Shown: positions 1 to 64,000 of the stretch, in pieces
Numbering within the stretch: position 1 is the first letter of the stretch
How the letters are laid out: the number at the start of each line of letters is the position of its first letter
Assembly (NCBI GenBank): GCA_017410325.1
Contig: JAFQRA010000004.1
Span: forward strand, 1-64,000
Source: Clostridia bacterium
GTDB taxonomy: Bacteria; Bacillota; Clostridia; Oscillospirales; Acutalibacteraceae
Reading direction: 5' to 3'
DNA: 64,000 nt
Position numbers and translations under genes: made by a program
Notes under the pieces: generated by a model
What the model was told of the DNA's origin: nothing
The model's input: only the letters and a program-made list of their open reading frames with translations
Databases searched by the model: none

Positions 1-322
1 CCCTGGCTGTGCCAGGGGTTCCGAAAAAGCTTTAGCGATGAAAAGAAAACTCCTCTTGCAGAGAGTGCGGCTACCAACAGCACAGCTAAGCAAAAGGAGA
101 ACATTCAAAAAGAATGCTATTAGCAGTATATCATAAAAGAAGTAGAATTTGTAAACAGAATAATAAATAAATGAAAGCAAGGGAAAGAAGAAATCAAATG
201 TCAACTCTGTCTTTAAAAAGGCATCCTTTGCAAAAGGAATACGTTGGGTACGCCTTAAGGCGATGCCAGTAACATAGGGCTTTGCCCGCATATGAAGAAC
301 CCCCGGCTTAGCCGGGGGGTTA
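1..322. mobile_element. IS200/IS605-like remnant or MITE
   Basis: This 322-bp stretch has no gene and is bounded by two similar GC-rich hairpins. The left arms are 1-7 and 11-17 around a TGT loop. The right arms are 298-307 and 311-321 around TTA. Inside are a CTCCTCTT stretch (50-57) that can pair with the AAAAGGAG at 94-101, a palindrome CGCCTTAAGGCG (252-263) and a small GGGC/GCCC hairpin (277-287). Terminal hairpins and a leader that hides the ribosome binding site are typical of IS200/IS605 elements. The tnpA reading frame is absent, so this looks like an internally deleted, non-autonomous copy. The right hairpin may also act as the terminator for ktrA transcription. The family assignment is an inference from architecture. 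Confidence 0.5.
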
Positions 323-343
323 CTATTGCTGAGTTGCAGGGGA

Positions 344-1003
344 TTATTTGTTTTTATGGTCGGATGTTATTTTTGCAATGCTGTCGGTCTGACCTATTAC
401 AACCATGTGGTCATCTGCCTTGAAAACGTAATCCGCACCGGGCATCGGCCGAAGCAGACCTTCTCGCTTTACCGCAATAATGTTCAGGTGATAATACCTG
501 CGAACGTTTACAGCGGATATTGAGCGGCCTACCCAATCAGCGGGTACGGGAATTTCGTAAATTGAAAAATCGGAAGTTAACTCAATATAGTCGTAAACAT
601 TGTCGGCGTTAAAGCGTATGGCAAGTCTTTCGGCCATCGCTTTTTCGGGATAAATTACTTCATCTGCACCTACACTCTTAAGAAAACGTGCCTGAATATC
701 TCTGTTGGCCTTTGAAACAACGTACTTTGCGCCGAAGTCCTTAAGCAGAGCCGTAATTTCGAGTGAGGACTGGAAGTTTTCGCCAATGGAAACAAAGCAG
801 ATATCGAAGTTGTTTACGCCGAGTGCACGTACGGTGCCTTCGTTTGTACAGTCGCCGACAAATGAATCGGTAAACATCGGCGCAAGCTCTTCGATTTTTA
901 CTTCATCGCTGTCAACAATCATTACGTCATTTCCAAGCTCAAGCATTTTCTGTGCAAGATGCTTACCGAAGCGCCCCATACCTATAACAAGTATGCTTTT
1001 CAT
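344..1003 (-). CDS. ktrA: KtrA/TrkA-type potassium channel regulatory subunit
   Basis: A 219-residue cytosolic RCK protein that gates the KtrB potassium channel in response to nucleotide binding. An N-terminal Rossmann fold carries the GMGRFG dinucleotide motif near residues 8-13 and an acidic residue at the end of beta-2 (VDSD). The C-terminal RCK_C domain covers about residues 140-215. The length fits KtrA/KtrC (about 220) and not the doubled TrkA of proteobacteria. The ATG follows AAGGTGG at a good distance. It lies 9 bp downstream of ktrB on the same strand, so the two subunits are probably made from one mRNA that begins at proS. Confidence 0.93.
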   Translation of the reverse strand: MKSILVIGMGRFGKHLAQKMLELGNDVMIVDSDEVKIEELAPMFTDSFVGDCTNEGTVRALGVNNFDICFVSIGENFQSSLEITALLKDFGAKYVVSKANRDIQARFLKSVGADEVIYPEKAMAERLAIRFNADNVYDYIELTSDFSIYEIPVPADWVGRSISAVNVRRYYHLNIIAVKREGLLRPMPGADYVFKADDHMVVIGQTDSIAKITSDHKNK

Positions 1004-1012
1004 ATTTCCACC

Positions 1013-2362
1013 TTATCCTATCTGTATTTTTTCCGTTGGCCGTGTGAGCATAGCAGTTTGCTTTCTTTCGGCAAAGGCTACCATAATGGTCAGACCGCCA
1101 AGTCTGCCGCCAAACATAAGAAGCATAAGAATTATGTGTGACAAACCGCAGAGCGATGAAGTTATGCCCGTTGTTAAGCCTACCGTTGCGGCGGCGGAAA
1201 CAACCTCAAACAATACGTCGCCAAGCGGCAAGCCCTCAATGGCGGATATCAGTATAACTGCTGAAATAACGGCCAGCAAATAAATCGTTATTATTGCGCC
1301 TGCTTTTTTTACCGTGTCCTCTTCAAGCCTGCGCTTGAAAACGGTTGCGGATTTTTCGCCCCGTGTTACGGCAATAAGCTCAATTATCAGTACGGCAACG
1401 GTCGTTGTTTTGACACCGCCTGCCGTTGAGCCCGGGCTGCCGCCGATAAACATCAGCGTTACCATTGTCATAAGTCCTGCGGCGGAAAGTCTGTCAAGCG
1501 GTACGGTGTTGAAGCCTGCCGTTCTTGCGCTTACTGATTGGAACAAGGCGGCAAGAATTTTTTGGCCCGGCGTAAGCTGCGCCATACTGCCGTTGAATTC
1601 ACAAACGAGCATCAGCAGCCATCCGCCAAGCAACAGCCCGATGCTTGTGACAAGTACGATTTTAGACTGTAACGAATAGCTTTTGAATCTGAGTTTATAC
1701 TCAAGCACATCCTGCCAAACGAGGTAGCCTATACCGCCGATTATTATAAGCGCGCATAACGTGAGATTGACGGTCGCGTCACCGACAAACGGAGTCAGCG
1801 AGGAGAATTCGCCGTATCTGCCCATAAGGTCAAAGCCTGCGTTACAAAAGGCGGAAACCGAATGAAACACGGAATACCAAAGTCCTTCGGCAAAGCCGAA
1901 TTCGGGGCAGAAGCGCGTTGCAAGAAGCAATGCACCCGTGCCCTCAAAAATAAGAGTGCCCGTCAATATCTGCTTAAGCAGTCGGATTATTCCGCTTTTT
2001 CTTACCGTGCCCGAGGATTCCGTCAACAGCTTTCTTTCGTGAAGGCTTATTTTTTTCTTCAGGAACACGGAAAACATCGTAATTACCGTCATAACGCCAA
2101 GACCGCCGACTTGTATCAGCGTAATCAGAACAGCCTGCCCGAAAAGCGACCAATGCGAAAAGGTGTCGTAAACGATAAGGCCCGTAACGCAGGTTGCACT
2201 CGTTGCAGTGAAAGCGCAGTCAAGCAGGGGAGTCCATTCTCTTGCTTTTGACGATATGGGAAGTGTCAGCAAAAGCGTGCCGAGAATTATCACGCCGAAA
2301 AAGAACAGAGCGATAATTCTCGTATAGCTGAGATTGTATTTTTTAAGAGAGGGGATTTTCAA
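1013..2362 (-). CDS. ktrB: KtrB/TrkH-family potassium uptake channel
   Basis: A 449-residue integral membrane protein of the SKT (Trk/Ktr/HKT) superfamily that moves K+ into the cell. Four pore-loop repeats are visible: TCVTG (about residue 58), SAFCNAGFD (about 170), SARTAGFN (about 278) and AATVGLTTG (about 396), each between hydrophobic helices. The length matches KtrB. The start appears to be TTG, placed five bases after AAGGTGG, with no better ATG nearby. It lies 19 bp after proS and 9 bp before its partner ktrA. The proS-ktrB-ktrA order suggests co-transcription from the proS promoter. Confidence 0.93.
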   Translation of the reverse strand: MKIPSLKKYNLSYTRIIALFFFGVIILGTLLLTLPISSKAREWTPLLDCAFTATSATCVTGLIVYDTFSHWSLFGQAVLITLIQVGGLGVMTVITMFSVFLKKKISLHERKLLTESSGTVRKSGIIRLLKQILTGTLIFEGTGALLLATRFCPEFGFAEGLWYSVFHSVSAFCNAGFDLMGRYGEFSSLTPFVGDATVNLTLCALIIIGGIGYLVWQDVLEYKLRFKSYSLQSKIVLVTSIGLLLGGWLLMLVCEFNGSMAQLTPGQKILAALFQSVSARTAGFNTVPLDRLSAAGLMTMVTLMFIGGSPGSTAGGVKTTTVAVLIIELIAVTRGEKSATVFKRRLEEDTVKKAGAIITIYLLAVISAVILISAIEGLPLGDVLFEVVSAAATVGLTTGITSSLCGLSHIILMLLMFGGRLGGLTIMVAFAERKQTAMLTRPTEKIQIG

Positions 2363-2381
2363 TTAAACCACCTTGTGAATA

Positions 2382-4091
2382 TTACATTAGCTCGTTAATA
2401 AGCTCTTTAACCTTTTCAACAACTGAATCAAGCTCAACCTTAAGGCTGATTTTCTTGTCACGGCTTACAAGCTCGCAAACGCCTTCCTTGAGGTTTCTCG
2501 GGCTTGCAATTACACGAAGCGGTACACCGATAAGGTCAGCATCGGAGAACATAACGCCTGCGCTGACGCTTCTGTCATCGTAAATAACCTCAACGCCTGC
2601 TGCCTGAAGGTCGGCGTAAATCTTGTCTGCGCAAGCCTTGGCTTCTGCGTTGTCAGCTCTCATACAGCAAAGATGTACCTGCCAGGGTGCAATAGCCATC
2701 GGCCATATCGGGCCGTATTCGTCGTGGTATGCTTCGCAAACGCTTGCGGCAAGTCTGCCCACACCGATTCCGTAGCAGCCCATAATCGGGTACTGTGCCT
2801 TACCCTGATTGTCAAGGTACTGCATACCCATAGCCTTGGTGTACTTCGTACCGAGCTGGAAGATGTTACCGACCTCAATACCTCTGGAAATTGTAATACT
2901 GTGCTTTCCGCAGACGGGGCAGATTCCGCCGTCCTTGATAGCTGCAACGTCGCAGTATTCAACCTCGCCGAGGTCACGCTCAATATTGAAGCCCGTGTAG
3001 TGGTAATCTGCTTCGTTAGCACCGCATACAAGGTTTGTTGCACCCTTGAGTGAGCCGTCAATGTAAACGGAAACTCGCTCGTCCATATTGCACGGGCCGA
3101 TAAAGCCTGCAACAATGCCGCAGCCGTCAACGATTTCGGCCGGATGAATGTCACAGCCTACCGTGTTGCGAAGCTTGGTTTCGTTGACTTCAAGGTCGCC
3201 GCGCACAAAAGCAACGATATAAGTGTCGTCTGCGTTTCTCTGATATACAACAGCCTTGCAGGACTTTTCAGCCGAAGCGTTGAGGAAGGTGCATACTTCT
3301 TCAATCGTGTGCATATCGGGTGTGTGTACCTTTGTAAGCTCTTCAAGTGCAGCGTCTGCTTCGTTTTCAACAATGCAGGGTGCGGCCTCAATGTTTGCTC
3401 TGAAATCACACTCGGAGCAAACCGCGATGCTGTCCTCGCCAACGGGGGTGAGAAGCATATATTCGTGGCTGATGCTGCCGCCCATCATACCCGAGTCGGA
3501 CTTGACGGTTACAACCTCGGGAATACCGCAGCGTGCAAAAATGCGGTTGTAAGCATCGTAGCATCTCTGGTAGTATGCTTCAAGGTCTTCCTGTGATGTG
3601 TGGAAGGAGTAAGCGTCCTTCATTGTAAATTCACGTACTCGGATAAGACCTGCTCTGGGTCTTCCCTCGTCACGGAACTTTGTCTGAATCTGGTAAATCA
3701 TAAAGGGATATTTCTGGTAGCTGTTGGCGTATTCGCGAACAAGGTGAACGGCAGCCTCCTCGTGTGTCATACCGAGCACAAGGGGAGCTTTGTTTCTGTC
3801 TGTGAAGCGTACCATTTCGCTGCCGATAGAGGTGTATCTGCCCGATTCCTCCCACATAGATGCAGGCATAACAACGGGGAACTGAACCTCCTGACCGTCG
3901 ATAGCATCCATCTCTTCTCTTATTATCTGCTCAATCTTCTTGGTAATTCTGCGAAGAGTGGGGTAGGAAGAATAAATGCCGTTTGCCACGTTCTTGATGT
4001 ATCCGCCTCTGACTGTAAGTGCGTGGCTGTCAATAACACAGTCAGACGGTCTTTCTTTGAATCGCTCTCCTACAAGCTTGTCAAGTTTCAT
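2382..4091 (-). CDS. proS: Prolyl-tRNA synthetase
   Basis: A 569-residue class II aminoacyl-tRNA synthetase that charges tRNA-Pro in the cytosol. Visible signatures are the THEEA segment with the motif 2 region (FRDEGRPRAGLIRVREF), motif 3 (GIGVGRL) and the anticodon-binding domain at the C terminus. About 180 residues between motifs 2 and 3 hold the bacterial-type insertion (editing) domain, so this is the bacterial architecture. I place the start at 4091 (MKLDKLV) because GGAGGT lies eight bases upstream. An in-frame ATG ten codons earlier has no such site. It is divergent from the GntR operon. Confidence 0.95.
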   Translation of the reverse strand: MKLDKLVGERFKERPSDCVIDSHALTVRGGYIKNVANGIYSSYPTLRRITKKIEQIIREEMDAIDGQEVQFPVVMPASMWEESGRYTSIGSEMVRFTDRNKAPLVLGMTHEEAAVHLVREYANSYQKYPFMIYQIQTKFRDEGRPRAGLIRVREFTMKDAYSFHTSQEDLEAYYQRCYDAYNRIFARCGIPEVVTVKSDSGMMGGSISHEYMLLTPVGEDSIAVCSECDFRANIEAAPCIVENEADAALEELTKVHTPDMHTIEEVCTFLNASAEKSCKAVVYQRNADDTYIVAFVRGDLEVNETKLRNTVGCDIHPAEIVDGCGIVAGFIGPCNMDERVSVYIDGSLKGATNLVCGANEADYHYTGFNIERDLGEVEYCDVAAIKDGGICPVCGKHSITISRGIEVGNIFQLGTKYTKAMGMQYLDNQGKAQYPIMGCYGIGVGRLAASVCEAYHDEYGPIWPMAIAPWQVHLCCMRADNAEAKACADKIYADLQAAGVEVIYDDRSVSAGVMFSDADLIGVPLRVIASPRNLKEGVCELVSRDKKISLKVELDSVVEKVKELINELM

Positions 4092-4124
4092 TTCTGTTTT
4101 ACCTCCGATAAATATACGCAATAT

Positions 4125-4153
4125 ATTTTAATACTATATATGGAAAATGTCAA
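4125..4153 (-). promoter_or_regulatory. Predicted sigma-A promoter of proS
   Basis: On the minus strand, TTGACA (4153-4148), a 17-bp spacer and TAAAAT (4130-4125) lie 34 bp upstream of the proS start. This is a near-consensus vegetative promoter. The leader is too short for a T-box riboswitch. Confidence 0.75.
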
Positions 4154-4186
4154 CATAAAAAAACAGTGCATAATTTGATAACTGTA

Positions 4187-4215
4187 TTGACATTTCATTA
4201 CAAACTGTATATACT
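4187..4215 (+). promoter_or_regulatory. Predicted sigma-A promoter of the GntR/ABC operon
   Basis: TTGACA (4187-4192), a 17-bp spacer and TATACT (4210-4215) make a near-consensus promoter 42 bp upstream of the GntR gene. The -10 box lies inside the inverted repeat at 4202-4219. Confidence 0.8.
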
Positions 4216-4219
4216 GTTT
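4202..4219. promoter_or_regulatory. Candidate GntR operator over the -10 box
   Basis: The 18-bp inverted repeat AAACTGTATATACTGTTT has AAAC/GTTT arms, a single T/T mismatch and the self-complementary core GTATATAC. It covers the -10 box. Its position fits autorepression by the adjacent YtrA-type GntR regulator, which is how related loci work. Confidence 0.6.
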
Positions 4220-4257
4220 ATGAACAGATTGGAATTTGTTTTCACAGGAGGTGTGAA

Positions 4258-4638
4258 ATGAATATTCTTATTAATAACCGAAGCGGTGTTCCGATATATG
4301 AACAGATATACACGCAGATTAAAAATCATATAATCAGCGGCGCCGTAAGTGCGGATGAAATGCTGCCGTCAATCCGTAACCTTGCCAAGGATTTGCGTAT
4401 CAGCGTTATTACGACAAAGCGTGCTTACGATGAGCTTGAGCGTGAGGGCTTTGTCTATACCGTTGCAGGCAAGGGCTGCTTTGTTGCAACGAAGAATACC
4501 GATCTTCTCCGCGAGGAAAACCTGCGTAAGATTGAGGAATATATGCAGGAAATATCCGTGCTTGCCGATTCCTGCAACCTGAGTGAAAAAGATGTCATAG
4601 AAATGTATAAATTTATTTCGGGGGAGGATTATGTATGA
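4258..4638 (+). CDS. GntR-family regulator, YtrA subfamily
   Basis: A 126-residue transcription factor. Residues 1-75 form the GntR winged helix-turn-helix: it opens with the family pattern of a short strand and PIYEQIYTQIKNHI, followed by LPSIRNLAKDL and a wing (YTVAGKGCFV). The rest (about 75-126) is a short helical dimerisation tail with no ligand domain, which defines the YtrA subfamily. An excellent GGAGGT precedes the ATG. It overlaps the downstream ABC ATPase by 4 bp (ATGA), and a palindromic operator covers its own promoter. Such regulators usually repress their adjacent ABC exporter until envelope stress, for instance cell-wall antibiotics. The inducer cannot be read from sequence. 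Confidence 0.9.
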   Translation: MNILINNRSGVPIYEQIYTQIKNHIISGAVSADEMLPSIRNLAKDLRISVITTKRAYDELEREGFVYTVAGKGCFVATKNTDLLREENLRKIEEYMQEISVLADSCNLSEKDVIEMYKFISGEDYV

Positions 4639-5504
4639 ATGCTGTCGAGTTAAAAGGACTTTGTAAAAAGTACAAATCGAAAAAAAGCGGCACAAGAGAA
4701 TTTGAGCTTAAAGACGTCAGCCTTACTCTGCCTTACGGCTGTATAATGGGACTTATAGGCGAAAACGGTGCGGGTAAAAGCACGACAATAAGCCTTATGC
4801 TTGATATTATTGAGAAAGATAAGGGTGAAATCTCCTTGCTCGGCTGCAATACGGCAGAGGAGAGGGTCAAGGCAAAGGACGATATCGGAGTTGTGCTTGA
4901 TGAACCCTGCTTCCCCGTTTACTTTACTGCCGTGCAGATTAACAAAATAATGAAAAGTACATATTCCAAGTGGAACGAGGAGCAGTTTTTCTCTTATCTT
5001 GAACGTTTTGATATTGACCAAAAGAAGATTGTCAAAAAGCTTTCAAAGGGTATGAAGATGAAGCTTAGTATTGCCGTTGCTCTTTCTCATTCGGCAAAGC
5101 TGCTGATTATGGACGAGCCTACAAGCGGTCTTGACCCCGTTGTCAGAAATGAGATTGTTGAAATTCTTCTCGAATTTACGCGGGAGCCGACAAATTCCGT
5201 GCTCATATCCTCCCACATTGTCAGCGACCTTGAAAAGCTTTGTGATTACGTTGCTTTTATCCACAAGGGCAGGGTAGTGCTTTGCGATGAAAAGGACAGG
5301 CTTCTTGAACGGTATGCAACGGTTCACTGTACGGCTGAGGAGTTTGGCAGAATTGAGCCCTCATCGGTAAAAGGCAGCATAGAAACACATTACGGTGTCG
5401 ATGCCGTTATAGAACGCACGGCTATTCCCGATGGCATGGATTTCGAGCCTGTAAGTATGGAAGAGCTTTTTGTTCTGTTTGTAAAGAACCGGCATTTGTC
5501 ATAA
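4635..5504 (+). CDS. ABC transporter ATP-binding protein
   Basis: A 289-residue cytosolic ATPase subunit. Walker A is GENGAGKST (about residues 42-50), the signature segment is LSKGMKMKL (about 138) in place of the usual LSGGQ, Walker B is LLIMDEP with TSGLDP after it, and a switch His lies in ISSHIVSDLEKL. The degenerate signature is common in YtrB-like exporters. The N-terminal half resembles drug- and bacteriocin-efflux ATPases. It overlaps the GntR gene by 4 bp and precedes the permease by 15 bp, so ATPase and permease probably form one exporter. Confidence 0.92.
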   Translation: MNAVELKGLCKKYKSKKSGTREFELKDVSLTLPYGCIMGLIGENGAGKSTTISLMLDIIEKDKGEISLLGCNTAEERVKAKDDIGVVLDEPCFPVYFTAVQINKIMKSTYSKWNEEQFFSYLERFDIDQKKIVKKLSKGMKMKLSIAVALSHSAKLLIMDEPTSGLDPVVRNEIVEILLEFTREPTNSVLISSHIVSDLEKLCDYVAFIHKGRVVLCDEKDRLLERYATVHCTAEEFGRIEPSSVKGSIETHYGVDAVIERTAIPDGMDFEPVSMEELFVLFVKNRHLS

Positions 5505-5519
5505 AAAGGGGGAATGACA

Positions 5520-6875
5520 ATGAAAAAAGCATTGGTTAATCAATGGCACATTGTTAACAGAAATTTTTCGTTGCTGTTTTGGTTTTCCGTTCTGCACGTT
5601 TTACAGCTTGCGTTCGGATTTGCCGTTATCAGCGATGGATTTGTTATCGCTGCTTTGTTTTCCTGCCTGCTGTCGGACGGATATGCGGCAAAATGGAAAT
5701 ATTACAGCAGAGTTTTGCCCATATCGGTTTTTGAAAGGGTAACTGCAAGCTTCATTTTTGCCGTTGCTGAAATGCTTATCGCATTTGCTTCAATTCTGGC
5801 GGCAAGCGCAAAGGCTCTCGGTATTGTAAATGCTTTATTACCTCTTGCCGATTTTGACGTTCTGCCCGACGGTGTGTTTACGGCTGTTGTAGCGGTGTTG
5901 TATTTCGTTGCCGCAAGCATTATAACCTCGTTTTGTTTTGTTGCATCTCATTTGTTCAAGCGTGTGTTACCGATTCTCGGAAGTACAATAATAATTATGG
6001 CAATGTTCTTTCTTTTAATTTTCCTGATTGTATTAAACTTTGAAACTTTTTTGCCTGCATTTTTAAGCGCAATGAACGAGGCACCGTGGCTGCTTGCATT
6101 TGTTGCCGTGTTCGGTTTGCTGTTGCTTCCCGCCTCGTGGCTTGCCGTTCTAGGTATTGAAACCGTTAACAATTCCCGCAGAAAGAAGCATTTTTTTATC
6201 TGTGCAGTGATTGTTCTTCTCATTTCGGTTTTATCACTTGGTGCTGAAATCGGCTATTCTTATTCCAAAGGCTATATCGATCTTCCCGAAAATAACGAGG
6301 AGTACCTTGACGGTAATGAAACAACTACCCAACCCACAGCAAGTTCTGCCGAAGTTGAAGCCGAAAAGAGAATAATGAATAAACTGTCGGATTTCCTTGC
6401 GGACGGTATGGCGGTTGACCTTACCTTTGAAGAGCTGGACAAGAGAATGGAAAGCATAGGATATATAAGGGAAGGTAACAAATATGTCGGGGAATCCTCA
6501 AAAACAGAAATCGGTGTTACGGGCGATGATACGGTAACCGAATTTACCGTTTATAATAAAAGCTCCTGCAATACTGCCGTAATGACCTTGGAGGAATATG
6601 ATTCTTTCTCGCAGAAATACCGTTTAGGAATGAGCGAAACGGATTTTTTACAGCTTCTTGAGCAGGAAAATATTTATATCGGTGACGTTACCGAGTATTA
6701 TGATTTTGCTGACGGCTATGAAGACAGAGTAATAGTACGCAAATACAACATCTATATTCACGTAAGCCGTCCGAAACTTGTCGGCTATTCATCAAATGCG
6801 GGAATGACGGTTGACTATCATACACTTACGGTACATATTGCCGACGGTAAAGCCGTTTTTGTGAAAATGTATTGA
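5520..6875 (+). CDS. ABC-2 type membrane protein with C-terminal soluble domain
   Basis: A 451-residue membrane subunit paired with the upstream ATPase. Six hydrophobic segments fall in about residues 15-265, arranged as in ABC-2 permeases. The last 180 residues (about 268-451) are hydrophilic and acidic, begin with a Thr-rich linker and contain two SmpA/BamE-like stretches (LDKRMESIGYI, FLQLLEQENIYIGDV), which suggests an extracytoplasmic or sensing module. I choose the ATG at 5520 because GGGGG lies seven bases upstream; an ATG two codons earlier is too close to that site. No other gene is in the operon. Confidence 0.8.
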   Translation: MKKALVNQWHIVNRNFSLLFWFSVLHVLQLAFGFAVISDGFVIAALFSCLLSDGYAAKWKYYSRVLPISVFERVTASFIFAVAEMLIAFASILAASAKALGIVNALLPLADFDVLPDGVFTAVVAVLYFVAASIITSFCFVASHLFKRVLPILGSTIIIMAMFFLLIFLIVLNFETFLPAFLSAMNEAPWLLAFVAVFGLLLLPASWLAVLGIETVNNSRRKKHFFICAVIVLLISVLSLGAEIGYSYSKGYIDLPENNEEYLDGNETTTQPTASSAEVEAEKRIMNKLSDFLADGMAVDLTFEELDKRMESIGYIREGNKYVGESSKTEIGVTGDDTVTEFTVYNKSSCNTAVMTLEEYDSFSQKYRLGMSETDFLQLLEQENIYIGDVTEYYDFADGYEDRVIVRKYNIYIHVSRPKLVGYSSNAGMTVDYHTLTVHIADGKAVFVKMY

Positions 6876-7214
6876 TGAATTACAGTTTGTCTGTCTGTTG
6901 ACAGAAAAAATTATGAATTAGGAATTATGAATTAGGAATTGATGGCGGGACACCCGCACCCGAATATAACAGATGAAACAAAAAAGCGGTGTCATTCTGA
7001 GCGAAAGCGAAGAATCTTAAAGCATAAAAGATCCTTCACTTTGTTCAGGATGACACACTTCAAAGTTTCATATTATAATTGGAGCGAAGCGACCAAAAAT
7101 TACGCATTACGAATTGCGAATTACGAATTAGCTCGACAAACTCTGATTTGTTTTTGTTGAAATCAATGAACGGATATGCTACAATTTAGAAAATACTTTA
7201 AACGAGGTTTTTCT
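6876..7214. other. Intergenic region holding a repeat element
   Basis: This 339-bp gap has no credible gene. Most of it is the 222-bp element at 6909-7130. The remainder (7131-7214) is an AT-rich leader ending in the GAGG ribosome binding site of the phosphodiesterase gene. Confidence 0.8.
6909..7130. repeat. MITE-like palindromic element flanked by 7-bp tandem repeats
   Basis: Both borders are made of 7-bp tandem repeats: AATTATG/AATTAGG units at 6909-6940 and AATTACG-like units at 7098-7130, in the same orientation. Between them lie a small GCGGG/CCCGC hairpin (6945-6957) and a long imperfect palindrome with arms 6989-7000 and 7045-7056 (11 of 12 match) plus inner arms 7010-7018 and 7028-7036. 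The inner sequence has the TGTCATTCTGAGCGA-type pattern I recall as dispersed intergenic repeats in many gut bacteria. It codes for nothing convincing. Confidence 0.65.
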
Positions 7215-8048
7215 ATGAAATTCGACCTTAGAGAAAAGGCAAAGGAAAATATAATCGTTGTTGCTCACCGCGGTGCTTCGGGCGGAAATATTCCCTGCAA
7301 CACAATGGCGGCTTATGAAATCGCGCTTATGCAGGGTGCAGATATGCTCGAGATTGACGTTGACTGCACCCGTGACGGCAAGCTTGTTCTATTTCACCCG
7401 GGTATGGAAAAGCCGCATTTGGGCAAATTAAGGCTTATTCCGACTATGAAATACGAGACTGTGCAGAAGCTGCGCTACCGCAACGTCGATGAAACTCCGA
7501 CTCAGTTCGGCGTTTCAAGCCTTGACGACTTTCTTGAAGCCTTCAAAAACCGCTGTTATATCAACGTGGATAAATTCTGGGGCAACCCCGAAAAGATTTA
7601 CAAGGCTATCAAGCACCACAATATGGTTGACCAGGTGCTTGTCAAAAGCAAAATGAGCGATAAGGTCATAAGGGTGCTCGAAGACCTTGCACCGGAGCTT
7701 CAGTTTATGCCGATAGTCAAAGAAAAGCACCCTGCACACGAGGAGCTTTTAAAGCGCAACGTCAACTACGTAGGTGTTGAGGTGCTTTTTGAAAAGGATT
7801 CATCACCGCTTGCGGGTGAAGAATTTATTGAGAAAATGCATAAAGACAACATTCTCGTTTGGATTAATTCGATTATTTACGATTACAAGGAGCAGCTTTC
7901 GGGCGGCCACAGCGATGACAGCGCTTTGACCTTTTCCCGTGATTACGGCTGGGGCTGGCTTGCCGACAGAGGCTTTGACGTTATTCAGACCGACTGGCCG
8001 ATGATGCTTATTGATTATTTAAAGAGTACGGACAGATATTACAGATGA
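7215..8048 (+). CDS. Glycerophosphodiester phosphodiesterase
   Basis: A 277-residue TIM-barrel enzyme of the GDPD family, which cleaves glycerophosphodiesters to glycerol-3-phosphate and an alcohol. The opening VAHRGASGGNIPCNTMAA holds the catalytic HRG with the usual GD-PD loop region, followed by LEIDVDCTRDGKLVLFHP with the metal-binding E-D pair and the second catalytic His. No signal peptide or membrane segment is seen, so it is probably cytosolic. The start at 7215 has GAGG seven bases upstream; 13 extra in-frame codons exist but lack one. It overlaps trmO by 4 bp. Confidence 0.88.
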   Translation: MKFDLREKAKENIIVVAHRGASGGNIPCNTMAAYEIALMQGADMLEIDVDCTRDGKLVLFHPGMEKPHLGKLRLIPTMKYETVQKLRYRNVDETPTQFGVSSLDDFLEAFKNRCYINVDKFWGNPEKIYKAIKHHNMVDQVLVKSKMSDKVIRVLEDLAPELQFMPIVKEKHPAHEELLKRNVNYVGVEVLFEKDSSPLAGEEFIEKMHKDNILVWINSIIYDYKEQLSGGHSDDSALTFSRDYGWGWLADRGFDVIQTDWPMMLIDYLKSTDRYYR

Positions 8049-8719
8049 AAATTATTGCACATATAAAAACGGATTTCCCCACGAAGTTCGGTCTGCCGAG
8101 ACAGAGCGGCCTCGTTGAAGAAATCAAGGGTAAAATAGTTTTTGAAGAGGAATACCGTGTGCCCGAAGCATTCAGAGGGCTGGAGGGTTTTTCGCACATC
8201 TGGCTGCTGTGGCAGTTTTCCGAAGCTGTGAGGGATAACTGGTCGCCGACCGTGCGTCCGCCGCTGCTTGGCGGTAACACCCGTATGGGCGTTTTTGCAA
8301 CCCGTTCTCCTTTCCGTCCGAATCCTATAGGTCTTTCCTGCGTTAAGCTTGAAAAGATAGATTTCAACTGTTCCGACGGTCCGGTTTTATTTGTAAGCGG
8401 ATGCGATTTGATGGACGGCACGCCGATTTACGATATCAAACCTTATCTGCCTTATGCCGACAGTATACCCGATGCTGCCGGCGGCTTTACACAGACCCTT
8501 GCCGACAGGACGCTTGAGGTTGAATTTGATTCTTTGTTACTTGACAGAATTCCCGCGGATAAGCGTGAAACGCTGATACAGGTATTAAGCGGTGACCCCA
8601 GACCGTCTTATCAGAACGACCCCGAAAGAGTTTACGGCTTCGTTTTCGCCGGTTTTGAAGTAAAATTTACCGTTTCCGACAGGAAACTGACCGTAACCGA
8701 GGTTATACCCGAAAAATGA
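8045..8719 (+). CDS. trmO: TrmO-type tRNA-t6A37 methyltransferase
   Basis: A 224-residue YaeB/TsaA-family protein. The family uses SAM to methylate the N6-threonylcarbamoyladenosine at position 37 of some tRNAs. Residues 1-130 form the beta-barrel, with FSHIWLLW and the strongly conserved RSPFRPNPIGLS. The C-terminal part ends in a compact domain with DPRPSYQ and YGFVFAGFEVKF, both typical. It shares ATGA with the preceding GDPD gene and is followed by a strong terminator, so the two form a two-gene unit. I see nothing tying their functions together. Confidence 0.9.
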   Translation: MKIIAHIKTDFPTKFGLPRQSGLVEEIKGKIVFEEEYRVPEAFRGLEGFSHIWLLWQFSEAVRDNWSPTVRPPLLGGNTRMGVFATRSPFRPNPIGLSCVKLEKIDFNCSDGPVLFVSGCDLMDGTPIYDIKPYLPYADSIPDAAGGFTQTLADRTLEVEFDSLLLDRIPADKRETLIQVLSGDPRPSYQNDPERVYGFVFAGFEVKFTVSDRKLTVTEVIPEK

Positions 8720-8732
8720 ATAATATTCCCTA

Positions 8733-8767
8733 AACACGGCTGTTTTTCAGCCGTGTTGCTTTTTTTG
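8733..8767 (+). terminator. Intrinsic terminator after trmO
   Basis: A perfect 10-bp stem AACACGGCTG/CAGCCGTGTT (8733-8742 and 8748-8757) with a TTTTT loop is followed by a run of T. Confidence 0.92.
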
Positions 8768-8780
8768 CGTGCTTATTTTT

Positions 8781-8800
8781 GCTGAGTTTGAGCCAAACTC
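8781..8800. promoter_or_regulatory. Inverted repeat upstream of spo0A
   Basis: TGAGTTT and AAACTCA form a 7-bp perfect inverted repeat around GAGCC, about 130 bp before spo0A. It has no T-tract and may be an operator. A TATTAT box lies near 8853-8858 without a clear -35. I could not recognise a sigma-H promoter or a TGTCGAA-type 0A box here. Confidence 0.35.
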
Positions 8801-8930
8801 AATGCCAAAAGCCCCGTTTTCACAAAGTGTGGTTTTAATCCTTCAAAGTTTGCTATTATACGTTACGAGATGAGCAATCCTCACAAAAACAACGGGCTTA
8901 TTTGCCCGAAAAGAAAGGAAAAACTGATTT

Positions 8931-9686
8931 ATGGATAAGAATTTAAAGGCTCTTGTGGCAGATAATTCGGAGGCCTTCGGCAAACCCTGCGCAAAATCCA
9001 TGCAGGCAAACGGCATCGATGCCCAATGCATCGAAAAGGACGGCAGAAAGCTTGTCGATGCCGTAATAAGACAAAACCCTGATATCGTGGTTATGGAGGT
9101 GTTTCTGCCTAATCTAGATGCAATCGGTGTTGTCAGAAGCCTTCGTGCGGCAGGGCTGGCGCATCAGCCCAAGTATATTGTGGTATCCGGCTTTGATAAT
9201 CCCACGCTTGAAAGCGAGGTTATGTCAGCAGGCACGGATTATTACTTTCTGCGTCCGTTTGATTTCGGTGAAATGGCAAAGCGTATCAGTAACTTAAGCA
9301 TAGGCACGGCAAAGACGGAAGAAAATATTGCCGCCAGTCTTGAAATGCAGGTAACGCAGACGCTTCACAGAATAGGTGTTCCGGCACATATCAAGGGCTA
9401 TCAGTATCTGCGTGAAGCAATACTTATGGCAATAAACGACGAGGAGAGCATAAACGCCGTTACAAAGCTTCTTTATCCGGGCGTTGCCAAAAAGTATGCC
9501 ACGACATCCTCAAGAGTTGAAAGAGCAATACGCCACGCTATTGAGGTAGCCTGGGACAGGGGAGATGTGGACGTACTCAATTCCTATTTCGGCTATACAA
9601 TACAGTCCTCACGCGGCAAGCCCACAAATTCCGAGTTTGTGGCAATGATTGCGGATAAATTCAGACTTCAGCTTAAGGCAGGCTGA
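8931..9686 (+). CDS. spo0A: Spo0A-family sporulation regulator with altered receiver
   Basis: A 251-residue response regulator. Residues about 140-251 are the Spo0A DNA-binding domain, with hallmark stretches [30 protein letters not shown] and [10 protein letters not shown]. This makes the assignment firm: the domain is found only in Spo0A, the master switch of endospore entry. The receiver (about 5-125) is unusual. The position of the phosphoacceptor Asp is Glu56, one of the two acidic-pocket residues is Asn12 (VADN for VADD), and the conserved Lys of KPFD is Arg108. The switch Thr is Ser86. The ATG follows AAAGGA. Its 3' end is 1 bp from a convergent LytTR regulator gene. Confidence 0.93.
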
Positions 9687-9687
9687 T

Positions 9688-10383
9688 TTACTTAAGAAAG
9701 CTGAAATAAATATCCTTGATTTCTTTTAAATTTTTCTGTCTTATGAGTACGGTTTCGCCGTTGGTTGTTCTGAAGCTTTTGTCAGCGTGAACAATGTGAT
9801 TCATATTTATAAGATAGCTTTGATGACAGCGCAGAAATCGGTTGTCGCAAAGCTCATCCTCAATATCGCAAAGCCGTTTGTAAACCGTATGAGTATTACC
9901 CGACGTACAGTGAAGCAAGCATTTTGAATTACAGCTTTCAATAAAGATAATGCTGTTGTAATCAATGTTGATTATCTCGCCGCGGTGCCGCAAATGGTAA
10001 ACCTCAGCGTTGAAATTTTCAAGAAGCTCGTTCGTTATTTTCTCAATTTTTTCAAAGGTGATGGGCTTTAAAATATAACCGAAGGCCTTTACCTCATAGC
10101 TTTCAACGGCAAAGCCGGGAGTGGCAGTCATAAAAATTATCTTGCCGTTGTAACCGCTTGCACGCAGCCGCCGTGCAACGTCCATACCCAGCATTTTGTC
10201 CATAAAAATATCCAGAAAAACCGCGTCGAATATTTTACCGTCCTGTGCTTCGTACAACAGCTCAATGCCGTTGGAAAAGCAGGTTATGCCGCCGCCCGAA
10301 TTGCTCTTTCTTAAACACTGTCTGAGCATTTGTGCGGCGGTGTTTCTGTCTATCAAATCATCGTCACATACCGCTATTTCCAT
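9688..10383 (-). CDS. LytTR-family response regulator
   Basis: A 231-residue two-component regulator. Residues 1-120 are an intact receiver: acidic pocket CDDD (residues 6-9), phosphoacceptor Asp in AVFLDIFM (about residue 57), switch Thr in MTAT and the Lys of LKPI. Residues 130-230 are a LytTR DNA-binding domain (YNSIIFIESCNSKCLLH, RCHQSYLINM). AgrA/VirR/LytR relatives control peptide signalling, virulence or cell-wall genes. No histidine kinase is adjacent. It is tail to tail with spo0A, with a single base between stop codons and no terminator, so read-through would be antisense to spo0A. Confidence 0.9.
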   Translation of the reverse strand: MEIAVCDDDLIDRNTAAQMLRQCLRKSNSGGGITCFSNGIELLYEAQDGKIFDAVFLDIFMDKMLGMDVARRLRASGYNGKIIFMTATPGFAVESYEVKAFGYILKPITFEKIEKITNELLENFNAEVYHLRHRGEIINIDYNSIIFIESCNSKCLLHCTSGNTHTVYKRLCDIEDELCDNRFLRCHQSYLINMNHIVHADKSFRTTNGETVLIRQKNLKEIKDIYFSFLK

Positions 10384-10466
10384 AACTTCACCTCAAATAA
10401 GTAAAATAATCTCACAAAACTAATATAACAAGTAAACTGTTTGAAATCAAATAAAGTGACAATAAT

Positions 10467-10491
10467 TCACAAAATATTTACATTTCTGTGA
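10467..10491. promoter_or_regulatory. Candidate operator, overlapping inverted repeats
   Basis: TCACAAAA (10467-10474) and TTCTGTGA (10484-10491) form an inverted repeat with one mismatch. A second GTGA/TCAC pair (10456-10459 and 10467-10470) overlaps it. They sit between the divergent LytTR and flavin reductase genes, upstream of the latter's promoter. The binding protein is unknown. Confidence 0.35.
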
Positions 10492-10524
10492 TTTTACTCT
10501 ATGCTGTAATATTTAATTTTCTTC

Positions 10525-10553
10525 TTGATTTAAATAATACGATTTAGTATAAT
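10525..10553 (+). promoter_or_regulatory. Predicted promoter of the flavin reductase-rubredoxin gene
   Basis: TTGATT (10525-10530), a 17-bp spacer and TATAAT (10548-10553) lie 39 bp before the start codon. Confidence 0.75.
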
Positions 10554-10592
10554 AAATATGTAAATAATTATCTGTAACGGAGGAAATAGAAA

Positions 10593-11210
10593 ATGAGTAA
10601 TACTATAGACAATAATGCGTTATTCAAAATTTCGTACGGACTTTTTTGTCTGACTGCGGCGGATTCCGTTAAGAATAACGGCTGTATCGTTAATACAGTT
10701 ATTCAGGTTACGCAAAATCCTTTGAAAATTGCCGTTTGTGTGAATAAGGCTAATTATACGCACGACCTTATTATGAACAGCGGCGTATTTAATGTCAGCG
10801 TTCTTACGGAAAGCACACCTTTTTCAGTTTTTGAGCGCTTCGGTTTTTCTTCGGGCAGGTTTACCGATAAGTTTGACGGCTTCGATTCTTGGGCTGTTTC
10901 GGAAAATAACCTTCCTTATCTCACAAAATTTGCAAATGCTTTTTACAGCGCTGCTGTTACCGAAAAGGTTGACTGCGGCACGCACACAATGTTTATTGCT
11001 CATGTAACCGAGGCGAAAGTTTTAAATGATGAAAAGAGCGTAACTTATGAGTATTATTTTGCTCATATCAAGCCCAAGCCCGAAAAGCCCAAGACCAAGG
11101 GCTGGGTCTGCAAAATCTGCGGCTATGTGCACGAGGGTGCGGATTTGCCCGACGATTTTGTCTGTCCGTGGTGCAAGCATCCTGCTTCTGACTTTGAGCC
11201 GATTGAATAA
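10593..11210 (+). CDS. hrb: Flavin reductase-rubredoxin fusion (high-molecular-weight rubredoxin)
   Basis: A 205-residue cytosolic redox protein. Residues 1-150 match the FMN-binding flavin reductase-like fold (flavoredoxin type). Residues about 160-205 are a full rubredoxin with two iron knuckles, CKICGYVHEG and CPWCKHPASDFEP. This arrangement is that of Hrb of acetogens, which passes electrons from NAD(P)H to flavodiiron proteins for O2 or NO reduction. By family, the role here is oxidative or nitrosative stress defence in an anaerobe. GGAGG precedes the ATG. An FAD dehydrogenase gene follows after 23 bp, perhaps in the same transcript. Confidence 0.88.
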   Translation: MSNTIDNNALFKISYGLFCLTAADSVKNNGCIVNTVIQVTQNPLKIAVCVNKANYTHDLIMNSGVFNVSVLTESTPFSVFERFGFSSGRFTDKFDGFDSWAVSENNLPYLTKFANAFYSAAVTEKVDCGTHTMFIAHVTEAKVLNDEKSVTYEYYFAHIKPKPEKPKTKGWVCKICGYVHEGADLPDDFVCPWCKHPASDFEPIE

Positions 11211-11233
11211 ATTTTAAAAATGAGTGATTGTTA

Positions 11234-12601
11234 ATGAAATATGATGTAATTATAATCGGTGCCGGTCCCGGCGGTATATTCTCGGCTTATGAGCTGGCAA
11301 AGCTGGCACCGCAGATGAAGGTTGCCGTTTTTGAGGCAGGTCACGCCCTTGACAAACGCCGCTGTCCTATTGACGGCAAAAAAATAAAGACCTGCATAGG
11401 CTGTAAAAGCTGCTCTATTATGAGCGGCTTCGGCGGTGCAGGCGCTTTTTCGGACGGAAAATATAATATAACCAACGATTTCGGCGGCACTCTTTACGAG
11501 TACATCGGTAAGCGTGAAGCGCTGGAGCTTATGCACTACGTTGACGAAATTAATCTTGCCTACGGCGGCAAGGGCACAAAGCTCTATTCAACTGCTGGCT
11601 CTTCGTTCAAAAAGCAGTGTATTCAGCACGACCTTCATCTTTTGGAGGCATCGGTGCGCCACCTCGGTACGGATATAAACTACGTCGTGCTTGAAAACCT
11701 CTATAACTATCTCAAGGATAAGGTCGATTTTTATTTCAATACACCTGTTGATACAATCAACGTTACCGACGGCGGATATGAGATTGTCTGTAAAGAGGGG
11801 ACATACCTTTGCGATAAGTGTATCATTTCAGTCGGAAGAATAGGCAGTAAATGGATGGAAAAGGTCTGCGGTGAGCTTGATATTCCCACTCACAGCAACC
11901 GTGTTGACATTGGTGTGCGTGTGGAATTGCCTGCCGAGGTTTTCTCTCATATTACGGACGAGCTTTATGAAAGTAAAATCGTTTACCGTACCGAAAAATA
12001 CGGCGATAAGGTGCGTACCTTCTGTATGAATCCGAAAGGTGCCGTTGTTAACGAAAACACAAACGGTATCATCACCGTAAACGGCCACAGCTACGAGGAC
12101 CCTGCAAAGCAGACGGAAAACACAAACTTTGCCCTGCTTGTGGCAAAGCATTTTTCCGAGCCCTTCAAGGACTCCAACGGCTACGGCGAAAGCATTGCAA
12201 GGCTAAGCAATATGCTCGGCGGCGGTGTTATCGTACAGCGCTTCGGCGACCTTATACGCGGTAAGCGTTCAACGCAGGACCGTATTGACGAGGCGTTTAT
12301 CACTCCTACTCTCAACGCTACCGCCGGTGATTTGAGCCTTGTGCTTCCCAAGCGTATTCTTGACGGCATAATCGAAATGATTTATGCGCTCGATAAGGTT
12401 GCGCCGGGTACGGCAAATGACGATACTCTGCTTTACGGCGTTGAGGTCAAGTTCTACAATATGGAGGTTGAGGTCAACGAAAAGCTGCAAAGCAAGTACG
12501 ACGGGCTTTATATCATCGGCGACGGCAGCGGCATAACCCATTCTCTTTCCCACGCTTCCGCCAGCGGTGTGTATGTTGCAAGAAACATTGCGGAAGCTTA
12601 A
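11234..12601 (+). CDS. FAD-dependent dehydrogenase (COG2509-like)
   Basis: A 455-residue flavoprotein. The N terminus has the dinucleotide-binding GAGPGGIFSAYEL. A Cys-rich segment RRCPIDGKK...CIGCKSC (about residues 43-58) is followed by GFGGAGAFSDGKYN, a pattern I associate with uncharacterised FAD-dependent dehydrogenases. The C terminus carries the second FAD-contact motif (GLYIIGDGSGITHSL). There is no signal peptide. I take the ATG at 11234; a TTG two codons earlier is possible, and neither has a strong ribosome binding site. It follows the rubredoxin fusion by 23 bp. Substrate unknown. Confidence 0.8.
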   Translation: MKYDVIIIGAGPGGIFSAYELAKLAPQMKVAVFEAGHALDKRRCPIDGKKIKTCIGCKSCSIMSGFGGAGAFSDGKYNITNDFGGTLYEYIGKREALELMHYVDEINLAYGGKGTKLYSTAGSSFKKQCIQHDLHLLEASVRHLGTDINYVVLENLYNYLKDKVDFYFNTPVDTINVTDGGYEIVCKEGTYLCDKCIISVGRIGSKWMEKVCGELDIPTHSNRVDIGVRVELPAEVFSHITDELYESKIVYRTEKYGDKVRTFCMNPKGAVVNENTNGIITVNGHSYEDPAKQTENTNFALLVAKHFSEPFKDSNGYGESIARLSNMLGGGVIVQRFGDLIRGKRSTQDRIDEAFITPTLNATAGDLSLVLPKRILDGIIEMIYALDKVAPGTANDDTLLYGVEVKFYNMEVEVNEKLQSKYDGLYIIGDGSGITHSLSHASASGVYVARNIAEA

Positions 12602-12627
12602 ATAAAGCTGAATACAGTAAATATACG

Positions 12628-12672
12628 ATAAGGAGACAGCTTGCAATACGCACGCTGTTTCCTTATTTTTTA
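12628..12672 (+). terminator. Intrinsic terminator
   Basis: A 13-bp stem (12628-12640 and 12654-12666, one G-T pair) is followed by TTTTTT, ending the preceding two-gene unit. Confidence 0.9.
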
Positions 12673-12677
12673 GATAT

Positions 12678-12704
12678 TTTCTTAATAAATATTATATTAA
12701 GAAA
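12678..12704. promoter_or_regulatory. AT-rich inverted repeat upstream of the URO-D-like gene
   Basis: TTTCTTAAT (12678-12686) and ATTAAGAAA (12696-12704) form a perfect 9-bp inverted repeat, ten bases before the predicted -35 box. This is a plausible regulator site, though AT-rich chance pairing is possible. Confidence 0.35.
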
Positions 12705-12713
12705 CTGATGTTC

Positions 12714-12741
12714 TTGACTAATTTATCAAACGTGATAATAT
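12714..12741 (+). promoter_or_regulatory. Predicted promoter of the URO-D-like gene
   Basis: TTGACT (12714-12719), a 16-bp spacer and TAATAT (12736-12741) lie 48 bp before the chosen start codon. Confidence 0.6.
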
Positions 12742-12789
12742 AAAAATGATATTTTAATTATTAGTATTGATTTTTACGGGATGATTTTT

Positions 12790-13758
12790 ATGAACAGTAC
12801 GCAAAGAGTAACAAACACTATTCTCGGTGAAAAAGCTGACCGTCAGCCTGTATACGGTTGGGTAAAGGAAAACCTTGCTGGTGAAATAGCAGGGGCATAC
12901 GGCAGTGTTTCTTCTTTCGAGGATAAATATGAGTTTGATGCGGCTCATATTTTCGGTGGCCCGTGGTCGTTCGATTCCAACACGTTTGACAGAATAAGAA
13001 GCGAACACGATGAATTGACGCCTGATGTGTTGCTTCATTATGATATTTTTACATCACCCGACAATGACGCCGACTATGAAAACGCAAAGAAAGAAATTGC
13101 TCACCACAAAGAACGTGAACGTTTTTGTTACGTACAGACTCCGGGTCTTTTTGAGCATTTTAACAGTGTTTTCGGAATAGAGAATCACCTTATGTATACC
13201 GCACTTTATCCTGATGAGCTGTGTGAGCTTTACAGAAGGCAGACGGAGTGGACCGTCCGTTTTGCCGATAAATGCATTTCTCTCGGTGCGGATATGATAC
13301 ACATTTCCGATGACTGGGGTTCACAGAAGGATATGCTTTTCAGCCCCGATACGTGGCGGGAAATCATTTATCCGAATATGAAGCAGATAGTTGACAGCGT
13401 GCATTCAAAAGGAGCTTTTGCAAGCTTACATTCTGATGGCTGTATTGCAAAGGTGCTTGACGGTGTGCGTGATTTGGGCTTTGACGTTGTTCATCCTTGG
13501 CAGGAAAACGCAGGTATGCCGCTTGAAATGTATCTTGAAAATTACAGTAATGATTTTGCAATAATGGGCGGTGTCTGTGTCCAATCGGCAATAGGTGTTT
13601 TGCCAAGGAATGAGCTGGAAAAGGAAATACGAAGAGTTTTCTCGCTTCTGAGGGGAAAACGCTGGATTTGCTGTACTTCACACTTCGTGCAGAAGCATTG
13701 CTCGGTTGAAGACCTCGGTTTTGCTTATGATTTGATTTATAAATTGGCAAGAGAATAG
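12790..13758 (+). CDS. Uroporphyrinogen decarboxylase-like protein
   Basis: A 322-residue protein of the URO-D superfamily, which holds HemE and the corrinoid methyltransferases MtaA/MtbA/CmuA. The barrel features DMIHISDDWGSQKDMLFSP, then HSDGCIAKVL and GFDVVHPWQENAGM are typical of the methyltransferase-like branch. The HSDG site has Asp where zinc-binding methyltransferases usually have Cys (HxCG), so zinc and thiol activation are doubtful. HemE signatures near the N terminus are missing. The ATG at 12790 has GGG nine bases upstream; an ATG three codons earlier overlaps that site. It is a single gene with its own promoter and terminator. Substrate unknown. Confidence 0.75.
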   Translation: MNSTQRVTNTILGEKADRQPVYGWVKENLAGEIAGAYGSVSSFEDKYEFDAAHIFGGPWSFDSNTFDRIRSEHDELTPDVLLHYDIFTSPDNDADYENAKKEIAHHKERERFCYVQTPGLFEHFNSVFGIENHLMYTALYPDELCELYRRQTEWTVRFADKCISLGADMIHISDDWGSQKDMLFSPDTWREIIYPNMKQIVDSVHSKGAFASLHSDGCIAKVLDGVRDLGFDVVHPWQENAGMPLEMYLENYSNDFAIMGGVCVQSAIGVLPRNELEKEIRRVFSLLRGKRWICCTSHFVQKHCSVEDLGFAYDLIYKLARE

Positions 13759-13763
13759 AACAG

Positions 13764-13800
13764 TGCCTTTGCTCTTCGGAAGAATTGCAAAGGTATTTTT
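13764..13800 (+). terminator. Intrinsic terminator
   Basis: A 9-bp stem (13764-13772 and 13787-13795) is followed by TTTTT. It ends the URO-D-like gene before the convergent SGNH hydrolase gene. Confidence 0.85.
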
Positions 13801-14524
13801 ATTTTAAGCAGTTCACAGTATCGATAATAAGCTTAATAAGTTTTTCATCAAGCTCATCGAACTTTTCGCAGATAATTTCTTTTTCGGTTAACGTGTGCAG
13901 CCAGCTTGCGGCAGCGGCAAAACGGCCGTAATCGTTTGAAAGGTGATAGCCGTCGCGGCAAAGCGAAAGACCGCCGTTATTATAGTCGAATTCTTTTGCT
14001 GTGCGAAGCTGCTGAATTACATCACCCGTGGGAATGATTTTCGCGCCTATATCATTTGCCGCCTTGCGGGCAGTTTCTTTTATGCAATTATACATTTTAA
14101 TCTGGTCTTTGTCATAGTTCAAAAAGCCTGAGTGCACCGTGTCCGTTTCGTACGCCCAGGTTTGATGATAATATAATTTTGCCTGCGGCTGAGCCTGCCT
14201 TACATATTTGGCAAGGTCAGTCAGGTACGGTGCGGTGCTTTCGTAAATACCGCTCAGGTTGCTTGACTGCTGGAATGTAATAACATCCCATTTATCCGAT
14301 TGCAGCGCATATGCAATACTGACGACCTCTGTTGCGTCGTTACCGTTAATTTCCATATCATAGCAAACGTTGTTTTCTGAGGCGTTTTTCCAATGCGTTT
14401 CAAGGTTGCATCCGCCGATAAAAAGGTTAACGGTTGTTATCTCAATTCCGTTAAGATTTGCCAGTCTGCAGAGAAACTTGTGTGAATCCGTTGAAAAGCT
14501 GTTGCCTATGGAAAGTATTTTCAT
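13799..14524 (-). CDS. DUF4886-like SGNH hydrolase
   Basis: A 241-residue protein with the SGNH-hydrolase blocks: block I GNSFSTDSH (nucleophile Ser near residue 9), an oxyanion Gly in IGGCNLETHW, block III-like QQSSNLSG and the catalytic Asp-X-X-His as DGYHLS near residue 212. The pattern matches DUF4886. No signal peptide is present. By family it is an esterase or deacetylase acting on carbohydrate esters. It overlaps the PQ-loop gene by 4 bp (ATGA), so the two are translated together. Confidence 0.8.
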   Translation of the reverse strand: MKILSIGNSFSTDSHKFLCRLANLNGIEITTVNLFIGGCNLETHWKNASENNVCYDMEINGNDATEVVSIAYALQSDKWDVITFQQSSNLSGIYESTAPYLTDLAKYVRQAQPQAKLYYHQTWAYETDTVHSGFLNYDKDQIKMYNCIKETARKAANDIGAKIIPTGDVIQQLRTAKEFDYNNGGLSLCRDGYHLSNDYGRFAAAASWLHTLTEKEIICEKFDELDEKLIKLIIDTVNCLK

Positions 14525-14817
14525 TTTTCGTTTCTCCTGTCGATACTTTTGTTTCTGAAATAAAGAATCAGGTCAGCCGTAACCATTATTAAATTCAAAA
14601 AGTAAAAGAATAAAACATACCATTTTGTTGAAATATCAGCCATGTATGCTTCGTTCATAAACTTTGAGGCTATGCCTGCTATGTATCCGAGTATTATAAG
14701 GCACAGAAACCAAAGGCTTTTTCCTTTTGATGTACGAGCTTTGTAAGATTTGATAACGTTGAATGGCCACGAAGCACCGAAACAGATTATCATTAATACT
14801 TCAAGTATTTCTGCCAT
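14521..14817 (-). CDS. Small PQ-loop (SemiSWEET-like) membrane protein
   Basis: A 98-residue protein with three hydrophobic segments. Its first repeat, CFGASWPFNVIKSYKARTS, has the PQ-loop layout of SWEET/SemiSWEET transporters. SemiSWEETs are three-helix proteins of about 85-100 residues that dimerise to carry sugars, which fits. The start at 14817 is preceded by CAGGAGA; an in-frame ATG 13 codons upstream is not. Cotranslation with the SGNH hydrolase hints at uptake or release of a small sugar-like compound. This is inference. Confidence 0.7.
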   Translation of the reverse strand: MAEILEVLMIICFGASWPFNVIKSYKARTSKGKSLWFLCLIILGYIAGIASKFMNEAYMADISTKWYVLFFYFLNLIMVTADLILYFRNKSIDRRNEK

Positions 14818-14901
14818 AAACAATCTCCTGATGTTTTTTATTATAAAATAGGACAAATTCAGTCAGTAATCAAGTCTTTTACGGCAAAATTTAAAAAAAT
14901 A

Positions 14902-14930
14902 TTGCTTTTTAAAAAAAAATATTATATCAT
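14902..14930 (+). promoter_or_regulatory. Possible promoter of the DUF819 operon
   Basis: TTGCTT (14902-14907), a 17-bp spacer and TATCAT (14925-14930) lie in a very A/T-rich gap (14818-14967) between divergent genes. The -10 is weak. Confidence 0.45.
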
Positions 14931-14967
14931 TTAAACAATTGTATATGATTTTGATAAGGAGGAAATT

Positions 14968-16362
14968 ATGTTAAACATTATTATCGTACTTCTTTTTATG
15001 GCTGTACCGGCGCTGATGATTTTTCTGTGCGTGAAAATTAAGGCGCTGAACAAACTCGGTATAGTTCTGCTTTGCTACATAGTCGGTATGGTTATCGGTA
15101 ACCTCGGCTTGCTGCCGCACTCGTTTAACACACCGTCGGTTACAAACGTCAGCGTTTCAATTGCCGAACAAGCTGATGAGGCTGTTGATGTTGATATTCT
15201 CGGCGCTGACGGCGAGGTTGTCGAAACACTTACCCTCAATGCGGAAAACGGCTGGACACAGACCGTAAAGCTGCCCTATGAGGATGAAAACGAAAACGCA
15301 ATTAATTATACCGTTTCCGATGAGAACGCTGTGCTTACCGCTTCCGCCGGTGACAGCACGTTGAGCTTACTGCAGAGTATAACTATCTGTCTTGCTTTAC
15401 CGCTTGTGCTGTTTTCGCTTGATATCCGCAAGTTCTTTAAGGTTGCCAAAAAAGGTATGCTTTGTATGCTGCTTGCCGGTGTATCGGTTGTTCTGGTAAC
15501 GTTTGTGCTTCATCTTATTTTCCGTTCTTCTTTAGAGCATTCGGCACAATATGCTGCCGGTGCAGTGGCGGTTTACACAGGCGGTACCGTTAACTTCGGT
15601 TCAATCCGCAATGCAATAGGTATTTCAAACAATGACTATATCGTATTTAATACTTACGATTCGGTTGTTTCTGTTATTTATATTTTCTTCCTTTCCACAA
15701 TAGGCAGAAAGTTCTTCCTCAAAGCGTTCAAAATGAAACCTTTTGAGCAGGACGACTCCGCTTCAGCTGCTATCGACAGTACAACGATTGACGAATCGGT
15801 GTTTACTTATAAGGAAATACTTTATAAGAAAAATATTCCGGGTCTTCTCGCGGCGCTCGGCCTTTCAGCCGTTATTTTCGGTATTTCTTACGCTCTTAAT
15901 TTACTCGTTTCGTCCTTTAATCCAAGCCTCGGTATGACGGTTATGATGCTGTCAATTACAACTTTCGGTATTGCCTTCTCATTCATAAAGAAAGTACGAG
16001 AAATCCGCAAAACATTCCAGCTTGGTATGTACATAATATACGCCTTCTGCTTCTCTGTAGCGGCAAGTGCGGATTTCAAGGCTTTGCTCAATTTCAGTCT
16101 GCCGATATTCTGCTATGTCTGCGTAACTATCGTTGTCGGCCTGATGGTACACGCTTTATTGAGCAAACTGTTTAAAATCGATGTTGATACAATGATTATC
16201 ACATCTGTTTCCGCTGTTTGTTCACCGCCCTTTGTTCCTGCTGTTGTGGCTTCGCTCAACAACAATGCAATCCTCGTTTCGGGTCTTGCTACGGGTGTTG
16301 TCGGTTACGCGGTAGGTAACTATCTCGGCAATGCAGTTTATTTATTGTACAGTATGATATAA
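14968..16362 (+). CDS. DUF819-family membrane protein with inserted beta domain
   Basis: A 464-residue multipass protein. Conserved DUF819 (YjcL-like) stretches are AVYTGGTVNFGSI and VSAVCSPPFVPAVVASLNN. About 10-11 hydrophobic helices are visible. Between the second helix (about residues 28-46) and the third (about 130) lies a hydrophilic 80-residue insert (about 52-128) with beta-rich, Cna-B-like phrases (ILGADGEVVETLTL, NGWTQTVKLPY, NYTV). GGAGG precedes the ATG. It is 15 bp upstream of the sphingosine-phosphate-lyase-like gene, so transporter and enzyme are probably one operon. Family function is unproven; distant relatives are sodium-coupled carriers. Confidence 0.75.
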   Translation: MLNIIIVLLFMAVPALMIFLCVKIKALNKLGIVLLCYIVGMVIGNLGLLPHSFNTPSVTNVSVSIAEQADEAVDVDILGADGEVVETLTLNAENGWTQTVKLPYEDENENAINYTVSDENAVLTASAGDSTLSLLQSITICLALPLVLFSLDIRKFFKVAKKGMLCMLLAGVSVVLVTFVLHLIFRSSLEHSAQYAAGAVAVYTGGTVNFGSIRNAIGISNNDYIVFNTYDSVVSVIYIFFLSTIGRKFFLKAFKMKPFEQDDSASAAIDSTTIDESVFTYKEILYKKNIPGLLAALGLSAVIFGISYALNLLVSSFNPSLGMTVMMLSITTFGIAFSFIKKVREIRKTFQLGMYIIYAFCFSVAASADFKALLNFSLPIFCYVCVTIVVGLMVHALLSKLFKIDVDTMIITSVSAVCSPPFVPAVVASLNNNAILVSGLATGVVGYAVGNYLGNAVYLLYSMI

Positions 16363-16377
16363 AAGGAGAATTGATTT

Positions 16378-17913
16378 ATGAAAACTATTCCGGAATACGG
16401 CCGCCCCTATGATGAAGTGCTCAAGGCACTTGACGAATACGGTATGGACGACCCCGATTACAAGGACAAAAAAACCTGGAGTCTTGTTTATTATAAGGAT
16501 GCGGAATATACGCATTTTCTTGCGGAAGCTTATGAAAAGTATATGTCCGCCAACGGACTTAACCCCACAGCCTTCAAGAGCCTTAAGCGCTTTGAAAACG
16601 ATATCGTTGCCTTTACCGCCGAGCTTCTTCATGCGGGCGAGCAGGCTGCGGGCTGTGTAACCTCCTGCGGTACGGAAAGCTGTATGCTTGCAGTTAAGAC
16701 CTACCGTGACTGGGCAAGAAAAGAAAAGGGAATTAAAAAGCCTGAAATGATTGTCTGTGAAACCGCTCATGTTGCGTGGTTCAAGGGTGCAGAATATTTC
16801 GGCGTAAAGATTCATACGGTTCCCGTTGATAAGGACTGGAAAATCGATATCAACGCCGTAAAGCGTAAGATAAACAAGAACACGATTATGCTTCTCGGTG
16901 CGGCACCCGAGTATCCTCACGGTATTATTGATGATATTTGCGCACTCGGTGAACTCGGCATAAAGCACAACATTCCCGTTCACGTTGATGCCTGTGTAGG
17001 CGGTTATCTGCTTCCCTTTATGGTGCAGGCAGGTGCTGACCTTCCTCCCTTTGATTTCCTCGTTCCCGGTGTTACGTCTATGTCGGCTGACATTCACAAG
17101 TACGGCTTTGCATCAAAGGGTTGCAGCTGTATTCTCTATAAAAACCTTGATTTGTTCAAGTATCAGTGCTTTGTTCATCCCAACTGGCCGGGCGGACTCT
17201 TCGCTTCTCCCGCCTTCCTCGGTACACGTCCCGGCGGTGCTTATGCGGCAGCCTGGGCTGCTATTCAGGCAAACGGCAGACAGGGCTATATTGAAATGGC
17301 AAAGCAGACTATGGCTAATGCTGACCGTATACGCGAAGGTATCAGAAGCTTTGAAGAGCTTGAAATCATCGGCGACCCCAAGTGCAGTCTTGTTGCATAC
17401 CGCTCAAAAGACCCGTATAATGTCAACATTTTTGCAGTTGGCGATATTATGCAGGAAAAGGGCTGGCATATCGACAGGCTTATTCACCCCGATGGCCTTC
17501 ATGCAATGATTACCTGCTCGCACGACGATGCGATTGACCGCTATTTTGCAGACCTTCGTGAGGCTGTTGATGCTGTTAAGGGTAAGCCTGAGCTTGCACT
17601 TAAGGGTGAGGCTGCAACATATTCAACAGTAGGTCATATTCCGCTGCTCGGTATGGTACGCTCGTCTGTTCTTAACGTTTTCTCACAGTCTTACGAGATT
17701 TCCAAAGGCCTTATTGATATTTCCGATTCGACACAGGTTACCGGCGGCGGTATGCTTGACAAGATTACGAATAAGCTTGTTATGGCAGACCTTAAAAAGC
17801 CCGGCTCGGTTAAGAAGCTTGTTAACGGTGCAAAAGCTGCCGGAGTTATCGGCGCATCAGCGGCGGCTGTGGGTACAGCGTTTGCAATTGCAAAGAAAAA
17901 GATTAAAAAATAA
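16378..17913 (+). CDS. Sphingosine-1-phosphate lyase-like PLP decarboxylase
   Basis: A 511-residue fold-type I PLP enzyme. The cofactor site shows VTSCGTESCMLAVK (phosphate loop), HVDACVGG (Asp204 stacking the ring) and SADIHKYGF with Lys241 as the Schiff-base lysine. HIHKYG-type context, the FENDIVAF start and GTRPGGAYAAAWA resemble S1P lyase and related group II decarboxylases. Eukaryotic S1P lyase carries an N-terminal membrane helix. Here the N terminus is soluble, and a hydrophobic stretch (about residues 487-503) plus a Lys-rich end sits at the C terminus. GGAG precedes the ATG. It follows the DUF819 gene by 15 bp and ends at a terminator. Substrate is not proven: long-chain-base phosphate or an amino acid. 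Confidence 0.78.
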   Translation: MKTIPEYGRPYDEVLKALDEYGMDDPDYKDKKTWSLVYYKDAEYTHFLAEAYEKYMSANGLNPTAFKSLKRFENDIVAFTAELLHAGEQAAGCVTSCGTESCMLAVKTYRDWARKEKGIKKPEMIVCETAHVAWFKGAEYFGVKIHTVPVDKDWKIDINAVKRKINKNTIMLLGAAPEYPHGIIDDICALGELGIKHNIPVHVDACVGGYLLPFMVQAGADLPPFDFLVPGVTSMSADIHKYGFASKGCSCILYKNLDLFKYQCFVHPNWPGGLFASPAFLGTRPGGAYAAAWAAIQANGRQGYIEMAKQTMANADRIREGIRSFEELEIIGDPKCSLVAYRSKDPYNVNIFAVGDIMQEKGWHIDRLIHPDGLHAMITCSHDDAIDRYFADLREAVDAVKGKPELALKGEAATYSTVGHIPLLGMVRSSVLNVFSQSYEISKGLIDISDSTQVTGGGMLDKITNKLVMADLKKPGSVKKLVNGAKAAGVIGASAAAVGTAFAIAKKKIKK

Positions 17914-17923
17914 ACTTTTAATT

Positions 17924-17954
17924 ATGAGCTTTCCGCTTAGGAGGGCTCATTTTT
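17924..17954 (+). terminator. Intrinsic terminator
   Basis: An 11-bp stem with two G-T pairs (17924-17934 and 17940-17950), loop of five, then TTTT, directly after the PLP enzyme gene. Confidence 0.82.
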
Positions 17955-17983
17955 GTATATTTATAAATATTTTTAAGATACAC

Positions 17984-18012
17984 TTGAATTTTTATAAATT
18001 TTATTGTAGAAT
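17984..18012 (+). promoter_or_regulatory. Predicted promoter of the DAHP synthase gene
   Basis: TTGAAT (17984-17989), a 17-bp spacer and TAGAAT (18007-18012) lie 34 bp before the start. Confidence 0.65.
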
Positions 18013-18046
18013 AGTCCGTAAATTTATTCAGCAAAGAAGTGTTTTT

Positions 18047-19075
18047 ATGGCAATGGTTTTTGAAAGAAAGCTTCCGATTCCCAAGGAAGTTAAAGAACAG
18101 TATCCGCTTTCTGCCGAGCTTGAAAAAGTTGTCAGCAAAAGGGCAGTGGAGATAAGCGATATTTTTACAGGCAAAAGCGACAGACTTGCACTTATCATCG
18201 GCCCTTGTTCCGCTGATAATGAAGACAGTGTAATTGATTATATTTACCGCCTTCGCGCCGTGCAGGATAAGGTCAGCGATAAAATTCTCATAATTCCGAG
18301 AATTTATACCAACAAGCCCCGTACAACGGGTGACGGCTACAAGGGCATGCTTCATCAGCCCAATCCCAACGAAAAGCCCGATATGTATAAGGGTATAGTT
18401 GCAATCCGTGAGCTTCATATGAGAGCGCTCAGCGAAACGGGCTTCTCCTGTGCGGATGAAATGCTTTACCCCGAAAATTATTGGTATCTGAGCGATATTC
18501 TCGGCTATGTTGCCGTCGGTGCACGTTCGGTTGAAAATCAGCAGCACAGGCTTGTTTCAAGCGGTATTTCCGTGCCTGTCGGTATGAAGAATCCCACAAG
18601 CGGTGATATTTCCGTTATGATGAACTCTGTTACTGCCGCACAGCACAAGCACACTTTTATTTACCGCGGCTGGGAGGTTCATTCCGAGGGCAATCCGCTT
18701 GCTCACACAATTCTCAGAGGTTACGTCAATAAGCACGGCCAGTCAATGCCCAACTACCATTTTGAGGATTTGGTGCACCTTGCCGATATTTATGCGGACA
18801 GCGGCCTTAATAACCCCGGTGTAATTGTTGACACCAACCACGCAAACTCGGGCAAGAAATATCTTGAGCAGATAAGAATTACCAAAGAGGTGCTTCATTC
18901 CTGCCGCCACGATGCTTCGGTCAAAAAGCTCGTCAAGGGCTTTATGATTGAAAGCTATATTGAGGACGGTGCGCAGAAAATAGGGGAGTGCATCTACGGA
19001 AAATCCATTACCGACCCCTGCCTCGGCTGGGAAAAAACCGAAAAGCTCATTTACGATATAGCAGATTTACTCTGA
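18047..19075 (+). CDS. aroF: 3-deoxy-7-phosphoheptulonate synthase, class I
   Basis: A 342-residue enzyme that joins phosphoenolpyruvate and erythrose-4-phosphate in the first step of the shikimate pathway. Conserved blocks are LALIIGPCSADNEDS, PRIYTNKPRTTGDGYKG (PEP contacts), ADEMLYPENYWYLSD, GARSVENQQHR, GMKNPTSGD and VDTNHANSGKKY. Length and motifs place it with the type I-alpha AroF/G/H group. The symbol chosen among those paralogues is nominal. The reading frame is open far upstream through the preceding gene, but the ATG at 18047 is the start that follows both terminator and promoter. The ribosome binding site (AGAAG) is weak. It is monocistronic. Confidence 0.92.
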   Translation: MAMVFERKLPIPKEVKEQYPLSAELEKVVSKRAVEISDIFTGKSDRLALIIGPCSADNEDSVIDYIYRLRAVQDKVSDKILIIPRIYTNKPRTTGDGYKGMLHQPNPNEKPDMYKGIVAIRELHMRALSETGFSCADEMLYPENYWYLSDILGYVAVGARSVENQQHRLVSSGISVPVGMKNPTSGDISVMMNSVTAAQHKHTFIYRGWEVHSEGNPLAHTILRGYVNKHGQSMPNYHFEDLVHLADIYADSGLNNPGVIVDTNHANSGKKYLEQIRITKEVLHSCRHDASVKKLVKGFMIESYIEDGAQKIGECIYGKSITDPCLGWEKTEKLIYDIADLL

Positions 19076-19094
19076 GTTAATACGTATAACTATA

Positions 19095-19126
19095 AAAATC
19101 ACCGTCCGTGGGCGGTGATTTTTTAA
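19095..19126 (+). terminator. Intrinsic terminator
   Basis: A 10-bp stem (19095-19104 and 19113-19122) ending in a T run, after the DAHP synthase gene. Confidence 0.9.
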
Positions 19127-19196
19127 CAGAATGGCGTTCATTTACTTGTGAAGCTATAGATTTGCTTAAGAAGTATTGACAAGCTCACTTAAAACG

Positions 19197-20099
19197 TTAT
19201 TTTATACTTACGGTATACCGGGGATTTGGTTCATTTTCGATAATATCTTCGACCAATGAAATGCTTATTGCATAGAATTCAGTTTCACTTCCCGGGTTAT
19301 ACCAAGACTCTTTTACGATTTTTCTGTTATCAAAAAATTCAATGGTCTTAAGTGCGGTTCTTTCTTGACCCTCGTAAGTGACATAAACAATAGCCTTATT
19401 ACTTTCGGTGTACTCATACTCAACAACATACCAATCGTAAGTTTCTTTAATCAGCCTGCCGTTTGAGTCGAACTCATACTTGCAGTTATCTTTGCTTGTT
19501 GAATCGGTTCTTATTAAGTTGTCGGAATCATCATAATAAAAATCAGTTTCATCAAAAAGCTCGCCGTCACTTCGGACAGTCTCTTTTATGCATAAATTTT
19601 TTTCATTATAAAGATATTCTTCAGTCGTTCCTTTGTCATCGGTGATTTTTGAAATATTTCCGTTTGAGTCATATTCATATGTGAACCCGAAATCAAAAGC
19701 GAACTCTCCGCTATCAATGGTGAAAACATCACATTTAATGCATCTGCCATTTGAATCGTATTCATAGGCTTTCTCAGCAATTTTTATATTTTGAGCATCA
19801 AAATAGGAAACTTTTATCTTTTTACCGTTTTTGTCATATTCGTATTTGATTTCAGCAGCGTCTGCATTTTCGGTAACATCTGCTAATTCTGTAGCTTTTC
19901 CCGGGTTTGTTTGGCTGATAATATTACCTTTATCATTAAACGAAAATACTGAAATTTTGTCCTCAAAAGGTACTTCTACTTGATATGCCTCCGCTTTGCC
20001 GGTATCATTTTCTCCCGGTTGATTTTTGCTACAGCCTGATAAGGTGATTAACAAGAGAGCAAATACCAAAGAAAAAACTCGGATATACTTAGTTTTCAT
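19197..20099 (-). CDS. Lipoprotein with YD/RHS-like repeats
   Basis: A 300-residue exported lipoprotein. It has a signal peptide with lipobox LSGC (Cys near residue 23) and then a run of beta-hairpin units of about 20-25 residues of the form YEYDxNGxxIK: YEYDKNGKKIK, YEYDSNGRCIK, YEYDSNGNISK, YEFDSNGRLIK and others. These resemble the YD repeats of RHS and wall-associated proteins, but only some six to eight units are present and no toxin or cage domain follows. It is probably a surface binding protein. It is a single gene with no informative neighbour. Confidence 0.7.
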   Translation of the reverse strand: MKTKYIRVFSLVFALLLITLSGCSKNQPGENDTGKAEAYQVEVPFEDKISVFSFNDKGNIISQTNPGKATELADVTENADAAEIKYEYDKNGKKIKVSYFDAQNIKIAEKAYEYDSNGRCIKCDVFTIDSGEFAFDFGFTYEYDSNGNISKITDDKGTTEEYLYNEKNLCIKETVRSDGELFDETDFYYDDSDNLIRTDSTSKDNCKYEFDSNGRLIKETYDWYVVEYEYTESNKAIVYVTYEGQERTALKTIEFFDNRKIVKESWYNPGSETEFYAISISLVEDIIENEPNPRYTVSIK

Positions 20100-20158
20100 T
20101 GTGTTTCCTCCGCTATAATTACATTATTCGATTAAATTATAAACACCAAATACTTAAT

Positions 20159-20193
20159 AAAAAAGCAGCTCTCAGAATTATCGTTGAGCCACT
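20159..20193 (-). terminator. Intrinsic terminator after rhaD
   Basis: On the minus strand an 8-bp stem with two G-T pairs (20193-20186 and 20171-20164) is followed by a run of T just past the rhaD stop. Confidence 0.6.
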
Positions 20194-20202
20194 TTTGTGT
20201 GA

Positions 20203-21018
20203 TTATATGTTAAGAAAATCTTTGCGGTACTTTACGCCGAAGAATTCGGCAAGCTCAACCATTTCGCTGTCCTTGATTGTGTTTACTCTGGGCATATGTG
20301 CCGTGAGCATATAAATCTGAGCAGCCTTTTCAACCGTTTCAATAAGGCCGAAGGTTTCGTCCATCGTTTTTCCTGCGCCGTAGATGCCGTGCATACCCCA
20401 TACAACAAGGCGGAATTCTTCCATTTTCTTTGCTGTTGCTTCGCCGATTTCGTTCGTGCCGCAAAGCATCCAGGGGAGAACGCCTACGCCGTCGGGGAAT
20501 ACAACAATGCATTCGGTGCACATTTCCCAAAGCGTATGAGTGAACTTCTTTTCGTCAAGCTCGTGTATGTAGTTCATTGCAAGCGTGTTTGTGGGGTGAG
20601 AATGCATAACGACTCTGTTTTCGGGGTCAACCTTAAGTCTTGCCATGTGGCTCATAAGGTGTGCGGGAAGCTCGCTTGTGAACTTGCCGCCGTCTGCCCA
20701 GCCCCAGAGAAGCTCGGCCGTCGTGCCGTCTTGGGCAATACGGATAATTCCGAGGTTGTTTTCGGGGTCATCCATAACGTTTTTGAAATATTTGCCCGTA
20801 CCGGTAACAATGAAAATCTTACCGATAAGAGCAGTTGCATCAAAGCCCGTGGGGATAGTGCGGATAACGTTGTTAAGGTCAAGGTATTCTGCAACCTCGT
20901 CGGTTTCAAGCATATAGCTAATGTTGCCTCCGTTGCGCTCGTCCCAGCCGAGGCGGTACATATTTGCGGTTGTTGCCTGCATTTCCTTGACAAATTTTGC
21001 TGTTAAAATATCCTTCAT
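20203..21018 (-). CDS. rhaD: Rhamnulose-1-phosphate aldolase
   Basis: A 271-residue class II zinc aldolase that splits L-rhamnulose-1-phosphate into dihydroxyacetone phosphate and L-lactaldehyde. Diagnostic residues are visible: GGNIS near the start, catalytic Glu in TSELPAHL, zinc His pair in VMHSHPTN and a third zinc His in WGMHGIYGAG. Length equals the E. coli enzyme (274). The start at 21018 has GGGAGA upstream; an ATG 22 codons earlier lacks one. The other rhamnose genes (isomerase, kinase) are not in this window. The promoter carries an inverted repeat over its -35. Confidence 0.92.
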   Translation of the reverse strand: MKDILTAKFVKEMQATTANMYRLGWDERNGGNISYMLETDEVAEYLDLNNVIRTIPTGFDATALIGKIFIVTGTGKYFKNVMDDPENNLGIIRIAQDGTTAELLWGWADGGKFTSELPAHLMSHMARLKVDPENRVVMHSHPTNTLAMNYIHELDEKKFTHTLWEMCTECIVVFPDGVGVLPWMLCGTNEIGEATAKKMEEFRLVVWGMHGIYGAGKTMDETFGLIETVEKAAQIYMLTAHMPRVNTIKDSEMVELAEFFGVKYRKDFLNI

Positions 21019-21055
21019 TTCAAATTTCTCCCGTGATTTATTTTTACAACAAAAT

Positions 21056-21084
21056 ATTATATCATTATTTTTCCATTCATTCAA
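21056..21084 (-). promoter_or_regulatory. Predicted promoter of rhaD
   Basis: On the minus strand TTGAAT (21084-21079), a 17-bp spacer and TATAAT (21061-21056) lie 38 bp before the start. Confidence 0.72.
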
Positions 21085-21099
21085 GCGAAATTTGAATGA
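21077..21099. promoter_or_regulatory. Candidate operator at the rhaD promoter
   Basis: TCATTCAA (21077-21084) and TTGAATGA (21092-21099) form a perfect 8-bp inverted repeat around a 7-bp spacer, covering the -35 box of rhaD. This is a good candidate for a sugar-responsive repressor site. Confidence 0.55.
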
Positions 21100-21127
21100 T
21101 TTTATAATTATATATTCACAAATTGTC

Positions 21128-21156
21128 TTTACAACCGTAAACTAAAATATTATAAT
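21128..21156 (+). promoter_or_regulatory. Predicted promoter of the deacetylase operon
   Basis: TTTACA (21128-21133), a 17-bp spacer and TATAAT (21151-21156), 53 bp before the start codon and divergent from rhaD. Confidence 0.72.
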
Positions 21157-21208
21157 ATTAATGGTTTATTTTTACTTTTGGAAATTTAAATATGAAAGGA
21201 ATTAAATT

Positions 21209-22108
21209 ATGGAAAGATATCTTATTATCAATGCAGATGATTTCGGTATGTGCCGTGCCGCCAACTTCGGCGTTTTTGACTTGCTCAAGTCCGGCGGTAT
21301 CACTTCTTCAACTATTATGGCTCCCTGCGGCTGGGCACCCGAAGCCGTTAAATTTGCCAAAGAGCACCCCGAGTTTGCCATTGGCGTTCACCTTACCACA
21401 ACTGCCGAATGGGAAAACTACCGCTGGGGTCCCGTTTGCTCGGGCGAAAACGCTTCCCTCAGAGATAAGGACGGTTATTTTTACCACGAGTGTGACGAGT
21501 TTGAAGAGCACGCAGACCTTGAAGAGGTTGAAAGAGAAGCTAAGGCTCAGATTGAAAAGCTCAAGTCACTCGGTCTCAATCCCTCCCACCTCGACAACCA
21601 TATGGGCTCACTCTACGGAGTTGCAACCGGCCGTTTCGAGCTGCTTGAGCTTATGATTAAGATTGCGGGCGAGTATCAGCTTCCGCTTCGTATGCCTATG
21701 AATTTTACCGAAGAGCAGTTCGGCAACACGATGCTCGACGTTCAGGCTCCCAAGGAGCTTGTTCTCGGCCTTATCAGCAAGGTTGTCGCTTACGGTAAGT
21801 CACTCGGTGTAGCTATGCCCGATTACCTTATGCCCGGTGACTGGTCAGGTCCGCAGGCTGACAGCTATGAGAACTTTAAGGAGTACATTTACGAAATGTA
21901 CAGAGGTTTCCCCGAGGGTGTTGTTGAAACCTATATTCACCCTGCTTACGAAACCGACGAGCTTAAGGGCACAACAGGCTGCTGGAACCGCAGAGTATGG
22001 GAATACAAGCTTTTCTCCGACCCGCAGACAAAGCAGCACATAGACTCTCTCGGCATTAAGCTTATCAACTACCGTGACCTTGCAAAGATGCGTGCAGAAG
22101 GCAGATAA
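21209..22108 (+). CDS. ChbG/HpnK-family carbohydrate deacetylase
   Basis: A 299-residue YdjC-fold enzyme. The metal site is visible as INADDFGMC (two Asp, residues 9-10) and the His of GVHLTTTAEW, with a further His in SHLDNHMGSLYG. Family members remove N-acetyl groups from chitooligosaccharides or related sugars. The N-terminal MERYLI strand follows a GAAAGGA ribosome binding site. No signal peptide is present, so it acts on an imported sugar. Longer than E. coli ChbG (about 250) through an extended C terminus. It is followed after 12 bp by a nitroreductase gene. Confidence 0.85.
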   Translation: MERYLIINADDFGMCRAANFGVFDLLKSGGITSSTIMAPCGWAPEAVKFAKEHPEFAIGVHLTTTAEWENYRWGPVCSGENASLRDKDGYFYHECDEFEEHADLEEVEREAKAQIEKLKSLGLNPSHLDNHMGSLYGVATGRFELLELMIKIAGEYQLPLRMPMNFTEEQFGNTMLDVQAPKELVLGLISKVVAYGKSLGVAMPDYLMPGDWSGPQADSYENFKEYIYEMYRGFPEGVVETYIHPAYETDELKGTTGCWNRRVWEYKLFSDPQTKQHIDSLGIKLINYRDLAKMRAEGR

Positions 22109-22120
22109 GGAGAATAATTT

Positions 22121-22693
22121 ATGTTTTCCGAACTTGTAAAAGCAACACGCAGTTACCGCAATTTTGACCCGTCTGTCAGGCTGACGGATGAACAGTTAAG
22201 CTCTCTCATTGAGCTTTGCCGTTTCACTCCTTCCACCGCCAACAGTCAATCGATAAAGTTTGCCTATGCCAACACCGAGGAAGCCTGCAAAAAGGTTTTC
22301 GGTATTCTCGGTTGGGCCGGCTATCTTACCGATAAGCCCCCTTATGACGGTAACGTGCCTGCGGCTTATATTCTTGTTTGCTACGATAATTCAATCAGCA
22401 AAGACCTTGAAATTGATGCAGGCATCTGTGCACAGACGATAGTTTTAGGCGCTATGGATATGGGCTTCGGTGCCTGTATGCTCGGCAGCTTCAGCAAGGA
22501 AAAAGCTGCGGAAATTTTTTCGCTTCCCGAACATATCAAGCCTCGCCTTGTTATTGCCCTGGGTAAGCCGAAGGAAACCGTTGAGGTTGTCGATATAAAG
22601 GACGGTAACGTTAAGTATTACCGCGACGGCAAGGAAAAGCACTATGTTCCTAAGCGTCCGCTTTCCGAAATTATGCTCCCCAAGGCAGAATAA
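22121..22693 (+). CDS. Nitroreductase-family protein
   Basis: A 190-residue FMN-dependent oxidoreductase. N-terminal TRSYRNFD (FMN phosphate contact), STANSQSIKF, and the C-terminal GFGACMLGSF plus IALGKPKE are typical of the family. Preceded by AAGGAGA. It is 12 bp downstream of the deacetylase, so co-transcribed, but I see no functional link. The physiological acceptor is unknown; many such proteins are flavin or quinone reductases. Confidence 0.87.
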   Translation: MFSELVKATRSYRNFDPSVRLTDEQLSSLIELCRFTPSTANSQSIKFAYANTEEACKKVFGILGWAGYLTDKPPYDGNVPAAYILVCYDNSISKDLEIDAGICAQTIVLGAMDMGFGACMLGSFSKEKAAEIFSLPEHIKPRLVIALGKPKETVEVVDIKDGNVKYYRDGKEKHYVPKRPLSEIMLPKAE

Positions 22694-22727
22694 TATTATG
22701 GCTTAACTGCCCGTAATTACAGCAATA

Positions 22728-22765
22728 AGCTCCCGTGCTCATTTGTAAAGCTGAGCATGGGAGCT
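22728..22765. terminator. Bidirectional hairpin between convergent genes
   Basis: A 14-bp stem with one mismatch (22728-22741 and 22752-22765) lies between the nitroreductase and anti-sigma genes. It has only short T-rich tails on either side. Confidence 0.65.
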
Positions 22766-22771
22766 GGTTTG

Positions 22772-23521
22772 TTATTCCAATTCTTTAATTAACGATATTA
22801 TTTCATCAAGTGTATATCCGTGTCCCGTAAAGCAGTACATAATGTTATCGTAAGCAAAGGTTACGCTTATTCTGTCGGGAGCATCTCCTGCTGTGTAGCA
22901 CACGGCGTCGGTATCAAATTTATCAATGTAAATTTTATCAAGAAGTATCTTGTTACCCATAGCGTCAATTCCTTCTTCAAATGCAAGGACGTATCCTTCC
23001 TCCGCACCGATGTTGAGCATATAAACGGATTGGTTAATGCTTTTACCGTTTTCGGTGCCGTCTGTTACTATTCTCGGCCACCACAGGCTGATTCTGGCAA
23101 TACTTCCGTCTTTATTAAGGCTTGTATCATAGTTTACAGTAGTGTTTTCCGCGTTTGCGCAGTGCAGTATATCAAAACCGAGCAGCGCTTCAATTTCTTC
23201 GTGCGACATCGGCAGCATATTTGAATATTCTTGTGTTTTCGGTGCCGTGTCGGGTATGGCTTTAAAAAACGCATTTTCAACTATTTGTTCGGTCGAGCCG
23301 TCATCAAATTTAATTGAGGATGACCAGTTCGTTCGGCTTGCCGCTGTGTAGGCTATTGTGCCGATGAGTAACAGTATAACTATTGTTGCAGCCACAGGTG
23401 CTTTAATGAATAAATCCTTTATGCTTGCTTTTTTAGAATTTTTGCTTTTGAATTCGGCAGCTTCGGTAATGTATTCATCGTTTATTTCTGATAAAACTGT
23501 TGAAATATCGTCTTTTCTCAT
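22772..23521 (-). CDS. Probable anti-sigma factor (single-pass membrane protein)
   Basis: A 249-residue protein. Residues 1-41 are cytosolic and acidic/basic mixed. A single membrane helix lies near 42-62 (APVAATIVILLLIGTIAYTA). The remaining 185 residues would be extracytoplasmic, with no recognised domain. It overlaps the upstream ECF sigma gene by 4 bp (ATGA), the usual arrangement for a sigma factor and the membrane protein that holds it inactive. The call rests on topology and context. No zinc anti-sigma HxxxCxxC motif is seen. Confidence 0.7.
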   Translation of the reverse strand: MRKDDISTVLSEINDEYITEAAEFKSKNSKKASIKDLFIKAPVAATIVILLLIGTIAYTAASRTNWSSSIKFDDGSTEQIVENAFFKAIPDTAPKTQEYSNMLPMSHEEIEALLGFDILHCANAENTTVNYDTSLNKDGSIARISLWWPRIVTDGTENGKSINQSVYMLNIGAEEGYVLAFEEGIDAMGNKILLDKIYIDKFDTDAVCYTAGDAPDRISVTFAYDNIMYCFTGHGYTLDEIISLIKELE

Positions 23522-24075
23522 ATATTGAACTCCCTTTCTATAAGATGTGATTTTAGTTTTTTTCTTGTTCGTGAAAGCCTTACGGTTACGTTGTGAACGG
23601 TGAGGTTCATATCTTTTGCTATTGCGGATAGTTCTTCGCCGAACCAGTATCTTTTTATGAATATTATTCGGTTATTCTTTTCGAGTGATTTTAAAAACGA
23701 ATTGATTTCCTGCAGTAGATTTTCAGCGTTTATTTCACTTTCAATACTGAAGTCGGATGGCAGACATCCCTCAATTTCGTCAAGTGCCGTATCGTAGAAG
23801 CTGTTTCTCTTTAACGCTGTGTTGGAACGGTGCTTTTTAAGTGCGTTATTGCGAACAACCCTGTAAACGTAAGCTGACAAGGTTTCGGGCTTTTCGGGCG
23901 GGATTTTGTTCCATACACCTAAAAAAGCATCGTTTACACATTCCTGCGCGTCGGCTTCGCTTCCGAGTATGTTAAACGCAATTGAGTGGCAGATTTTGGA
24001 ATATTTTTTTGAAAGCTCGGCTATTGCCTGCTCGGAGCGCTCAAAGAACAAATCGATTATTTTACTGTCGTCCAA
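23518..24075 (-). CDS. ECF-type RNA polymerase sigma factor
   Basis: A 185-residue sigma-70-family factor with region 2 (AFNILGSEADAQECVNDAFLGVWNKI, shown here in part as EADAQECVNDAF; about residues 35-60) and region 4 (ISRTRKKLKS-like helix at the C terminus, here RLSRTRKKLKSHL). The start is TTG, seven bases after GAGGTG; no ATG is available nearby. It is translationally coupled to the membrane protein downstream, its likely anti-sigma factor. Signal and regulon are unknown. Confidence 0.88.
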   Translation of the reverse strand: MDDSKIIDLFFERSEQAIAELSKKYSKICHSIAFNILGSEADAQECVNDAFLGVWNKIPPEKPETLSAYVYRVVRNNALKKHRSNTALKRNSFYDTALDEIEGCLPSDFSIESEINAENLLQEINSFLKSLEKNNRIIFIKRYWFGEELSAIAKDMNLTVHNVTVRLSRTRKKLKSHLIEREFNI

Positions 24076-24156
24076 GTTTTTTCACCTCTTTTCTCCCTTC
24101 AAACATTTACTACCTTTTTAGTGACAAATATCACAGAAAATAAGGAATTGTTTTTG

Positions 24157-24185
24157 TTGATTATTAATTTTATTTACAGTATAAT
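24157..24185 (+). promoter_or_regulatory. Predicted promoter of ybaK-birA
   Basis: TTGATT (24157-24162), a 17-bp spacer and TATAAT (24180-24185), 32 bp before the ybaK start. Confidence 0.75.
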
Positions 24186-24217
24186 ATTATTATTAATTAA
24201 AACAACGGTGAAATATT

Positions 24218-24697
24218 ATGGAAGAAAAAACAAATGTAATGCGAATTCTCGACCAAAAGAAGGTCAAATATATTCCGCATACTTATGAAACCGAGGTTGC
24301 CGCAAGCGGTACCGAAGCTGCGGATATAATCGGGCTTGAACACCGAAGAGTTTTCAAAACTCTGGTAACGGTCGGCAAATCGGCAAACCACTATGTATTT
24401 GTTATACCCGTTGAAAATGAGATTGATTTGAAAAAGGCGGCAAAGGCTGTCGGTGAAAAGTCGGTTGAAATGATTAAAGCCAAGGATTTGCTGCCGCTTA
24501 CGGGATATATTCACGGCGGATGCTCACCGATAGGTATGAAAAAGTTTTTTAAAACTACCTTTCACAATACAGCCGATGACTTTGAAAGCATAGTTTTCAG
24601 TGCTGGAAAAATAGGCTGTCATATTCAGCTTAATATTAAAGACCTTTCAAAGGTTATCCGCTTCGGCTTTGCCGATTTGATTAAGACAGAGGAATAA
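24218..24697 (+). CDS. ybaK: YbaK/EbsC-family aminoacyl-tRNA deacylase
   Basis: A 159-residue editing protein that in characterised relatives hydrolyses Cys-tRNA-Pro made by prolyl-tRNA synthetase. Family features are GLEHRRVFKTLV (Lys of the active site), VIPVENEIDLKKAAKA and the loop GYIHGGCSPIGMKKFF. Length is standard. ProS lies in the same window (2382-4091), although far away and not co-transcribed. It is 2 bp upstream of birA and shares its promoter. Confidence 0.9.
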   Translation: MEEKTNVMRILDQKKVKYIPHTYETEVAASGTEAADIIGLEHRRVFKTLVTVGKSANHYVFVIPVENEIDLKKAAKAVGEKSVEMIKAKDLLPLTGYIHGGCSPIGMKKFFKTTFHNTADDFESIVFSAGKIGCHIQLNIKDLSKVIRFGFADLIKTEE

Positions 24698-24699
24698 TT

Positions 24700-25461
24700 A
24701 TGAATTATGAAAATATTCGTTCAGGCATTTTATACGGTGATGTAAAAGTTATCGGTTTTGAAAGCATTGATTCCACAAGTTCGTATCTTCGCCGTTTGCT
24801 TGACAGCGGTGAAAAGGGGACAGTGCTTGCTGTTGCCGATGAGCAGACGGCAGGCAGAGGCAGAAGCGGAAAGAGCTTTTATTCACCCTTGTCCGGCGGC
24901 TTATATATGTCATTGCTCATTCATCCCGAGGTGGGTTTCGATGCGGTTTCTTCAGTTACACCAAAGGTTTGCGTTGCGGTAAGCAGGGCTATTGAAAAGG
25001 TTACCGGAGTATCAACACAAATAAAATGGGTGAACGACCTTTATCTTAGCGGTAAAAAGGTTTGCGGTATTTTGTGCGAAGCCGTGAATGACTATAAAAA
25101 CGCTGTTACCAAAAGTATTATTATCGGTGTGGGTATAAACATCAGCACCGTTGAATTTCCTGCTCAATTACAGCAGCTTGCGGGATCGCTTGGCGTGGCT
25201 GACGATTGCCGCGAAAAGCTTGTAAGCGAAATTACAAATTCTTTACTGACTCTCAGCTTCGGCGAATTGTCCGCGGACGAGCTTTCTTTCTACCGTGAGC
25301 GAAGCTGTGTAATCGGTAATAAAATAAATTATTTCGTTAACGGACAAAAAAATACCGCCGAAGCAGTCGGAATTGACTCCTCGGGCGGTTTGATTGTTGA
25401 AAATATACACGGTGAAAGGCTCACTCTTACTAGCGGAGAAATATCCGTCAGACCTTGCTGA
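24700..25461 (+). CDS. birA: Biotin--protein ligase (monofunctional)
   Basis: A 253-residue enzyme that activates biotin with ATP and attaches it to carboxyl-carrier lysines. The biotinoyl-AMP site is visible as GRGRSGKSFYSPLSGGLYMS (shown to 20 residues), followed by IKWVNDLYLSGKKVCGIL with the catalytic Lys, then GVGINI. A C-terminal SH3-like cap covers about residues 205-253. It lacks the N-terminal helix-turn-helix of bifunctional BirA, so it cannot repress bio genes. It overlaps the convergent biotin transporter gene bioY by 14 bp. Confidence 0.92.
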   Translation: MNYENIRSGILYGDVKVIGFESIDSTSSYLRRLLDSGEKGTVLAVADEQTAGRGRSGKSFYSPLSGGLYMSLLIHPEVGFDAVSSVTPKVCVAVSRAIEKVTGVSTQIKWVNDLYLSGKKVCGILCEAVNDYKNAVTKSIIIGVGINISTVEFPAQLQQLAGSLGVADDCREKLVSEITNSLLTLSFGELSADELSFYRERSCVIGNKINYFVNGQKNTAEAVGIDSSGGLIVENIHGERLTLTSGEISVRPC

Positions 25462-25972
25462 TTTCGGCAAGCTTATTGCTTAACAGCAGACTTAAAATAA
25501 GCTTAACGGCATCGGGCAATATAAACGGAACTACGCAGGTCAAAACTGCTGATTTAACGGAAACCTTTGAGACAAGTGCAAACTGTATGCAGCCCGTTAA
25601 ATAACATAATAAAATACCCGCGAGCAGTGCGAAAACTTTGGTACGAATGTTTTCGCCTGCTTTTTTTGTTATCAACCAATAGATCAGTGACAACAATAAA
25701 AAACCCGTTATGTAGCCGCCGACGGGGCCAAGCAAAATACCCGGTCCGCCCGTAAATGAATGGAAAACGGGTAAGCCGACTGCACCGAGCAGAATATACA
25801 GCGCAATTGCTGCAGTGCCTCTTTTGCCGCCAAGCACGAGCAATGTTAAAAAAACCGCAAAGGTTTGCAATGTAAACGGTACGGCAGAAGGAATACTCAG
25901 CCAAGAGCATATGCAGATTATTACCGAAAATAATGCTGTCAGCGTTAAATCAAATATTTTGCTGCTTTTCAT
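25448..25972 (-). CDS. bioY: BioY biotin transporter S component
   Basis: A 174-residue membrane protein with six hydrophobic segments and the BioY hallmarks PFTLQTFAVFL, GLPVFHSFTGGPGILLGPVG and GYITGFLL. BioY captures biotin and works with the shared ECF module (EcfA/A'/T), which is not in this window. It follows nadE with TGATG overlap and ends inside birA on the opposite strand. With birA it forms a biotin uptake-and-use pair; no biotin synthesis genes are seen here, which suggests scavenging. Confidence 0.92.
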   Translation of the reverse strand: MKSSKIFDLTLTALFSVIICICSWLSIPSAVPFTLQTFAVFLTLLVLGGKRGTAAIALYILLGAVGLPVFHSFTGGPGILLGPVGGYITGFLLLSLIYWLITKKAGENIRTKVFALLAGILLCYLTGCIQFALVSKVSVKSAVLTCVVPFILPDAVKLILSLLLSNKLAEISKV

Positions 25973-26703
25973 CAGACGGAAGGCTTGAAAGAGGGCATAA
26001 GCTGAAGCTTAAAGAGGTTTCTTTCATGAAGAGTGTCAATTCTCTTCTTGGTTTCTTCGTTGTCAATTCTGCCCGTACGGATATAAATATCAAGCTCTGC
26101 GTAGGTAAAGCCGAGGTTGTCCTCGTCTGTTTTTCCGCAAAGACCGTCTATCGGCACCTTGTCGACGAGGTTTTCGGGCAGACCGATGAGCTTACCGATT
26201 TGCTTTGCTTCCGTTACGGTAATGTTGGCAAGCGGACTGAAATCACCAGCGGCATCGCCGTAGCGCGTGGAATAGCCGACCCAGTCTTCGGAAAGGTTGC
26301 AGGTGTTTGCAACTCTTCCGTTAAGGCTTTGGGAAACTGCGTAAAGCGCAGACATTCTGATACGGGGAGAAAGGTTGACTCTTGTCTGATTGCTGATTTC
26401 AAGCTTTCCTTCAAGCTGGTTCATAACACCGTTTACGGCATCTTGAATATTAATTTCGTAATGCTTTATTCCAAGGTGGTTGACAAGCTGATATGCACAG
26501 TCGATATCGTGTTGTATACCGCAGGGCATAAGTACACCGATAACTCTGTCCTTGCCGAGTGCTTCAACGCAAAGAGCGGCAACGATTGAGCTGTCTTTGC
26601 CGCCTGAAATACCGATAACGGCATTGCAGCCTTTTCCGTTCTTTTCAAAAAAGTCTCTTATCCATTCAACACATTCGTTTTTAACTTTTAATGCATCAAA
26701 CAT
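25972..26703 (-). CDS. nadE: Ammonia-dependent NAD+ synthetase
   Basis: A 243-residue enzyme that amidates nicotinate adenine dinucleotide. The PP-loop is VIGISGGKDSSIVAAL (about residues 26-41), with SPRIRMSALYAVSQ and the C-terminal VDKVPIDGLCGKTDEDNLGFTY (in part PIDGLCGKTDED) as further family blocks. No nitrilase/glutaminase domain is present, so it uses free ammonia. GGAGA precedes the ATG. It is translationally coupled to bioY (stop and start overlap). Confidence 0.92.
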   Translation of the reverse strand: MFDALKVKNECVEWIRDFFEKNGKGCNAVIGISGGKDSSIVAALCVEALGKDRVIGVLMPCGIQHDIDCAYQLVNHLGIKHYEINIQDAVNGVMNQLEGKLEISNQTRVNLSPRIRMSALYAVSQSLNGRVANTCNLSEDWVGYSTRYGDAAGDFSPLANITVTEAKQIGKLIGLPENLVDKVPIDGLCGKTDEDNLGFTYAELDIYIRTGRIDNEETKKRIDTLHERNLFKLQLMPSFKPSV

Positions 26704-26734
26704 AGCTTGTTCTCCTTATTTAAAAATATAATCA

Positions 26735-27193
26735 TTAACCTAAAAAGTTAAGTACGCGCACCATAAAATATGCAATCGATGCACCGACAACAAAGCCGCC
26801 TGCAATTTCGGGAAGCGTGTGTCCTTCAACCTTCTTGACGTCGGAAACATCTTTTCCGTAAAACTTGTCCTGAAGCAGGTTAAAGGCATCGGTAAGCTTT
26901 TCGATGGGAAGTCTGACCTTTATGGCATCAAACATAACGATAAACGCGAAAATACCGGCAACTGCAAAGATGTCGGAATCCCAGCCGTTGTGCATTCCGA
27001 TGCTGGCTGAAAGAGCAATTACGGTTGCTGTATGGGAGCTGGGCATACCGCCAAGCTTGAAAGCCGTTTCGAGCGTAACCCTTTGGCAGGTTTCACCCTT
27101 CTTTTTCGCAACTGCATATTTAATCAGATTAATTATAACCTTAATAAGCTGTGCGGTAAACCATGAAAGAATACATATTGCAATTATTTTCAT
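26735..27193 (-). CDS. YuiD-like divergent PAP2-family membrane protein
   Basis: A 152-residue protein with about four hydrophobic segments. The conserved LGGMPSSHTATVIALS motif (about residues 46-61) and VMFDAIKVR place it in the DUF212/YuiD group, related to vanadium haloperoxidase and PAP2 phosphatases. The GMPSSH motif is the active-site-like part. Function in bacteria is not established. GGGAGA precedes the ATG. It lies 31 bp upstream of nadE on the same strand. Confidence 0.85.
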   Translation of the reverse strand: MKIIAICILSWFTAQLIKVIINLIKYAVAKKKGETCQRVTLETAFKLGGMPSSHTATVIALSASIGMHNGWDSDIFAVAGIFAFIVMFDAIKVRLPIEKLTDAFNLLQDKFYGKDVSDVKKVEGHTLPEIAGGFVVGASIAYFMVRVLNFLG

Positions 27194-27224
27194 TTAAAAA
27201 ATTTCTCCCTTTTGCATTGTCCTC

Positions 27225-27241
27225 GTTAACAATATGTTAAC
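27225..27241. promoter_or_regulatory. Perfect palindrome between divergent genes
   Basis: GTTAACAATATGTTAAC is two GTTAAC hexamers around a 5-bp spacer, in the 227-bp gap between the YuiD-like gene and the acyl-CoA synthetase gene. It is a candidate regulator site. The gap is AT-rich and I could not assign a clear promoter in it. Confidence 0.4.
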
Positions 27242-27420
27242 AGTTACTCTAATGTTACAATAAATTTTTGGGAATTTCAAGAGAAAAGCTTGAAAAAATT
27301 AATATTTTGTGCTAATATTGTTTACAGTTTGTTAAATATAGCAGATTCTTGTTTAAAAACTGTTAATAATTGCTGCTTTATATTTAATAATGTAAAAAAA
27401 ACTGTGCAGGAGGCATTATT

Positions 27421-29070
27421 TTGAAAAAGATTAACCCCAATGCAGGTAACCCCAATGTTCCGGATTATAAGACTCTCAAGGAAATTATCGTCAAGGGTAC
27501 TGAGTCCGGCGGCGATATGAAGCAGTATGCATTCACCGATAAGAATAAGGTTGAACAGACCAGAACCTTTAATCAGACCTGGCGTGAAATTTGCGGAATC
27601 GGCACTTATTTCCATTCACTCGGCCTGGAAAAGGGTGCTAAAATTGCTATCATTGCGGAAAACTCCTTTGACTGGATGGTTGCTTATTACGCAACGCTTA
27701 TGGGTGGCTATATCACAGTTCCTATGGACTGTAAGCTTTCTGCAGAATATCTTTCGGACCAGCTTATTCGGTGCGGCTGTGACGCGCTGATTTATTCCGA
27801 TAACTTTGATTCTATGATAGAACAGTTCAAGGCTGACCCGGATATGCCCGTCAAGCACTATCTTGCAATTGATGAGTTTGAGAATTACAGACAGATAGGT
27901 TATAAGCTTTTTGATGAGGGCGATACCTATATCGTTGATGCCGAGGTCAAGCCGGATGATCTTGCCTGTATCGTTTACACCTCGGGCACCACTGCAAAGA
28001 GTAAGGGCGTTATGCTTACTCATTACAATATTGCAAGCAACTGTACGGCTTCAACACGCGTTATTTCCGGCAGACACGCTATCGGTTTCCTGCCTCTTAA
28101 TCACACTTATGCCTGGGTAAGTGCGCTTTTTGCTTGCTATATTCTCAACGAGTGGGGTTATCTTTGCGAAAGCATTAAAACTATTCAGAGCGATATGAAA
28201 AAGCAGAAGCCTTACAATCTGTCAGGTGTTCCGCTTGTTGTTGAAACAATATACAACCGAATCTGGCGTACGGCCAAGAGCACCGGCAGAGAGGAAATTC
28301 TCAAGAAGGGTCTTAAAATCAGCCGCTTCCTTATGAAGCTCGGTATTGACCGCCGCCGTAAGATTTTTGCTACTATTATTGACAATCTCGGCGGAAATCT
28401 TTCAATGATTGTTTGCGGCGGAGCAAATCTTGACCCCAAATACGAAGAGGGTATGCGTGACTTCGGTATTGAGGTTTATAACGGCTACGGTATGACGGAG
28501 TGTTCACCTGCAATTACCTGTAACCGCCCCGATGCTTACAAGCCCGGCAGTGTCGGCAAGCCGTTGGGCTGTTGTGAAATTAAAATCAATAACCCCGATG
28601 AAGAGGGTGTCGGCGAAATTTACGTACGCGGTACCAATGTTATGGTTGGCTATTATAATGACCCCGAAGCAACTGCAGAAGCATTTGACGGCGAATGGCT
28701 CAAGACCGGTGACCACGGCAGAATCGATGAAGACGGCTTCCTGTTTATGATTGGCAGAAAGAAGAATCTTATCTGTCTTTCAAACGGTAAAAACGTTTCA
28801 CCCGAGGAGCTTGAGGATAAGATTTCTCAGAGCATTGAGTACGTGCAGGAGGTTCTTGTTTACGATGAGAACGAGCAGATTATTGCTGAAGTATTCCTTA
28901 ACGAGGAGGATTTCCCCGATGCACGTGAGCGTATTAAGACTGATATGAAGGAACTGAACAAGAACGTTGCTTCTTTCAAGCGTATCAACAAGACAATCGT
29001 GCGTGACGAGGAATTCCCCAAAACAACAACTCTCAAGATTGTCAGAAAGTATATGACCCCGAAAAACTAA
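27421..29070 (+). CDS. Long-chain acyl-CoA synthetase (AMP-binding)
   Basis: A 549-residue adenylate-forming enzyme that activates a carboxylic acid with ATP and CoA. The P-loop-like core motif is IVYTSGTTAKSKGVMLTH (about residues 184-201), then NGYGMTECSPAI, the A8-hinge region TGDHGRIDEDGFLFMIGRKK and a C-terminal Lys near KTTTLKIVRKY. It resembles FadD/long-chain ligases. The start is TTG, seven bases after AGGAGG. It is monocistronic and ends at a good terminator. Confidence 0.88.
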   Translation: MKKINPNAGNPNVPDYKTLKEIIVKGTESGGDMKQYAFTDKNKVEQTRTFNQTWREICGIGTYFHSLGLEKGAKIAIIAENSFDWMVAYYATLMGGYITVPMDCKLSAEYLSDQLIRCGCDALIYSDNFDSMIEQFKADPDMPVKHYLAIDEFENYRQIGYKLFDEGDTYIVDAEVKPDDLACIVYTSGTTAKSKGVMLTHYNIASNCTASTRVISGRHAIGFLPLNHTYAWVSALFACYILNEWGYLCESIKTIQSDMKKQKPYNLSGVPLVVETIYNRIWRTAKSTGREEILKKGLKISRFLMKLGIDRRRKIFATIIDNLGGNLSMIVCGGANLDPKYEEGMRDFGIEVYNGYGMTECSPAITCNRPDAYKPGSVGKPLGCCEIKINNPDEEGVGEIYVRGTNVMVGYYNDPEATAEAFDGEWLKTGDHGRIDEDGFLFMIGRKKNLICLSNGKNVSPEELEDKISQSIEYVQEVLVYDENEQIIAEVFLNEEDFPDARERIKTDMKELNKNVASFKRINKTIVRDEEFPKTTTLKIVRKYMTPKN

Positions 29071-29085
29071 ATTACAGATAAAAAT

Positions 29086-29118
29086 AAACGGCAGAGTAAA
29101 ATCTGCCGTTTGTTTTTA
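29086..29118 (+). terminator. Intrinsic terminator
   Basis: A perfect 10-bp stem (29086-29095 and 29102-29111) with a T-rich tail, between the acyl-CoA synthetase and the convergent GtrA-like gene. Confidence 0.85.
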
Positions 29119-29149
29119 TGTATAGGTTTTGTAATTACTTTGCAGCTTC

Positions 29150-29683
29150 TTACTTCTTCTTGCGGAAGAGAATTGCCTGAACGGGGAAGAAGGCGATAAA
29201 CTGGAAGAACATACAAGCGAATGTTGAAACATTGTTTGCAAGATCCTTAGACCAGTTCATTCCGAGGAAGAGATTGAAAAGTGTGGGAGCAAGCCATGCG
29301 GAGAAAAGAAGAATTATAACTGTGCAAACGAGGTAAATGGGAAGTGTTACAGCTATGTTAGCACTTGATTTGAATGTCTTTTCTCTGTTGATAAAGAATG
29401 CAACAATCTGTGCAACAACGTTTGAAACATTGAATGCTATGCAGTAACCGAGACCGCCGAGGATAACAGCACCTGTTGTAGGATCTGTGTTAACGGGATA
29501 ATTGAAAACAGGTACACCGTTAATAACGAGCTTGACGAATTCTTCAGCGAAAAGCTCTTTGACAGCAGGGATCATTGGAATAAGATTGACCAATGCAAAC
29601 TGAACTAAACAAGCACCAAGGCTTACGATGATAAACTTGACGAAAACCCAGAGCTTTTTGAGGAAATTATTTTCTTTTGCCAT
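29150..29683 (-). CDS. GtrA-like membrane protein
   Basis: A 177-residue protein with four hydrophobic segments, typical of GtrA family flippase-like proteins that move polyprenyl-linked sugars. The end of the second repeat shows NVVAQIVAFFINREKTF, a strong GtrA motif, while FVKFIIVSLGACLVQF is the first helix. A roughly 45-residue hydrophilic insert (about residues 40-85) between helices 1 and 2 makes it longer than most (about 130). The start at 29683 follows AGGAGA. No glycosyltransferase is adjacent. Confidence 0.75.
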   Translation of the reverse strand: MAKENNFLKKLWVFVKFIIVSLGACLVQFALVNLIPMIPAVKELFAEEFVKLVINGVPVFNYPVNTDPTTGAVILGGLGYCIAFNVSNVVAQIVAFFINREKTFKSSANIAVTLPIYLVCTVIILLFSAWLAPTLFNLFLGMNWSKDLANNVSTFACMFFQFIAFFPVQAILFRKKK

Positions 29684-29715
29684 AATATTATCTCCTAACA
29701 TTTAGATTTCAATAA

Positions 29716-29744
29716 ATTATATCATTTTATCACGGTATTTACAA
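29716..29744 (-). promoter_or_regulatory. Predicted promoter of the GtrA-like gene
   Basis: On the minus strand TTGTAA (29744-29739), a 17-bp spacer and TATAAT (29721-29716), 33 bp before the start. Confidence 0.68.
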
Positions 29745-29775
29745 GTCAAAATTTGACAATTATTTTTGTGCAATA

Positions 29776-30471
29776 TTACTTCATAAGGCTGTAGTGTGAG
29801 GTGTCGTTAATACAGCCGAAAACGGTATCACCCCATTTATATGTGCCGTGCTTATAAAAAATCAGCCTTGTGACGCCTGTATTGTAAAAATCTAAATCAA
29901 AGCAGGGCTTTTCTTTGTCAAGCCCCATAACGTAAAACACAAGGTTTGTGATAAAAGCAGCGTGGCTGACGAGTGCTATTTTTTCTCCGTTGCTGTAGCG
30001 GTTACGGAAATAATCAACGACAAACCTTGTTCTTGCAAATAGCTTTTCGGCTGTTTCGTGTCCGTCATATCTCATTCTTGTTTCGCTCGGATCAACTCCA
30101 TCGGCATATACTGCAGTCGGAGAAAACTCCTGTATCTCGTCAATTTCAACTCCCTTATATTCGGGGGGAATACCTACTTCGCAGATATCGGGTAGAATAT
30201 AGTGCGGCATTGTTTCGGGTTGCCTTTTTAGTATTTCAGCCGCTGTCCGTGCCGCCCTGAGAAGAGGACTTGAATAAACAGCATCAAAGCAGGTATTTGC
30301 GTAAAATTCACCTGCGGCAATAGCCTGAGCAAGACCTTTTTCACTCAGCACGGGGTCAGTGCCTTCTTTTAGTGTAAGGTCTGTCCTGCCGCCGTAGCCT
30401 GCGTTGCCGAGGCTTTCGCCGTGTCGGATTATATAAAGCTCAAGTTCAATTATCGGTTTTGTGTTTTCCAT
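29776..30471 (-). CDS. Histidine-phosphatase family protein
   Basis: A 231-residue phosphoglycerate mutase-like enzyme. The catalytic motif is YIIRHGESLGN (His near residue 16), with YSSPLLRAARTAAEI for the phosphate pocket and LVSHAAFITNL for the second His. It is cytosolic, with no signal peptide. Members range from cofactor-dependent mutases to broad phosphatases; the substrate is not apparent. AAAGGA precedes the ATG. Confidence 0.85.
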   Translation of the reverse strand: MENTKPIIELELYIIRHGESLGNAGYGGRTDLTLKEGTDPVLSEKGLAQAIAAGEFYANTCFDAVYSSPLLRAARTAAEILKRQPETMPHYILPDICEVGIPPEYKGVEIDEIQEFSPTAVYADGVDPSETRMRYDGHETAEKLFARTRFVVDYFRNRYSNGEKIALVSHAAFITNLVFYVMGLDKEKPCFDLDFYNTGVTRLIFYKHGTYKWGDTVFGCINDTSHYSLMK

Positions 30472-30594
30472 ATTAATACATCCTTTTTTTAAACATTCAT
30501 TATCTTATAAAAAGTTTATACTTTTGTCAAGAATTTTGTCATATCGTAAAATGTCAAATTTGCTCTGCTTTGCATAATGTGTATGGGTGATAAT

Positions 30595-31377
30595 ATGTTA
30601 ACTGATATATTCTGCGGAATTATGCTTCCGCTTCTCGGCACTGCTGCAGGCTCAGCTTGTGTATATTTTATGAAAGGCAGTCTCAGTGCATTTGTACAGA
30701 AAGCTTTGAGCGGCTTTGCGGCAGGAGTAATGATGGCAGCATCGGTGTGGAGCTTGATAATTCCCGCCATAGACCGTTGTGAAAATTTGGGCGGACTGGC
30801 GTTTTTACCTGCCGTACTGGGCTTCTGGAGCGGTATTTTGTTCCTGCTCGCCGTTGACAGGCTTATGCCGCAAATTTCCATGCACTTCAGAAAAGCGGGG
30901 GACAGGGCAAACAGATTTCAGGGCATTACTATGCTTGTCTTTGCCGTTGTGCTTCACAATATTCCGGAGGGCATGGCTGTAGGAGCAGTGTATTCCGCTA
31001 TTCTTTCGGGTGATGAAAATGTTTCTCTCAGTACGGCTTTTGCGCTTTCGCTTGGTATTGCAATTCAGAATTTTCCTGAGGGTGCCATAATTTCAATGCC
31101 GCTGAAAGCACACGGTATGAAGAAAAACAGGGCATTTGCATACGGCGCATTATCAGGTGTTGTTGAACCGCTGGGTGCTTTTATCACAATACTGCTGTCT
31201 GTTCTGGTTGTACCTCTTCTTCCGCTGTTTTTAAGCTTTGCGGCGGGAGCGATGGTTTATGTTGTCGTACGGGAATTGATACCCGGGCTTTCCGACGGTG
31301 AAAGCGCATTATCAGGCGTACTGTTTTTCGCTTGCGGATTTTCGGTAATGATGGCACTCGACGTTGCTTTGGGCTGA
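30595..31377 (+). CDS. ZIP-family metal transporter
   Basis: A 260-residue membrane protein with eight hydrophobic segments. The metal-binding helices are visible as VVLHNIPEGMAVGA and IQNFPEGAIISMPL, both characteristic of ZIP/ZupT importers of zinc and other divalent metals. GAFITILLSVLV and GAMVYVVVRELIP are the later helices. I start at 30595 because GGGTG lies upstream; the in-frame ATG six codons earlier is less well placed. Confidence 0.9.
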   Translation: MLTDIFCGIMLPLLGTAAGSACVYFMKGSLSAFVQKALSGFAAGVMMAASVWSLIIPAIDRCENLGGLAFLPAVLGFWSGILFLLAVDRLMPQISMHFRKAGDRANRFQGITMLVFAVVLHNIPEGMAVGAVYSAILSGDENVSLSTAFALSLGIAIQNFPEGAIISMPLKAHGMKKNRAFAYGALSGVVEPLGAFITILLSVLVVPLLPLFLSFAAGAMVYVVVRELIPGLSDGESALSGVLFFACGFSVMMALDVALG

Positions 31378-31440
31378 AATTTCGTTCCTTTAAAGAATTT
31401 TCATATAAATTTATGAAATTTATAAAAAATTTTATATATT

Positions 31441-31468
31441 TTGTTGCAAAACCGGTGCTCTTTATAAT
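31441..31468 (+). promoter_or_regulatory. Predicted promoter of the zinc-ribbon/transporter operon
   Basis: TTGTTG (31441-31446), a 16-bp spacer and TATAAT (31463-31468), 76 bp before the start of the first gene. Confidence 0.6.
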
Positions 31469-31544
31469 ATAATCAAATAAAATATGCATAATAATGCGAC
31501 TGTTTATCGGTTGTGTTGTTCTGCTTAAAACGGGAGTGATATTT

Positions 31545-32417
31545 ATGAGCACCTGTCCAAAATGTCAGAAGAAACTAAAAATTACGGACATAGGTCAGAA
31601 TTGCCCGCATTGCGGTGTCAATATGAGGTTTTACAATTTTGATAAAACCTTTGTTGAAGAAGCAAAGCAGGCAGAGCTTTCGATGGCTAATGTTCACGTA
31701 AAGCTCAGAAAATTCAAGACGGCGCTTATCGGCAGTAAGCTTGCCATAGCCCGCCTTGTGTTAGGCTTCCTGCCTGTAGTTTCAATGCTTCTGCCCGTAG
31801 GCAATATCAGCCTTGACATTCCTTTTGCGGCACAGGAATTTTCGGTAAGCGGTCTTGGACTGTACACCATTTTTTCAAATGGTGTGCTTAATCTGCTTAT
31901 GAGTCTTATGTCTGCACCGATAAACGGTAAAGCTTTTACTTTTATTATGATTGTTCTCGGCGTTTATCTTGTTGCGGCACTTTGCGCCGTATTAAGCCTG
32001 CTGTTTTCAATTCTCAGCTTTATCAGCATCAAAAAAATGGCCCGTGCAATATGCGGCCTTGGCATAATCGGTGCGGTTTGCGGTGTTGTTTCTACTGTTC
32101 TTTGCGCTCGTATTCCGCAAAGTGCTGTTATAAACGGCGGAGCTTCCTTCGGTGTTGCCGCTATCATAGTGCTGTTCGGTGTCGTTTTTGCGGTAAACTT
32201 TATTATTGCCAAAAACGGTCTGCCGATTGAGTTTGAAGAAGGCGACCTTGAGCGTTATGAAATCCGTAAAATGGTTCTCAAGGGTGAAATCAAGCTCGAA
32301 GATCTTCCGCAGCCAATAGTTGAAACTGCCGCAACCAAAGAGATTGACGAGCAGATTAAGAAGGAACAGCAGAAATTCATCGACGTTCAGCCGAAAGAAA
32401 AGGAGGTACAGCAATGA
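31545..32417 (+). CDS. Zinc-ribbon membrane protein of unknown function
   Basis: A 290-residue protein not assigned to a known family. Residues 1-30 form a zinc ribbon (CPKCQKKL, CPHCGVNM), then a basic linker, then four hydrophobic segments from about 70 to 225, and an acidic cytosolic tail with a coiled-coil-like Lys/Glu/Gln end. The start at 31545 follows GGGAGTG; a longer in-frame start lacks a site. It overlaps the next gene by 4 bp. Such zinc-ribbon membrane proteins are common in Clostridia and may sense or scaffold. The operon continues into a sugar transporter. Confidence 0.7.
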   Translation: MSTCPKCQKKLKITDIGQNCPHCGVNMRFYNFDKTFVEEAKQAELSMANVHVKLRKFKTALIGSKLAIARLVLGFLPVVSMLLPVGNISLDIPFAAQEFSVSGLGLYTIFSNGVLNLLMSLMSAPINGKAFTFIMIVLGVYLVAALCAVLSLLFSILSFISIKKMARAICGLGIIGAVCGVVSTVLCARIPQSAVINGGASFGVAAIIVLFGVVFAVNFIIAKNGLPIEFEEGDLERYEIRKMVLKGEIKLEDLPQPIVETAATKEIDEQIKKEQQKFIDVQPKEKEVQQ

Positions 32418-33802
32418 ACGAAAAGAAAGACCGCTCAAAGCTTGTTTTCGGCGCAATAATTGTTGTGCTTTGTGTTTTCTTTGTTGTCGGTGTTGTTTAC
32501 GGTGCCAACAGTCTGCTTGAAATGGAGGGCACTCTTGAGCCCGCAGACAAATACGTTCTTGACGGATATGCTCAGGTGCCCGATTCGCCTCAAGGAGTTA
32601 TTGAGCTTGTTAATAATGCCGTTTCCGCCGCTGTCGAAGCCAAGCCGAAGCTTGAGTCATCAGACAGTATCAGCATCGGCGATGAGCTTATTATCGGCGA
32701 AGACGGTGCTTCTGCCGTAAATACCGTTGCAAAATTCCTTAAGGATAATGCTGCAGATGAGTTTGCCGCTTCCTTTGCGGATTTATCTGCTGATTTCGGT
32801 GTCGGATTTGCAGACAAGCTTTGGATTCCTCAGCTTACTGCCGCCGATATTGAAAGCTTTGAAATAAAGTATATTTACTATCACTGTATGCAGTGCGGTG
32901 CCGATGCGGATGAAACCTACGAAAAATGCTCCGAGTGCGGAAACGAAAACGGCCCCCAGATGAGATACCGTGACGAGTACAGCATTACCCTCAACCTTGC
33001 ACAGGGTGCTGCCGCACTGGAAAACAATTTCCGTCTGCGTGAGCCTTCTCAGGTAAACGAGTTTGTCGGGGATAAGTTCTCATCCTTTGCAAATATTTCC
33101 GCTCCGATTAATTTTGAATATAAAAATGCACGCATTTTTGTGCGCATTAACCGCCACACGGGTCAGCTTCTTGAAATCAAGTATATCAAGGATGTTGATG
33201 TCACAGCAAAGGCTGAATTCGTAGGGGATTATGCTTATGCAGGTGAGGCGGATGTTTATCTGCCCGTTTGCGAAGAAGTAGGCTTTTGGTTTACGTGGCC
33301 CGGTGTTTCACTTTCAGCCAAAGAGCTTTCAATGGCTTATAAATCAACTGAGGCTCTCAAAGCTACTCTTACCTGTGATGACCCGTTGCTTTACGATGTG
33401 ACATGGACCAGCTCGGATGAGAATATCGCTACGGTGGATGCCGACGGTTATGTAAACAGTAACAAGGTCGACGGAAAGGTTATCATTACAGCCAGCTATG
33501 AATTCCAGGGTAAAACCTATACCGATGAATGCGAGGTTTTTGTCAAGACCTCTGTTGAAAGTATTGATATTACCAAGCGTGACCTCACTCTTAAGAAGGG
33601 TGAAACCTTTGCACAGAGCGTAACCTATTCACCCAAGGATTCAACCGTACAGACCGCAAAATGGTACACGACTGACGAAAGCGTTGCAACTGTTGATGAA
33701 AACGGTGTGATTACCGCAGTCGGTGCCGGTACGGCGGATATATATGCCGTTTCGGATGACGGATACTATAAAGCAACCTGTAATGTGGAGGTGACCGAAT
33801 AA
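32414..33802 (+). CDS. Membrane-anchored protein with zinc ribbon and two Ig-like (Big_2) domains
   Basis: A 462-residue protein. One N-terminal helix (about 14-33) anchors it, with the rest outside by topology. About residues 155-175 contain a second zinc ribbon, CMQCGADADETYEKCSECG. The last 170 residues carry two bacterial Ig-like domains: TWTSSDENIATVDADGYV and KWYTTDESVATVDENGVI are the diagnostic strands. Big_2 domains are common in surface adhesins. It overlaps the upstream zinc-ribbon gene by 4 bp and the GPH transporter by 1 bp, so all three are translationally coupled. The role is unknown. Confidence 0.72.
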   Translation: MNEKKDRSKLVFGAIIVVLCVFFVVGVVYGANSLLEMEGTLEPADKYVLDGYAQVPDSPQGVIELVNNAVSAAVEAKPKLESSDSISIGDELIIGEDGASAVNTVAKFLKDNAADEFAASFADLSADFGVGFADKLWIPQLTAADIESFEIKYIYYHCMQCGADADETYEKCSECGNENGPQMRYRDEYSITLNLAQGAAALENNFRLREPSQVNEFVGDKFSSFANISAPINFEYKNARIFVRINRHTGQLLEIKYIKDVDVTAKAEFVGDYAYAGEADVYLPVCEEVGFWFTWPGVSLSAKELSMAYKSTEALKATLTCDDPLLYDVTWTSSDENIATVDADGYVNSNKVDGKVIITASYEFQGKTYTDECEVFVKTSVESIDITKRDLTLKKGETFAQSVTYSPKDSTVQTAKWYTTDESVATVDENGVITAVGAGTADIYAVSDDGYYKATCNVEVTE

Positions 33803-35409
33803 TGGCAGAGCCCGTAAAAAGAAACATATCTGACCGTATATTTGGTGCGGAAGAACACGCCGCCGCCAGAATCGAAGGTCAGAAACTCAATAAATACAGC
33901 GACATTGCCGTTAAAATGTTCCATACTCAGGTGCTTACGGCAAAGGAAATGTCTTTCCCCGCAATCGGCGAATTTGCAAGCCGTCTGCTCAGCGGTATTA
34001 CATATTACAGAACGCTTTATTTTGTCAACGTTCTGCGAATTGATATGGTTTACGTTACCGCAATGCTCACTCTTATCAGTATTTACGACGTTGTCAACAA
34101 TCCTCTTATGGGTATGGTTTACGACAGAACCCGTACCCGCTGGGGCAAGGCACGTCCGTGGATTGCGTTCTCCGCAATTCCTTATTTCCTGAGCACGGCG
34201 CTGCTGTATTCCGGTGCGCTGTTCTTCGGCGATTCGGCAGGTAATGACCCGAAGAAGATAATGTTCGTATTCCTTACAATGTTTGCGCAGGAAACGTTTT
34301 CAACCATTTATACTATTCCGCGTAACAATATGACAACCCTTATGTCACCCAACCCGAAGGACAGAATTTCCGTCGGACTTCTCAACACGTATATCGGTGA
34401 ACTGGGCGCACAAATTGTTTACATTGTTTTCCTTCCTCTTATGGAACTGAACAACAAGGGTATTATCAATTTCCCGATGTCGATGGTATTCGCAGTTATT
34501 TCCTGTATTACTTCAACACTCGGCTGTGCAAGTAATATTGCCATGGCAATCGGCTGTAAAGAGCGAATTCTTCTTCAGCCCAAGCCGGCACCCATCACAA
34601 AGTCGATGTTCTACGTTCTCAAGAACAAGTATGCCCGCAGAAACTTTATTGCAAACTTTGCCACAAGCTGGTGGAGCAGCGGCGGTTACTCATGGGACGT
34701 TGTTACGCAGATGGAAATCTTCGGCGGTACGCTTTATTCCTTCCTTGCATACCTGCCGTATAACATTTTCGACAGCCTGAGTATTACGTTTATCCCGAAA
34801 TTCCAGAAGATATTCAAGGGCAATAACAAGAATGCGGTTATCGTCCTGCGTTTGTGGGATGCCATCAGTGCTCTCATAATGGCACTTCTCGGCTTCAAGT
34901 TTGTTGACAACCGCTGGGCTATGGTTGGCATTTACGGCTTGTTCTATGGCCTTGAGGGCGTTAACAACGGCCCTGCAAATGTTTTCGAGGGTGAGTTGGG
35001 CCGTGAAATAAACGACTATACCGAGTATATGACAGGTGAGCGTCCCGACGGTACCTTCAATATTCTTACCGACCTTATCACAAAGGTTACTTCTCCCATC
35101 AATGCCTGGCTTACCGTTAAAATTTTCAAATGGTCAGGCTATGATACGACAATTCCCATGCTTCCCTGGTCGCAGGGCAGTAAGGCGATTTATCAGAAGG
35201 TTTTCTTCCTGTTTGTAGGTATCAATCTGCTTCCGCACTTTATTAAGATTATTCCTTATTTCTTCTATGACCTTACAGGCGAGAAGAGAGAAAAGATGTA
35301 CATTGCTCTTAACGAGCGCCGTGCTCTTATTGCCAAGGAAGACGAAATGAATAAGGATATTGAAAATCTTATCGAGACCCTCGGTAAGGAAGAAACTGCA
35401 CAGGCTTAA
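33802..35409 (+). CDS. GPH-family sugar:cation symporter
   Basis: A 535-residue MFS-type carrier of the glycoside-pentoside-hexuronide family, with about 12 hydrophobic segments. The family signature after helix 2-3 reads YDRTRTRWGKARPWI. The N-terminal 40 residues and C-terminal 50 are hydrophilic. It starts on the stop of the Ig-like protein gene (TAATG) and is 15 bp upstream of the glycosidase-like gene, which suggests that it takes up the product or substrate of that enzyme. The sugar specificity cannot be read. Confidence 0.85.
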   Translation: MAEPVKRNISDRIFGAEEHAAARIEGQKLNKYSDIAVKMFHTQVLTAKEMSFPAIGEFASRLLSGITYYRTLYFVNVLRIDMVYVTAMLTLISIYDVVNNPLMGMVYDRTRTRWGKARPWIAFSAIPYFLSTALLYSGALFFGDSAGNDPKKIMFVFLTMFAQETFSTIYTIPRNNMTTLMSPNPKDRISVGLLNTYIGELGAQIVYIVFLPLMELNNKGIINFPMSMVFAVISCITSTLGCASNIAMAIGCKERILLQPKPAPITKSMFYVLKNKYARRNFIANFATSWWSSGGYSWDVVTQMEIFGGTLYSFLAYLPYNIFDSLSITFIPKFQKIFKGNNKNAVIVLRLWDAISALIMALLGFKFVDNRWAMVGIYGLFYGLEGVNNGPANVFEGELGREINDYTEYMTGERPDGTFNILTDLITKVTSPINAWLTVKIFKWSGYDTTIPMLPWSQGSKAIYQKVFFLFVGINLLPHFIKIIPYFFYDLTGEKREKMYIALNERRALIAKEDEMNKDIENLIETLGKEETAQA

Positions 35410-35424
35410 TTCAGAGGTATTTAT

Positions 35425-37629
35425 ATGGCTTATATCAGGGATAAAAGAGAAGAACGCACAGGCTATCAGGCCGGTGACGATTTTTACAATAAGCTTGATT
35501 TGCAATGTGATTTTGTAATGTGTTACCGCCTAAACGAGTCAATTGAAAAGCGCATAGGCGAATACACGGAAAGAGGCTATGTTGCCCATATGATGACGGG
35601 TATTGCCTGGGGCAGCTACGTTGACTATATCTATGAGGGTAAGTGGGACGGCAGAACTCACGAGGATGAAACCCAGCTTGACCGTTACGGCAACGAAATC
35701 GTTCACGGCTATCAGACTCCGTATATGGTACCCACCGTATCTTTTGCTGACTATTTGACCGAAAACCTCAAAAGGGTAGTTGATGCGGGTGCGGTTGCAA
35801 TACACGTTGAGGAGCCCGAATTCTGGGACAGAGGCGGCTATTCCGAAGCCTTCAAGCGTGAATATCTGCTCTACTACAAGCAGGAGTGGCAGCCGCCTCA
35901 CGAAAGCCTTGACAACCGTTATAAATGCGCAAAGCTCAAGGCGTATCTTTATAAAAGAACGATTGAGCGTGTTAGCTGTGCGCTGAAAGAATATGCACTT
36001 ACAAAATATAACCGTGTGCTTCGCTTCTATGTCCCTACACACAGTCTGCTTAACTATACTCAATGGAAAATTATGAGCCCCGAGGGTATGCTTGCCCAGC
36101 TTCCCTCGGTGGACGGTTTCATTGCACAGGTGTGGACAGGTACTTCCCGCGAGCCCAACTGCTTTGAGGGTAAAATCAAGGAGCGTACCTTTGAAACCGC
36201 TTATCTTGAATATTCCGTTATGCAGGAGCTTGTAAAGTGTACCGATAAAACGATGTGGTTTTTACACGACCCCATTGAGGATAACCCGATTTTTGATTGG
36301 AACGATTACAGATATAACTATCTTAAAACTGTAACAGCTTCACTTCTTCATCCTAAAATTAATCAATATGAAATCTGTCCGTGGCCCAACAGAGTGCTGA
36401 CAAACAAGTATCCAAAGGATGCACCCGATGCCGTAACGATTCCGCCTGAATATGAAACACTGCTCAACGGAGTTTTCCAGACGCTTGGCGATATGGAATG
36501 TGCCGAGCCCGATTGTGATTTGCAGGTTGGTGTTCTCATCAGCGATACGGCACTTTATCAGCGCGATTATCCTGATAATGTGCTTGCACCTGCCGCTGAG
36601 GAAGTCGGCACCGTGCTTCGTGAAGGCGAAGACGAGCTACGGGCTTTTGAAAACGAACTATTCAAAGGTAAAGGCACAAGGGAGCAACAGCTTAAGTTCA
36701 TAAAGAGCAATGCTTTTCCGTCTTTCTACGGCCTTAGTCTGCCGCTGCTCAAATACGGAATGCCCGTGCGCTCCGTGCTGCTTGATAACACAAACAGATA
36801 TACCGGCTATCTTGATGACTGTGATGTTCTGGTGCTCAGCTACGAATTTATGAAGCCCGATTACCCGAATGTCAACAACGCCATTGCCTCTTGGGTGCGT
36901 GAGGGCGGTACGTTGATTTACGTCGGTGACGGAAGTGACCCGTACCACGGTATTAACAGCTGGTGGACGGGCAAGTATTCTTCGCCTGCTCAGCATCTTT
37001 TTAAAGTTCTCGGTATTGAGCCACGGAATGAACAGGATGTATTTACTGTCGGTGACGGCAAGGTATACACGTGGAAAAAGAATCCTGCCGAGCTTTGCTA
37101 TTCAAAGCAGCAGGCAGACGAATACAGAAAGCTGTTCAGATCTGCCGCCGCAGAGAAGGGCTATAACTGGTGCGAAAAGAACAGCATCATTCAGAAAAGA
37201 GGCACTTATATCGCTGCGGCAGTATTCGACGAAAGTGTAAATGATAATCCGCTTGAGCTTGAAGGCTGCTTTGCAGATATGTTCACGGAGAGATTTGAGC
37301 TTACCGAAAAAAAGGTTATAAAGCCCGATGAAAACGCGCTTCTGTACGATTTGTCGCTGATAGACAGCGAAACTCTCCGAGTAATCGGTACGTGCGTGCG
37401 TGTGTTTGAAATGTCGGAAGCTGACGGAAAGGTCAGCCTTAAGGTTCACGGCGGATACGATTATGATGCGTATATGCGAATAAGAGTACCGTTTGCGGTG
37501 AAAGCTGCAACGGCAAAGCTTTCAGACGGAACCGATGTTGATATTTCCTGCGAGTACGATACAGCTTCAAGAACCGTTCTTCTCAGCTTCAGAAGTATGG
37601 CAGAAGATATATTTATAACTTTATCTTGA
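35425..37629 (+). CDS. Glycosidase-like protein of no recognised family
   Basis: A 734-residue protein I do not recognise from a named GH family. The architecture resembles GH42-type enzymes: residues about 20-345 look like a TIM barrel with an acidic pair in HVEEPEFWDRGG (about 127-138) and DYRYNYLKT; residues about 365-560 are a Rossmann-like trimerisation fold (LVLSYEFMKPDYPNV, WVREGGTLIYVGDG); the last 120 residues are a beta domain. No signal peptide, so it acts inside, on an imported sugar. It is 15 bp after the GPH transporter and overlaps the next gene, a metallophosphoesterase. Substrate unknown. Confidence 0.6.
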   Translation: MAYIRDKREERTGYQAGDDFYNKLDLQCDFVMCYRLNESIEKRIGEYTERGYVAHMMTGIAWGSYVDYIYEGKWDGRTHEDETQLDRYGNEIVHGYQTPYMVPTVSFADYLTENLKRVVDAGAVAIHVEEPEFWDRGGYSEAFKREYLLYYKQEWQPPHESLDNRYKCAKLKAYLYKRTIERVSCALKEYALTKYNRVLRFYVPTHSLLNYTQWKIMSPEGMLAQLPSVDGFIAQVWTGTSREPNCFEGKIKERTFETAYLEYSVMQELVKCTDKTMWFLHDPIEDNPIFDWNDYRYNYLKTVTASLLHPKINQYEICPWPNRVLTNKYPKDAPDAVTIPPEYETLLNGVFQTLGDMECAEPDCDLQVGVLISDTALYQRDYPDNVLAPAAEEVGTVLREGEDELRAFENELFKGKGTREQQLKFIKSNAFPSFYGLSLPLLKYGMPVRSVLLDNTNRYTGYLDDCDVLVLSYEFMKPDYPNVNNAIASWVREGGTLIYVGDGSDPYHGINSWWTGKYSSPAQHLFKVLGIEPRNEQDVFTVGDGKVYTWKKNPAELCYSKQQADEYRKLFRSAAAEKGYNWCEKNSIIQKRGTYIAAAVFDESVNDNPLELEGCFADMFTERFELTEKKVIKPDENALLYDLSLIDSETLRVIGTCVRVFEMSEADGKVSLKVHGGYDYDAYMRIRVPFAVKAATAKLSDGTDVDISCEYDTASRTVLLSFRSMAEDIFITLS

Positions 37630-37640
37630 CGGAGCAAGCA

Positions 37641-38810
37641 ATGAAAACTATAATATCTATATTCTTGTGTACAATTATGTCTGTTTTTTCAGTAAGCACA
37701 GTAAGCGTGAATTCGGAAGGATATGAAAAAATGACGGGTCTTTCTCAGGCGATTAACGCTTTGATTCATAAGAATGAAATTATGAATACAGATTACGTCG
37801 GAGAGGTAAGCACCGAGGTCTTTGACCCGGCTGCCGAATACCGCCTTGAGGATACATCTGTTGTTATTAAAGAGAAAGATAAGGATTTTGTTATTCTTAA
37901 TCTTACCGATATTCACGTTTCGGATTATGATTACCGAGCCTTTACGGCTTTTGAAGCTTTTGCAACCGCCAAAAGACTCGTCAAGGAAGTAAACCCGGAT
38001 TTGATTACCGTTACGGGCGATATCGTCTGTACGGATTCAACTGTTTACGCGGTCAAGCGCGTTACCGATTTTATGGACAGCCTTGGCGTGCCCTGGGCAC
38101 CGATTTTCGGCAATCACGACGGTGAGGGCAACTGTGACCTGAATTATTTGGCCGATATTATGCTTAACAGTAAGCTTTGCCTTCTTAAAAAGGGGGATCC
38201 GAGAATGGGCTGCGGCAACTATGTTGTGAATGTTGCTGAGCAGAATGATGACGGGTCGCTGAATGTTGTCGAATCGCTTATATTTATGGACACGCACCGC
38301 TCACATGTTAACGAATTGCAGGTTGAGTGGTATAAGTGGGCGGCCGAGGGCGTAGAGAAGGTTTGCGGTAAATCTGTTCAGACAAGTGCCTGGATGCATA
38401 TACCTATGGCTGATTATCAGTATGCCTATGACCTTGCCTGGGACAGCAATAATAACCGCTGGAACGAAGGCTGTTTTGCTTACGGCGAGAAGAATGAAAA
38501 AATCTGCTGCCACCGTGATTCGGAAGGTAATCCGATTGATAACGGTCTTTTTGCGGCTATGAAACAGGTCGGAAGCACTGATTTTGTTTTCTGCGGACAT
38601 GAGCATATGAATAATTTTTCTGTTCTTTACGACGCTATCCGCCTTACATACACTATGAAAATAGGTATAGCTTCCGGATATCAGCCAGGCTTTGACGGCG
38701 GCACCGTAGTTACTGTATCGGATAATGGAATAATTTCTATTGTACATAAAACAAGCTCCTTGCTGTCCTTCAAGGATCTTGAAATTATAAACACAACTCA
38801 GGAGGTATAA
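37641..38810 (+). CDS. Exported calcineurin-like metallophosphoesterase
   Basis: A 389-residue protein with an N-terminal signal peptide (about residues 1-24). The binuclear metal site is clear: NLTDIHVSDY (D, H), TGDIVCTD (GD), IFGNHDGEGN (GNHD) and FCGHEHMNNF (GHEH). The catalytic domain resembles purple acid phosphatase-like (PhoD/YkuE) enzymes. The start at 37641 follows ACGGAG and overlaps the gap-free end of the upstream gene. It is followed 6 bp later by a second metallophosphoesterase. Confidence 0.82.
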   Translation: MKTIISIFLCTIMSVFSVSTVSVNSEGYEKMTGLSQAINALIHKNEIMNTDYVGEVSTEVFDPAAEYRLEDTSVVIKEKDKDFVILNLTDIHVSDYDYRAFTAFEAFATAKRLVKEVNPDLITVTGDIVCTDSTVYAVKRVTDFMDSLGVPWAPIFGNHDGEGNCDLNYLADIMLNSKLCLLKKGDPRMGCGNYVVNVAEQNDDGSLNVVESLIFMDTHRSHVNELQVEWYKWAAEGVEKVCGKSVQTSAWMHIPMADYQYAYDLAWDSNNNRWNEGCFAYGEKNEKICCHRDSEGNPIDNGLFAAMKQVGSTDFVFCGHEHMNNFSVLYDAIRLTYTMKIGIASGYQPGFDGGTVVTVSDNGIISIVHKTSSLLSFKDLEIINTTQEV

Positions 38811-38816
38811 ACTTTT

Positions 38817-39785
38817 ATGACATTCATCATTAAGCTTTTTTCTTCAATAGTGGCGGCACTTATGGCTTCTTTGCCGATTTTGAGTCCGCTTGCGCCTTCA
38901 CCCTTTGAGGCAAAAGAGGAGGGTATACTCCTTAACGCTTCAATAATTTCAGATACTCACCTTGACGTTGCTTTTTCACCTCTTGCCTGGTTTATGGGCA
39001 TTGGTCTGAGAGATATGGGTAACGCCAAAACACCTGTTGACGTTGTCGTTGTTTCGGGTGACCTTACCAACTACGGCGATGAAGAATCAATTGACCAGTT
39101 CTTTTCTACATTAGATAAGAATTGGGACGGTAACGTTGTAATCTCGATGGGTAACCACGATATCGGCCACGTTGAAGAAAAAACTCATGAAGAAGCGAGA
39201 CAGTATTTTGTAGACAAGTTCAACGCACATACAGGTCTCGGTATTGAGAAATCATACTACAGCACTCAAATCAACGGCTACAAGTTTATTGTTCTTACCG
39301 ATGAATCCGACGATTCGTGGGACCATCCCGACCTTTACGAGGAACAGCTCAATTTCCTTGACGCTGAATTGGCGGCAGCAGCTAACGGTGAAGACCCCGT
39401 GTTTGTTATCAGCCATTGGCCGCTTGCAGGTACACACGGCGAAGAAACTGTTTGGGATGACGGCGATATGGATGAGCCCTATTCATCACAGGTAAGAGCA
39501 ATTCTTGAAAAGTATGAGAACGTTTTCTTCATCAGCGGTCATCTTCATCTCGGCCTCAACGGTAATTTTACCCGTGAAGAATTCGGCGTTTCAAGCATTG
39601 AGACACAGAACGGCGTTCACTATGTAAATCTTCCCTCCTACGGTCTTTTAAGCCGTTACGGTACGCTTCTCGGCGGCCGCGGCTATCAGATGGAGGTATA
39701 TGAAAACCACGTTCTTTTCAGAGCAAGAAATTATGTAACACACAATTGGTTTGACCTCTACGAAACGGATATTCCTCTCGTATAA
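38817..39785 (+). CDS. Exported metallophosphoesterase
   Basis: A 322-residue protein with a signal-like N terminus (hydrophobic about 4-20). The full calcineurin-fold set is present: ISDTHLDVAF, VSGDLTNYGDEE, MGNHDIGH, VISHWPLAGTHGEE and ISGHLHLG. The substrate could be a sugar phosphate, nucleotide or phospholipid. AGGAGGT precedes the ATG. It is the second of two adjacent metallophosphoesterases, suggesting phosphate release at the cell surface alongside the sugar genes. Confidence 0.85.
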   Translation: MTFIIKLFSSIVAALMASLPILSPLAPSPFEAKEEGILLNASIISDTHLDVAFSPLAWFMGIGLRDMGNAKTPVDVVVVSGDLTNYGDEESIDQFFSTLDKNWDGNVVISMGNHDIGHVEEKTHEEARQYFVDKFNAHTGLGIEKSYYSTQINGYKFIVLTDESDDSWDHPDLYEEQLNFLDAELAAAANGEDPVFVISHWPLAGTHGEETVWDDGDMDEPYSSQVRAILEKYENVFFISGHLHLGLNGNFTREEFGVSSIETQNGVHYVNLPSYGLLSRYGTLLGGRGYQMEVYENHVLFRARNYVTHNWFDLYETDIPLV

Positions 39786-39793
39786 AATAATGT

Positions 39794-39824
39794 ATAACCC
39801 GCAGCTTTTCTGCGGGTTATGACG
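39794..39824 (+). terminator. Hairpin after the metallophosphoesterase gene
   Basis: A perfect 11-bp stem (39794-39804 and 39810-39820), but no T-tract follows. It may be a weak terminator or RNA stabiliser. Confidence 0.5.
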
Positions 39825-39840
39825 TTTAAGGTGATAATAT

Positions 39841-40665
39841 ATGAAAAGAATTATTGCAATCTTAATTACAGTTTCTATACTGCTGTCTTGTATTACTGCT
39901 TTTAATGCTTCTGCTGCTCAGAATCCCGTAATGCTTGAATACGGTTTCGTCGATTGCGGTGATGCTGATATTGAATACGGCATTTACGGTGTTGCTGACG
40001 GCAGACCGTTGCTGCTGCTTCCTCCCAACGGCGGCGATATGCATTCGCTTGACGGAAGTGTTTTGCCGGGTCTGGCAGAGCATTTCAGAGTAATTACCGT
40101 TTCTCCCAGAGGTACTGGTAATTCCGATTGGGTAGAGGGTACAATGAATTTTGAAACTATGGCAAATGACCTTGTTAAAATTCTTGATTACCTAGATGTT
40201 GATAAGGTCGATATTTTCGGCTTCAGTGACGGCGGTAATCTCGGCTTTGTTTTTACCGTAAACCATCAGGAGCGTGTCAACTCGCTTGTTGCAATGGGCT
40301 CAAACATTAATACTTGGGGCACTAATACCTTTGATCAGATTCAGATTACATATCAGTGGATAGTTCTTTGTATCGAAGCTTGGCTGTCGGGCGATCCAGA
40401 AACCGCACGCAGAAGAGACATAAAGGGTATGATGGTAGGTCAGCCGAAGCTGACATTTGATGACCTGGCAACAATTAAAGTTCCCGTTCTTAACATTTAC
40501 GGTGAGCACGATATGATACAGCGCTGGCATTCCAGAAAAATCACTGCTTCTATTGACGGGGCAGAGGAATTGATGATTATAGGCGGCGGACACAGTACCT
40601 GTTTTGAATATACCGATACCGTGATTATGCCTGCCTTGCTTGAGTTTTACGGTGTAACGAAATAA
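39841..40665 (+). CDS. Exported alpha/beta hydrolase
   Basis: A 274-residue protein with a signal peptide (about residues 1-24, ending near SAA-QN). The catalytic triad is visible: nucleophile Ser129 in FGFSDGGNLG, acid in IYGEHDMIQ and His251 in IGGGHSTCFE. Oxyanion residues lie in LLPPNGGD. It resembles esterases and proline-iminopeptidase-like hydrolases; the substrate is unknown. AGGTGATA precedes the ATG. It is the last gene of the plus-strand group before the GH130/HAD pair. Confidence 0.85.
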   Translation: MKRIIAILITVSILLSCITAFNASAAQNPVMLEYGFVDCGDADIEYGIYGVADGRPLLLLPPNGGDMHSLDGSVLPGLAEHFRVITVSPRGTGNSDWVEGTMNFETMANDLVKILDYLDVDKVDIFGFSDGGNLGFVFTVNHQERVNSLVAMGSNINTWGTNTFDQIQITYQWIVLCIEAWLSGDPETARRRDIKGMMVGQPKLTFDDLATIKVPVLNIYGEHDMIQRWHSRKITASIDGAEELMIIGGGHSTCFEYTDTVIMPALLEFYGVTK

Positions 40666-40677
40666 AATACATAAAAT

Positions 40678-40713
40678 AAAAGTACAGATGCGTTCAGTGC
40701 ACCTGTACTTTTT
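40678..40713. terminator. Bidirectional intrinsic terminator
   Basis: A 10-bp stem (40678-40687 and 40703-40712) flanked by A-run and T-run, between the convergent hydrolase and HAD genes. Confidence 0.8.
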
Positions 40714-40716
40714 GTT

Positions 40717-41457
40717 TTATTCGGCAATTTTTAAAATGTAATTTCTTAAAGCATACCAATTGTTCACGGTTATATATTCGCTGCCGTTAACCTGGTTGAT
40801 TTCAAGCTCATTTTCGGCTTTGGTGTTTATCAGAACGGGTGTAATGCCGACACCTGAACTGCCGATAACATCGGGAACAAAACCGTCGCCGCAGTACCAG
40901 CAATCACTCGGTTCGAGACCTGCATAAACAAGGGCGGAAAGGAAAATATCCTTGCAAGGCTTACAGTAAAGAATATCCGCACTTGTAAGCACAAATTCAA
41001 AGCTTTCATCAGGTATCCAGCTTTTAAGAGCGAGCGAAAGACCTGCTGAGCTCATAGCGTTGTTGCTTATTACCGCAGTGCGTATTGAGAGAGAATGTAA
41101 CGTATCAAGCAGTTCGGGTATGCCGTCAATTACTTTTCTGGATGAATTGTATCGGTCGAATATTTCTTCCTGTTCAGGGGTTGATATATCGAAACGAAGG
41201 CCGGTTTTCATTGACACGTAGCGTAGAGGCGCCGTCAGCGGCATATCGAGCGAAACACCTGACTTTGATTTAAGAGAGGAAATATCGTTCATATATTTAT
41301 CCCATAACAAAGCTAAGGTGTTGTCGTCGGTAACCTCGGGGTTGCTTGCCGCGAGTCTTAAATGCGATAAACCGTCAATCGGTTTGCAGGGGCCGTCGTC
41401 AAATAACGTGCCTCCTACATCGAAGATTATCATTTCAGGCTTTTTATCGTACGGCAT
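40717..41457 (-). CDS. HAD-superfamily phosphatase
   Basis: A 246-residue enzyme. Motif I is IIFDVGGTLFDDG (nucleophile Asp near residue 12; the usual second Asp is replaced by Gly in DVGGT, as in phosphoglycolate-like members), motif II is AVISNNAMS, motif III Lys is in the ILYCKPCKDIF stretch, motif IV is CGDGFVPDVIG. The start has no good ribosome binding site. It lies 4 bp after GH130, so coupling with GH130 translation is likely. It may dephosphorylate a hexose-1-phosphate made by GH130, which is inference. Confidence 0.78.
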   Translation of the reverse strand: MPYDKKPEMIIFDVGGTLFDDGPCKPIDGLSHLRLAASNPEVTDDNTLALLWDKYMNDISSLKSKSGVSLDMPLTAPLRYVSMKTGLRFDISTPEQEEIFDRYNSSRKVIDGIPELLDTLHSLSIRTAVISNNAMSSAGLSLALKSWIPDESFEFVLTSADILYCKPCKDIFLSALVYAGLEPSDCWYCGDGFVPDVIGSSGVGITPVLINTKAENELEINQVNGSEYITVNNWYALRNYILKIAE

Positions 41458-41461
41458 AGCT

Positions 41462-42412
41462 TTATTTTATAAGGTCGTGCTCTTTGATGAATTTTACGGT
41501 TTCATCAACGGTTGTGAATGCAAGAGCAACGCTAGTATCGGCGGCACCGTAGTAAATAGCAATTCTGCCCGTTTCGCTGTCAGCAAGTGCTGCACAGGGG
41601 AAAACAACATTGGGCACATCGCCGACACATTCGTAAATTTCGTGCGGTGCAAGCAGGAAACTGTCGCAGCGGTGAAGCACTTTCCAAGGCTCGTCCTTAT
41701 CGAGAATGGCTGCACCCATGGCGTATGTAAAGCCGTTACAGCTTGTGAGTACTCCGTGGTAGAACATCAACCAGCCCTCGTCTGTTTCAATGGGTGTTGG
41801 GCCTGCACCTACTTTTGTCATTTCCCAATTTTTTTCGGGCTTCATAACGAAGCGATGCTTGCCCCAATATGTTAAATCTTTGCTGTGGCTGAGGAAAATA
41901 TCGCCGTACGGCGTATGGCCTCTGTCGCAGGGGCGGATGAGCAGAAGGTATTCATCGTTAATTTTTCTCGGGAAAAGCACACCGTTTCTTGCTACGGGGT
42001 AGCAGGCGTCTTCAAGCTGTACCCACTCCTTGAAATTTGTTGTATAAGCGATACCTATTGTTGTACCGTGGGGAGTGAGGTTAACCCAGGAAAGGTAGTA
42101 CTTTCCGTCGATAAGGCAGAGTCTGGGGTCATAACCGCGGAAAATCACCTTTTCTTCTAGCTCCCAGTTTATTGCGTCCTTACTGTAGCCGACTACAAGC
42201 GTGTGGTCACGGCTTATTACGTCAACACGGAAAACGCCTGCAAAGCCTTCGCCGTAGGGGACAACCGCAGAGTTGAAAATACTGTTTGCCATATAGAGAT
42301 TATCTCTTGTGATTATGGGGTTGCCGTCGTAACGCCAAACGGGGTATCTGTAGCCTTCGGGCTTGTTCTGCCACGGAATATTGGGTATTTTTTCACCTAT
42401 GATCTTTGCCAT
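41462..42412 (-). CDS. GH130-family glycosidase/phosphorylase
   Basis: A 316-residue five-bladed beta-propeller enzyme. It opens with PVWRYDGNPIITRDN, has FNSAVVPYGEGFAGVFRVD, a GYDPRLCLIDGKYYLSW segment with the catalytic-Asp region, and the C-terminal CAALADSETGRIAIYYGAAD, all GH130 hallmarks. Members phosphorolyse or hydrolyse beta-mannosides, for example mannobiose and mannosyl-N-acetylglucosamine. No signal peptide, so it acts in the cytosol. It is upstream of the HAD phosphatase by 4 bp and divergent from the sugar-oxidation operon. GGAGGA precedes the ATG. Confidence 0.88.
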   Translation of the reverse strand: MAKIIGEKIPNIPWQNKPEGYRYPVWRYDGNPIITRDNLYMANSIFNSAVVPYGEGFAGVFRVDVISRDHTLVVGYSKDAINWELEEKVIFRGYDPRLCLIDGKYYLSWVNLTPHGTTIGIAYTTNFKEWVQLEDACYPVARNGVLFPRKINDEYLLLIRPCDRGHTPYGDIFLSHSKDLTYWGKHRFVMKPEKNWEMTKVGAGPTPIETDEGWLMFYHGVLTSCNGFTYAMGAAILDKDEPWKVLHRCDSFLLAPHEIYECVGDVPNVVFPCAALADSETGRIAIYYGAADTSVALAFTTVDETVKFIKEHDLIK

Positions 42413-42505
42413 ATATTCGTCCTCCGATAATTGTTCTCTTTATAATTATATCACAGTCGGTAATTTATGGCAACACGCAAGTGTAAATATCAGCTTTGAT
42501 TTTAC

Positions 42506-42555
42506 TGAACATCAATGTTTATTTTTTATATGAACATCAATGTTTATTTTTTATA
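42506..42555. repeat. Two perfect tandem 25-bp repeats, each with a palindrome
   Basis: The 25-bp unit starting TGAACATCAATGTT occurs at 42506-42530 and again at 42531-42555 with no base between. Each copy carries the inverted repeat AACAT-CA-ATGTT. They sit between GH130 and the sugar-oxidation operon, directly upstream of the predicted -35. This is the layout of a tandem operator for a dimeric regulator. Confidence 0.8.
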
Positions 42556-42559
42556 ATAA

Positions 42560-42588
42560 TTGATTTATGTTTTTATAAGTGTTATTAT
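42560..42588 (+). promoter_or_regulatory. Predicted promoter of the sugar-oxidation operon
   Basis: TTGATT (42560-42565), a 17-bp spacer and TATTAT (42583-42588), 32 bp before the first gene and immediately downstream of the tandem 25-bp repeats. Confidence 0.7.
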
Positions 42589-42620
42589 AAACATAAATAT
42601 ATTATTTTTTGGTGAAAAAT

Positions 42621-43826
42621 ATGAAAACTTACGGTACATATTTTCAGAATGATAAAGATTTACCCGTGAAATACGGCGAAATAAATCTTATTAATCCCGA
42701 AAGGCAAAGGCTTCGCGGTGAGCCATTGCACAAGGGAATTGCGGCTTATCCTGTTTTTCAGGGCTTTTGCGGCACCGATTACGAGCTTATGAAAATGGGC
42801 CGTGACGGCAGGCTTGGCGCTAAATTTCCCGAGGGCGAAAACAGGCTGATAAACGGACACGAGGGTGTTGTATGGGTGCCCGATAAAAACCGTTTTGCGA
42901 TTGTGCTTATCCGCGGCGGTGACAGCTTTGACCCGACGAGATATACCGAAGACGAAACTTATTTTGAATACGGCTGCGACGGTGCAGACGGTCTTTTCTG
43001 CGATAAGAACTATTTTAATCCCGATATGCTTCTTCATCTGCCCGAAAAATATGAGGGTATAAAAAAACTGCCTTTGTCGGTAGCTAAAAGGCTTTCCTTT
43101 GCCGACCCGTATGCCTGTGCCGTATTTCAGCTGGAGCGTATGGAGGACCTTGGCGAGGCACAGAATTTCCGCGTTGAAATGGCGAAAAGAAAGTGTTCCG
43201 AAGCCGAGGCAAGGGCTGCAGCCAAAAGTTCAATATTCGAAAAAACGGTTGTCTTCGGGCTTGGTATGACGGGTTTGTTTATTGCTGACCAGATAAGAAG
43301 AAACCACCCCGATGCAAAAATTATCTTTGTCGGCAGAAGTGATGAAGCAAGTAAAAAGGTTGTTTTTTCAAAAGAGATAACGGGTGCGGATTATCTTTGC
43401 ACGGCAAATCTCAGCGAAGAAGAAACCGCGCAAAAATTAACCGAAATGCTCGGCGGCAGAGCAACAATGTTTATCGGCACGAGCGGCACCGACGTTGAAC
43501 ACCGAATAGCCTTTGAGCACAGGGTTCTGGGCTGTAACGGAATTTATAACAGCTTTTCTCTGGGCCCTAAGGTACAGTACGATACTATGCCCTTTGGGTT
43601 TGAAAACCACTTGATTTTTGCTTCGATAAATTTCAGGCAGTCACACATGGAAAAGGCTATAGAAATTCTTGTTGACAGCCGTTTTGACGAGGTTGTTGAG
43701 CTTATTGACAAAGAAGAATTTACAAGCAATCCGCTTTATGCTTACGAAAACAAAATTTACTGCAAGGGTGCGCCGCTTAAAACAGGTGTAATCTGGAACA
43801 AAGAATATATTGACGAGGAAAATTAA
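42621..43826 (+). CDS. Glucose-dehydrogenase-like MDR sugar oxidoreductase
   Basis: A 401-residue medium-chain dehydrogenase. Catalytic-zinc residues lie in FCGTDYELMKMG (Cys) and INGHEGVVWV (His-Glu). The Rossmann motif is VVFGLGMTGLFIADQI. The long C-terminal region and the CGTDxE start match the glucose dehydrogenase (GlcDH) branch, which oxidises aldoses at C1 to lactones. There is no structural zinc lobe. The ATG at 42621 follows GGTG; in-frame TTG and GTG codons lie just upstream. It is the first gene of the operon, 1 bp from the next gene. The expected product is an aldonolactone; the sugar is inferred as L-galactose from the genes that follow. Confidence 0.75.
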   Translation: MKTYGTYFQNDKDLPVKYGEINLINPERQRLRGEPLHKGIAAYPVFQGFCGTDYELMKMGRDGRLGAKFPEGENRLINGHEGVVWVPDKNRFAIVLIRGGDSFDPTRYTEDETYFEYGCDGADGLFCDKNYFNPDMLLHLPEKYEGIKKLPLSVAKRLSFADPYACAVFQLERMEDLGEAQNFRVEMAKRKCSEAEARAAAKSSIFEKTVVFGLGMTGLFIADQIRRNHPDAKIIFVGRSDEASKKVVFSKEITGADYLCTANLSEEETAQKLTEMLGGRATMFIGTSGTDVEHRIAFEHRVLGCNGIYNSFSLGPKVQYDTMPFGFENHLIFASINFRQSHMEKAIEILVDSRFDEVVELIDKEEFTSNPLYAYENKIYCKGAPLKTGVIWNKEYIDEEN

Positions 43827-43827
43827 A

Positions 43828-44847
43828 ATGAAAGCAATTGTTATTCCAAATCCCAATGAAATTGAAATCAGAGATATTCCGATGCCCGAGGTAAAGCAAG
43901 GCGAGGCACTTCTTAAGGTTAAATATGTCGGTATCTGCGGTGCGGACGTTGCCTCCTTTACCGGCAATCAGCCCTTTACCACTTATCCGAGAATACCGGG
44001 TCACGAGTTTTCGGCCGAAATCGTAACAATTCCCGAAAACGACAAAGGCTTGAAACCGGGGGATATCGTTACCTGTAATCCGTATTTCAACTGCGGCGAA
44101 TGCTATTCCTGTAAGCGCGGTTTTGTCAACTGCTGTACCGATAATCAGACTATGGGTGTCCAGCGTGACGGTGCTTTCTGTGAATACATATCCATGCCTG
44201 TCGAAAGAATATACCCCGGTATGGGTCTTTCCGCAAAGGAGCTTGCCCTTATTGAGCCGTTTTCAATTTCACAGCACGCCGTATCGCGTGCCGAAATAAA
44301 AGAAAGTGATACTGTGCTTGTTATCGGTGCAGGCCCTATAGGTTTGTTTGCCCTGCTTGCGGCAAAGCAGAAGTGCAAAAAAATTGCTGTAGCCGATATT
44401 CTTGACAACCGTCTTGCTTTGGCTACTGAGTACGGTGCCGATGCAGTTGTCAACACAAAAACTAAATCGCGTGAAGAATTTACAAAAGAATTTACCGACG
44501 GCAACGGCTTTGACGTTTGCATTGAAGCCTGCGGTGCGCCTGAAACCTTCCTTGGCTGTATTGACAGTGCTGCTTTTGCGGCAAATATAATTCTTATCGG
44601 TAACGGTAAAAGAGAAACGAATTTCGTTCATTCCGTTGTTCTTAAAAAGGAGCTTAATATTCACGGCAGCCGAAATGCGCTGAAAGCGGATTTTATCAGC
44701 AACATTGAGCTTGTCGCTTCGGGTAAGGCTGACGTAATGAAAATGGTAAGCGGTGTGTATGATATGTCGGATGCGCTGGATGCCTTCAGAGCTCTTGCAA
44801 ATAACGACGGTACGCTTGCAAAACTACTTATTAAAATCGGTGACTGA
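43828..44847 (+). CDS. Zinc alcohol dehydrogenase, possible L-galactonate 5-dehydrogenase
   Basis: A 339-residue medium-chain zinc dehydrogenase. Catalytic zinc: VGICGADVAS (Cys) and GHEFSAE (His-Glu). Structural zinc lobe: NCGECYSCKRGFVNCC with four Cys. The NAD motif is VIGAGPIGLFALL. It belongs with the polyol/galactitol-phosphate and L-galactonate dehydrogenases (RspB/YjjN type). GAGG sits at the end of the upstream gene. Just 1 bp separates it from the tagaturonate reductase, which points to oxidation of an aldonate such as L-galactonate to tagaturonate. The specificity is inference from context. Confidence 0.78.
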   Translation: MKAIVIPNPNEIEIRDIPMPEVKQGEALLKVKYVGICGADVASFTGNQPFTTYPRIPGHEFSAEIVTIPENDKGLKPGDIVTCNPYFNCGECYSCKRGFVNCCTDNQTMGVQRDGAFCEYISMPVERIYPGMGLSAKELALIEPFSISQHAVSRAEIKESDTVLVIGAGPIGLFALLAAKQKCKKIAVADILDNRLALATEYGADAVVNTKTKSREEFTKEFTDGNGFDVCIEACGAPETFLGCIDSAAFAANIILIGNGKRETNFVHSVVLKKELNIHGSRNALKADFISNIELVASGKADVMKMVSGVYDMSDALDAFRALANNDGTLAKLLIKIGD

Positions 44848-44848
44848 T

Positions 44849-46165
44849 ATGAAAGAAACGGTAATTCAATTCGGCGAAGGTAATTTCCTGCGCGGCTTTT
44901 TCGATTATTTCCTGGATAAACTGAATAAAAACGGGCTTTACGACGGCAAGGCGGTTATTGTTCAGCCCAGAGCAGGCGGCAGGGTTGCAGACCTGACAGA
45001 ACAGGACTGTAAATATAACCTTTATCTTCGCGGATTGGTAAACGGTGAAGTAAAATGTGAGCACAGCCTCATTGAGTCGATATCACGCTGTGTAGACCCG
45101 TATAAAAGCTTTGAGGATTATCTTGCACTGGCAGATAATCCGGATTTCCGTTTTGTAATTTCAAACACTACAGAAGCGGGAATTGAGTTTGACCCGTGCT
45201 GTCATTTTTCGGACATGCCGTGTAAATCTTTCCCGGGAAAACTTACACAGCTTCTTTACAGACGTTATAAAAACGGCCTGAACGGATTTGTATTTCTGCC
45301 TTGCGAACTGATTGACAATAACGGTGATGAACTTAAAAAATGTGTTCTTAAATATGCTGAGCACTGGGAGCTTGAAGAAGAATTCACGGCTTGGATAATA
45401 AATAATAACACTTTTGCAAATACTCTTGTCGACCGTATTGTTACGGGTTATCCCAACGATGAAACAGCCGAAAAGCATACTGAAGACAAGTACCTCGATA
45501 CTGCAGAAATTTTTCATCTGTGGGTAATTGAAGGTAATTTCGAAAATGAATTACCCCTTCAAAAAGCAGGCTTCAACGTTATTTGGGCCGAAGATGTAAA
45601 GCCCTACAAAAAAATCAAGGTCAGAATACTTAACGGTGCCCATACTTCGCTTGTTGCGGGTGCGCTCTTATCGGGCGTTGAAACGGTGGGTGAAGCTATG
45701 GCGGATGAGACTTGTTTTGCGTTTCTTGAAAGCATTATGAATAATGAAATACTGCCGACAATAGGTGAAACGCAGGAGAGCAGAGCTTTTGCGGCAAGTG
45801 TTATTGACCGCTTTAAGAATCCGTTTATTCAGCACAAGTGGCGTTCAATTGCGCTTAATTCTGTCAGTAAATTTTCTGTTCGCGTTTTGCCGACAATACT
45901 TGAATATAAAGAAAAATTCGGTGTATATCCGAAAGGTCTAACTCTTGCGTTGTCATACCTGATTTATTTTTATAAAAATGATTTTCCCGAAGATAATGAA
46001 CGGGCGGTTGAAACAATGAAAAATGAAAGTGTTGAGGATATACTGAAAAATACCGCGTTGTGGCAAGCGGATATTTCCGACCTTACTCAAACGGTAAATT
46101 ATTATTATGAGAAAATCGAAGCACTCGGTGCAAAGGAAGCAATGAAATGGATACTGTCAGAATAA
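44849..46165 (+). CDS. uxaB: Tagaturonate reductase (mannitol dehydrogenase family)
   Basis: A 438-residue polyol dehydrogenase. The opening VIQFGEGNFLRGFFDYFLDK is the UxaB-type NAD-binding stretch. The catalytic region KIKVRILNGAHTSLVAGALL holds the conserved Lys and NGxH. It is shorter than E. coli UxaB (483). By family it reduces D-tagaturonate to D-altronate with NADH. The start at 44849 is 1 bp after the stop of the zinc dehydrogenase; a longer upstream frame exists without support. It overlaps altronate dehydratase by 19 bp, so the two are coupled. Confidence 0.85.
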   Translation: MKETVIQFGEGNFLRGFFDYFLDKLNKNGLYDGKAVIVQPRAGGRVADLTEQDCKYNLYLRGLVNGEVKCEHSLIESISRCVDPYKSFEDYLALADNPDFRFVISNTTEAGIEFDPCCHFSDMPCKSFPGKLTQLLYRRYKNGLNGFVFLPCELIDNNGDELKKCVLKYAEHWELEEEFTAWIINNNTFANTLVDRIVTGYPNDETAEKHTEDKYLDTAEIFHLWVIEGNFENELPLQKAGFNVIWAEDVKPYKKIKVRILNGAHTSLVAGALLSGVETVGEAMADETCFAFLESIMNNEILPTIGETQESRAFAASVIDRFKNPFIQHKWRSIALNSVSKFSVRVLPTILEYKEKFGVYPKGLTLALSYLIYFYKNDFPEDNERAVETMKNESVEDILKNTALWQADISDLTQTVNYYYEKIEALGAKEAMKWILSE

Positions 46166-47520
46166 GCAGTAAGGACAACGTATGTGTTGATCTTTCAAAC
46201 GGCCATAAAATCGCTGTGTGCGACATTCAAACGGGTAAAGATATAGTTAAATACGGTTTTTCTATCGGCATTGCAACCAAAGATATATCCGAGGGAGAGC
46301 TTGTACATTCCCACAATATGAAAACCAAACTCGGTGATATTCTTTCCTATGAATATTCGCCTGAGCTTACACCGCTGACTTCAAAAAAGCCGTTTACGGT
46401 TAACGCTTACATACGCGAAAACGGTGATATCGGAATAAGAAACGATATCTGGATAATTCCTACTGTAGGCTGTGTAAACAGTGCGGCAAAGGCCTTGAGC
46501 GAAAAAACGGGTGCAATCAGCTTTTCGCATCCTTACGGGTGCAGTCAGCTTGGTGACGATATGAGAATAACTCAGCTTATTCTCAAAGGCCTTATCAAAC
46601 ACCCCAATGCAGGCGGTGTGCTTGTGCTCGGGCTCGGCTGTGAAAACAATAACATTGACGAGATGAAAAAAATTCTCGGAAAAATTAACGATGACAGAGT
46701 GAAGTTTTTGTCCGTTCAGTCTTGCGGCAATGAGATTGAAGAGGGAATAAAGCTCATAGAAGAACTAAAGCGCAACGCGGCAAACGATACCCGCGTGGCT
46801 GTAGATGCTTCAAAACTTAAAATCGGTCTCAAATGCGGCGGCTCTGACGGCTTTTCTGGTATTACCGCAAACGCAGTAGTCGGACTTGTTACGGATGAAA
46901 TCTGTGCTATGGGCGGTACTGCCGTGCTTACCGAGGTGCCCGAAATGTTCGGCGCGGAAACCGTGCTTTTTGACCGTTGTGTCAGCAGAGAGGTTTTTGA
47001 TAAAAGCGTAAAGCTGATTAATGATTTCAAGCAGTATTTCAAAAATCACGGTCAGCCTGTCTCGGAAAACCCTTCACCAGGTAATAAAGAGGGCGGAATA
47101 ACCACGCTTGAAGAAAAGTCTCTCGGCTGTGTCCAAAAGGGGGGTACGGCTCCCGTGGTTGACGTTCTTGACTATGGTGAAGCCGCGGTAAAGCCGGGCT
47201 TGAATTTGCTCAACGGACCCGGAAACGACATTGTTTCCGTAACAAATTTAGCTGCTTGCGGCTGTCATCTCGTGCTGTTTACAACCGGCAGAGGAACACC
47301 CCTTGGCGGTGCCGTGCCTACGGTAAAAATCGCCTCAAACGATATGATAGCAAGCAATAAACCTCATTGGATTGATTTTTCCGCTTTTGGTTCGGATAAA
47401 AATCAGAAAGCCGAAGAGCTGTTGAAGCTGATTCAGCGTATATGTGACGGCGAGCCTGCAAAGAACGAAACACTCGGCAACAGAGAAATTGCAATTTTTA
47501 AAGACGGAGTAACGTTATGA
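46147..47520 (+). CDS. uxaA: Altronate dehydratase
   Basis: A 457-residue enzyme that dehydrates D-altronate to 2-keto-3-deoxy-D-gluconate. Residues 1-85 are the SAF-type N-terminal domain, which contains VHSHNMKTKLGD. The C-terminal GD_AH domain carries GIRNDIWIIPTVGCVN, FSHPYGCSQLGDD, LKCGGSDGFSGITANAVVG and GLNLLNGPGND. Conserved Cys and His for the iron site are present. Slightly shorter than E. coli UxaA (495). It overlaps uxaB by 19 bp and the amidohydrolase by 4 bp. Confidence 0.9.
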   Translation: MDTVRISSKDNVCVDLSNGHKIAVCDIQTGKDIVKYGFSIGIATKDISEGELVHSHNMKTKLGDILSYEYSPELTPLTSKKPFTVNAYIRENGDIGIRNDIWIIPTVGCVNSAAKALSEKTGAISFSHPYGCSQLGDDMRITQLILKGLIKHPNAGGVLVLGLGCENNNIDEMKKILGKINDDRVKFLSVQSCGNEIEEGIKLIEELKRNAANDTRVAVDASKLKIGLKCGGSDGFSGITANAVVGLVTDEICAMGGTAVLTEVPEMFGAETVLFDRCVSREVFDKSVKLINDFKQYFKNHGQPVSENPSPGNKEGGITTLEEKSLGCVQKGGTAPVVDVLDYGEAAVKPGLNLLNGPGNDIVSVTNLAACGCHLVLFTTGRGTPLGGAVPTVKIASNDMIASNKPHWIDFSAFGSDKNQKAEELLKLIQRICDGEPAKNETLGNREIAIFKDGVTL

Positions 47521-48383
47521 TTATTGATGCACACGCACACCTGTGGAAAAAACAGAACGGCATTGTCAACGGCAGTCCCGTATTCGATATCGGCGGCGGT
47601 AAGAGTAATTTCGGCGGCGAAATACGACAAATGATGCCTCCCTTTATGACCGACGGAGAAAATACCGTTGAAAGATTTCTGGCAAATATGGATTACGCAG
47701 GTGTCAGCGGCGCCGTAATTACCCAGGAGTATATTGACGGTAATCAGGACGAATATCTGCTTTCCTGCAAGAGCGACAGAATTAAAATCTGTGTATTATA
47801 TGAAGAAAAACCGCTCGGAAGCATAAGCGGCTTTGACGGCGTTAAAATTTGTGCAGGCCGACTTACTGATAAAAATCTGCTCAATCATCTTGAGCCGTTC
47901 AGAGCTGCAAACGATATGGGCAAATTTATTTCAATTGACCTTGCTGACGGTGCCGAGCAAACAGAAATGGTGCATAAAATAGCCCGTATGTTTCCCGAAC
48001 TTAAAATTGCCGTGGGTCATTTCGGAATGGTTACCCGCAGCGGTTGGACGGAACAAATCAGACTAGCGGAAAATAAAAATGTTTTTATTGAAAGCGGAGG
48101 TATAACCTGGCTTTTCAACGCTGAATTCTATCCGTATCCGTCGGCTGTCAGCGCAATCAGAACAGCGGCTGATATGGTCGGTTATGAAAAACTGATGTGG
48201 GGCAGCGACTATCCCAGAACAATGACTGCAATAACATATAAGATGAGTCTTGATTTCGTTGAGAAAACAAACGAGATTTCTGAAAAAGATAAACTGTTGT
48301 TCCTCGGTGAAAACGCAAGGTGCTTTTACGGATTTGCAAATATTCCTGTTCCGGAAAAGGTCAGAAATATAGTCGAGGATTAA
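47517..48383 (+). CDS. Amidohydrolase-superfamily lactonase
   Basis: A 288-residue TIM-barrel protein of the Amidohydrolase_2 group. The metal and substrate motifs are DAHAHLW (HxH, residues 4-7), a His in AVGHFGMVTRSGWT and the final Asp in MWGSDYPRTM. The DxHxHLW start and WGSDYPR end are those of cog3618-type sugar lactonases. It closes the lactone opening missing from this operon: aldonolactone made by the first gene would be hydrolysed to aldonate. It overlaps altronate dehydratase by 4 bp (ATGA). The GH3 gene follows 43 bp later. Confidence 0.78.
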   Translation: MIIDAHAHLWKKQNGIVNGSPVFDIGGGKSNFGGEIRQMMPPFMTDGENTVERFLANMDYAGVSGAVITQEYIDGNQDEYLLSCKSDRIKICVLYEEKPLGSISGFDGVKICAGRLTDKNLLNHLEPFRAANDMGKFISIDLADGAEQTEMVHKIARMFPELKIAVGHFGMVTRSGWTEQIRLAENKNVFIESGGITWLFNAEFYPYPSAVSAIRTAADMVGYEKLMWGSDYPRTMTAITYKMSLDFVEKTNEISEKDKLLFLGENARCFYGFANIPVPEKVRNIVED

Positions 48384-48426
48384 AGCGGTATATAAATTAA
48401 ATTTACAGTAACGTTGGGGTTGTTTT

Positions 48427-50826
48427 ATGAAAATTATTTCGAAAGCGCTGGGCTTTGTTGCCCGTAAAATAAACTCACTTGCACAGGCTCAGGGTACAGG
48501 CTTTGCCGAAGGCGAGGTTACCCTCGGTATGCCCGAACTTGTAAGTGCCGCCGCGGCGGAAGGTGCCGTCTTGCTCAAAAATAACGGTGTTCTTCCTATT
48601 AGTAAAAACGAAAGAGTTTCTCTCTTCGGAAGAATTCAGGTCAATACGTTTTTTGTCGGTTACGGTTCGGGCGGCGACGTAAGCGCACCGTACAGGGTCA
48701 GTTATCTTGACGGTATAAGGAACTGTGAGAGCATTACTCTGAATACCGAGCTTGCCGATATTTACACAAAATGGTGTGAAGAAAACCCCGTTTTCGACTC
48801 AGTCTGGGGTATGTGGCCGCGTTTCCTGCCTGAAATGCCGCTTGACGAAAAAACTGTTAAATCCGCGGCGCAAAACTCCGATGCGGCCGTTGTTTTTATC
48901 GGCAGGTCATCGGGTGAGGACAGAGAAAACATTCTCAAAAAGGGCAGTTATTACCTGACTGTTGAAGAGCTCGATATGCTCCGCAAGGTAACGGCCGAAT
49001 TCAAAAAGGTTGCGGTTGTACTCAACATAGGCTGTGTTATGGACTTTTCACAGCTTTGTGAATTCGGCGATAAAATAGGTGCAATTCTTATTGCCTGGCA
49101 GGGCGGTATGGAAAGCGGCAATGCTCTGGCAGATTTGCTTTGCGGTAAGGCTTCACCCTGCGGAAAGCTGACTGATACAATCGCAAAGAGCTATGCCGAT
49201 TATCCGAGCAGTAATAATTTCGGAAACAAGAAATTCAATAATTATGAAGAGGATATTTTTGTCGGCTACCGTTACTTTTCCACATTCGGTGGGGATAAAG
49301 TGCTGTACCCCTTTGGTTTCGGCCTGGGATATGCGGAATTCGATGTTGAGTGCATATCGGTAAATATCGGCAAAGAAAACACGGATGTTACGGTAAGAGT
49401 TACAAATTATTCCGAAAAATACTGCGGCAAAGAGGTTGTGCAGGTCTATTACGGTGCGGAAAATACTGCGCTTGCAAAGCCCGGCAAACAGCTTGTCGGC
49501 TTTGCAAAAACTAAGCTTCTTGCTCCCGGCGAGGAGCAGGAATTGGTTATTTCCTATTCGAATAATGCCTATGCTTCTTACGATGATTCGGGCATAACGG
49601 GCTGCAGAAATGCCTGGGTGCAGGAAAAGGGTAAATATAAAATTTATGTCGGTACCGATGCGGTTTCGGCTTGCGAATATTCCGGCTTTGAGAGCGAAAC
49701 AAAACTTATTGAACAGCTTACACAGTGCTCTGCTCCCGCCGAACTTTTTGACAGAATTGACGGCCTTGACAAGTCAAAGTCTCCCGTAACGGTAAATAAA
49801 AAGGATATCAGAGCTTTAATCAAAAGTAATATTCCGTCAGATATTGCTTTGACGGGTGATAGGGGCTATAAGCTCAGCGATGTAAAATCGGGCAAGGTAC
49901 CGCTTGACGATTTTGTTGCACAACTTAGCCTTGACGAGCTTGAAGCAATAAGCCGAGGCGATTACAGAATGAACAGCCCCTTGGGTGCACTCGGTAACGC
50001 AGGTGTTCTGGGCGGAGTTCTGCCTTCACTGCGGGAAAAGGGTGTGCGTCCGGTTACAACAACGGACGGTCCTTCGGGTATCAGATTGAAGGCCAGTTGT
50101 TCTCTTCTGCCCATAGGCACACTTCTTGCTTGCTCGTGGAATGAAGAGCTGGTGGAAAGCTTATATACTCTTGTCGGCAAGGAGATGCTTGACAGGGGTT
50201 CTGATGTGTTGCTTGCACCGGGTATGAATATTCACAGAAATCCCTTATGCGGCAGAAATTTTGAATATTTCAGCGAAGACCCACTGGTCAGCGGTAAAAT
50301 TGCCGCCGCAGTTGTAAGAGGGATACAGTCAAGCGGTTTAAGTGCCTGTCCGAAGCACTTTGCCTGTAATAATCAGGAGACAAACCGCTGTTACAACGAT
50401 TCAAGAGTAAGTGAAAGAGCACTGCGTGAGATTTATCTCAAGGGCTTTGAAATTTGCGTAAAAGAAGCAAAGCCCAAGTGTATTATGACTTCTTACAATA
50501 AGATAAACGGCGTCTGGGGACACTATAACTATGAGCTTTGTGAATCCGTTCTTCGCAGAGAATGGGGTTATGAGGGTATGGTTATGACCGACTGGTGGAT
50601 GAGAAAAAGCAGGAGTCCCGAGTTTGCGTCGGTACGCAATAACGGCTACCGTGTTCGTGCGGGCGTTGACGTGCTTATGCCGGGCGGCGGCAGAACTTCA
50701 AAGCAAAAGCCTGACGGTACCTTGCTTGAAACCTACGGAAAGCCCGACGGTATAGCTTTGGGTGAAATGCAGCGCACGGCAAAGAATGTTTTGGGACTCG
50801 TTCTCAATCTTCCTGAAGAAGATTGA
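48427..50826 (+). CDS. GH3 glycosidase with permuted domain order
   Basis: A 799-residue intracellular GH3 enzyme. The usual C-terminal sandwich comes first (about residues 30-270, with AAEGAVLLKNNGVLPI, VVFIGRSSGEDRE), then a fibronectin III-like domain (about 300-430, KEVVQVYYGAEN), then the catalytic barrel (about 495-795) with TTDGPSGIRLKA, CPKHFACNNQE and nucleophile Asp near 720 in MVMTDWWMRKS. This reversed order is known in a minority of rumen GH3 enzymes. No signal peptide. It follows the lactonase by 43 bp and a GGGG-type ribosome binding site; the WYL regulator follows it. Confidence 0.85.
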   Translation: MKIISKALGFVARKINSLAQAQGTGFAEGEVTLGMPELVSAAAAEGAVLLKNNGVLPISKNERVSLFGRIQVNTFFVGYGSGGDVSAPYRVSYLDGIRNCESITLNTELADIYTKWCEENPVFDSVWGMWPRFLPEMPLDEKTVKSAAQNSDAAVVFIGRSSGEDRENILKKGSYYLTVEELDMLRKVTAEFKKVAVVLNIGCVMDFSQLCEFGDKIGAILIAWQGGMESGNALADLLCGKASPCGKLTDTIAKSYADYPSSNNFGNKKFNNYEEDIFVGYRYFSTFGGDKVLYPFGFGLGYAEFDVECISVNIGKENTDVTVRVTNYSEKYCGKEVVQVYYGAENTALAKPGKQLVGFAKTKLLAPGEEQELVISYSNNAYASYDDSGITGCRNAWVQEKGKYKIYVGTDAVSACEYSGFESETKLIEQLTQCSAPAELFDRIDGLDKSKSPVTVNKKDIRALIKSNIPSDIALTGDRGYKLSDVKSGKVPLDDFVAQLSLDELEAISRGDYRMNSPLGALGNAGVLGGVLPSLREKGVRPVTTTDGPSGIRLKASCSLLPIGTLLACSWNEELVESLYTLVGKEMLDRGSDVLLAPGMNIHRNPLCGRNFEYFSEDPLVSGKIAAAVVRGIQSSGLSACPKHFACNNQETNRCYNDSRVSERALREIYLKGFEICVKEAKPKCIMTSYNKINGVWGHYNYELCESVLRREWGYEGMVMTDWWMRKSRSPEFASVRNNGYRVRAGVDVLMPGGGRTSKQKPDGTLLETYGKPDGIALGEMQRTAKNVLGLVLNLPEED

Positions 50827-50879
50827 CTTTGCAATAACGGCATTATATAAATAAATCTATGTTTACGGGGGTGTCGCTG

Positions 50880-51875
50880 ATGAGCAACGGTAAGCAGCGC
50901 CTGCTTGCTACGGCTGAATTCTTCAAGAAATATACAGATGAAGAGCATATCTATTCTGCTGTTGAAATCTGTGAATTTCTCGCTGATATGGGCATTGATG
51001 CCGAGCGTAAGGCCCTGTACGGCGATATTGATGCACTGCGTGAAACCGGTATGGATATTGTCTGCACGAGAAGCCCTAAAAAAGGCTATTTTCTCGCTTC
51101 ACGCGATTTTGAGGAAGCGGAAGTGCGCCTTATGAGTGATGCGGTTCAGGCGGCAAAATTCATAACTGCAAAAAAGACGGATGCTCTTGTCGGCAAAATC
51201 AATTCTCTTCTGAGCCGGCCGCAAGCGGAAAGACTCAAATCACAGGTTTATATCGACCGTTCAAGAAAGCGTAAAAACGAAGAGATTTATTACACGATTG
51301 ATACTCTTCATAAGGCTATTCTTGCCAAAAAGCAGGTGCGCTTTACTTATTCGCATCTCGTCGTTTCCAATGAGCTTGAAGCTGAGCTGACCGAGCGAGA
51401 ATTTACCGTAAACCCCTATGCACTTATATGGTCCAATGACCATTATTATCTTGTGTGCAATAATCCCAATTACAACAATCTTATGCACACACGCCTTGAC
51501 AGAATGAAGGGTGTGGAACAGCTTAACACGCCTGCGAGACATTTCAGTCTCGTTTCGGGATACAAGGACAGATTTGACTCCGCTGATTATGCTGGCAAGC
51601 TTTTCAATATGTTTTCGGGTCAGGAGCAGCGTGTTTCACTTCGCTGTTCAAACAGAATTCTTGAAGAAATTGTTGACCGTTTCGGTGAAAATATTAAATT
51701 CAAATCGCAGAATGCCGACTCTTTTACTGCGGAAATTACCGCAATTACGGGGGAGGGCTTTGTTTCGTGGGTTTTGCAGTATGGTGCGGATATCAAGGTT
51801 ATTTCTCCCGCCGAGCTTCGCGAAGCAATCTGCGAAAGGGCTTTACAGATTGTTAAAACATACAGCAAGGAATAG
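50880..51875 (+). CDS. WYL-domain transcriptional regulator
   Basis: A 331-residue DNA-binding protein. Residues 10-75 form a winged helix-turn-helix (HTH_11-like: IYSAVEICEFLADMGI, ERKALYGDIDALRE). The middle holds the WYL sensor fold (about 150-240, with VNPYALIWSNDHYYLVCNN and LDRMKGVEQL). The C-terminal WCX extension ends near ICERALQIVK. The start at 50880 has GGGGGT seven bases upstream; an in-frame ATG seven codons earlier does not. It is 53 bp after GH3, so perhaps co-transcribed, and could bind the tandem 25-bp operator. This last point is inference. Confidence 0.82.
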   Translation: MSNGKQRLLATAEFFKKYTDEEHIYSAVEICEFLADMGIDAERKALYGDIDALRETGMDIVCTRSPKKGYFLASRDFEEAEVRLMSDAVQAAKFITAKKTDALVGKINSLLSRPQAERLKSQVYIDRSRKRKNEEIYYTIDTLHKAILAKKQVRFTYSHLVVSNELEAELTEREFTVNPYALIWSNDHYYLVCNNPNYNNLMHTRLDRMKGVEQLNTPARHFSLVSGYKDRFDSADYAGKLFNMFSGQEQRVSLRCSNRILEEIVDRFGENIKFKSQNADSFTAEITAITGEGFVSWVLQYGADIKVISPAELREAICERALQIVKTYSKE

Positions 51876-51895
51876 TGTGGTGACTTTTTTCAAAA

Positions 51896-52771
51896 ATGCA
51901 ATATGTAGTTTTTGACCTTGAATGGAATAATGTTTACGGCCGTAAAATCAACGGTTTTATAAATGAAATAATTGAAATCGGTGCCGTTAAGCTTGACGAA
52001 AACCTTAATGAGCTTTCCAGCTTTTCCAGCTTCGTAAAGCCGACTATAGGCAAGCGCCTGAGAGGCAGCGTTAAAGAGCTTACCCATATTACGAACGATG
52101 ATGTTCTCGGCGGCGAGCCTTTTACGCACGTTTTTTCGTCTTTCAGAAAATGGATTGGCGCAGAGCCGACCGTTGTTCTTACCTGGGGCGACGGTGATAT
52201 AAGGGTACTTATCGAGAATTATAAGTACCTTAACGGTATTGCTTTTATTCCTTTTCTCACCGATTATGTTGACTTGCAGAGCTTCGTTCAGCGCAAGCTT
52301 GATACACCGAAGGGTCAGCAGGTCGGTCTCGGAAAGGCCGCTGAATTACTCGGAATAGATGATGACGATTACTCTCACCACCGCGCTTTGGATGACAGCC
52401 GTCTGAGCGCCGAATGCTTCAAAAAAGTGTTTGATTGGGACGAGCTGAGGGATTATATAAGAGTTTGTTCATCGGATTTTTATGCAAAGCTTGCGTTTAA
52501 GCCGCATCCCATCAGTAACCTTAAAAATCCGCTTGTCGACAAAAAGCAGCTGACTTATTTTTGTCCCGATTGCCGTGTGAATGCATACAGGCAGACGGAA
52601 TGGAAGTATTCCAACAGGTTTTTCAGAGCTGTTTTCAGGTGTCCCTGCTGCGGCAATATGTCCCGAGTTTCCGTTCGCTTTATGAAAATGTACGACAGGG
52701 TAGATGTGAAAAAGACCGTTGTGCCGTATATTCCTCCCGAACAGGACAAGGCAAAAGCAAATGAGCAATAA
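51896..52771 (+). CDS. DEDDh-family 3'-5' exonuclease with zinc-ribbon tail
   Basis: A 291-residue nuclease. Exo I VVFDLEWN (Asp, Glu), Exo II TWGDGDIRVL (Asp) and Exo III DYSHHRALDDSRLSAECF (His, Asp) are all present, as in DnaQ/KapD-like exonucleases. The last 75 residues contain a zinc ribbon, FCPDCRVNAYRQTE and FRCPCCGNMS, that may bind nucleic acid. This C-terminal zinc addition is uncommon for the family. It follows the WYL gene by 20 bp and ends at a strong terminator. Confidence 0.85.
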   Translation: MQYVVFDLEWNNVYGRKINGFINEIIEIGAVKLDENLNELSSFSSFVKPTIGKRLRGSVKELTHITNDDVLGGEPFTHVFSSFRKWIGAEPTVVLTWGDGDIRVLIENYKYLNGIAFIPFLTDYVDLQSFVQRKLDTPKGQQVGLGKAAELLGIDDDDYSHHRALDDSRLSAECFKKVFDWDELRDYIRVCSSDFYAKLAFKPHPISNLKNPLVDKKQLTYFCPDCRVNAYRQTEWKYSNRFFRAVFRCPCCGNMSRVSVRFMKMYDRVDVKKTVVPYIPPEQDKAKANEQ

Positions 52772-52775
52772 AATA

Positions 52776-52808
52776 CGGCGGTTGCTGACCGAAGCAACCG
52801 CCGTTGTT
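52776..52808. terminator. Strong hairpin between convergent genes
   Basis: An 11-bp GC-rich stem (52776-52786 and 52793-52803) with TTGTTAT after it, between the exonuclease and the convergent DUF1294 gene. Confidence 0.75.
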
Positions 52809-52815
52809 ATGTAGA

Positions 52816-53097
52816 TTACATAATTATTACCGCTAAAAATATTGCAAGCAAGGTGTGCGCAATAATAATTGCAGGTAAGCCAAGCATAAACCTTTTATGT
52901 CTTGTTTTGTGGTTGATTAGCTTCATTGTAAGAAGCATTGGCAATGCACCGCCGATGCCTGCCCAGAAGAAAAGCACCTGCTCAGGGATTCTTCTTTTCC
53001 TTTTTTTTGCGGCCGCCTTGTCGTAAGCTGTTAATATTACGGAAGCAATTCCAACTGCCGCATATATTACGGCAGCATAAAACAAATATTCTTTCAT
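52816..53097 (-). CDS. DUF1294-family small membrane protein
   Basis: A 93-residue protein with about three hydrophobic segments. The conserved loop AYDKAAAKKRKRRIPE and GALPMLLTMKLINHKTRHKRF (in part LLTMKLINHKTRHK) match DUF1294, a family of unknown function often fused to cold-shock domains; here it stands alone. A single gene, convergent with the exonuclease. Confidence 0.82.
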   Translation of the reverse strand: MKEYLFYAAVIYAAVGIASVILTAYDKAAAKKRKRRIPEQVLFFWAGIGGALPMLLTMKLINHKTRHKRFMLGLPAIIIAHTLLAIFLAVIIM

Positions 53098-53173
53098 AAA
53101 TATTCCTCATAAGCAATTTTATTTTTTAATAATATAATTATTTTTCTGAAATGTCAATACAACGGGTGTTATT

Positions 53174-54307
53174 ATGTTAAAATTTAAGCGTATATTAGCT
53201 GTAATTTGCTGTTTATTTCTTTTACCGTCTTGTGCGGTAAGCAATCAAAACGAAGACTCTCAAACCGAAGCGGTAACTTGCGATACGCCGAATAATGAAC
53301 AGATAAGGGCAATGTGGCTGAGCTGCTACGAGCTGTCGGAGATGTTTGAAAAGGGGACACGTGAATATTTTTCCGATAAAGTATGCGAATTATTTGAAGT
53401 TTGTAAAATTAAAAATATCAATACTCTGTTTGTTCAGGTACGTCCTTTTTGCGATTCGCTTTATCCGTCCGAAATTTTTGAATGGTCGAAATTTGCCGAA
53501 TCTTCTTCCGGAACGCTTCCGAATTTTGACCCTTTGGAAATAATTGTTGATACTGCCGCTGATTACGGCGTTTCGGTGCACGCCTGGATTAACCCCTATC
53601 GTGTTTCTTATGATTCTTCTGCGGAAATTTCTAAAGCAATTGAAGGCTTTGCTTTTTCTTGCGAAGAGGGAGTTTTCCTTGACCCTTCAAGCGTTGAAGC
53701 TCAAAAACAGGTGCTTGAAGGTGTTCGGGAAATTCTTGAAAATTATGATGTTGACGGAATACACATTGACGACTATTTCTATCCGCAAACAGATAATAAT
53801 TTTGATAAGGCCGCTTATGAAGCATACCTTGACTGCGGAGGAAAGCTCAGTAAAAACGATTGGCGGCGCGAAAATGTAAATTCCCTTGTTTCGGCTTTAT
53901 ATTCTCTTGTTCATTCGGCTAAAACCGATGCTGTTTTCAGTATAAGCCCCGCCGGTGATATTAGAAAAAATAAGACTGTACATTTTGCTGATGTTGAATT
54001 GTGGTGCACCGTAAAGGGATACGCGGATTGGATTGTTCCGCAGATTTATTACGGCTTTGAGCACGAAAAAATGCCCTTTAAAAAAATTGCCGATAAATGG
54101 TTAAAGCTGGCGGAAAAAGGCAACGTAAAAATAATTTGCGGTCTGGCTTCGTATAAACAAGGCAAAGCTGATAACGGTGCCGGCAGCGGAGAAAATGAAT
54201 GGGTTAACGATAATGACGTTATTTCCGGACAAACGAAATACATAAATTCAATCGGATATGGCGGATATGCGCTGTTTTCATACTCTTACGTAAAAAAGAT
54301 AAAATAA
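53174..54307 (+). CDS. GHL10-type glycosidase-like lipoprotein
   Basis: A 377-residue exported lipoprotein (lipobox LPSC near residue 19). The body is a GHL10/DUF187-type TIM barrel: IRAMWLSCYELSEMF, TLFVQVRPFCDSLYPSEIFEWS, VHAWINPYR, DPSSVEAQKQVLEGVREI, and DGIHIDDYFYP with the acidic pair at the end of a beta strand. VFSISPAGDIRKN and DWIVPQIYYGFEH follow. Relatives are thought to act on peptidoglycan or other surface glycans. It is the first of three adjacent large exported proteins with barrel-like folds. Confidence 0.85.
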   Translation: MLKFKRILAVICCLFLLPSCAVSNQNEDSQTEAVTCDTPNNEQIRAMWLSCYELSEMFEKGTREYFSDKVCELFEVCKIKNINTLFVQVRPFCDSLYPSEIFEWSKFAESSSGTLPNFDPLEIIVDTAADYGVSVHAWINPYRVSYDSSAEISKAIEGFAFSCEEGVFLDPSSVEAQKQVLEGVREILENYDVDGIHIDDYFYPQTDNNFDKAAYEAYLDCGGKLSKNDWRRENVNSLVSALYSLVHSAKTDAVFSISPAGDIRKNKTVHFADVELWCTVKGYADWIVPQIYYGFEHEKMPFKKIADKWLKLAEKGNVKIICGLASYKQGKADNGAGSGENEWVNDNDVISGQTKYINSIGYGGYALFSYSYVKKIK

Positions 54308-54336
54308 TAAATTATTGCCGAAGCTTTTTATTTTTC

Positions 54337-54365
54337 TTGTAAATAGAAAAATTATATGTTATACT
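54337..54365 (+). promoter_or_regulatory. Predicted promoter of the amidase gene
   Basis: TTGTAA (54337-54342), a 17-bp spacer and TATACT (54360-54365), 58 bp before the start. Confidence 0.7.
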
Positions 54366-54423
54366 TACTATAATTATTATAATAACACTGACAATGTGTT
54401 ACGGATAATTGGGAGTAAGTGAT

Positions 54424-57318
54424 ATGAAAAGAGAAACGGTTAGAAAAGCAGGGATGGCCGCTTGCATAGCGGTTATGCTTGCGGGTATTGTTGCGCTGGT
54501 GCTTTATCTTGGCGGTTTCGGTGAAAAAATTACCGCGTGGCTGCCTTACGGTGAAGATGAAACCGAAAACACGACACAGGCGGATGTTACGGCAGAAGAT
54601 ATATCCGTCAGCGGGCCTGACGGCGGGCTGAACTTTGTCGTTGTTGAGAAAGGTGCCGATTTTACACAGATTGAGTCGGCAAGCTATGCCTTGAGCAGAA
54701 TAGCTGAATGGGGCATGAACTCCGTCGTTTTCAGCGAATGCAGTGTTGAAGAGCTGACACAGCTTGTTGCACTTGCCAAGGATTTCGGCCTTTATACCGT
54801 TGCTTTGACGGATGCTTCTCAGGTGCTTGATGGCGGCGCCGCAGATACGGCATCTGTCAAGGCGTTAATCGGTACCGGAATTGACTCGGTTCTGCTCGAC
54901 TTTTCAGAAGGCTATTCGGACAGGGAAATACGTACTGCTTCAAAGGCTTTCCGTAAGAATGGCCCGGAAACATATCTCGGCGTATATTCTTCCGCCGTAA
55001 ATTCGTACAAGCCCGTTTGTCCCGCAGGCGTTTTCGATTACAAGATGGTTGATATTTTTACGCCTTCTGCCGCGGTCAACGGTGACTATTCCGCATATCT
55101 TTCAAGCTTTATTGACGGCACGGTTGCCGATACCGTTTTCGGTATGCGTGTTGAGCTTGTCGGCAATAACCAGGGCTTTGAAAAGCCGGAAGAAATACTG
55201 TCTCAGTTTGAAACCGTTACCCGACTCGATTTTTCGGGCTTCGGTTTTTACCGCTTCGGTGTGCTCGAAAGAAACACCAACGGTATTACAGATGCAATTC
55301 TTGAATATATGCAGACGGGTATAATGAAGGATTTTTTCAAGGAATTGATTATTTCAAAACCCGAAAAGAAATCTTTTACAACCGATGAATCCACAGTATC
55401 ATTTGTCGGTACGGGCGATATTTCTCAGCCCCTTACTTTAAACGGCAAAACGATTGAAATGATTGACGACGGCTATTTTTCAACCGATGTTCAGCTTAAG
55501 CCGGGTGAGAATATTTATACGTTCAAACACAAGGACAAAACCGTTGTTTACAAAATAACGTACGATATGGAGCTTATCAGGTCGGTTTCTCCGACGGGTA
55601 CGGTTAATGCAATCGGCGGCTCAAGCCTTGACATAGCTGTCGTTGCTCACAAATCCGCAACGGTTACCGCACTTATTAACGGAAAAACGATAAGCTTAAA
55701 GCGTTCCGATGAATTCAGCGATGATGCTACGGCTGACGACAGCTCCGACTATACTTATTTTGTCGGCAGCTATGTTCTGCCTGAGGGTAAAAGCACCGAA
55801 CAGAATATCGGCAAAATCAAAATCAACGCCTCTTATTCCGGCGTTACGCAGACGGTTTCCGGTGCTTCCGTAGTAGTTAACGCTAAGATTGAAGCGCCGC
55901 CTGTTGTTGAACTGCCTCCCGATACGACAGTTTCCGCAACTCCCGTCAGTACAACGGCTCAGCCCGTTACCGATGATACTTCTGAAAATTCTTCTTCGGA
56001 GGAAGACGGTTCTTCACAGACGGTTACTAATACTGTAACAACATTACCTACGACTACGGAAAAACCCTCCTCACCAACGCAGATTTTTGAGCTTTTGACT
56101 CCTTATGAGAATAACGGTGTAAGCGGTAAGTCTAAAATGGTTGTTGTAAAAGCTTCGCTTGCCGAAACTCTTCCTGACACCACAACTAACGATGTATCGG
56201 TGCCATATTTCACGCCTCTTCCGGAAGGCACGATTGATTACGTAACGGGTACTCTTTCGTACAGCGGAATCAACTATTATGTTCTCGCTTCGGGCAGAAG
56301 AGTTTACAAAACCGATGTTGAGTATCTCTCAAGCGGCTACAATATGCCCGCGAATGAGATTAAGACAGTCGGCGTGAAGAAGACCTCTTCATCAACGGAT
56401 ATTACTTTTACAACAAGGTGGAAGGTTCCGTTCAACGTGCGTGAAAAGCCGCAGTCGTTTTATGAACAGACTGCAGGCAGGCCTTACAGCGTCAAGAGCT
56501 TTACGGCTGAATATGTCGATATAGTTTTTTACCATACAACTAAAACTGATGCTGCACCTCAATTCAACAGCAACGTAATCAAAAAGGCTGAATGGATTAA
56601 TGACGGCACAACACAGACACTTCGTCTGTATCTGAATAAAAAAGGCGGCTTTTACGGCATAAAGTATTATTATAACAGTAACGGCACCCTGACGTTTTCG
56701 ATTAAAGAAAGAGCTTCTTCGGCTGTTGCGGGTAAGGTAATTATGCTGGATGCGGGTCACGGCGGAAACGACCCCGGTGCTATTGGTGCGGCTATTGTAG
56801 GCTCCAAAAATGTTTATGAAGCAACAATTAACCTTGCCCTTGCAAACAAGATTAAAGCTAAGCTTGAGGCGCTCGGCGCAACGGTCATAATGACCCGTAC
56901 CTCTGCAACTCAGACTATCAGCCTTGAATCAAGAGCTGCCGCGTGCAGAAGCAAAAATCCCGATATTTTTGTCGCGGTGCACTGCGATGCTTCCGAAAGT
57001 CAGTCACCGTCGGGTACCACGGCATATTATTACAAGAGCTATTCATATCCGCTTGCGGACAGTATGAGCAAGGGAATAGTCAGCGCTTATAAAAATACTG
57101 TTTATGCCAATAACAGCTCAATGGCTTCAAAGGTTGACAGGGGAAGTGCGTTCAAGGGCTTTAAGGTTACCAGAGTGGAAGAATGTCCTGCCGTGCTTAT
57201 TGAGTTCGGTTATGTCACCAATGTTGTTGAATGTAAGGCGCTTACGCTTGATGAAAATCAGAGCGCCTTGGCGCAGGGTGCCGTAAACGGAATTGTTAAC
57301 TATTTTAAAAACAGTTGA
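54424..57318 (+). CDS. N-acetylmuramoyl-L-alanine amidase fused to glycosidase-like barrel
   Basis: A 964-residue envelope protein. An N-terminal membrane helix (about 10-30) is followed by a TIM-barrel-like region (about 60-310; GLNFVVVEKGADFTQ, WGMNSVVFSECS, DSVLLDFSEGYSD), two beta-sandwich stretches (about 320-490), a Ser/Thr-rich linker (about 495-545), an AMIN-like beta region (about 625-755) and a full Amidase_3 domain (about 768-964). The zinc site reads MLDAGHGGNDPGA (His), EATINLALANK (Glu), VAVHCDASES (His) and catalytic VLIEFGYVTN (Glu). It cuts the amide bond between peptide and MurNAc in the wall. The start at 54424 follows GGGAG. The barrel partner is the odd part. Confidence 0.85.
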   Translation: MKRETVRKAGMAACIAVMLAGIVALVLYLGGFGEKITAWLPYGEDETENTTQADVTAEDISVSGPDGGLNFVVVEKGADFTQIESASYALSRIAEWGMNSVVFSECSVEELTQLVALAKDFGLYTVALTDASQVLDGGAADTASVKALIGTGIDSVLLDFSEGYSDREIRTASKAFRKNGPETYLGVYSSAVNSYKPVCPAGVFDYKMVDIFTPSAAVNGDYSAYLSSFIDGTVADTVFGMRVELVGNNQGFEKPEEILSQFETVTRLDFSGFGFYRFGVLERNTNGITDAILEYMQTGIMKDFFKELIISKPEKKSFTTDESTVSFVGTGDISQPLTLNGKTIEMIDDGYFSTDVQLKPGENIYTFKHKDKTVVYKITYDMELIRSVSPTGTVNAIGGSSLDIAVVAHKSATVTALINGKTISLKRSDEFSDDATADDSSDYTYFVGSYVLPEGKSTEQNIGKIKINASYSGVTQTVSGASVVVNAKIEAPPVVELPPDTTVSATPVSTTAQPVTDDTSENSSSEEDGSSQTVTNTVTTLPTTTEKPSSPTQIFELLTPYENNGVSGKSKMVVVKASLAETLPDTTTNDVSVPYFTPLPEGTIDYVTGTLSYSGINYYVLASGRRVYKTDVEYLSSGYNMPANEIKTVGVKKTSSSTDITFTTRWKVPFNVREKPQSFYEQTAGRPYSVKSFTAEYVDIVFYHTTKTDAAPQFNSNVIKKAEWINDGTTQTLRLYLNKKGGFYGIKYYYNSNGTLTFSIKERASSAVAGKVIMLDAGHGGNDPGAIGAAIVGSKNVYEATINLALANKIKAKLEALGATVIMTRTSATQTISLESRAAACRSKNPDIFVAVHCDASESQSPSGTTAYYYKSYSYPLADSMSKGIVSAYKNTVYANNSSMASKVDRGSAFKGFKVTRVEECPAVLIEFGYVTNVVECKALTLDENQSALAQGAVNGIVNYFKNS

Positions 57319-57728
57319 TAAAAGCAGCTTTTCTGTCTGCACGGTGAAAAGAGTCTGTTTTTTATAAAGAATGAAAGCAGAACGGCAGGAATGCTCAGAA
57401 GAAACCAAATCACACAGAATAACGGGCATATCTGTCCGAGGATATGCCCCGGCCTTTGGGAATAGTCCCACACGTTCATATGAAGCTTTCTGTTTACAAT
57501 ACAGCCTACAATAAATTCAAGAGCAGTAATGATTCCGCATCCCGACAGACAGCGGATGAAAAGTCCCTTTGCTTTAATACGAAAGCTTGTTATATAAATC
57601 AAAAGATATGCAAGGCCTCCCGTAAGTGCCATTGTCCAATGCGTGAATCCACGAAATGCTATTTCAATTCCGCTGTACAATACGGCACCAAGGCAGTAAA
57701 TGAACGAATATTCTTTAAGCTTTTTCAA
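57300..57728 (-). CDS. CmpB-like (putative ABC-transporter type IV) membrane protein
   Basis: A 142-residue multipass protein with four hydrophobic segments. The segment NVWDYSQRPGHILGQICPLF and the following WFLLSIPAVLLSFF match the conserved end of the PF06541 family (ABC_trans_CmpB), whose function is unproven. The start is probably TTG at 57728, with AGGTGATA upstream; an in-frame TTG five codons earlier is less likely. Its 3' end overlaps the amidase gene by 19 bp on the opposite strand, and no terminator separates them. Confidence 0.75.
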   Translation of the reverse strand: MKKLKEYSFIYCLGAVLYSGIEIAFRGFTHWTMALTGGLAYLLIYITSFRIKAKGLFIRCLSGCGIITALEFIVGCIVNRKLHMNVWDYSQRPGHILGQICPLFCVIWFLLSIPAVLLSFFIKNRLFSPCRQKSCFYQLFLK

Positions 57729-57792
57729 TATTATCACCTGCAAGTATTCTTGCCGGAAACACCTAGATTTAATCTTACAGGGGAACAGTTTT

Positions 57793-60042
57793 ATGAGAAA
57801 ATCATCAAAAAAATATATGCTTGCGTTAAGGCTTTGCTGTGCGGTTGTTATAACCGCTTTGCTGGCGTGTCTTTGCGGTTGCGCAGGTAAAGCGGATTCG
57901 CTGCTTAAGCTTAACGTCGGTGCCCCGGTTGCGTATCCCGAAGCTACGGATTTGTCTGCACATTACTTTAATCCGGATAATCTTACGGAAATATCCACTT
58001 CGGGGCTGATTACGCTTTTGTTTGATGAAAACAGCAGCTCGGTCGGTATCAGAGTTAACGGAAACAGTAACAGCAGTAAGCTTTGGTCTGCACTTCCTGA
58101 ATACTCTGAAGGTGAAACTCTATCTGATGAGGCGGAAATTGTCAGTCTTGAAATTGTACATAATTCAAGCCGATATATTCTCAATTCGCAGGATTGCTGC
58201 GTTTCCAACGGCACCGTTTTTCGGGCCAACACCAAGGATGGGTTTACGGTAGTATATTATATTACAGATATGCCTGCGCTTATTAAGGATATTGATGCAG
58301 CCGCATCCGATGAAGCTTATTCCGAGGCGGCAGGTGATAATATACTCTTTAAGGTATCTGTCTGCTATACGCTGAAGGACGGCTGCCTTTACGCCTCGCT
58401 GGATTGGGTTAACCTCGGCAATAAAGATGATGTTCTTGTGAAAATAGGTTTTCTTGAGCATTTCGGTGCAACCGTTGATGCGCAGGAGGGTGATTTTCTG
58501 CTCGTTCCCGACGGAAGCGGTGCTCTGATTGATACCTTCAGTGATGAAGCGCTGGAGCCCGTAAGCGTTGCCGTTTACGGCAATGATATCGGCGGTGCAT
58601 CCGCCTTGGAGGCAATCGTGCCTGCCTTCGGTCTTAAAAGCGGCAGCGATGCTTTTGCGGCTATAATCGAAAACGGTGATGCCGTTGCTCAAATTAATGC
58701 CGCAAAGGCTCATAACTCAAGCGCTTTTAACCGTGTCGGTGCAAGCTTTGTTATTACACCGTCGCAGATTGACGGTGACGATGAAATATTCTCCGAATGT
58801 GTTTATTCGGATACAATTGAAATATGCTACAGGTTTTTGAGCGGTGCCGATGCAACCTATTCAGGTCTTGCGGCGGCCTGCAGAGAGCAGTTTATCAGAA
58901 ATTACACGCTTTCTTCTACAGGTCTGCTTTCCGCTGAAGCAATGCCTATAGTTATAATCGTTATCGGTCAGGCAAAAAAAGACGGTATTTTCGGCTTTAA
59001 TAAAAAACTCACTTCTTATTCTCAGGCGCAGGATATTCTCAACCGCATTAAATCAAAGGGTATTGACAATGTTTATCTGCGTTACAGCGGTGCCTTAAGC
59101 GGTGGGCTTGACGCCGAAAATATACGCAACGCCAAGCTTCTTTCATCGCTTGGCGGAGAAAAGGATTTCAGCGCACTGAATGACTATGCCGCCGGCCTTA
59201 ATTTCAACGTATTTGTTGATATTTCTTTGTTAAGCGGCAGTAATGCGGGTAATAGCGCTGTCGGCAATCTTATCGAGCCGAAAACAACTTTTGACAGAGA
59301 AACAATTTTTAATAAGACGGGTTTTGCAAGTGAAACATCAAAAACGTATTATACTGAGCTTTCGGGTCTGGAACGGACGGTTTTGTCTGCTCTTGAGAAA
59401 TTTACGGATTTTGATTCAACTGGCTTTTGTGTAACCGATGCCGGCGAAAGGCTTTATACCGATTTTACCGGCGGAATTAACCGTCAGACGGCGGCTTCGA
59501 TTATTAACGATGAAATTTCACCCCTTGCAACACAGAATATCGTTATGGTGCAGAAGGGCAATTTCTATTCGCTTAAAAATGCGGATATTGTCTGTGATAT
59601 TCCGATGAGCTGCAAACATATAAAGAGTGAAGGCTATATTTCAATTCCCTTCGTGCAGCTTATATTGCACGGTATTGTTGAATTCAGCGGTGCACCTGTA
59701 AATATTTCAAACAACAGTAAGCAGGAGTTTCTGCGCTGTATTGAATACGGTGCGATACCGTCTTTTGTTCTGACGAATAACAGCCTCGACAAAAGCGAGG
59801 AATACAGTAAGATTTTTTCAACGGATAACTGGCTTGCATCAATATATAACTGCTATAATCAGTCTTCTGAAGTTTTTGCGGATTTAAGAGATTCCAGAAT
59901 TACAGACCATTTCAAGGTGGCGGAAGGTGTTTATTGCACCGAGTTTGAATCAACGACAAAGGTGTATGTAAACTATACAAACGAGCCCTTTACAGTAGGC
60001 GGTATCACCGTTGAGCCGCTTAATTTCTTCAGGGTTAACTGA
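57793..60042 (+). CDS. DUF5696-like lipoprotein
   Basis: A 749-residue exported lipoprotein (lipobox LCGC near residue 27). The first half is beta-rich (LWSALPEYSEGE, GDFLLVPDGSGALIDTFSD), the second half barrel-like: NVYLRYSGALSGGLD, FSALNDYAAGLNFNVFVD, TGFCVTDAGERLYTDF. The layout reminds me of DUF5696 proteins, which are often near envelope genes. The start at 57793 follows AGGGGAA; the longer open frame includes 31 unlikely codons. It is the third large exported protein here and precedes pyrH. Enzymatic activity is not established. Confidence 0.68.
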   Translation: MRKSSKKYMLALRLCCAVVITALLACLCGCAGKADSLLKLNVGAPVAYPEATDLSAHYFNPDNLTEISTSGLITLLFDENSSSVGIRVNGNSNSSKLWSALPEYSEGETLSDEAEIVSLEIVHNSSRYILNSQDCCVSNGTVFRANTKDGFTVVYYITDMPALIKDIDAAASDEAYSEAAGDNILFKVSVCYTLKDGCLYASLDWVNLGNKDDVLVKIGFLEHFGATVDAQEGDFLLVPDGSGALIDTFSDEALEPVSVAVYGNDIGGASALEAIVPAFGLKSGSDAFAAIIENGDAVAQINAAKAHNSSAFNRVGASFVITPSQIDGDDEIFSECVYSDTIEICYRFLSGADATYSGLAAACREQFIRNYTLSSTGLLSAEAMPIVIIVIGQAKKDGIFGFNKKLTSYSQAQDILNRIKSKGIDNVYLRYSGALSGGLDAENIRNAKLLSSLGGEKDFSALNDYAAGLNFNVFVDISLLSGSNAGNSAVGNLIEPKTTFDRETIFNKTGFASETSKTYYTELSGLERTVLSALEKFTDFDSTGFCVTDAGERLYTDFTGGINRQTAASIINDEISPLATQNIVMVQKGNFYSLKNADIVCDIPMSCKHIKSEGYISIPFVQLILHGIVEFSGAPVNISNNSKQEFLRCIEYGAIPSFVLTNNSLDKSEEYSKIFSTDNWLASIYNCYNQSSEVFADLRDSRITDHFKVAEGVYCTEFESTTKVYVNYTNEPFTVGGITVEPLNFFRVN

Positions 60043-60079
60043 TTTTTTGGTAAAATCTATAAAAGTTTTAAAGTTTCTC

Positions 60080-60108
60080 TTTACTTATTACTTTTTTTCA
60101 AGTAAAAT
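60080..60108 (+). promoter_or_regulatory. Predicted promoter of pyrH-frr-uppS-cdsA
   Basis: TTTACT (60080-60085), a 17-bp spacer and TAAAAT (60103-60108), 39 bp before pyrH. Confidence 0.7.
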
Positions 60109-60147
60109 AATAGGGATAAATCATAAGTTGTGAAAGGATGAGTTAAA

Positions 60148-60849
60148 ATGTCCTACAAACGAATCCTCTTAAAGGTAAGCGGTGAGGTGCTTGCCGGTGC
60201 CAAGGGACACGGCATTGACAACGAGACAACGCTTTCTGTCTGCCGCGTTATTAAAGAGTGTTGCGACCTTGGTGTTCAGGTCGGCGTAGTTGTCGGCGGC
60301 GGTAATTTCTGGCGCGGCCGTTCAAGCGAAAATATGGACAGAACAAGAGCTGACCATATCGGCATGCTTGCAACCGTTATGAATTCATTGGCTTTGGGAG
60401 ATTATCTTTCACAGGTCGGTGTAGATGCAAGGGTTATGTCTGCCGTTTCACTGCCTCAGCTTTGCGAAACATACAATAAACAGCAGGCTGTCAGACATCT
60501 TGAAAAGGGCAGGGTAGTTATTTTCGGCGGCGGCACAGGCTGTCCGTTCTTCTCAACGGATACTACTGCGGCGCTCAGGGCTGCCGAAATCGGAGCGCAG
60601 GTCTACTTCAAGGCAACCAACGTTGACGGTGTATATGACAAAGACCCCAACAAGTTTGACGATGCCGTTAAGTACGACACACTTACCCACACGGAGGTTC
60701 TTACAAAGGGTCTCAAGGTTATGGACAGTACGGCCGCTTCGCTTTGCCGCGATAACTGTATTGATATCCTTGTTTTTGACCTTACGGATCCGCATAACGT
60801 AATCCGTGCTATCAAGGGCGAAAAAATAGGTACACTTGTAACAGAATAA
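60148..60849 (+). CDS. pyrH: UMP kinase
   Basis: A 233-residue hexameric kinase making UDP from UMP. Conserved blocks: [44 protein letters not shown] and [15 protein letters not shown]. The regulatory loop typical of bacterial PyrH is present. AAAGGATG precedes the ATG. It is the first gene of a conserved block shared by many bacteria (pyrH-frr-uppS-cdsA-dxr) and 20 bp upstream of frr. Confidence 0.96.
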
Positions 60850-60869
60850 TAAATAAGGAGAATTTAATT

Positions 60870-61424
60870 ATGAAAACCGTATTCAGTTTCGCAGAAGAAA
60901 AAATGGGCAAAACAATCAACGCTCTTAACAGCGAGTATAACTCTATCAGAGCGGGCAGAGCTTCCGCCGCCGTTCTTGATAAAATCAGAGTAGATTACTA
61001 CGGCACACCCACACCGATTAACCAGCTTGCCGCCGTTTCCGTTGCTGAGGCAAGAATTCTTACAATTCAGCCCTGGGACAAGAGCGTTCTCAGCACTATC
61101 GAAAAGGCAATTCAGGCTTCCGATATCGGTATTAATCCTCAGAATGACGGCAGTGTTCTCCGCCTTACTTTCCCGCCTCTCACAGAAGACAGACGTAAGG
61201 AAATCGTAAAGACGGTTCGTGCAACCGCTGAGGATTCAAAGGTTGCTATCCGTTCAATCCGCCGTGACTGCATTGACAAGCTCAAGAAAATGCAGAAGGA
61301 TTCTGAAATCACTGAGGATGACCTTAAGCAGGGCGAAAAGAAAATTCAGGACACAACCGACAAGTTTATCAAGGACATTGATTCCATTGCATCAGCAAAG
61401 GAAAAAGAGGTTATGGAGATCTGA
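60870..61424 (+). CDS. frr: Ribosome-recycling factor
   Basis: A 184-residue tRNA-mimic that, with EF-G, splits post-termination ribosomes. Hallmarks: LNSEYNSIRAGRASAAVLDKI (in part SIRAGRASAAVLDKI), YYGTPTPINQLA, IQPWDKS, GINPQNDGSVLRLTFPPLTE (in part NDGSVLRLTFPPLTE) and VAIRSIRRDCIDKLKKM. Full length. AAGGAG precedes the ATG. The uppS ATG lies one base after its stop. Confidence 0.97.
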   Translation: MKTVFSFAEEKMGKTINALNSEYNSIRAGRASAAVLDKIRVDYYGTPTPINQLAAVSVAEARILTIQPWDKSVLSTIEKAIQASDIGINPQNDGSVLRLTFPPLTEDRRKEIVKTVRATAEDSKVAIRSIRRDCIDKLKKMQKDSEITEDDLKQGEKKIQDTTDKFIKDIDSIASAKEKEVMEI

Positions 61425-61425
61425 G

Positions 61426-62139
61426 ATGGGTATTGAATTACCTCGTCATATAGGCTTTATTATGGACGGTAACGGCAGGTGGGCTACCTCACGCGGTCTT
61501 TCCCGTTCGGAAGGGCATAAGGCAGGTGCCGATGCTTTTCGCAGAATTTGCGAATACGGCTGTGATATCGGTATCAAGAGTATGACCTTCTATGCTTTTT
61601 CTACAGAAAACTGGAAACGTCCCGCGCAGGAGGTTTCCGCAATAATGAATATCTTTCGCGATTACCTTCACGAAGCTCAGGACCGTAAGGAAGAGAATGC
61701 CAAGAAGGGTATGCATATGCATTATATGGGCGAGCGTGAAGGTATGCCCGAAGATATATTGGATTTGTTTGATACAGCTGAAAATGAATCGGTTAATCAG
61801 ACTAAGACAACGGTTAATATAGCCGTTAACTACGGCGGCAGGGCTGAAATTCTTCACAGTGTCAAGCGCCTTGCGCACAGTGTTGCGGCGGGTGAGCTTG
61901 ACCCCGACGCCATAACCGAGGATATGATAACCTCCGGTCTTTATACGGCAGGTCAGCCCGAGCCGGATATTATTGTCCGCCCCAGCGGCGAACAGCGACT
62001 TTCAAATTTTATGATCTGGCAGGCGGCTTATTCTGAATTCTGGTATACTGATAAGCTCTGGCCTGATTTTACAACAGAAGATTTTGACAAGGTTATTGAA
62101 GACTATTCAAAAAGGCACAGACGCTTCGGCGGTGTGTAA
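61426..62139 (+). CDS. uppS: Undecaprenyl diphosphate synthase
   Basis: A 237-residue cis-prenyltransferase that builds the C55 lipid carrier for wall synthesis. The motif HIGFIMDGNGRWA with catalytic Asp, the FYAFSTENWKRP helix and the C-terminal PDIIVRPSGEQRLSNFM with Arg/Glu contacts for isopentenyl diphosphate are all present. The start at 61426 lies one base after the frr stop with GGAG inside frr. An upstream in-frame extension overlaps frr and is not credible. It is 9 bp upstream of cdsA. Confidence 0.96.
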   Translation: MGIELPRHIGFIMDGNGRWATSRGLSRSEGHKAGADAFRRICEYGCDIGIKSMTFYAFSTENWKRPAQEVSAIMNIFRDYLHEAQDRKEENAKKGMHMHYMGEREGMPEDILDLFDTAENESVNQTKTTVNIAVNYGGRAEILHSVKRLAHSVAAGELDPDAITEDMITSGLYTAGQPEPDIIVRPSGEQRLSNFMIWQAAYSEFWYTDKLWPDFTTEDFDKVIEDYSKRHRRFGGV

Positions 62140-62148
62140 GGTGATTTT

Positions 62149-63006
62149 ATGAAAACCAGAGTAATAAGCGGTCTTTCCTTCGGATTATTGGGAATAGCTA
62201 TTGTTGTTCTCACTTTCTCTCCGTTGCCCGATGTTATGGTTTATGCCATTTCTCTTATGTCGGTTTACGAGTTAATGAAAGTGTTCGGTGTTGTCAACAA
62301 GCTTATGTATGTTTTCGGCATTGGCTTTTCTGCCCTTGAGATTACATATTTGGCTTATTCGGAACAACTGGGTATTTCGGTCAATCCCGTTCTGGCGTTG
62401 ATGATATATTTTGTTGCTATGCTGATGCTGACTCTTATCGACTTCGGCAAAACAACCTTTAATCACGTTGCTCTTACGGCTTTTTCGAGTATGATTATAC
62501 CCGGCGCATTGGTCTGTTTTCTTAAGATGAGAAATATGGTGGGAGAGTACGGTGACGTTCTCACAAGAGGACATATGAGATTTCTCATTTGGTTCTGTCT
62601 TGCAGGTGCGGTTTTCTCCGATACATTTGCTCTTTTTGCCGGTGTAAAGTTCGGCAAGCATAAGCTTTCTCCGAGAATAAGCCCAAAAAAGACGGTTGAA
62701 GGACTTATCGGCGGCATAGTCGGCTCTGCTGTTATCAATATTATTGCTCTGCTTATCTGTAATGCTGTTTGCTACAAGCCTTTCCCGATTCCCGTATGGC
62801 TGATGATTATAATTGCTGTTACTGTTCCGCTTGTAGGTACACTTGGCGACCTCACCGCTTCCGCAATCAAAAGAAGCTACGGCATCAAGGATTTCGGTAA
62901 CCTTATCCCCGGACATGGCGGAATTATGGACAGAATGGACAGCATAAGCTTTGTTGCACCGTTTATGTATGCAGTGCTCTATATTTATCTTGAAGCTACC
63001 GTATAA
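62149..63006 (+). CDS. cdsA: Phosphatidate cytidylyltransferase
   Basis: A 285-residue membrane enzyme (about eight hydrophobic segments) that makes CDP-diacylglycerol. The C-terminal signature GDLTASAIKRSYGIKDFGNL followed by PGHGGIMDRMDS is complete, with the Asp pair that binds metal. FSDTFALFAGVKFGKHKLSP and SPKKTVEGLIGG precede it. AAGGTGA precedes the ATG. It is followed by a small hairpin and then dxr. Confidence 0.95.
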   Translation: MKTRVISGLSFGLLGIAIVVLTFSPLPDVMVYAISLMSVYELMKVFGVVNKLMYVFGIGFSALEITYLAYSEQLGISVNPVLALMIYFVAMLMLTLIDFGKTTFNHVALTAFSSMIIPGALVCFLKMRNMVGEYGDVLTRGHMRFLIWFCLAGAVFSDTFALFAGVKFGKHKLSPRISPKKTVEGLIGGIVGSAVINIIALLICNAVCYKPFPIPVWLMIIIAVTVPLVGTLGDLTASAIKRSYGIKDFGNLIPGHGGIMDRMDSISFVAPFMYAVLYIYLEATV

Positions 63007-63020
63007 GTAACGTAATTGCG

Positions 63021-63050
63021 GCGAAGCGGCTGTAAGCTGCTTCGCTTTTT
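63021..63050 (+). terminator. Hairpin with T5 between cdsA and dxr
   Basis: A 10-bp stem with one G-T pair (63021-63030 and 63036-63045), loop TGTAA, then TTTTT. It would reduce but perhaps not abolish read-through into dxr. Confidence 0.75.
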
Positions 63051-63079
63051 GCTGATTTTTGAAAGGAAATTCAATAATT

Positions 63080-64000
63080 ATGTCAGAAAAAATAATTTCC
63101 GTTCTCGGCTCAACCGGTTCAATCGGTGAACAGGCGCTTGATGTTGCAAGACTTCACGGGTACAGAATAAATTCGCTTACCGCGGCAAAAAATGTTGATA
63201 TTATTGAAAGGCAAGCCCGTGAATTTATGCCCTCAAAGGTTGCCATGGCTGATGAAGCTGCGGCAAAGGAGCTGAAAGTTCGCCTTGCAGATACCGATAT
63301 AAAGGTACTTTCGGGTGTTGAAGGTGTTTGTGAGTGCGCTGCCGATAATGCTCAAGCCGTTGTTCTTAACAGTATAGTTGGTATGGCGGGTCTTCAGCCT
63401 ACGGTTGCCGCAATTAATGAGGGCTGTAAAATTGCGCTTGCCAACAAGGAAACTCTTGTTGCGGGCGGTCAGCTTGTTATGGGGCTGGCAAAAGAAAAAA
63501 ATGTGGATATTCTGCCTGTTGACAGTGAACATTCCGCAATTTTTCAGGCGTTGCAGGGTATGAACGATAAAAAAGAGTTAAAAAGAATTATACTTACTGC
63601 TTCGGGCGGACCTTTTTTCGGTAAAACTAAAGATGAGCTGAAAAACGCTACGGTTGAAAACGCACTCAAGCATCCCAATTGGAGTATGGGCGCTAAAATA
63701 ACCATTGACTCTGCTACAATGATGAACAAGGGATTGGAGCTTATCGAGGCAGTATGGCTGTTCGATGTTGCACCTAAAGCTGTTGATATTATAGTTCACA
63801 GGCAGAGTATTGTTCATTCGCTGATTGAATACGTTGACAATTCCGTTATTGCTCAGCTTGGTGTGCCTGATATGAGGATACCGATACAGTACGCCTTAAC
63901 CTATCCCGATCGTTTTGTTTCACCTGTCAGGCAGCTAAGACTTGAAGAATGGAAAACTCTCACGTTTGATGAGCCCGATTATGAAACCTTTGAATGTATT
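63080..64000 (+). CDS. dxr: 1-deoxy-D-xylulose 5-phosphate reductoisomerase (partial)
   Basis: The first 307 codons of Dxr, cut by the end of the window. It commits carbon to isoprenoids by converting DXP to methylerythritol phosphate with NADPH. The NADPH site is LGSTGSIGEQALDV (about residues 9-22). ALANKETLVAGG, VDSEHSAIFQAL, TASGGPFFGK and the PNWSMGAKITIDSATMMNKG stretch hold the metal (Asp, Glu) and substrate residues. AAAGGA lies upstream of the ATG. The typical full length is near 380-400, so about 80 residues lie beyond the edge. It supplies precursors for the upstream uppS product. Confidence 0.95.
   Translation, partial: MSEKIISVLGSTGSIGEQALDVARLHGYRINSLTAAKNVDIIERQAREFMPSKVAMADEAAAKELKVRLADTDIKVLSGVEGVCECAADNAQAVVLNSIVGMAGLQPTVAAINEGCKIALANKETLVAGGQLVMGLAKEKNVDILPVDSEHSAIFQALQGMNDKKELKRIILTASGGPFFGKTKDELKNATVENALKHPNWSMGAKITIDSATMMNKGLELIEAVWLFDVAPKAVDIIVHRQSIVHSLIEYVDNSVIAQLGVPDMRIPIQYALTYPDRFVSPVRQLRLEEWKTLTFDEPDYETFECI

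Follow-up and report, generated by a model that had tools for sequence, protein, structure and literature searches.

A 64,000-nucleotide stretch of DNA from a Clostridia bacterium, hereafter the window, carries five contiguous genes that probably form a cytoplasmic L-galactose catabolic operon, leading through L-galactonolactone, L-galactonate, D-tagaturonate and D-altronate to 2-keto-3-deoxygluconate (KDG). The operon is an apparent variant of the known L-galactose pathway, and its new part is the first enzyme, an MDR protein that appears to replace the unrelated aldo/keto reductase (AKR) L-galactose dehydrogenase. We consider it likely that this MDR lineage, barely recognisable by Pfam, is a second, independently evolved L-galactose 1-dehydrogenase family, which has supplanted the AKR in a pathway resembling that of Bacteroides and gives uncultured Clostridia a dedicated route for plant-wall L-galactose, e.g. 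from grass xylan. If so, a function can be assigned to an MDR family that lacks annotation and a likely pathway to 245 matching stretches in public genomes, and the presence of the lactonase/Zn-dehydrogenase pair would mark L-galactose use across phyla.

Structure of the operon

The operon and the neighbouring genes discussed here are as follows.

33802..35409, + strand: MFS_2 sugar transporter (PF13347) upstream of the operon, a possible uptake system
42621..43826, + strand: MDR-type aldose 1-dehydrogenase (401 aa; PF16912 sub-threshold), proposed NADP-dependent L-galactose dehydrogenase
43828..44847, + strand: Zn-dependent dehydrogenase (ZnDH; 339 aa; identities to Bacteroides finegoldii, LgoD and RspB proteins), proposed NAD-dependent L-galactonate 5-dehydrogenase
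44849..46165, + strand: UxaB, tagaturonate reductase (438 aa; NF002969; identity to E. coli UxaB)
46147..47520, + strand: UxaA, altronate dehydratase (457 aa; PF20629/PF04295; identity to E. coli UxaA)
47517..48383, + strand: amidohydrolase (288 aa; PF04909), proposed L-galactono-1,5-lactonase
48427..50826, + strand: GH3 glycosidase (PF00933/PF01915) after the operon, a possible member

Each of the five operon ORFs starts with ATG and is intact, without internal stops. In order, the genes are separated by 1 bp and 1 bp and then overlap by 19 bp and 4 bp, all on the + strand, which bears out the first-pass annotation of five tightly linked genes. That annotation placed them in a Clostridium; the label should read Clostridia, because the best-matching records are MAGs labelled 'Clostridia bacterium'. 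The GC profile across the operon is flat, and the GH3 gene starts 43 bp past the amidohydrolase gene. Scans returned 23 promoter-like sites (14.2 +/- 3.4 in shuffles) and 11 terminator-like sites (9.5 +/- 2.3 in shuffles), neither of which was used as evidence; directly 5' of the MDR gene, on the + strand, promoter-like matches were no better than 9-of-12.

Enzymes of the proposed pathway

In the proposed pathway, the MDR protein would oxidise L-galactose with NADP+, its predicted cofactor, to L-galactono-1,5-lactone, which the amidohydrolase would open to L-galactonate. ZnDH would oxidise C5 of L-galactonate with predicted NAD+, giving D-tagaturonate, which UxaB would reduce to D-altronate and UxaA would in turn dehydrate to KDG. 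Taken together, the ZnDH and UxaB steps would reverse the configuration at C5; should UxaB use NADH, the pair could be redox-neutral. KdgK and KdgA would then convert KDG to pyruvate and glyceraldehyde-3-phosphate. We infer the substrates and cofactors of all operon enzymes; the L-galactose-to-KDG assignment, already made in the first-pass annotation, is supported by a Bacteroides-like amidohydrolase and ZnDH, true-to-type UxaB and UxaA, and, beside relatives of the operon, genes of the GH29, GH95 and FucU types, of which GH29 is above expectation.

The first enzyme had been described as similar to MDR glucose dehydrogenases, and judged by its sequence it is a divergent member of that kind, distantly similar to glucose dehydrogenases. 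PF16912 (glucose dehydrogenase) scored 20.1 bits in a profile search, below the cut-off of 34.9; the profile matches 32 of 35 MDR family members at E<=0.1, and the PDB profile match is glucose dehydrogenase 2cd9 (E 0.00055). C50, H80, E81 and G213/G215/G218 are invariant in 35 family sequences, and from family knowledge we presume catalytic Cys/His-Glu and nucleotide-motif roles for them. The NAD-type Asp190 of ZnDH aligns with Gly238 of the MDR protein, where Arg239-Ser240 follow. The gene occupies the position where the Bacteroides cluster has its AKR, and L-galactose is its predicted substrate; none of 69 recovered MDR proteins matched the B. finegoldii AKR. A tblastn search of plasmid records gave no match to the MDR protein at 1e-3.

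The B. finegoldii cluster used for comparison contains the AKR, an amidohydrolase, FucP and a Zn-dehydrogenase, in an order that fits the characterised L-galactose genes of P. vulgatus. The window amidohydrolase, an Amidohydro_2 protein, is 56% identical over 99% of its length to the B. finegoldii protein, which served as the reference rather than BVU_0220 itself, and all 64 amidohydrolases recovered from 80 related loci match that reference at 46-60%. ZnDH is a Zn-MDR of the LgoD/RspB kind. Its assignment by identity to LgoD (36%) and RspB (34%) was indecisive before the cluster comparison, which gave 41.5% identity to the B. finegoldii ZnDH; all 68 ZnDHs recovered from the 80 loci are likewise nearer to that protein than to LgoD or RspB. 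Among the references compared, the amidohydrolase and ZnDH are thus closest in sequence to those of the Bacteroides L-galactose-type cluster, and we propose the amidohydrolase as an orthologue of the COG3618-type lactonase and ZnDH as an L-galactonate dehydrogenase orthologue, with its substrate predicted from identity. Invariant residues comprise C37/H59/E60/E143 and C89/C92/C95/C103 in 14 ZnDH sequences, and H6, H8, H168 and D231 in 34 amidohydrolases.

By sequence comparison, UxaB and UxaA are clearly nearer to their E. coli namesakes than to UxuB or GarD. UxaB matches NF002969 (tagaturonate reductase) at 519 bits, the cut-off being 359, and is 41% identical to E. coli UxaB vs 25% to UxuB; UxaA is 51% identical to E. 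coli UxaA vs 27% over part of GarD. They are the only matches in the genome to Mannitol_dh_C and GD_AH_C, respectively.

Conservation of the operon

MDR-bearing operons occur in uncultured Clostridia, of which many come from the guts of herbivores. We surveyed 80 related loci with six-frame profiles, recovering MDR proteins by crude gene calls from 69; genome searches covered 50 hand-picked loci. ZnDH and the amidohydrolase are both present in 57 of the 60 loci with at least 5 kb downstream of the MDR gene (the exceptions, L044, L054 and L081, have neither), so the arrangement is not due to chance. UxaB and UxaA are more loosely attached: within 7 kb, 36 of the 57 loci encode both, 4 one and 17 neither. 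UxaA is nevertheless encoded in 22/24 genomes whose operon lacks it, compared with 131/390 genomes of the class without a strong MDR match, in co-occurrence tests uncorrected for relatedness.

Relative to the window genome, 13 genomes of untold kinship have 67-86% identity in MDR vs 49-69% in UxaC, which hints, from sequence, at transfer or strong constraint. The comparison took in 15 genomes, with L033 left out because its 41.2% conflicts with 79% by tblastn, probably through use of the wrong strand; in the congener L005 the values are 94.8% for MDR and 97.4% for UxaC.

Neighbouring glycosidases and transporters

GH29 genes lie beside the operon in 13/50 loci (1.4 expected). GH95-like genes were found in 10/80 loci and FucU-like genes in 6/80; removal of profile matches below 100 bits before counting had reduced GH29 from 18 to 16 loci and GH95 from 11 to 10. 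No match to GH29, GH95 or FucU lies in the window or in the 19 kb of contig that follow it. Thr at the Thr/His position of GH95, found in 6/7 linked GH95s, was considered as an L-galactosidase marker and dropped as not diagnostic, because a Thr-bearing fucosidase is reported in PMC8245568, with which PMC10063614 agrees. Among the 80 loci, a 92% identical copy of the GH3 gene occupies the same position in L005, and a 42% copy lies farther away on the opposite strand in L030. Near the operon, L009, L050, L055 and L075 also match the MFS_2 profile strongly, with sequences that belong to a different cluster.

Alternative assignments

The absence of uxaC, kdgK and kdgA from the window had been taken to argue against simple galacturonate use, with a search of the remaining genome suggested. 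The absence itself stands (none at 1e-5, tblastn with the genome's own copies), but it means little, because the genome carries uxaC on contig C32, beside LCP, AKR-Fer4 and GT2 genes, and kdgA and a likely kdgK on contig C2, which leaves room for galacturonate use. UxaC is encoded in 51 of 51 genomes examined, the window's own included, so the operon's UxaB and UxaA, the only ones in their genome, could serve galacturonate too, and in the L032 genome a single uxaA lies ~3.5 kb from uxaC. It is nonetheless improbable that this is mainly a galacturonate (uxa) operon, fed with tagaturonate by the remote UxaC, in which the MDR protein, ZnDH and amidohydrolase serve side substrates (L-galactonate, lactones). 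UxaC is unlinked to the operon, none of the 80 loci holds a uxaC-like gene (tblastn 1e-20), and the genome's UxaC has a glucuronate branch to supply (uxuA and an SDR mannonate oxidoreductase). Within the source genus, UxaC occurs in 8/11 genomes whereas UxaA is confined to two, both bearing the MDR operon, and ZnDH and the amidohydrolase stay with MDR in the 17 loci that lack UxaB and UxaA within 7 kb.

That the MDR-ZnDH-amidohydrolase trio oxidises L-fucose, L-gulose, L-glucose or D-arabinose instead seems similarly doubtful. GH29, GH95 and FucU are best known for L-fucose, on which GH29 and GH95 also act, and RspB-type relatives may act on L-gulonate; 6-deoxy or pentose acids, however, do not fit UxaB and UxaA, and L-gulonate would need UxuB and UxuA. 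LguA and LguD of Luteolibacter accept L-glucose and L-gluconate too (PMC12632266), but both the amidohydrolase and ZnDH are most similar to those of the Bacteroides L-galactose-type cluster. Finally, an AKR elsewhere might make the lactone while the MDR protein does something else. The weak likeness to glucose dehydrogenase would suit this, as would the grouping together of known L-galactose dehydrogenases, which are described as AKRs. We think it unlikely, since ZnDH directly follows MDR in 73 of the 79 loci whose sequence leaves space of at least 300 bp, and tblastn detected nothing related to the B. finegoldii AKR, either in the window (E<=1e-3) or across the 80 loci (E<=1e-10).

Comparison with known systems

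The L-galactose pathway encoded by BVU_0219-0222 in Phocaeicola (Bacteroides) vulgatus was reportedly described by Hobbs et al. in 2014. Its intermediates and lower route are identical to those proposed here, and the amidohydrolase and ZnDH of the window are close to those of the B. finegoldii cluster that fits its gene order. It differs in having an AKR first and FucP, whereas the operon of the window has an MDR protein first, no FucP (none in the window at 1e-3 or the 80 loci at 1e-10, tblastn) and uxaB-uxaA inside, and belongs to Clostridia rather than Bacteroidota. A gut Bacteroides enzyme frees L-galactose from the complex xylan CX (PMC4491172), which we assume to be corn xylan; no Clostridial L-galactose use was found in the literature searched by titles and abstract openings.

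The lgu cluster of Luteolibacter LG18 also unites an aldose dehydrogenase, an aldonate dehydrogenase, a tagaturonate reductase and an altronate dehydratase, but includes the aldolase LguE and uses L-glucose through LguG; LguA is placed in one group with BVU_0219 and GALDH_ARATH, both known L-galactose dehydrogenases, and the word lactonase is absent from the text (PMC12632266). In E. coli, no L-galactose dehydrogenase or lactonase is annotated beside lgoD in the stretches examined, whereas lgoTRD and the uxa genes provide the same conversion of L-galactonate through tagaturonate and altronate to KDG.

A predicted L-galactose operon and its exit steps

Five genes in the window are intact, run in the same direction, lie 1 bp apart or overlap, and belong to the families expected, so that the linkage claimed in the first-pass annotation is confirmed:

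42621-43826, + strand, divergent glucose-dehydrogenase-like MDR protein (MDR)
43828-44847, + strand, LgoD/RspB-type zinc-dependent MDR protein (ZnDH)
44849-46165, + strand, tagaturonate reductase (UxaB)
46147-47520, + strand, altronate dehydratase (UxaA)
47517-48383, + strand, Amidohydro_2 family amidohydrolase

The window lies on contig G000:C39 of a 2.67-Mb assembly (39 contigs, completeness 96.11%, contamination 0). We consider it a well-supported prediction from sequence that these genes form an operon for L-galactose use in Clostridia, one whose first enzyme is unusual. It would be a variant of an already known L-galactose pathway, the first enzyme being the new part; the step assigned to MDR is the least secure of the predicted pathway. 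No account of such a Clostridia operon was found in open-licence PMC literature, judged mostly from listing entries.

UxaB scores 519 bits against NF002969 (cut-off 359) and shares 41% identity with E. coli UxaB versus 25% with UxuB. For UxaA, identity reaches 51% with the E. coli enzyme of that name versus 27% with GarD over the part of GarD compared. These similarities make D-tagaturonate to D-altronate to KDG the likely exit. L-galactonate is the aldonate that gives D-tagaturonate on C5 oxidation, and C5 inversion is required to reach altronate. The UxaA reading frame of the closest related locus (L005, 13527-14890) appears split in two, which would reflect an assembly error or a broken gene.

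Distribution of related loci

MDR relatives are encoded in 245 of 295 candidate stretches of a species-genome collection, and the best 80 of the 245 form our locus set. By title, the sources are MAGs or binned, uncultured genomes, or a CAG:678 scaffold; sheep, goat, yak, cattle, buffalo or deer are named in 40 of the 80 titles (hand count). Among the 60 loci with at least 5 kb downstream, ZnDH and amidohydrolase are both present in 57, and L044, L054 and L081 have MDR without either. Within 7 kb, these 57 loci have both UxaB and UxaA (36), one of them (4) or neither (17). MDR was detected in 2 of 59 genomes of relatives, the genome holding the window counted, and, at E≤1e-20, in 1 of 391 class genomes, that same genome. 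Across 13 genomes, identity to the window MDR is 67-86% but UxaC identity is 49-69%, and this stronger conservation of MDR hints at horizontal spread.

Comparison with the Bacteroides cluster

Searching plasmid records with the amidohydrolase (tblastn) matched 40 records, of which Bacteroides finegoldii NZ_OY725933 is close (56% over 99%); the remaining 14 among the matches listed have 22-25% identity. Its neighbourhood comprises a LacI regulator, an aldo/keto reductase (AKR), the amidohydrolase, FucP and a zinc-binding alcohol dehydrogenase. The four-gene order fits P. vulgatus BVU_0219-0222, and the sequences here were compared with the B. finegoldii proteins. Hobbs et al. in 2014 reportedly described BVU_0219 as an AKR and BVU_0220 as a lactonase. 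In excerpts of PMC12632266, BVU_0219 is a known L-galactose dehydrogenase and BVU_0222 the L-galactonate dehydrogenase. Of three references, the B. finegoldii ZnDH is nearest to the window ZnDH, at 41.5% identity compared with 36% for LgoD and 34% for RspB. Among the proteins recovered by gene calling in the 80 loci, the B. finegoldii ZnDH is a better match than LgoD and RspB for all 68 ZnDHs, and all 64 amidohydrolases match the B. finegoldii amidohydrolase (46-60%).

The predicted first enzyme is different. Relatives of the B. finegoldii AKR were found neither in the window (1e-3) nor in the 80 loci (1e-10), so MDR takes the place that the AKR holds in the Bacteroides cluster; relatives of FucP were likewise absent at the same thresholds. 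MDR is recognised by no NCBIfam model, and its sole Pfam match falls below the threshold; a profile of 35 MDR relatives hits glucose dehydrogenase 2cd9 (E 0.00055). In a profile comparison of MDR with ZnDH, the nucleotide-binding halves align (probability 68%, E 4.7e-5). Cys50, His80-Glu81 and G213/G215/G218 are invariant in MDR relatives. ZnDH Asp190 lies opposite Gly238 of MDR, where the next two residues are Arg239 (invariant) and Ser240 (nearly invariant); together with general family knowledge, this suggests NADP for MDR and NAD for ZnDH. The same split is reported for Luteolibacter LguA/LguD in excerpts of PMC12632266.

Altronate dehydratase and the galacturonate question

UxaA is encoded in 49 of 51 genomes (50 related genomes plus that of the window). 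The 50 were sorted into 24 whose operon is without UxaA and 26 others. UxaA occurs elsewhere in 22 of the 24, the misses being the genomes of L058 and L084; L080, counted in the 26, also has an operon without UxaA and UxaA elsewhere, and counting it gives 23/25. In L083 and L084, both among the 24, UxaB lies ∼5.6 kb downstream. Genomes without a strong MDR match have UxaA in 131/390 (class) and 6/57 (relatives); Fisher p values for 22/24 are 1.4e-8 and 2.3e-12, respectively, with kinship uncorrected and MAG gaps present.

The absence of uxaC, kdgK and kdgA from the window had been taken to argue against simple galacturonate use, an argument that fails genome-wide. The search proposed for these genes located uxaC on contig C32 and kdgA on contig C2, the latter with uxuA and an SDR mannonate oxidoreductase, each above a curated cut-off; the kdgK candidate is a PfkB kinase on C2, nearest to KDG-kinase models but scoring below their cut-offs. 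With these genes, the organism could use galacturonate through UxaC-UxaB-UxaA. UxaC is present in all 51 genomes examined. Within the genus, it occurs in 8 of 11 genomes (including that of the window) and UxaA in only 2, both MDR-bearing; completeness across these genomes is 77-99%, and gaps may account for some of the absences. Where UxaA lies outside the operon (22 genomes), uxaA is ∼3.5 kb from uxaC in the L032 genome and on a different contig in the other 21. The simplest reading is that glucuronate is the main role of UxaC and that UxaA/UxaB arrived with the operon. LCP and GT2 genes surround uxaC, and at L088 the adjoining gene (9959-11071) encodes an aldo/keto reductase fused with a 4Fe-4S domain.

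Neighbouring genes

Neighbours were counted with profiles built from the loci, Pfam being run on one representative of each of the three groups. At 100 bits or more, GH29 (16), GH95-like (10) and FucU/RbsD-like (6) proteins occur in 28 of the 80 loci altogether; FucU frames start ∼0.4-0.5 kb upstream of MDR. GH29 was found in 13 of 50 loci, where genome-wide Pfam counts would predict 1.4. Excerpts of PMC11189522 and PMC4491172 place alpha-L-galactosidases in both GH29 and GH95; the neighbourhood therefore fits L-galactose, but L-fucose as well. In the window and the 19 kb beyond it, GH29, GH95 and FucU matches are all missing; the operon there neighbours GH130, HAD and GH3 genes instead, in common with L005. 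Some loci additionally have GH35, GH2, a GLAA-B-domain protein, AraC regulators or MFS_2 transporters. Other features are:

35425-37629, window, 734-aa protein, no Pfam or NCBIfam match
37626-38810 and 38817-39785, window, metallophosphoesterases
57700-60042, window, DUF5696 protein, ∼9 kb past the operon
8998-10911, locus L048, DUF5696 protein of a different kind

DUF5696 proteins are possibly uncharacterised carbohydrate enzymes. Those of the L048 kind occur on the downstream side of the operon at 8 loci, plus two weak cases; their profile did not match the window copy at 1e-3. Metallophosphoesterase-type profiles match in 18 of the 80 loci (some weakly), in 8 of these ∼1 kb upstream of MDR. 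The 734-aa protein is followed by a metallophosphoesterase, and relatives of both (46 and 44%) are encoded near the L051 MDR.
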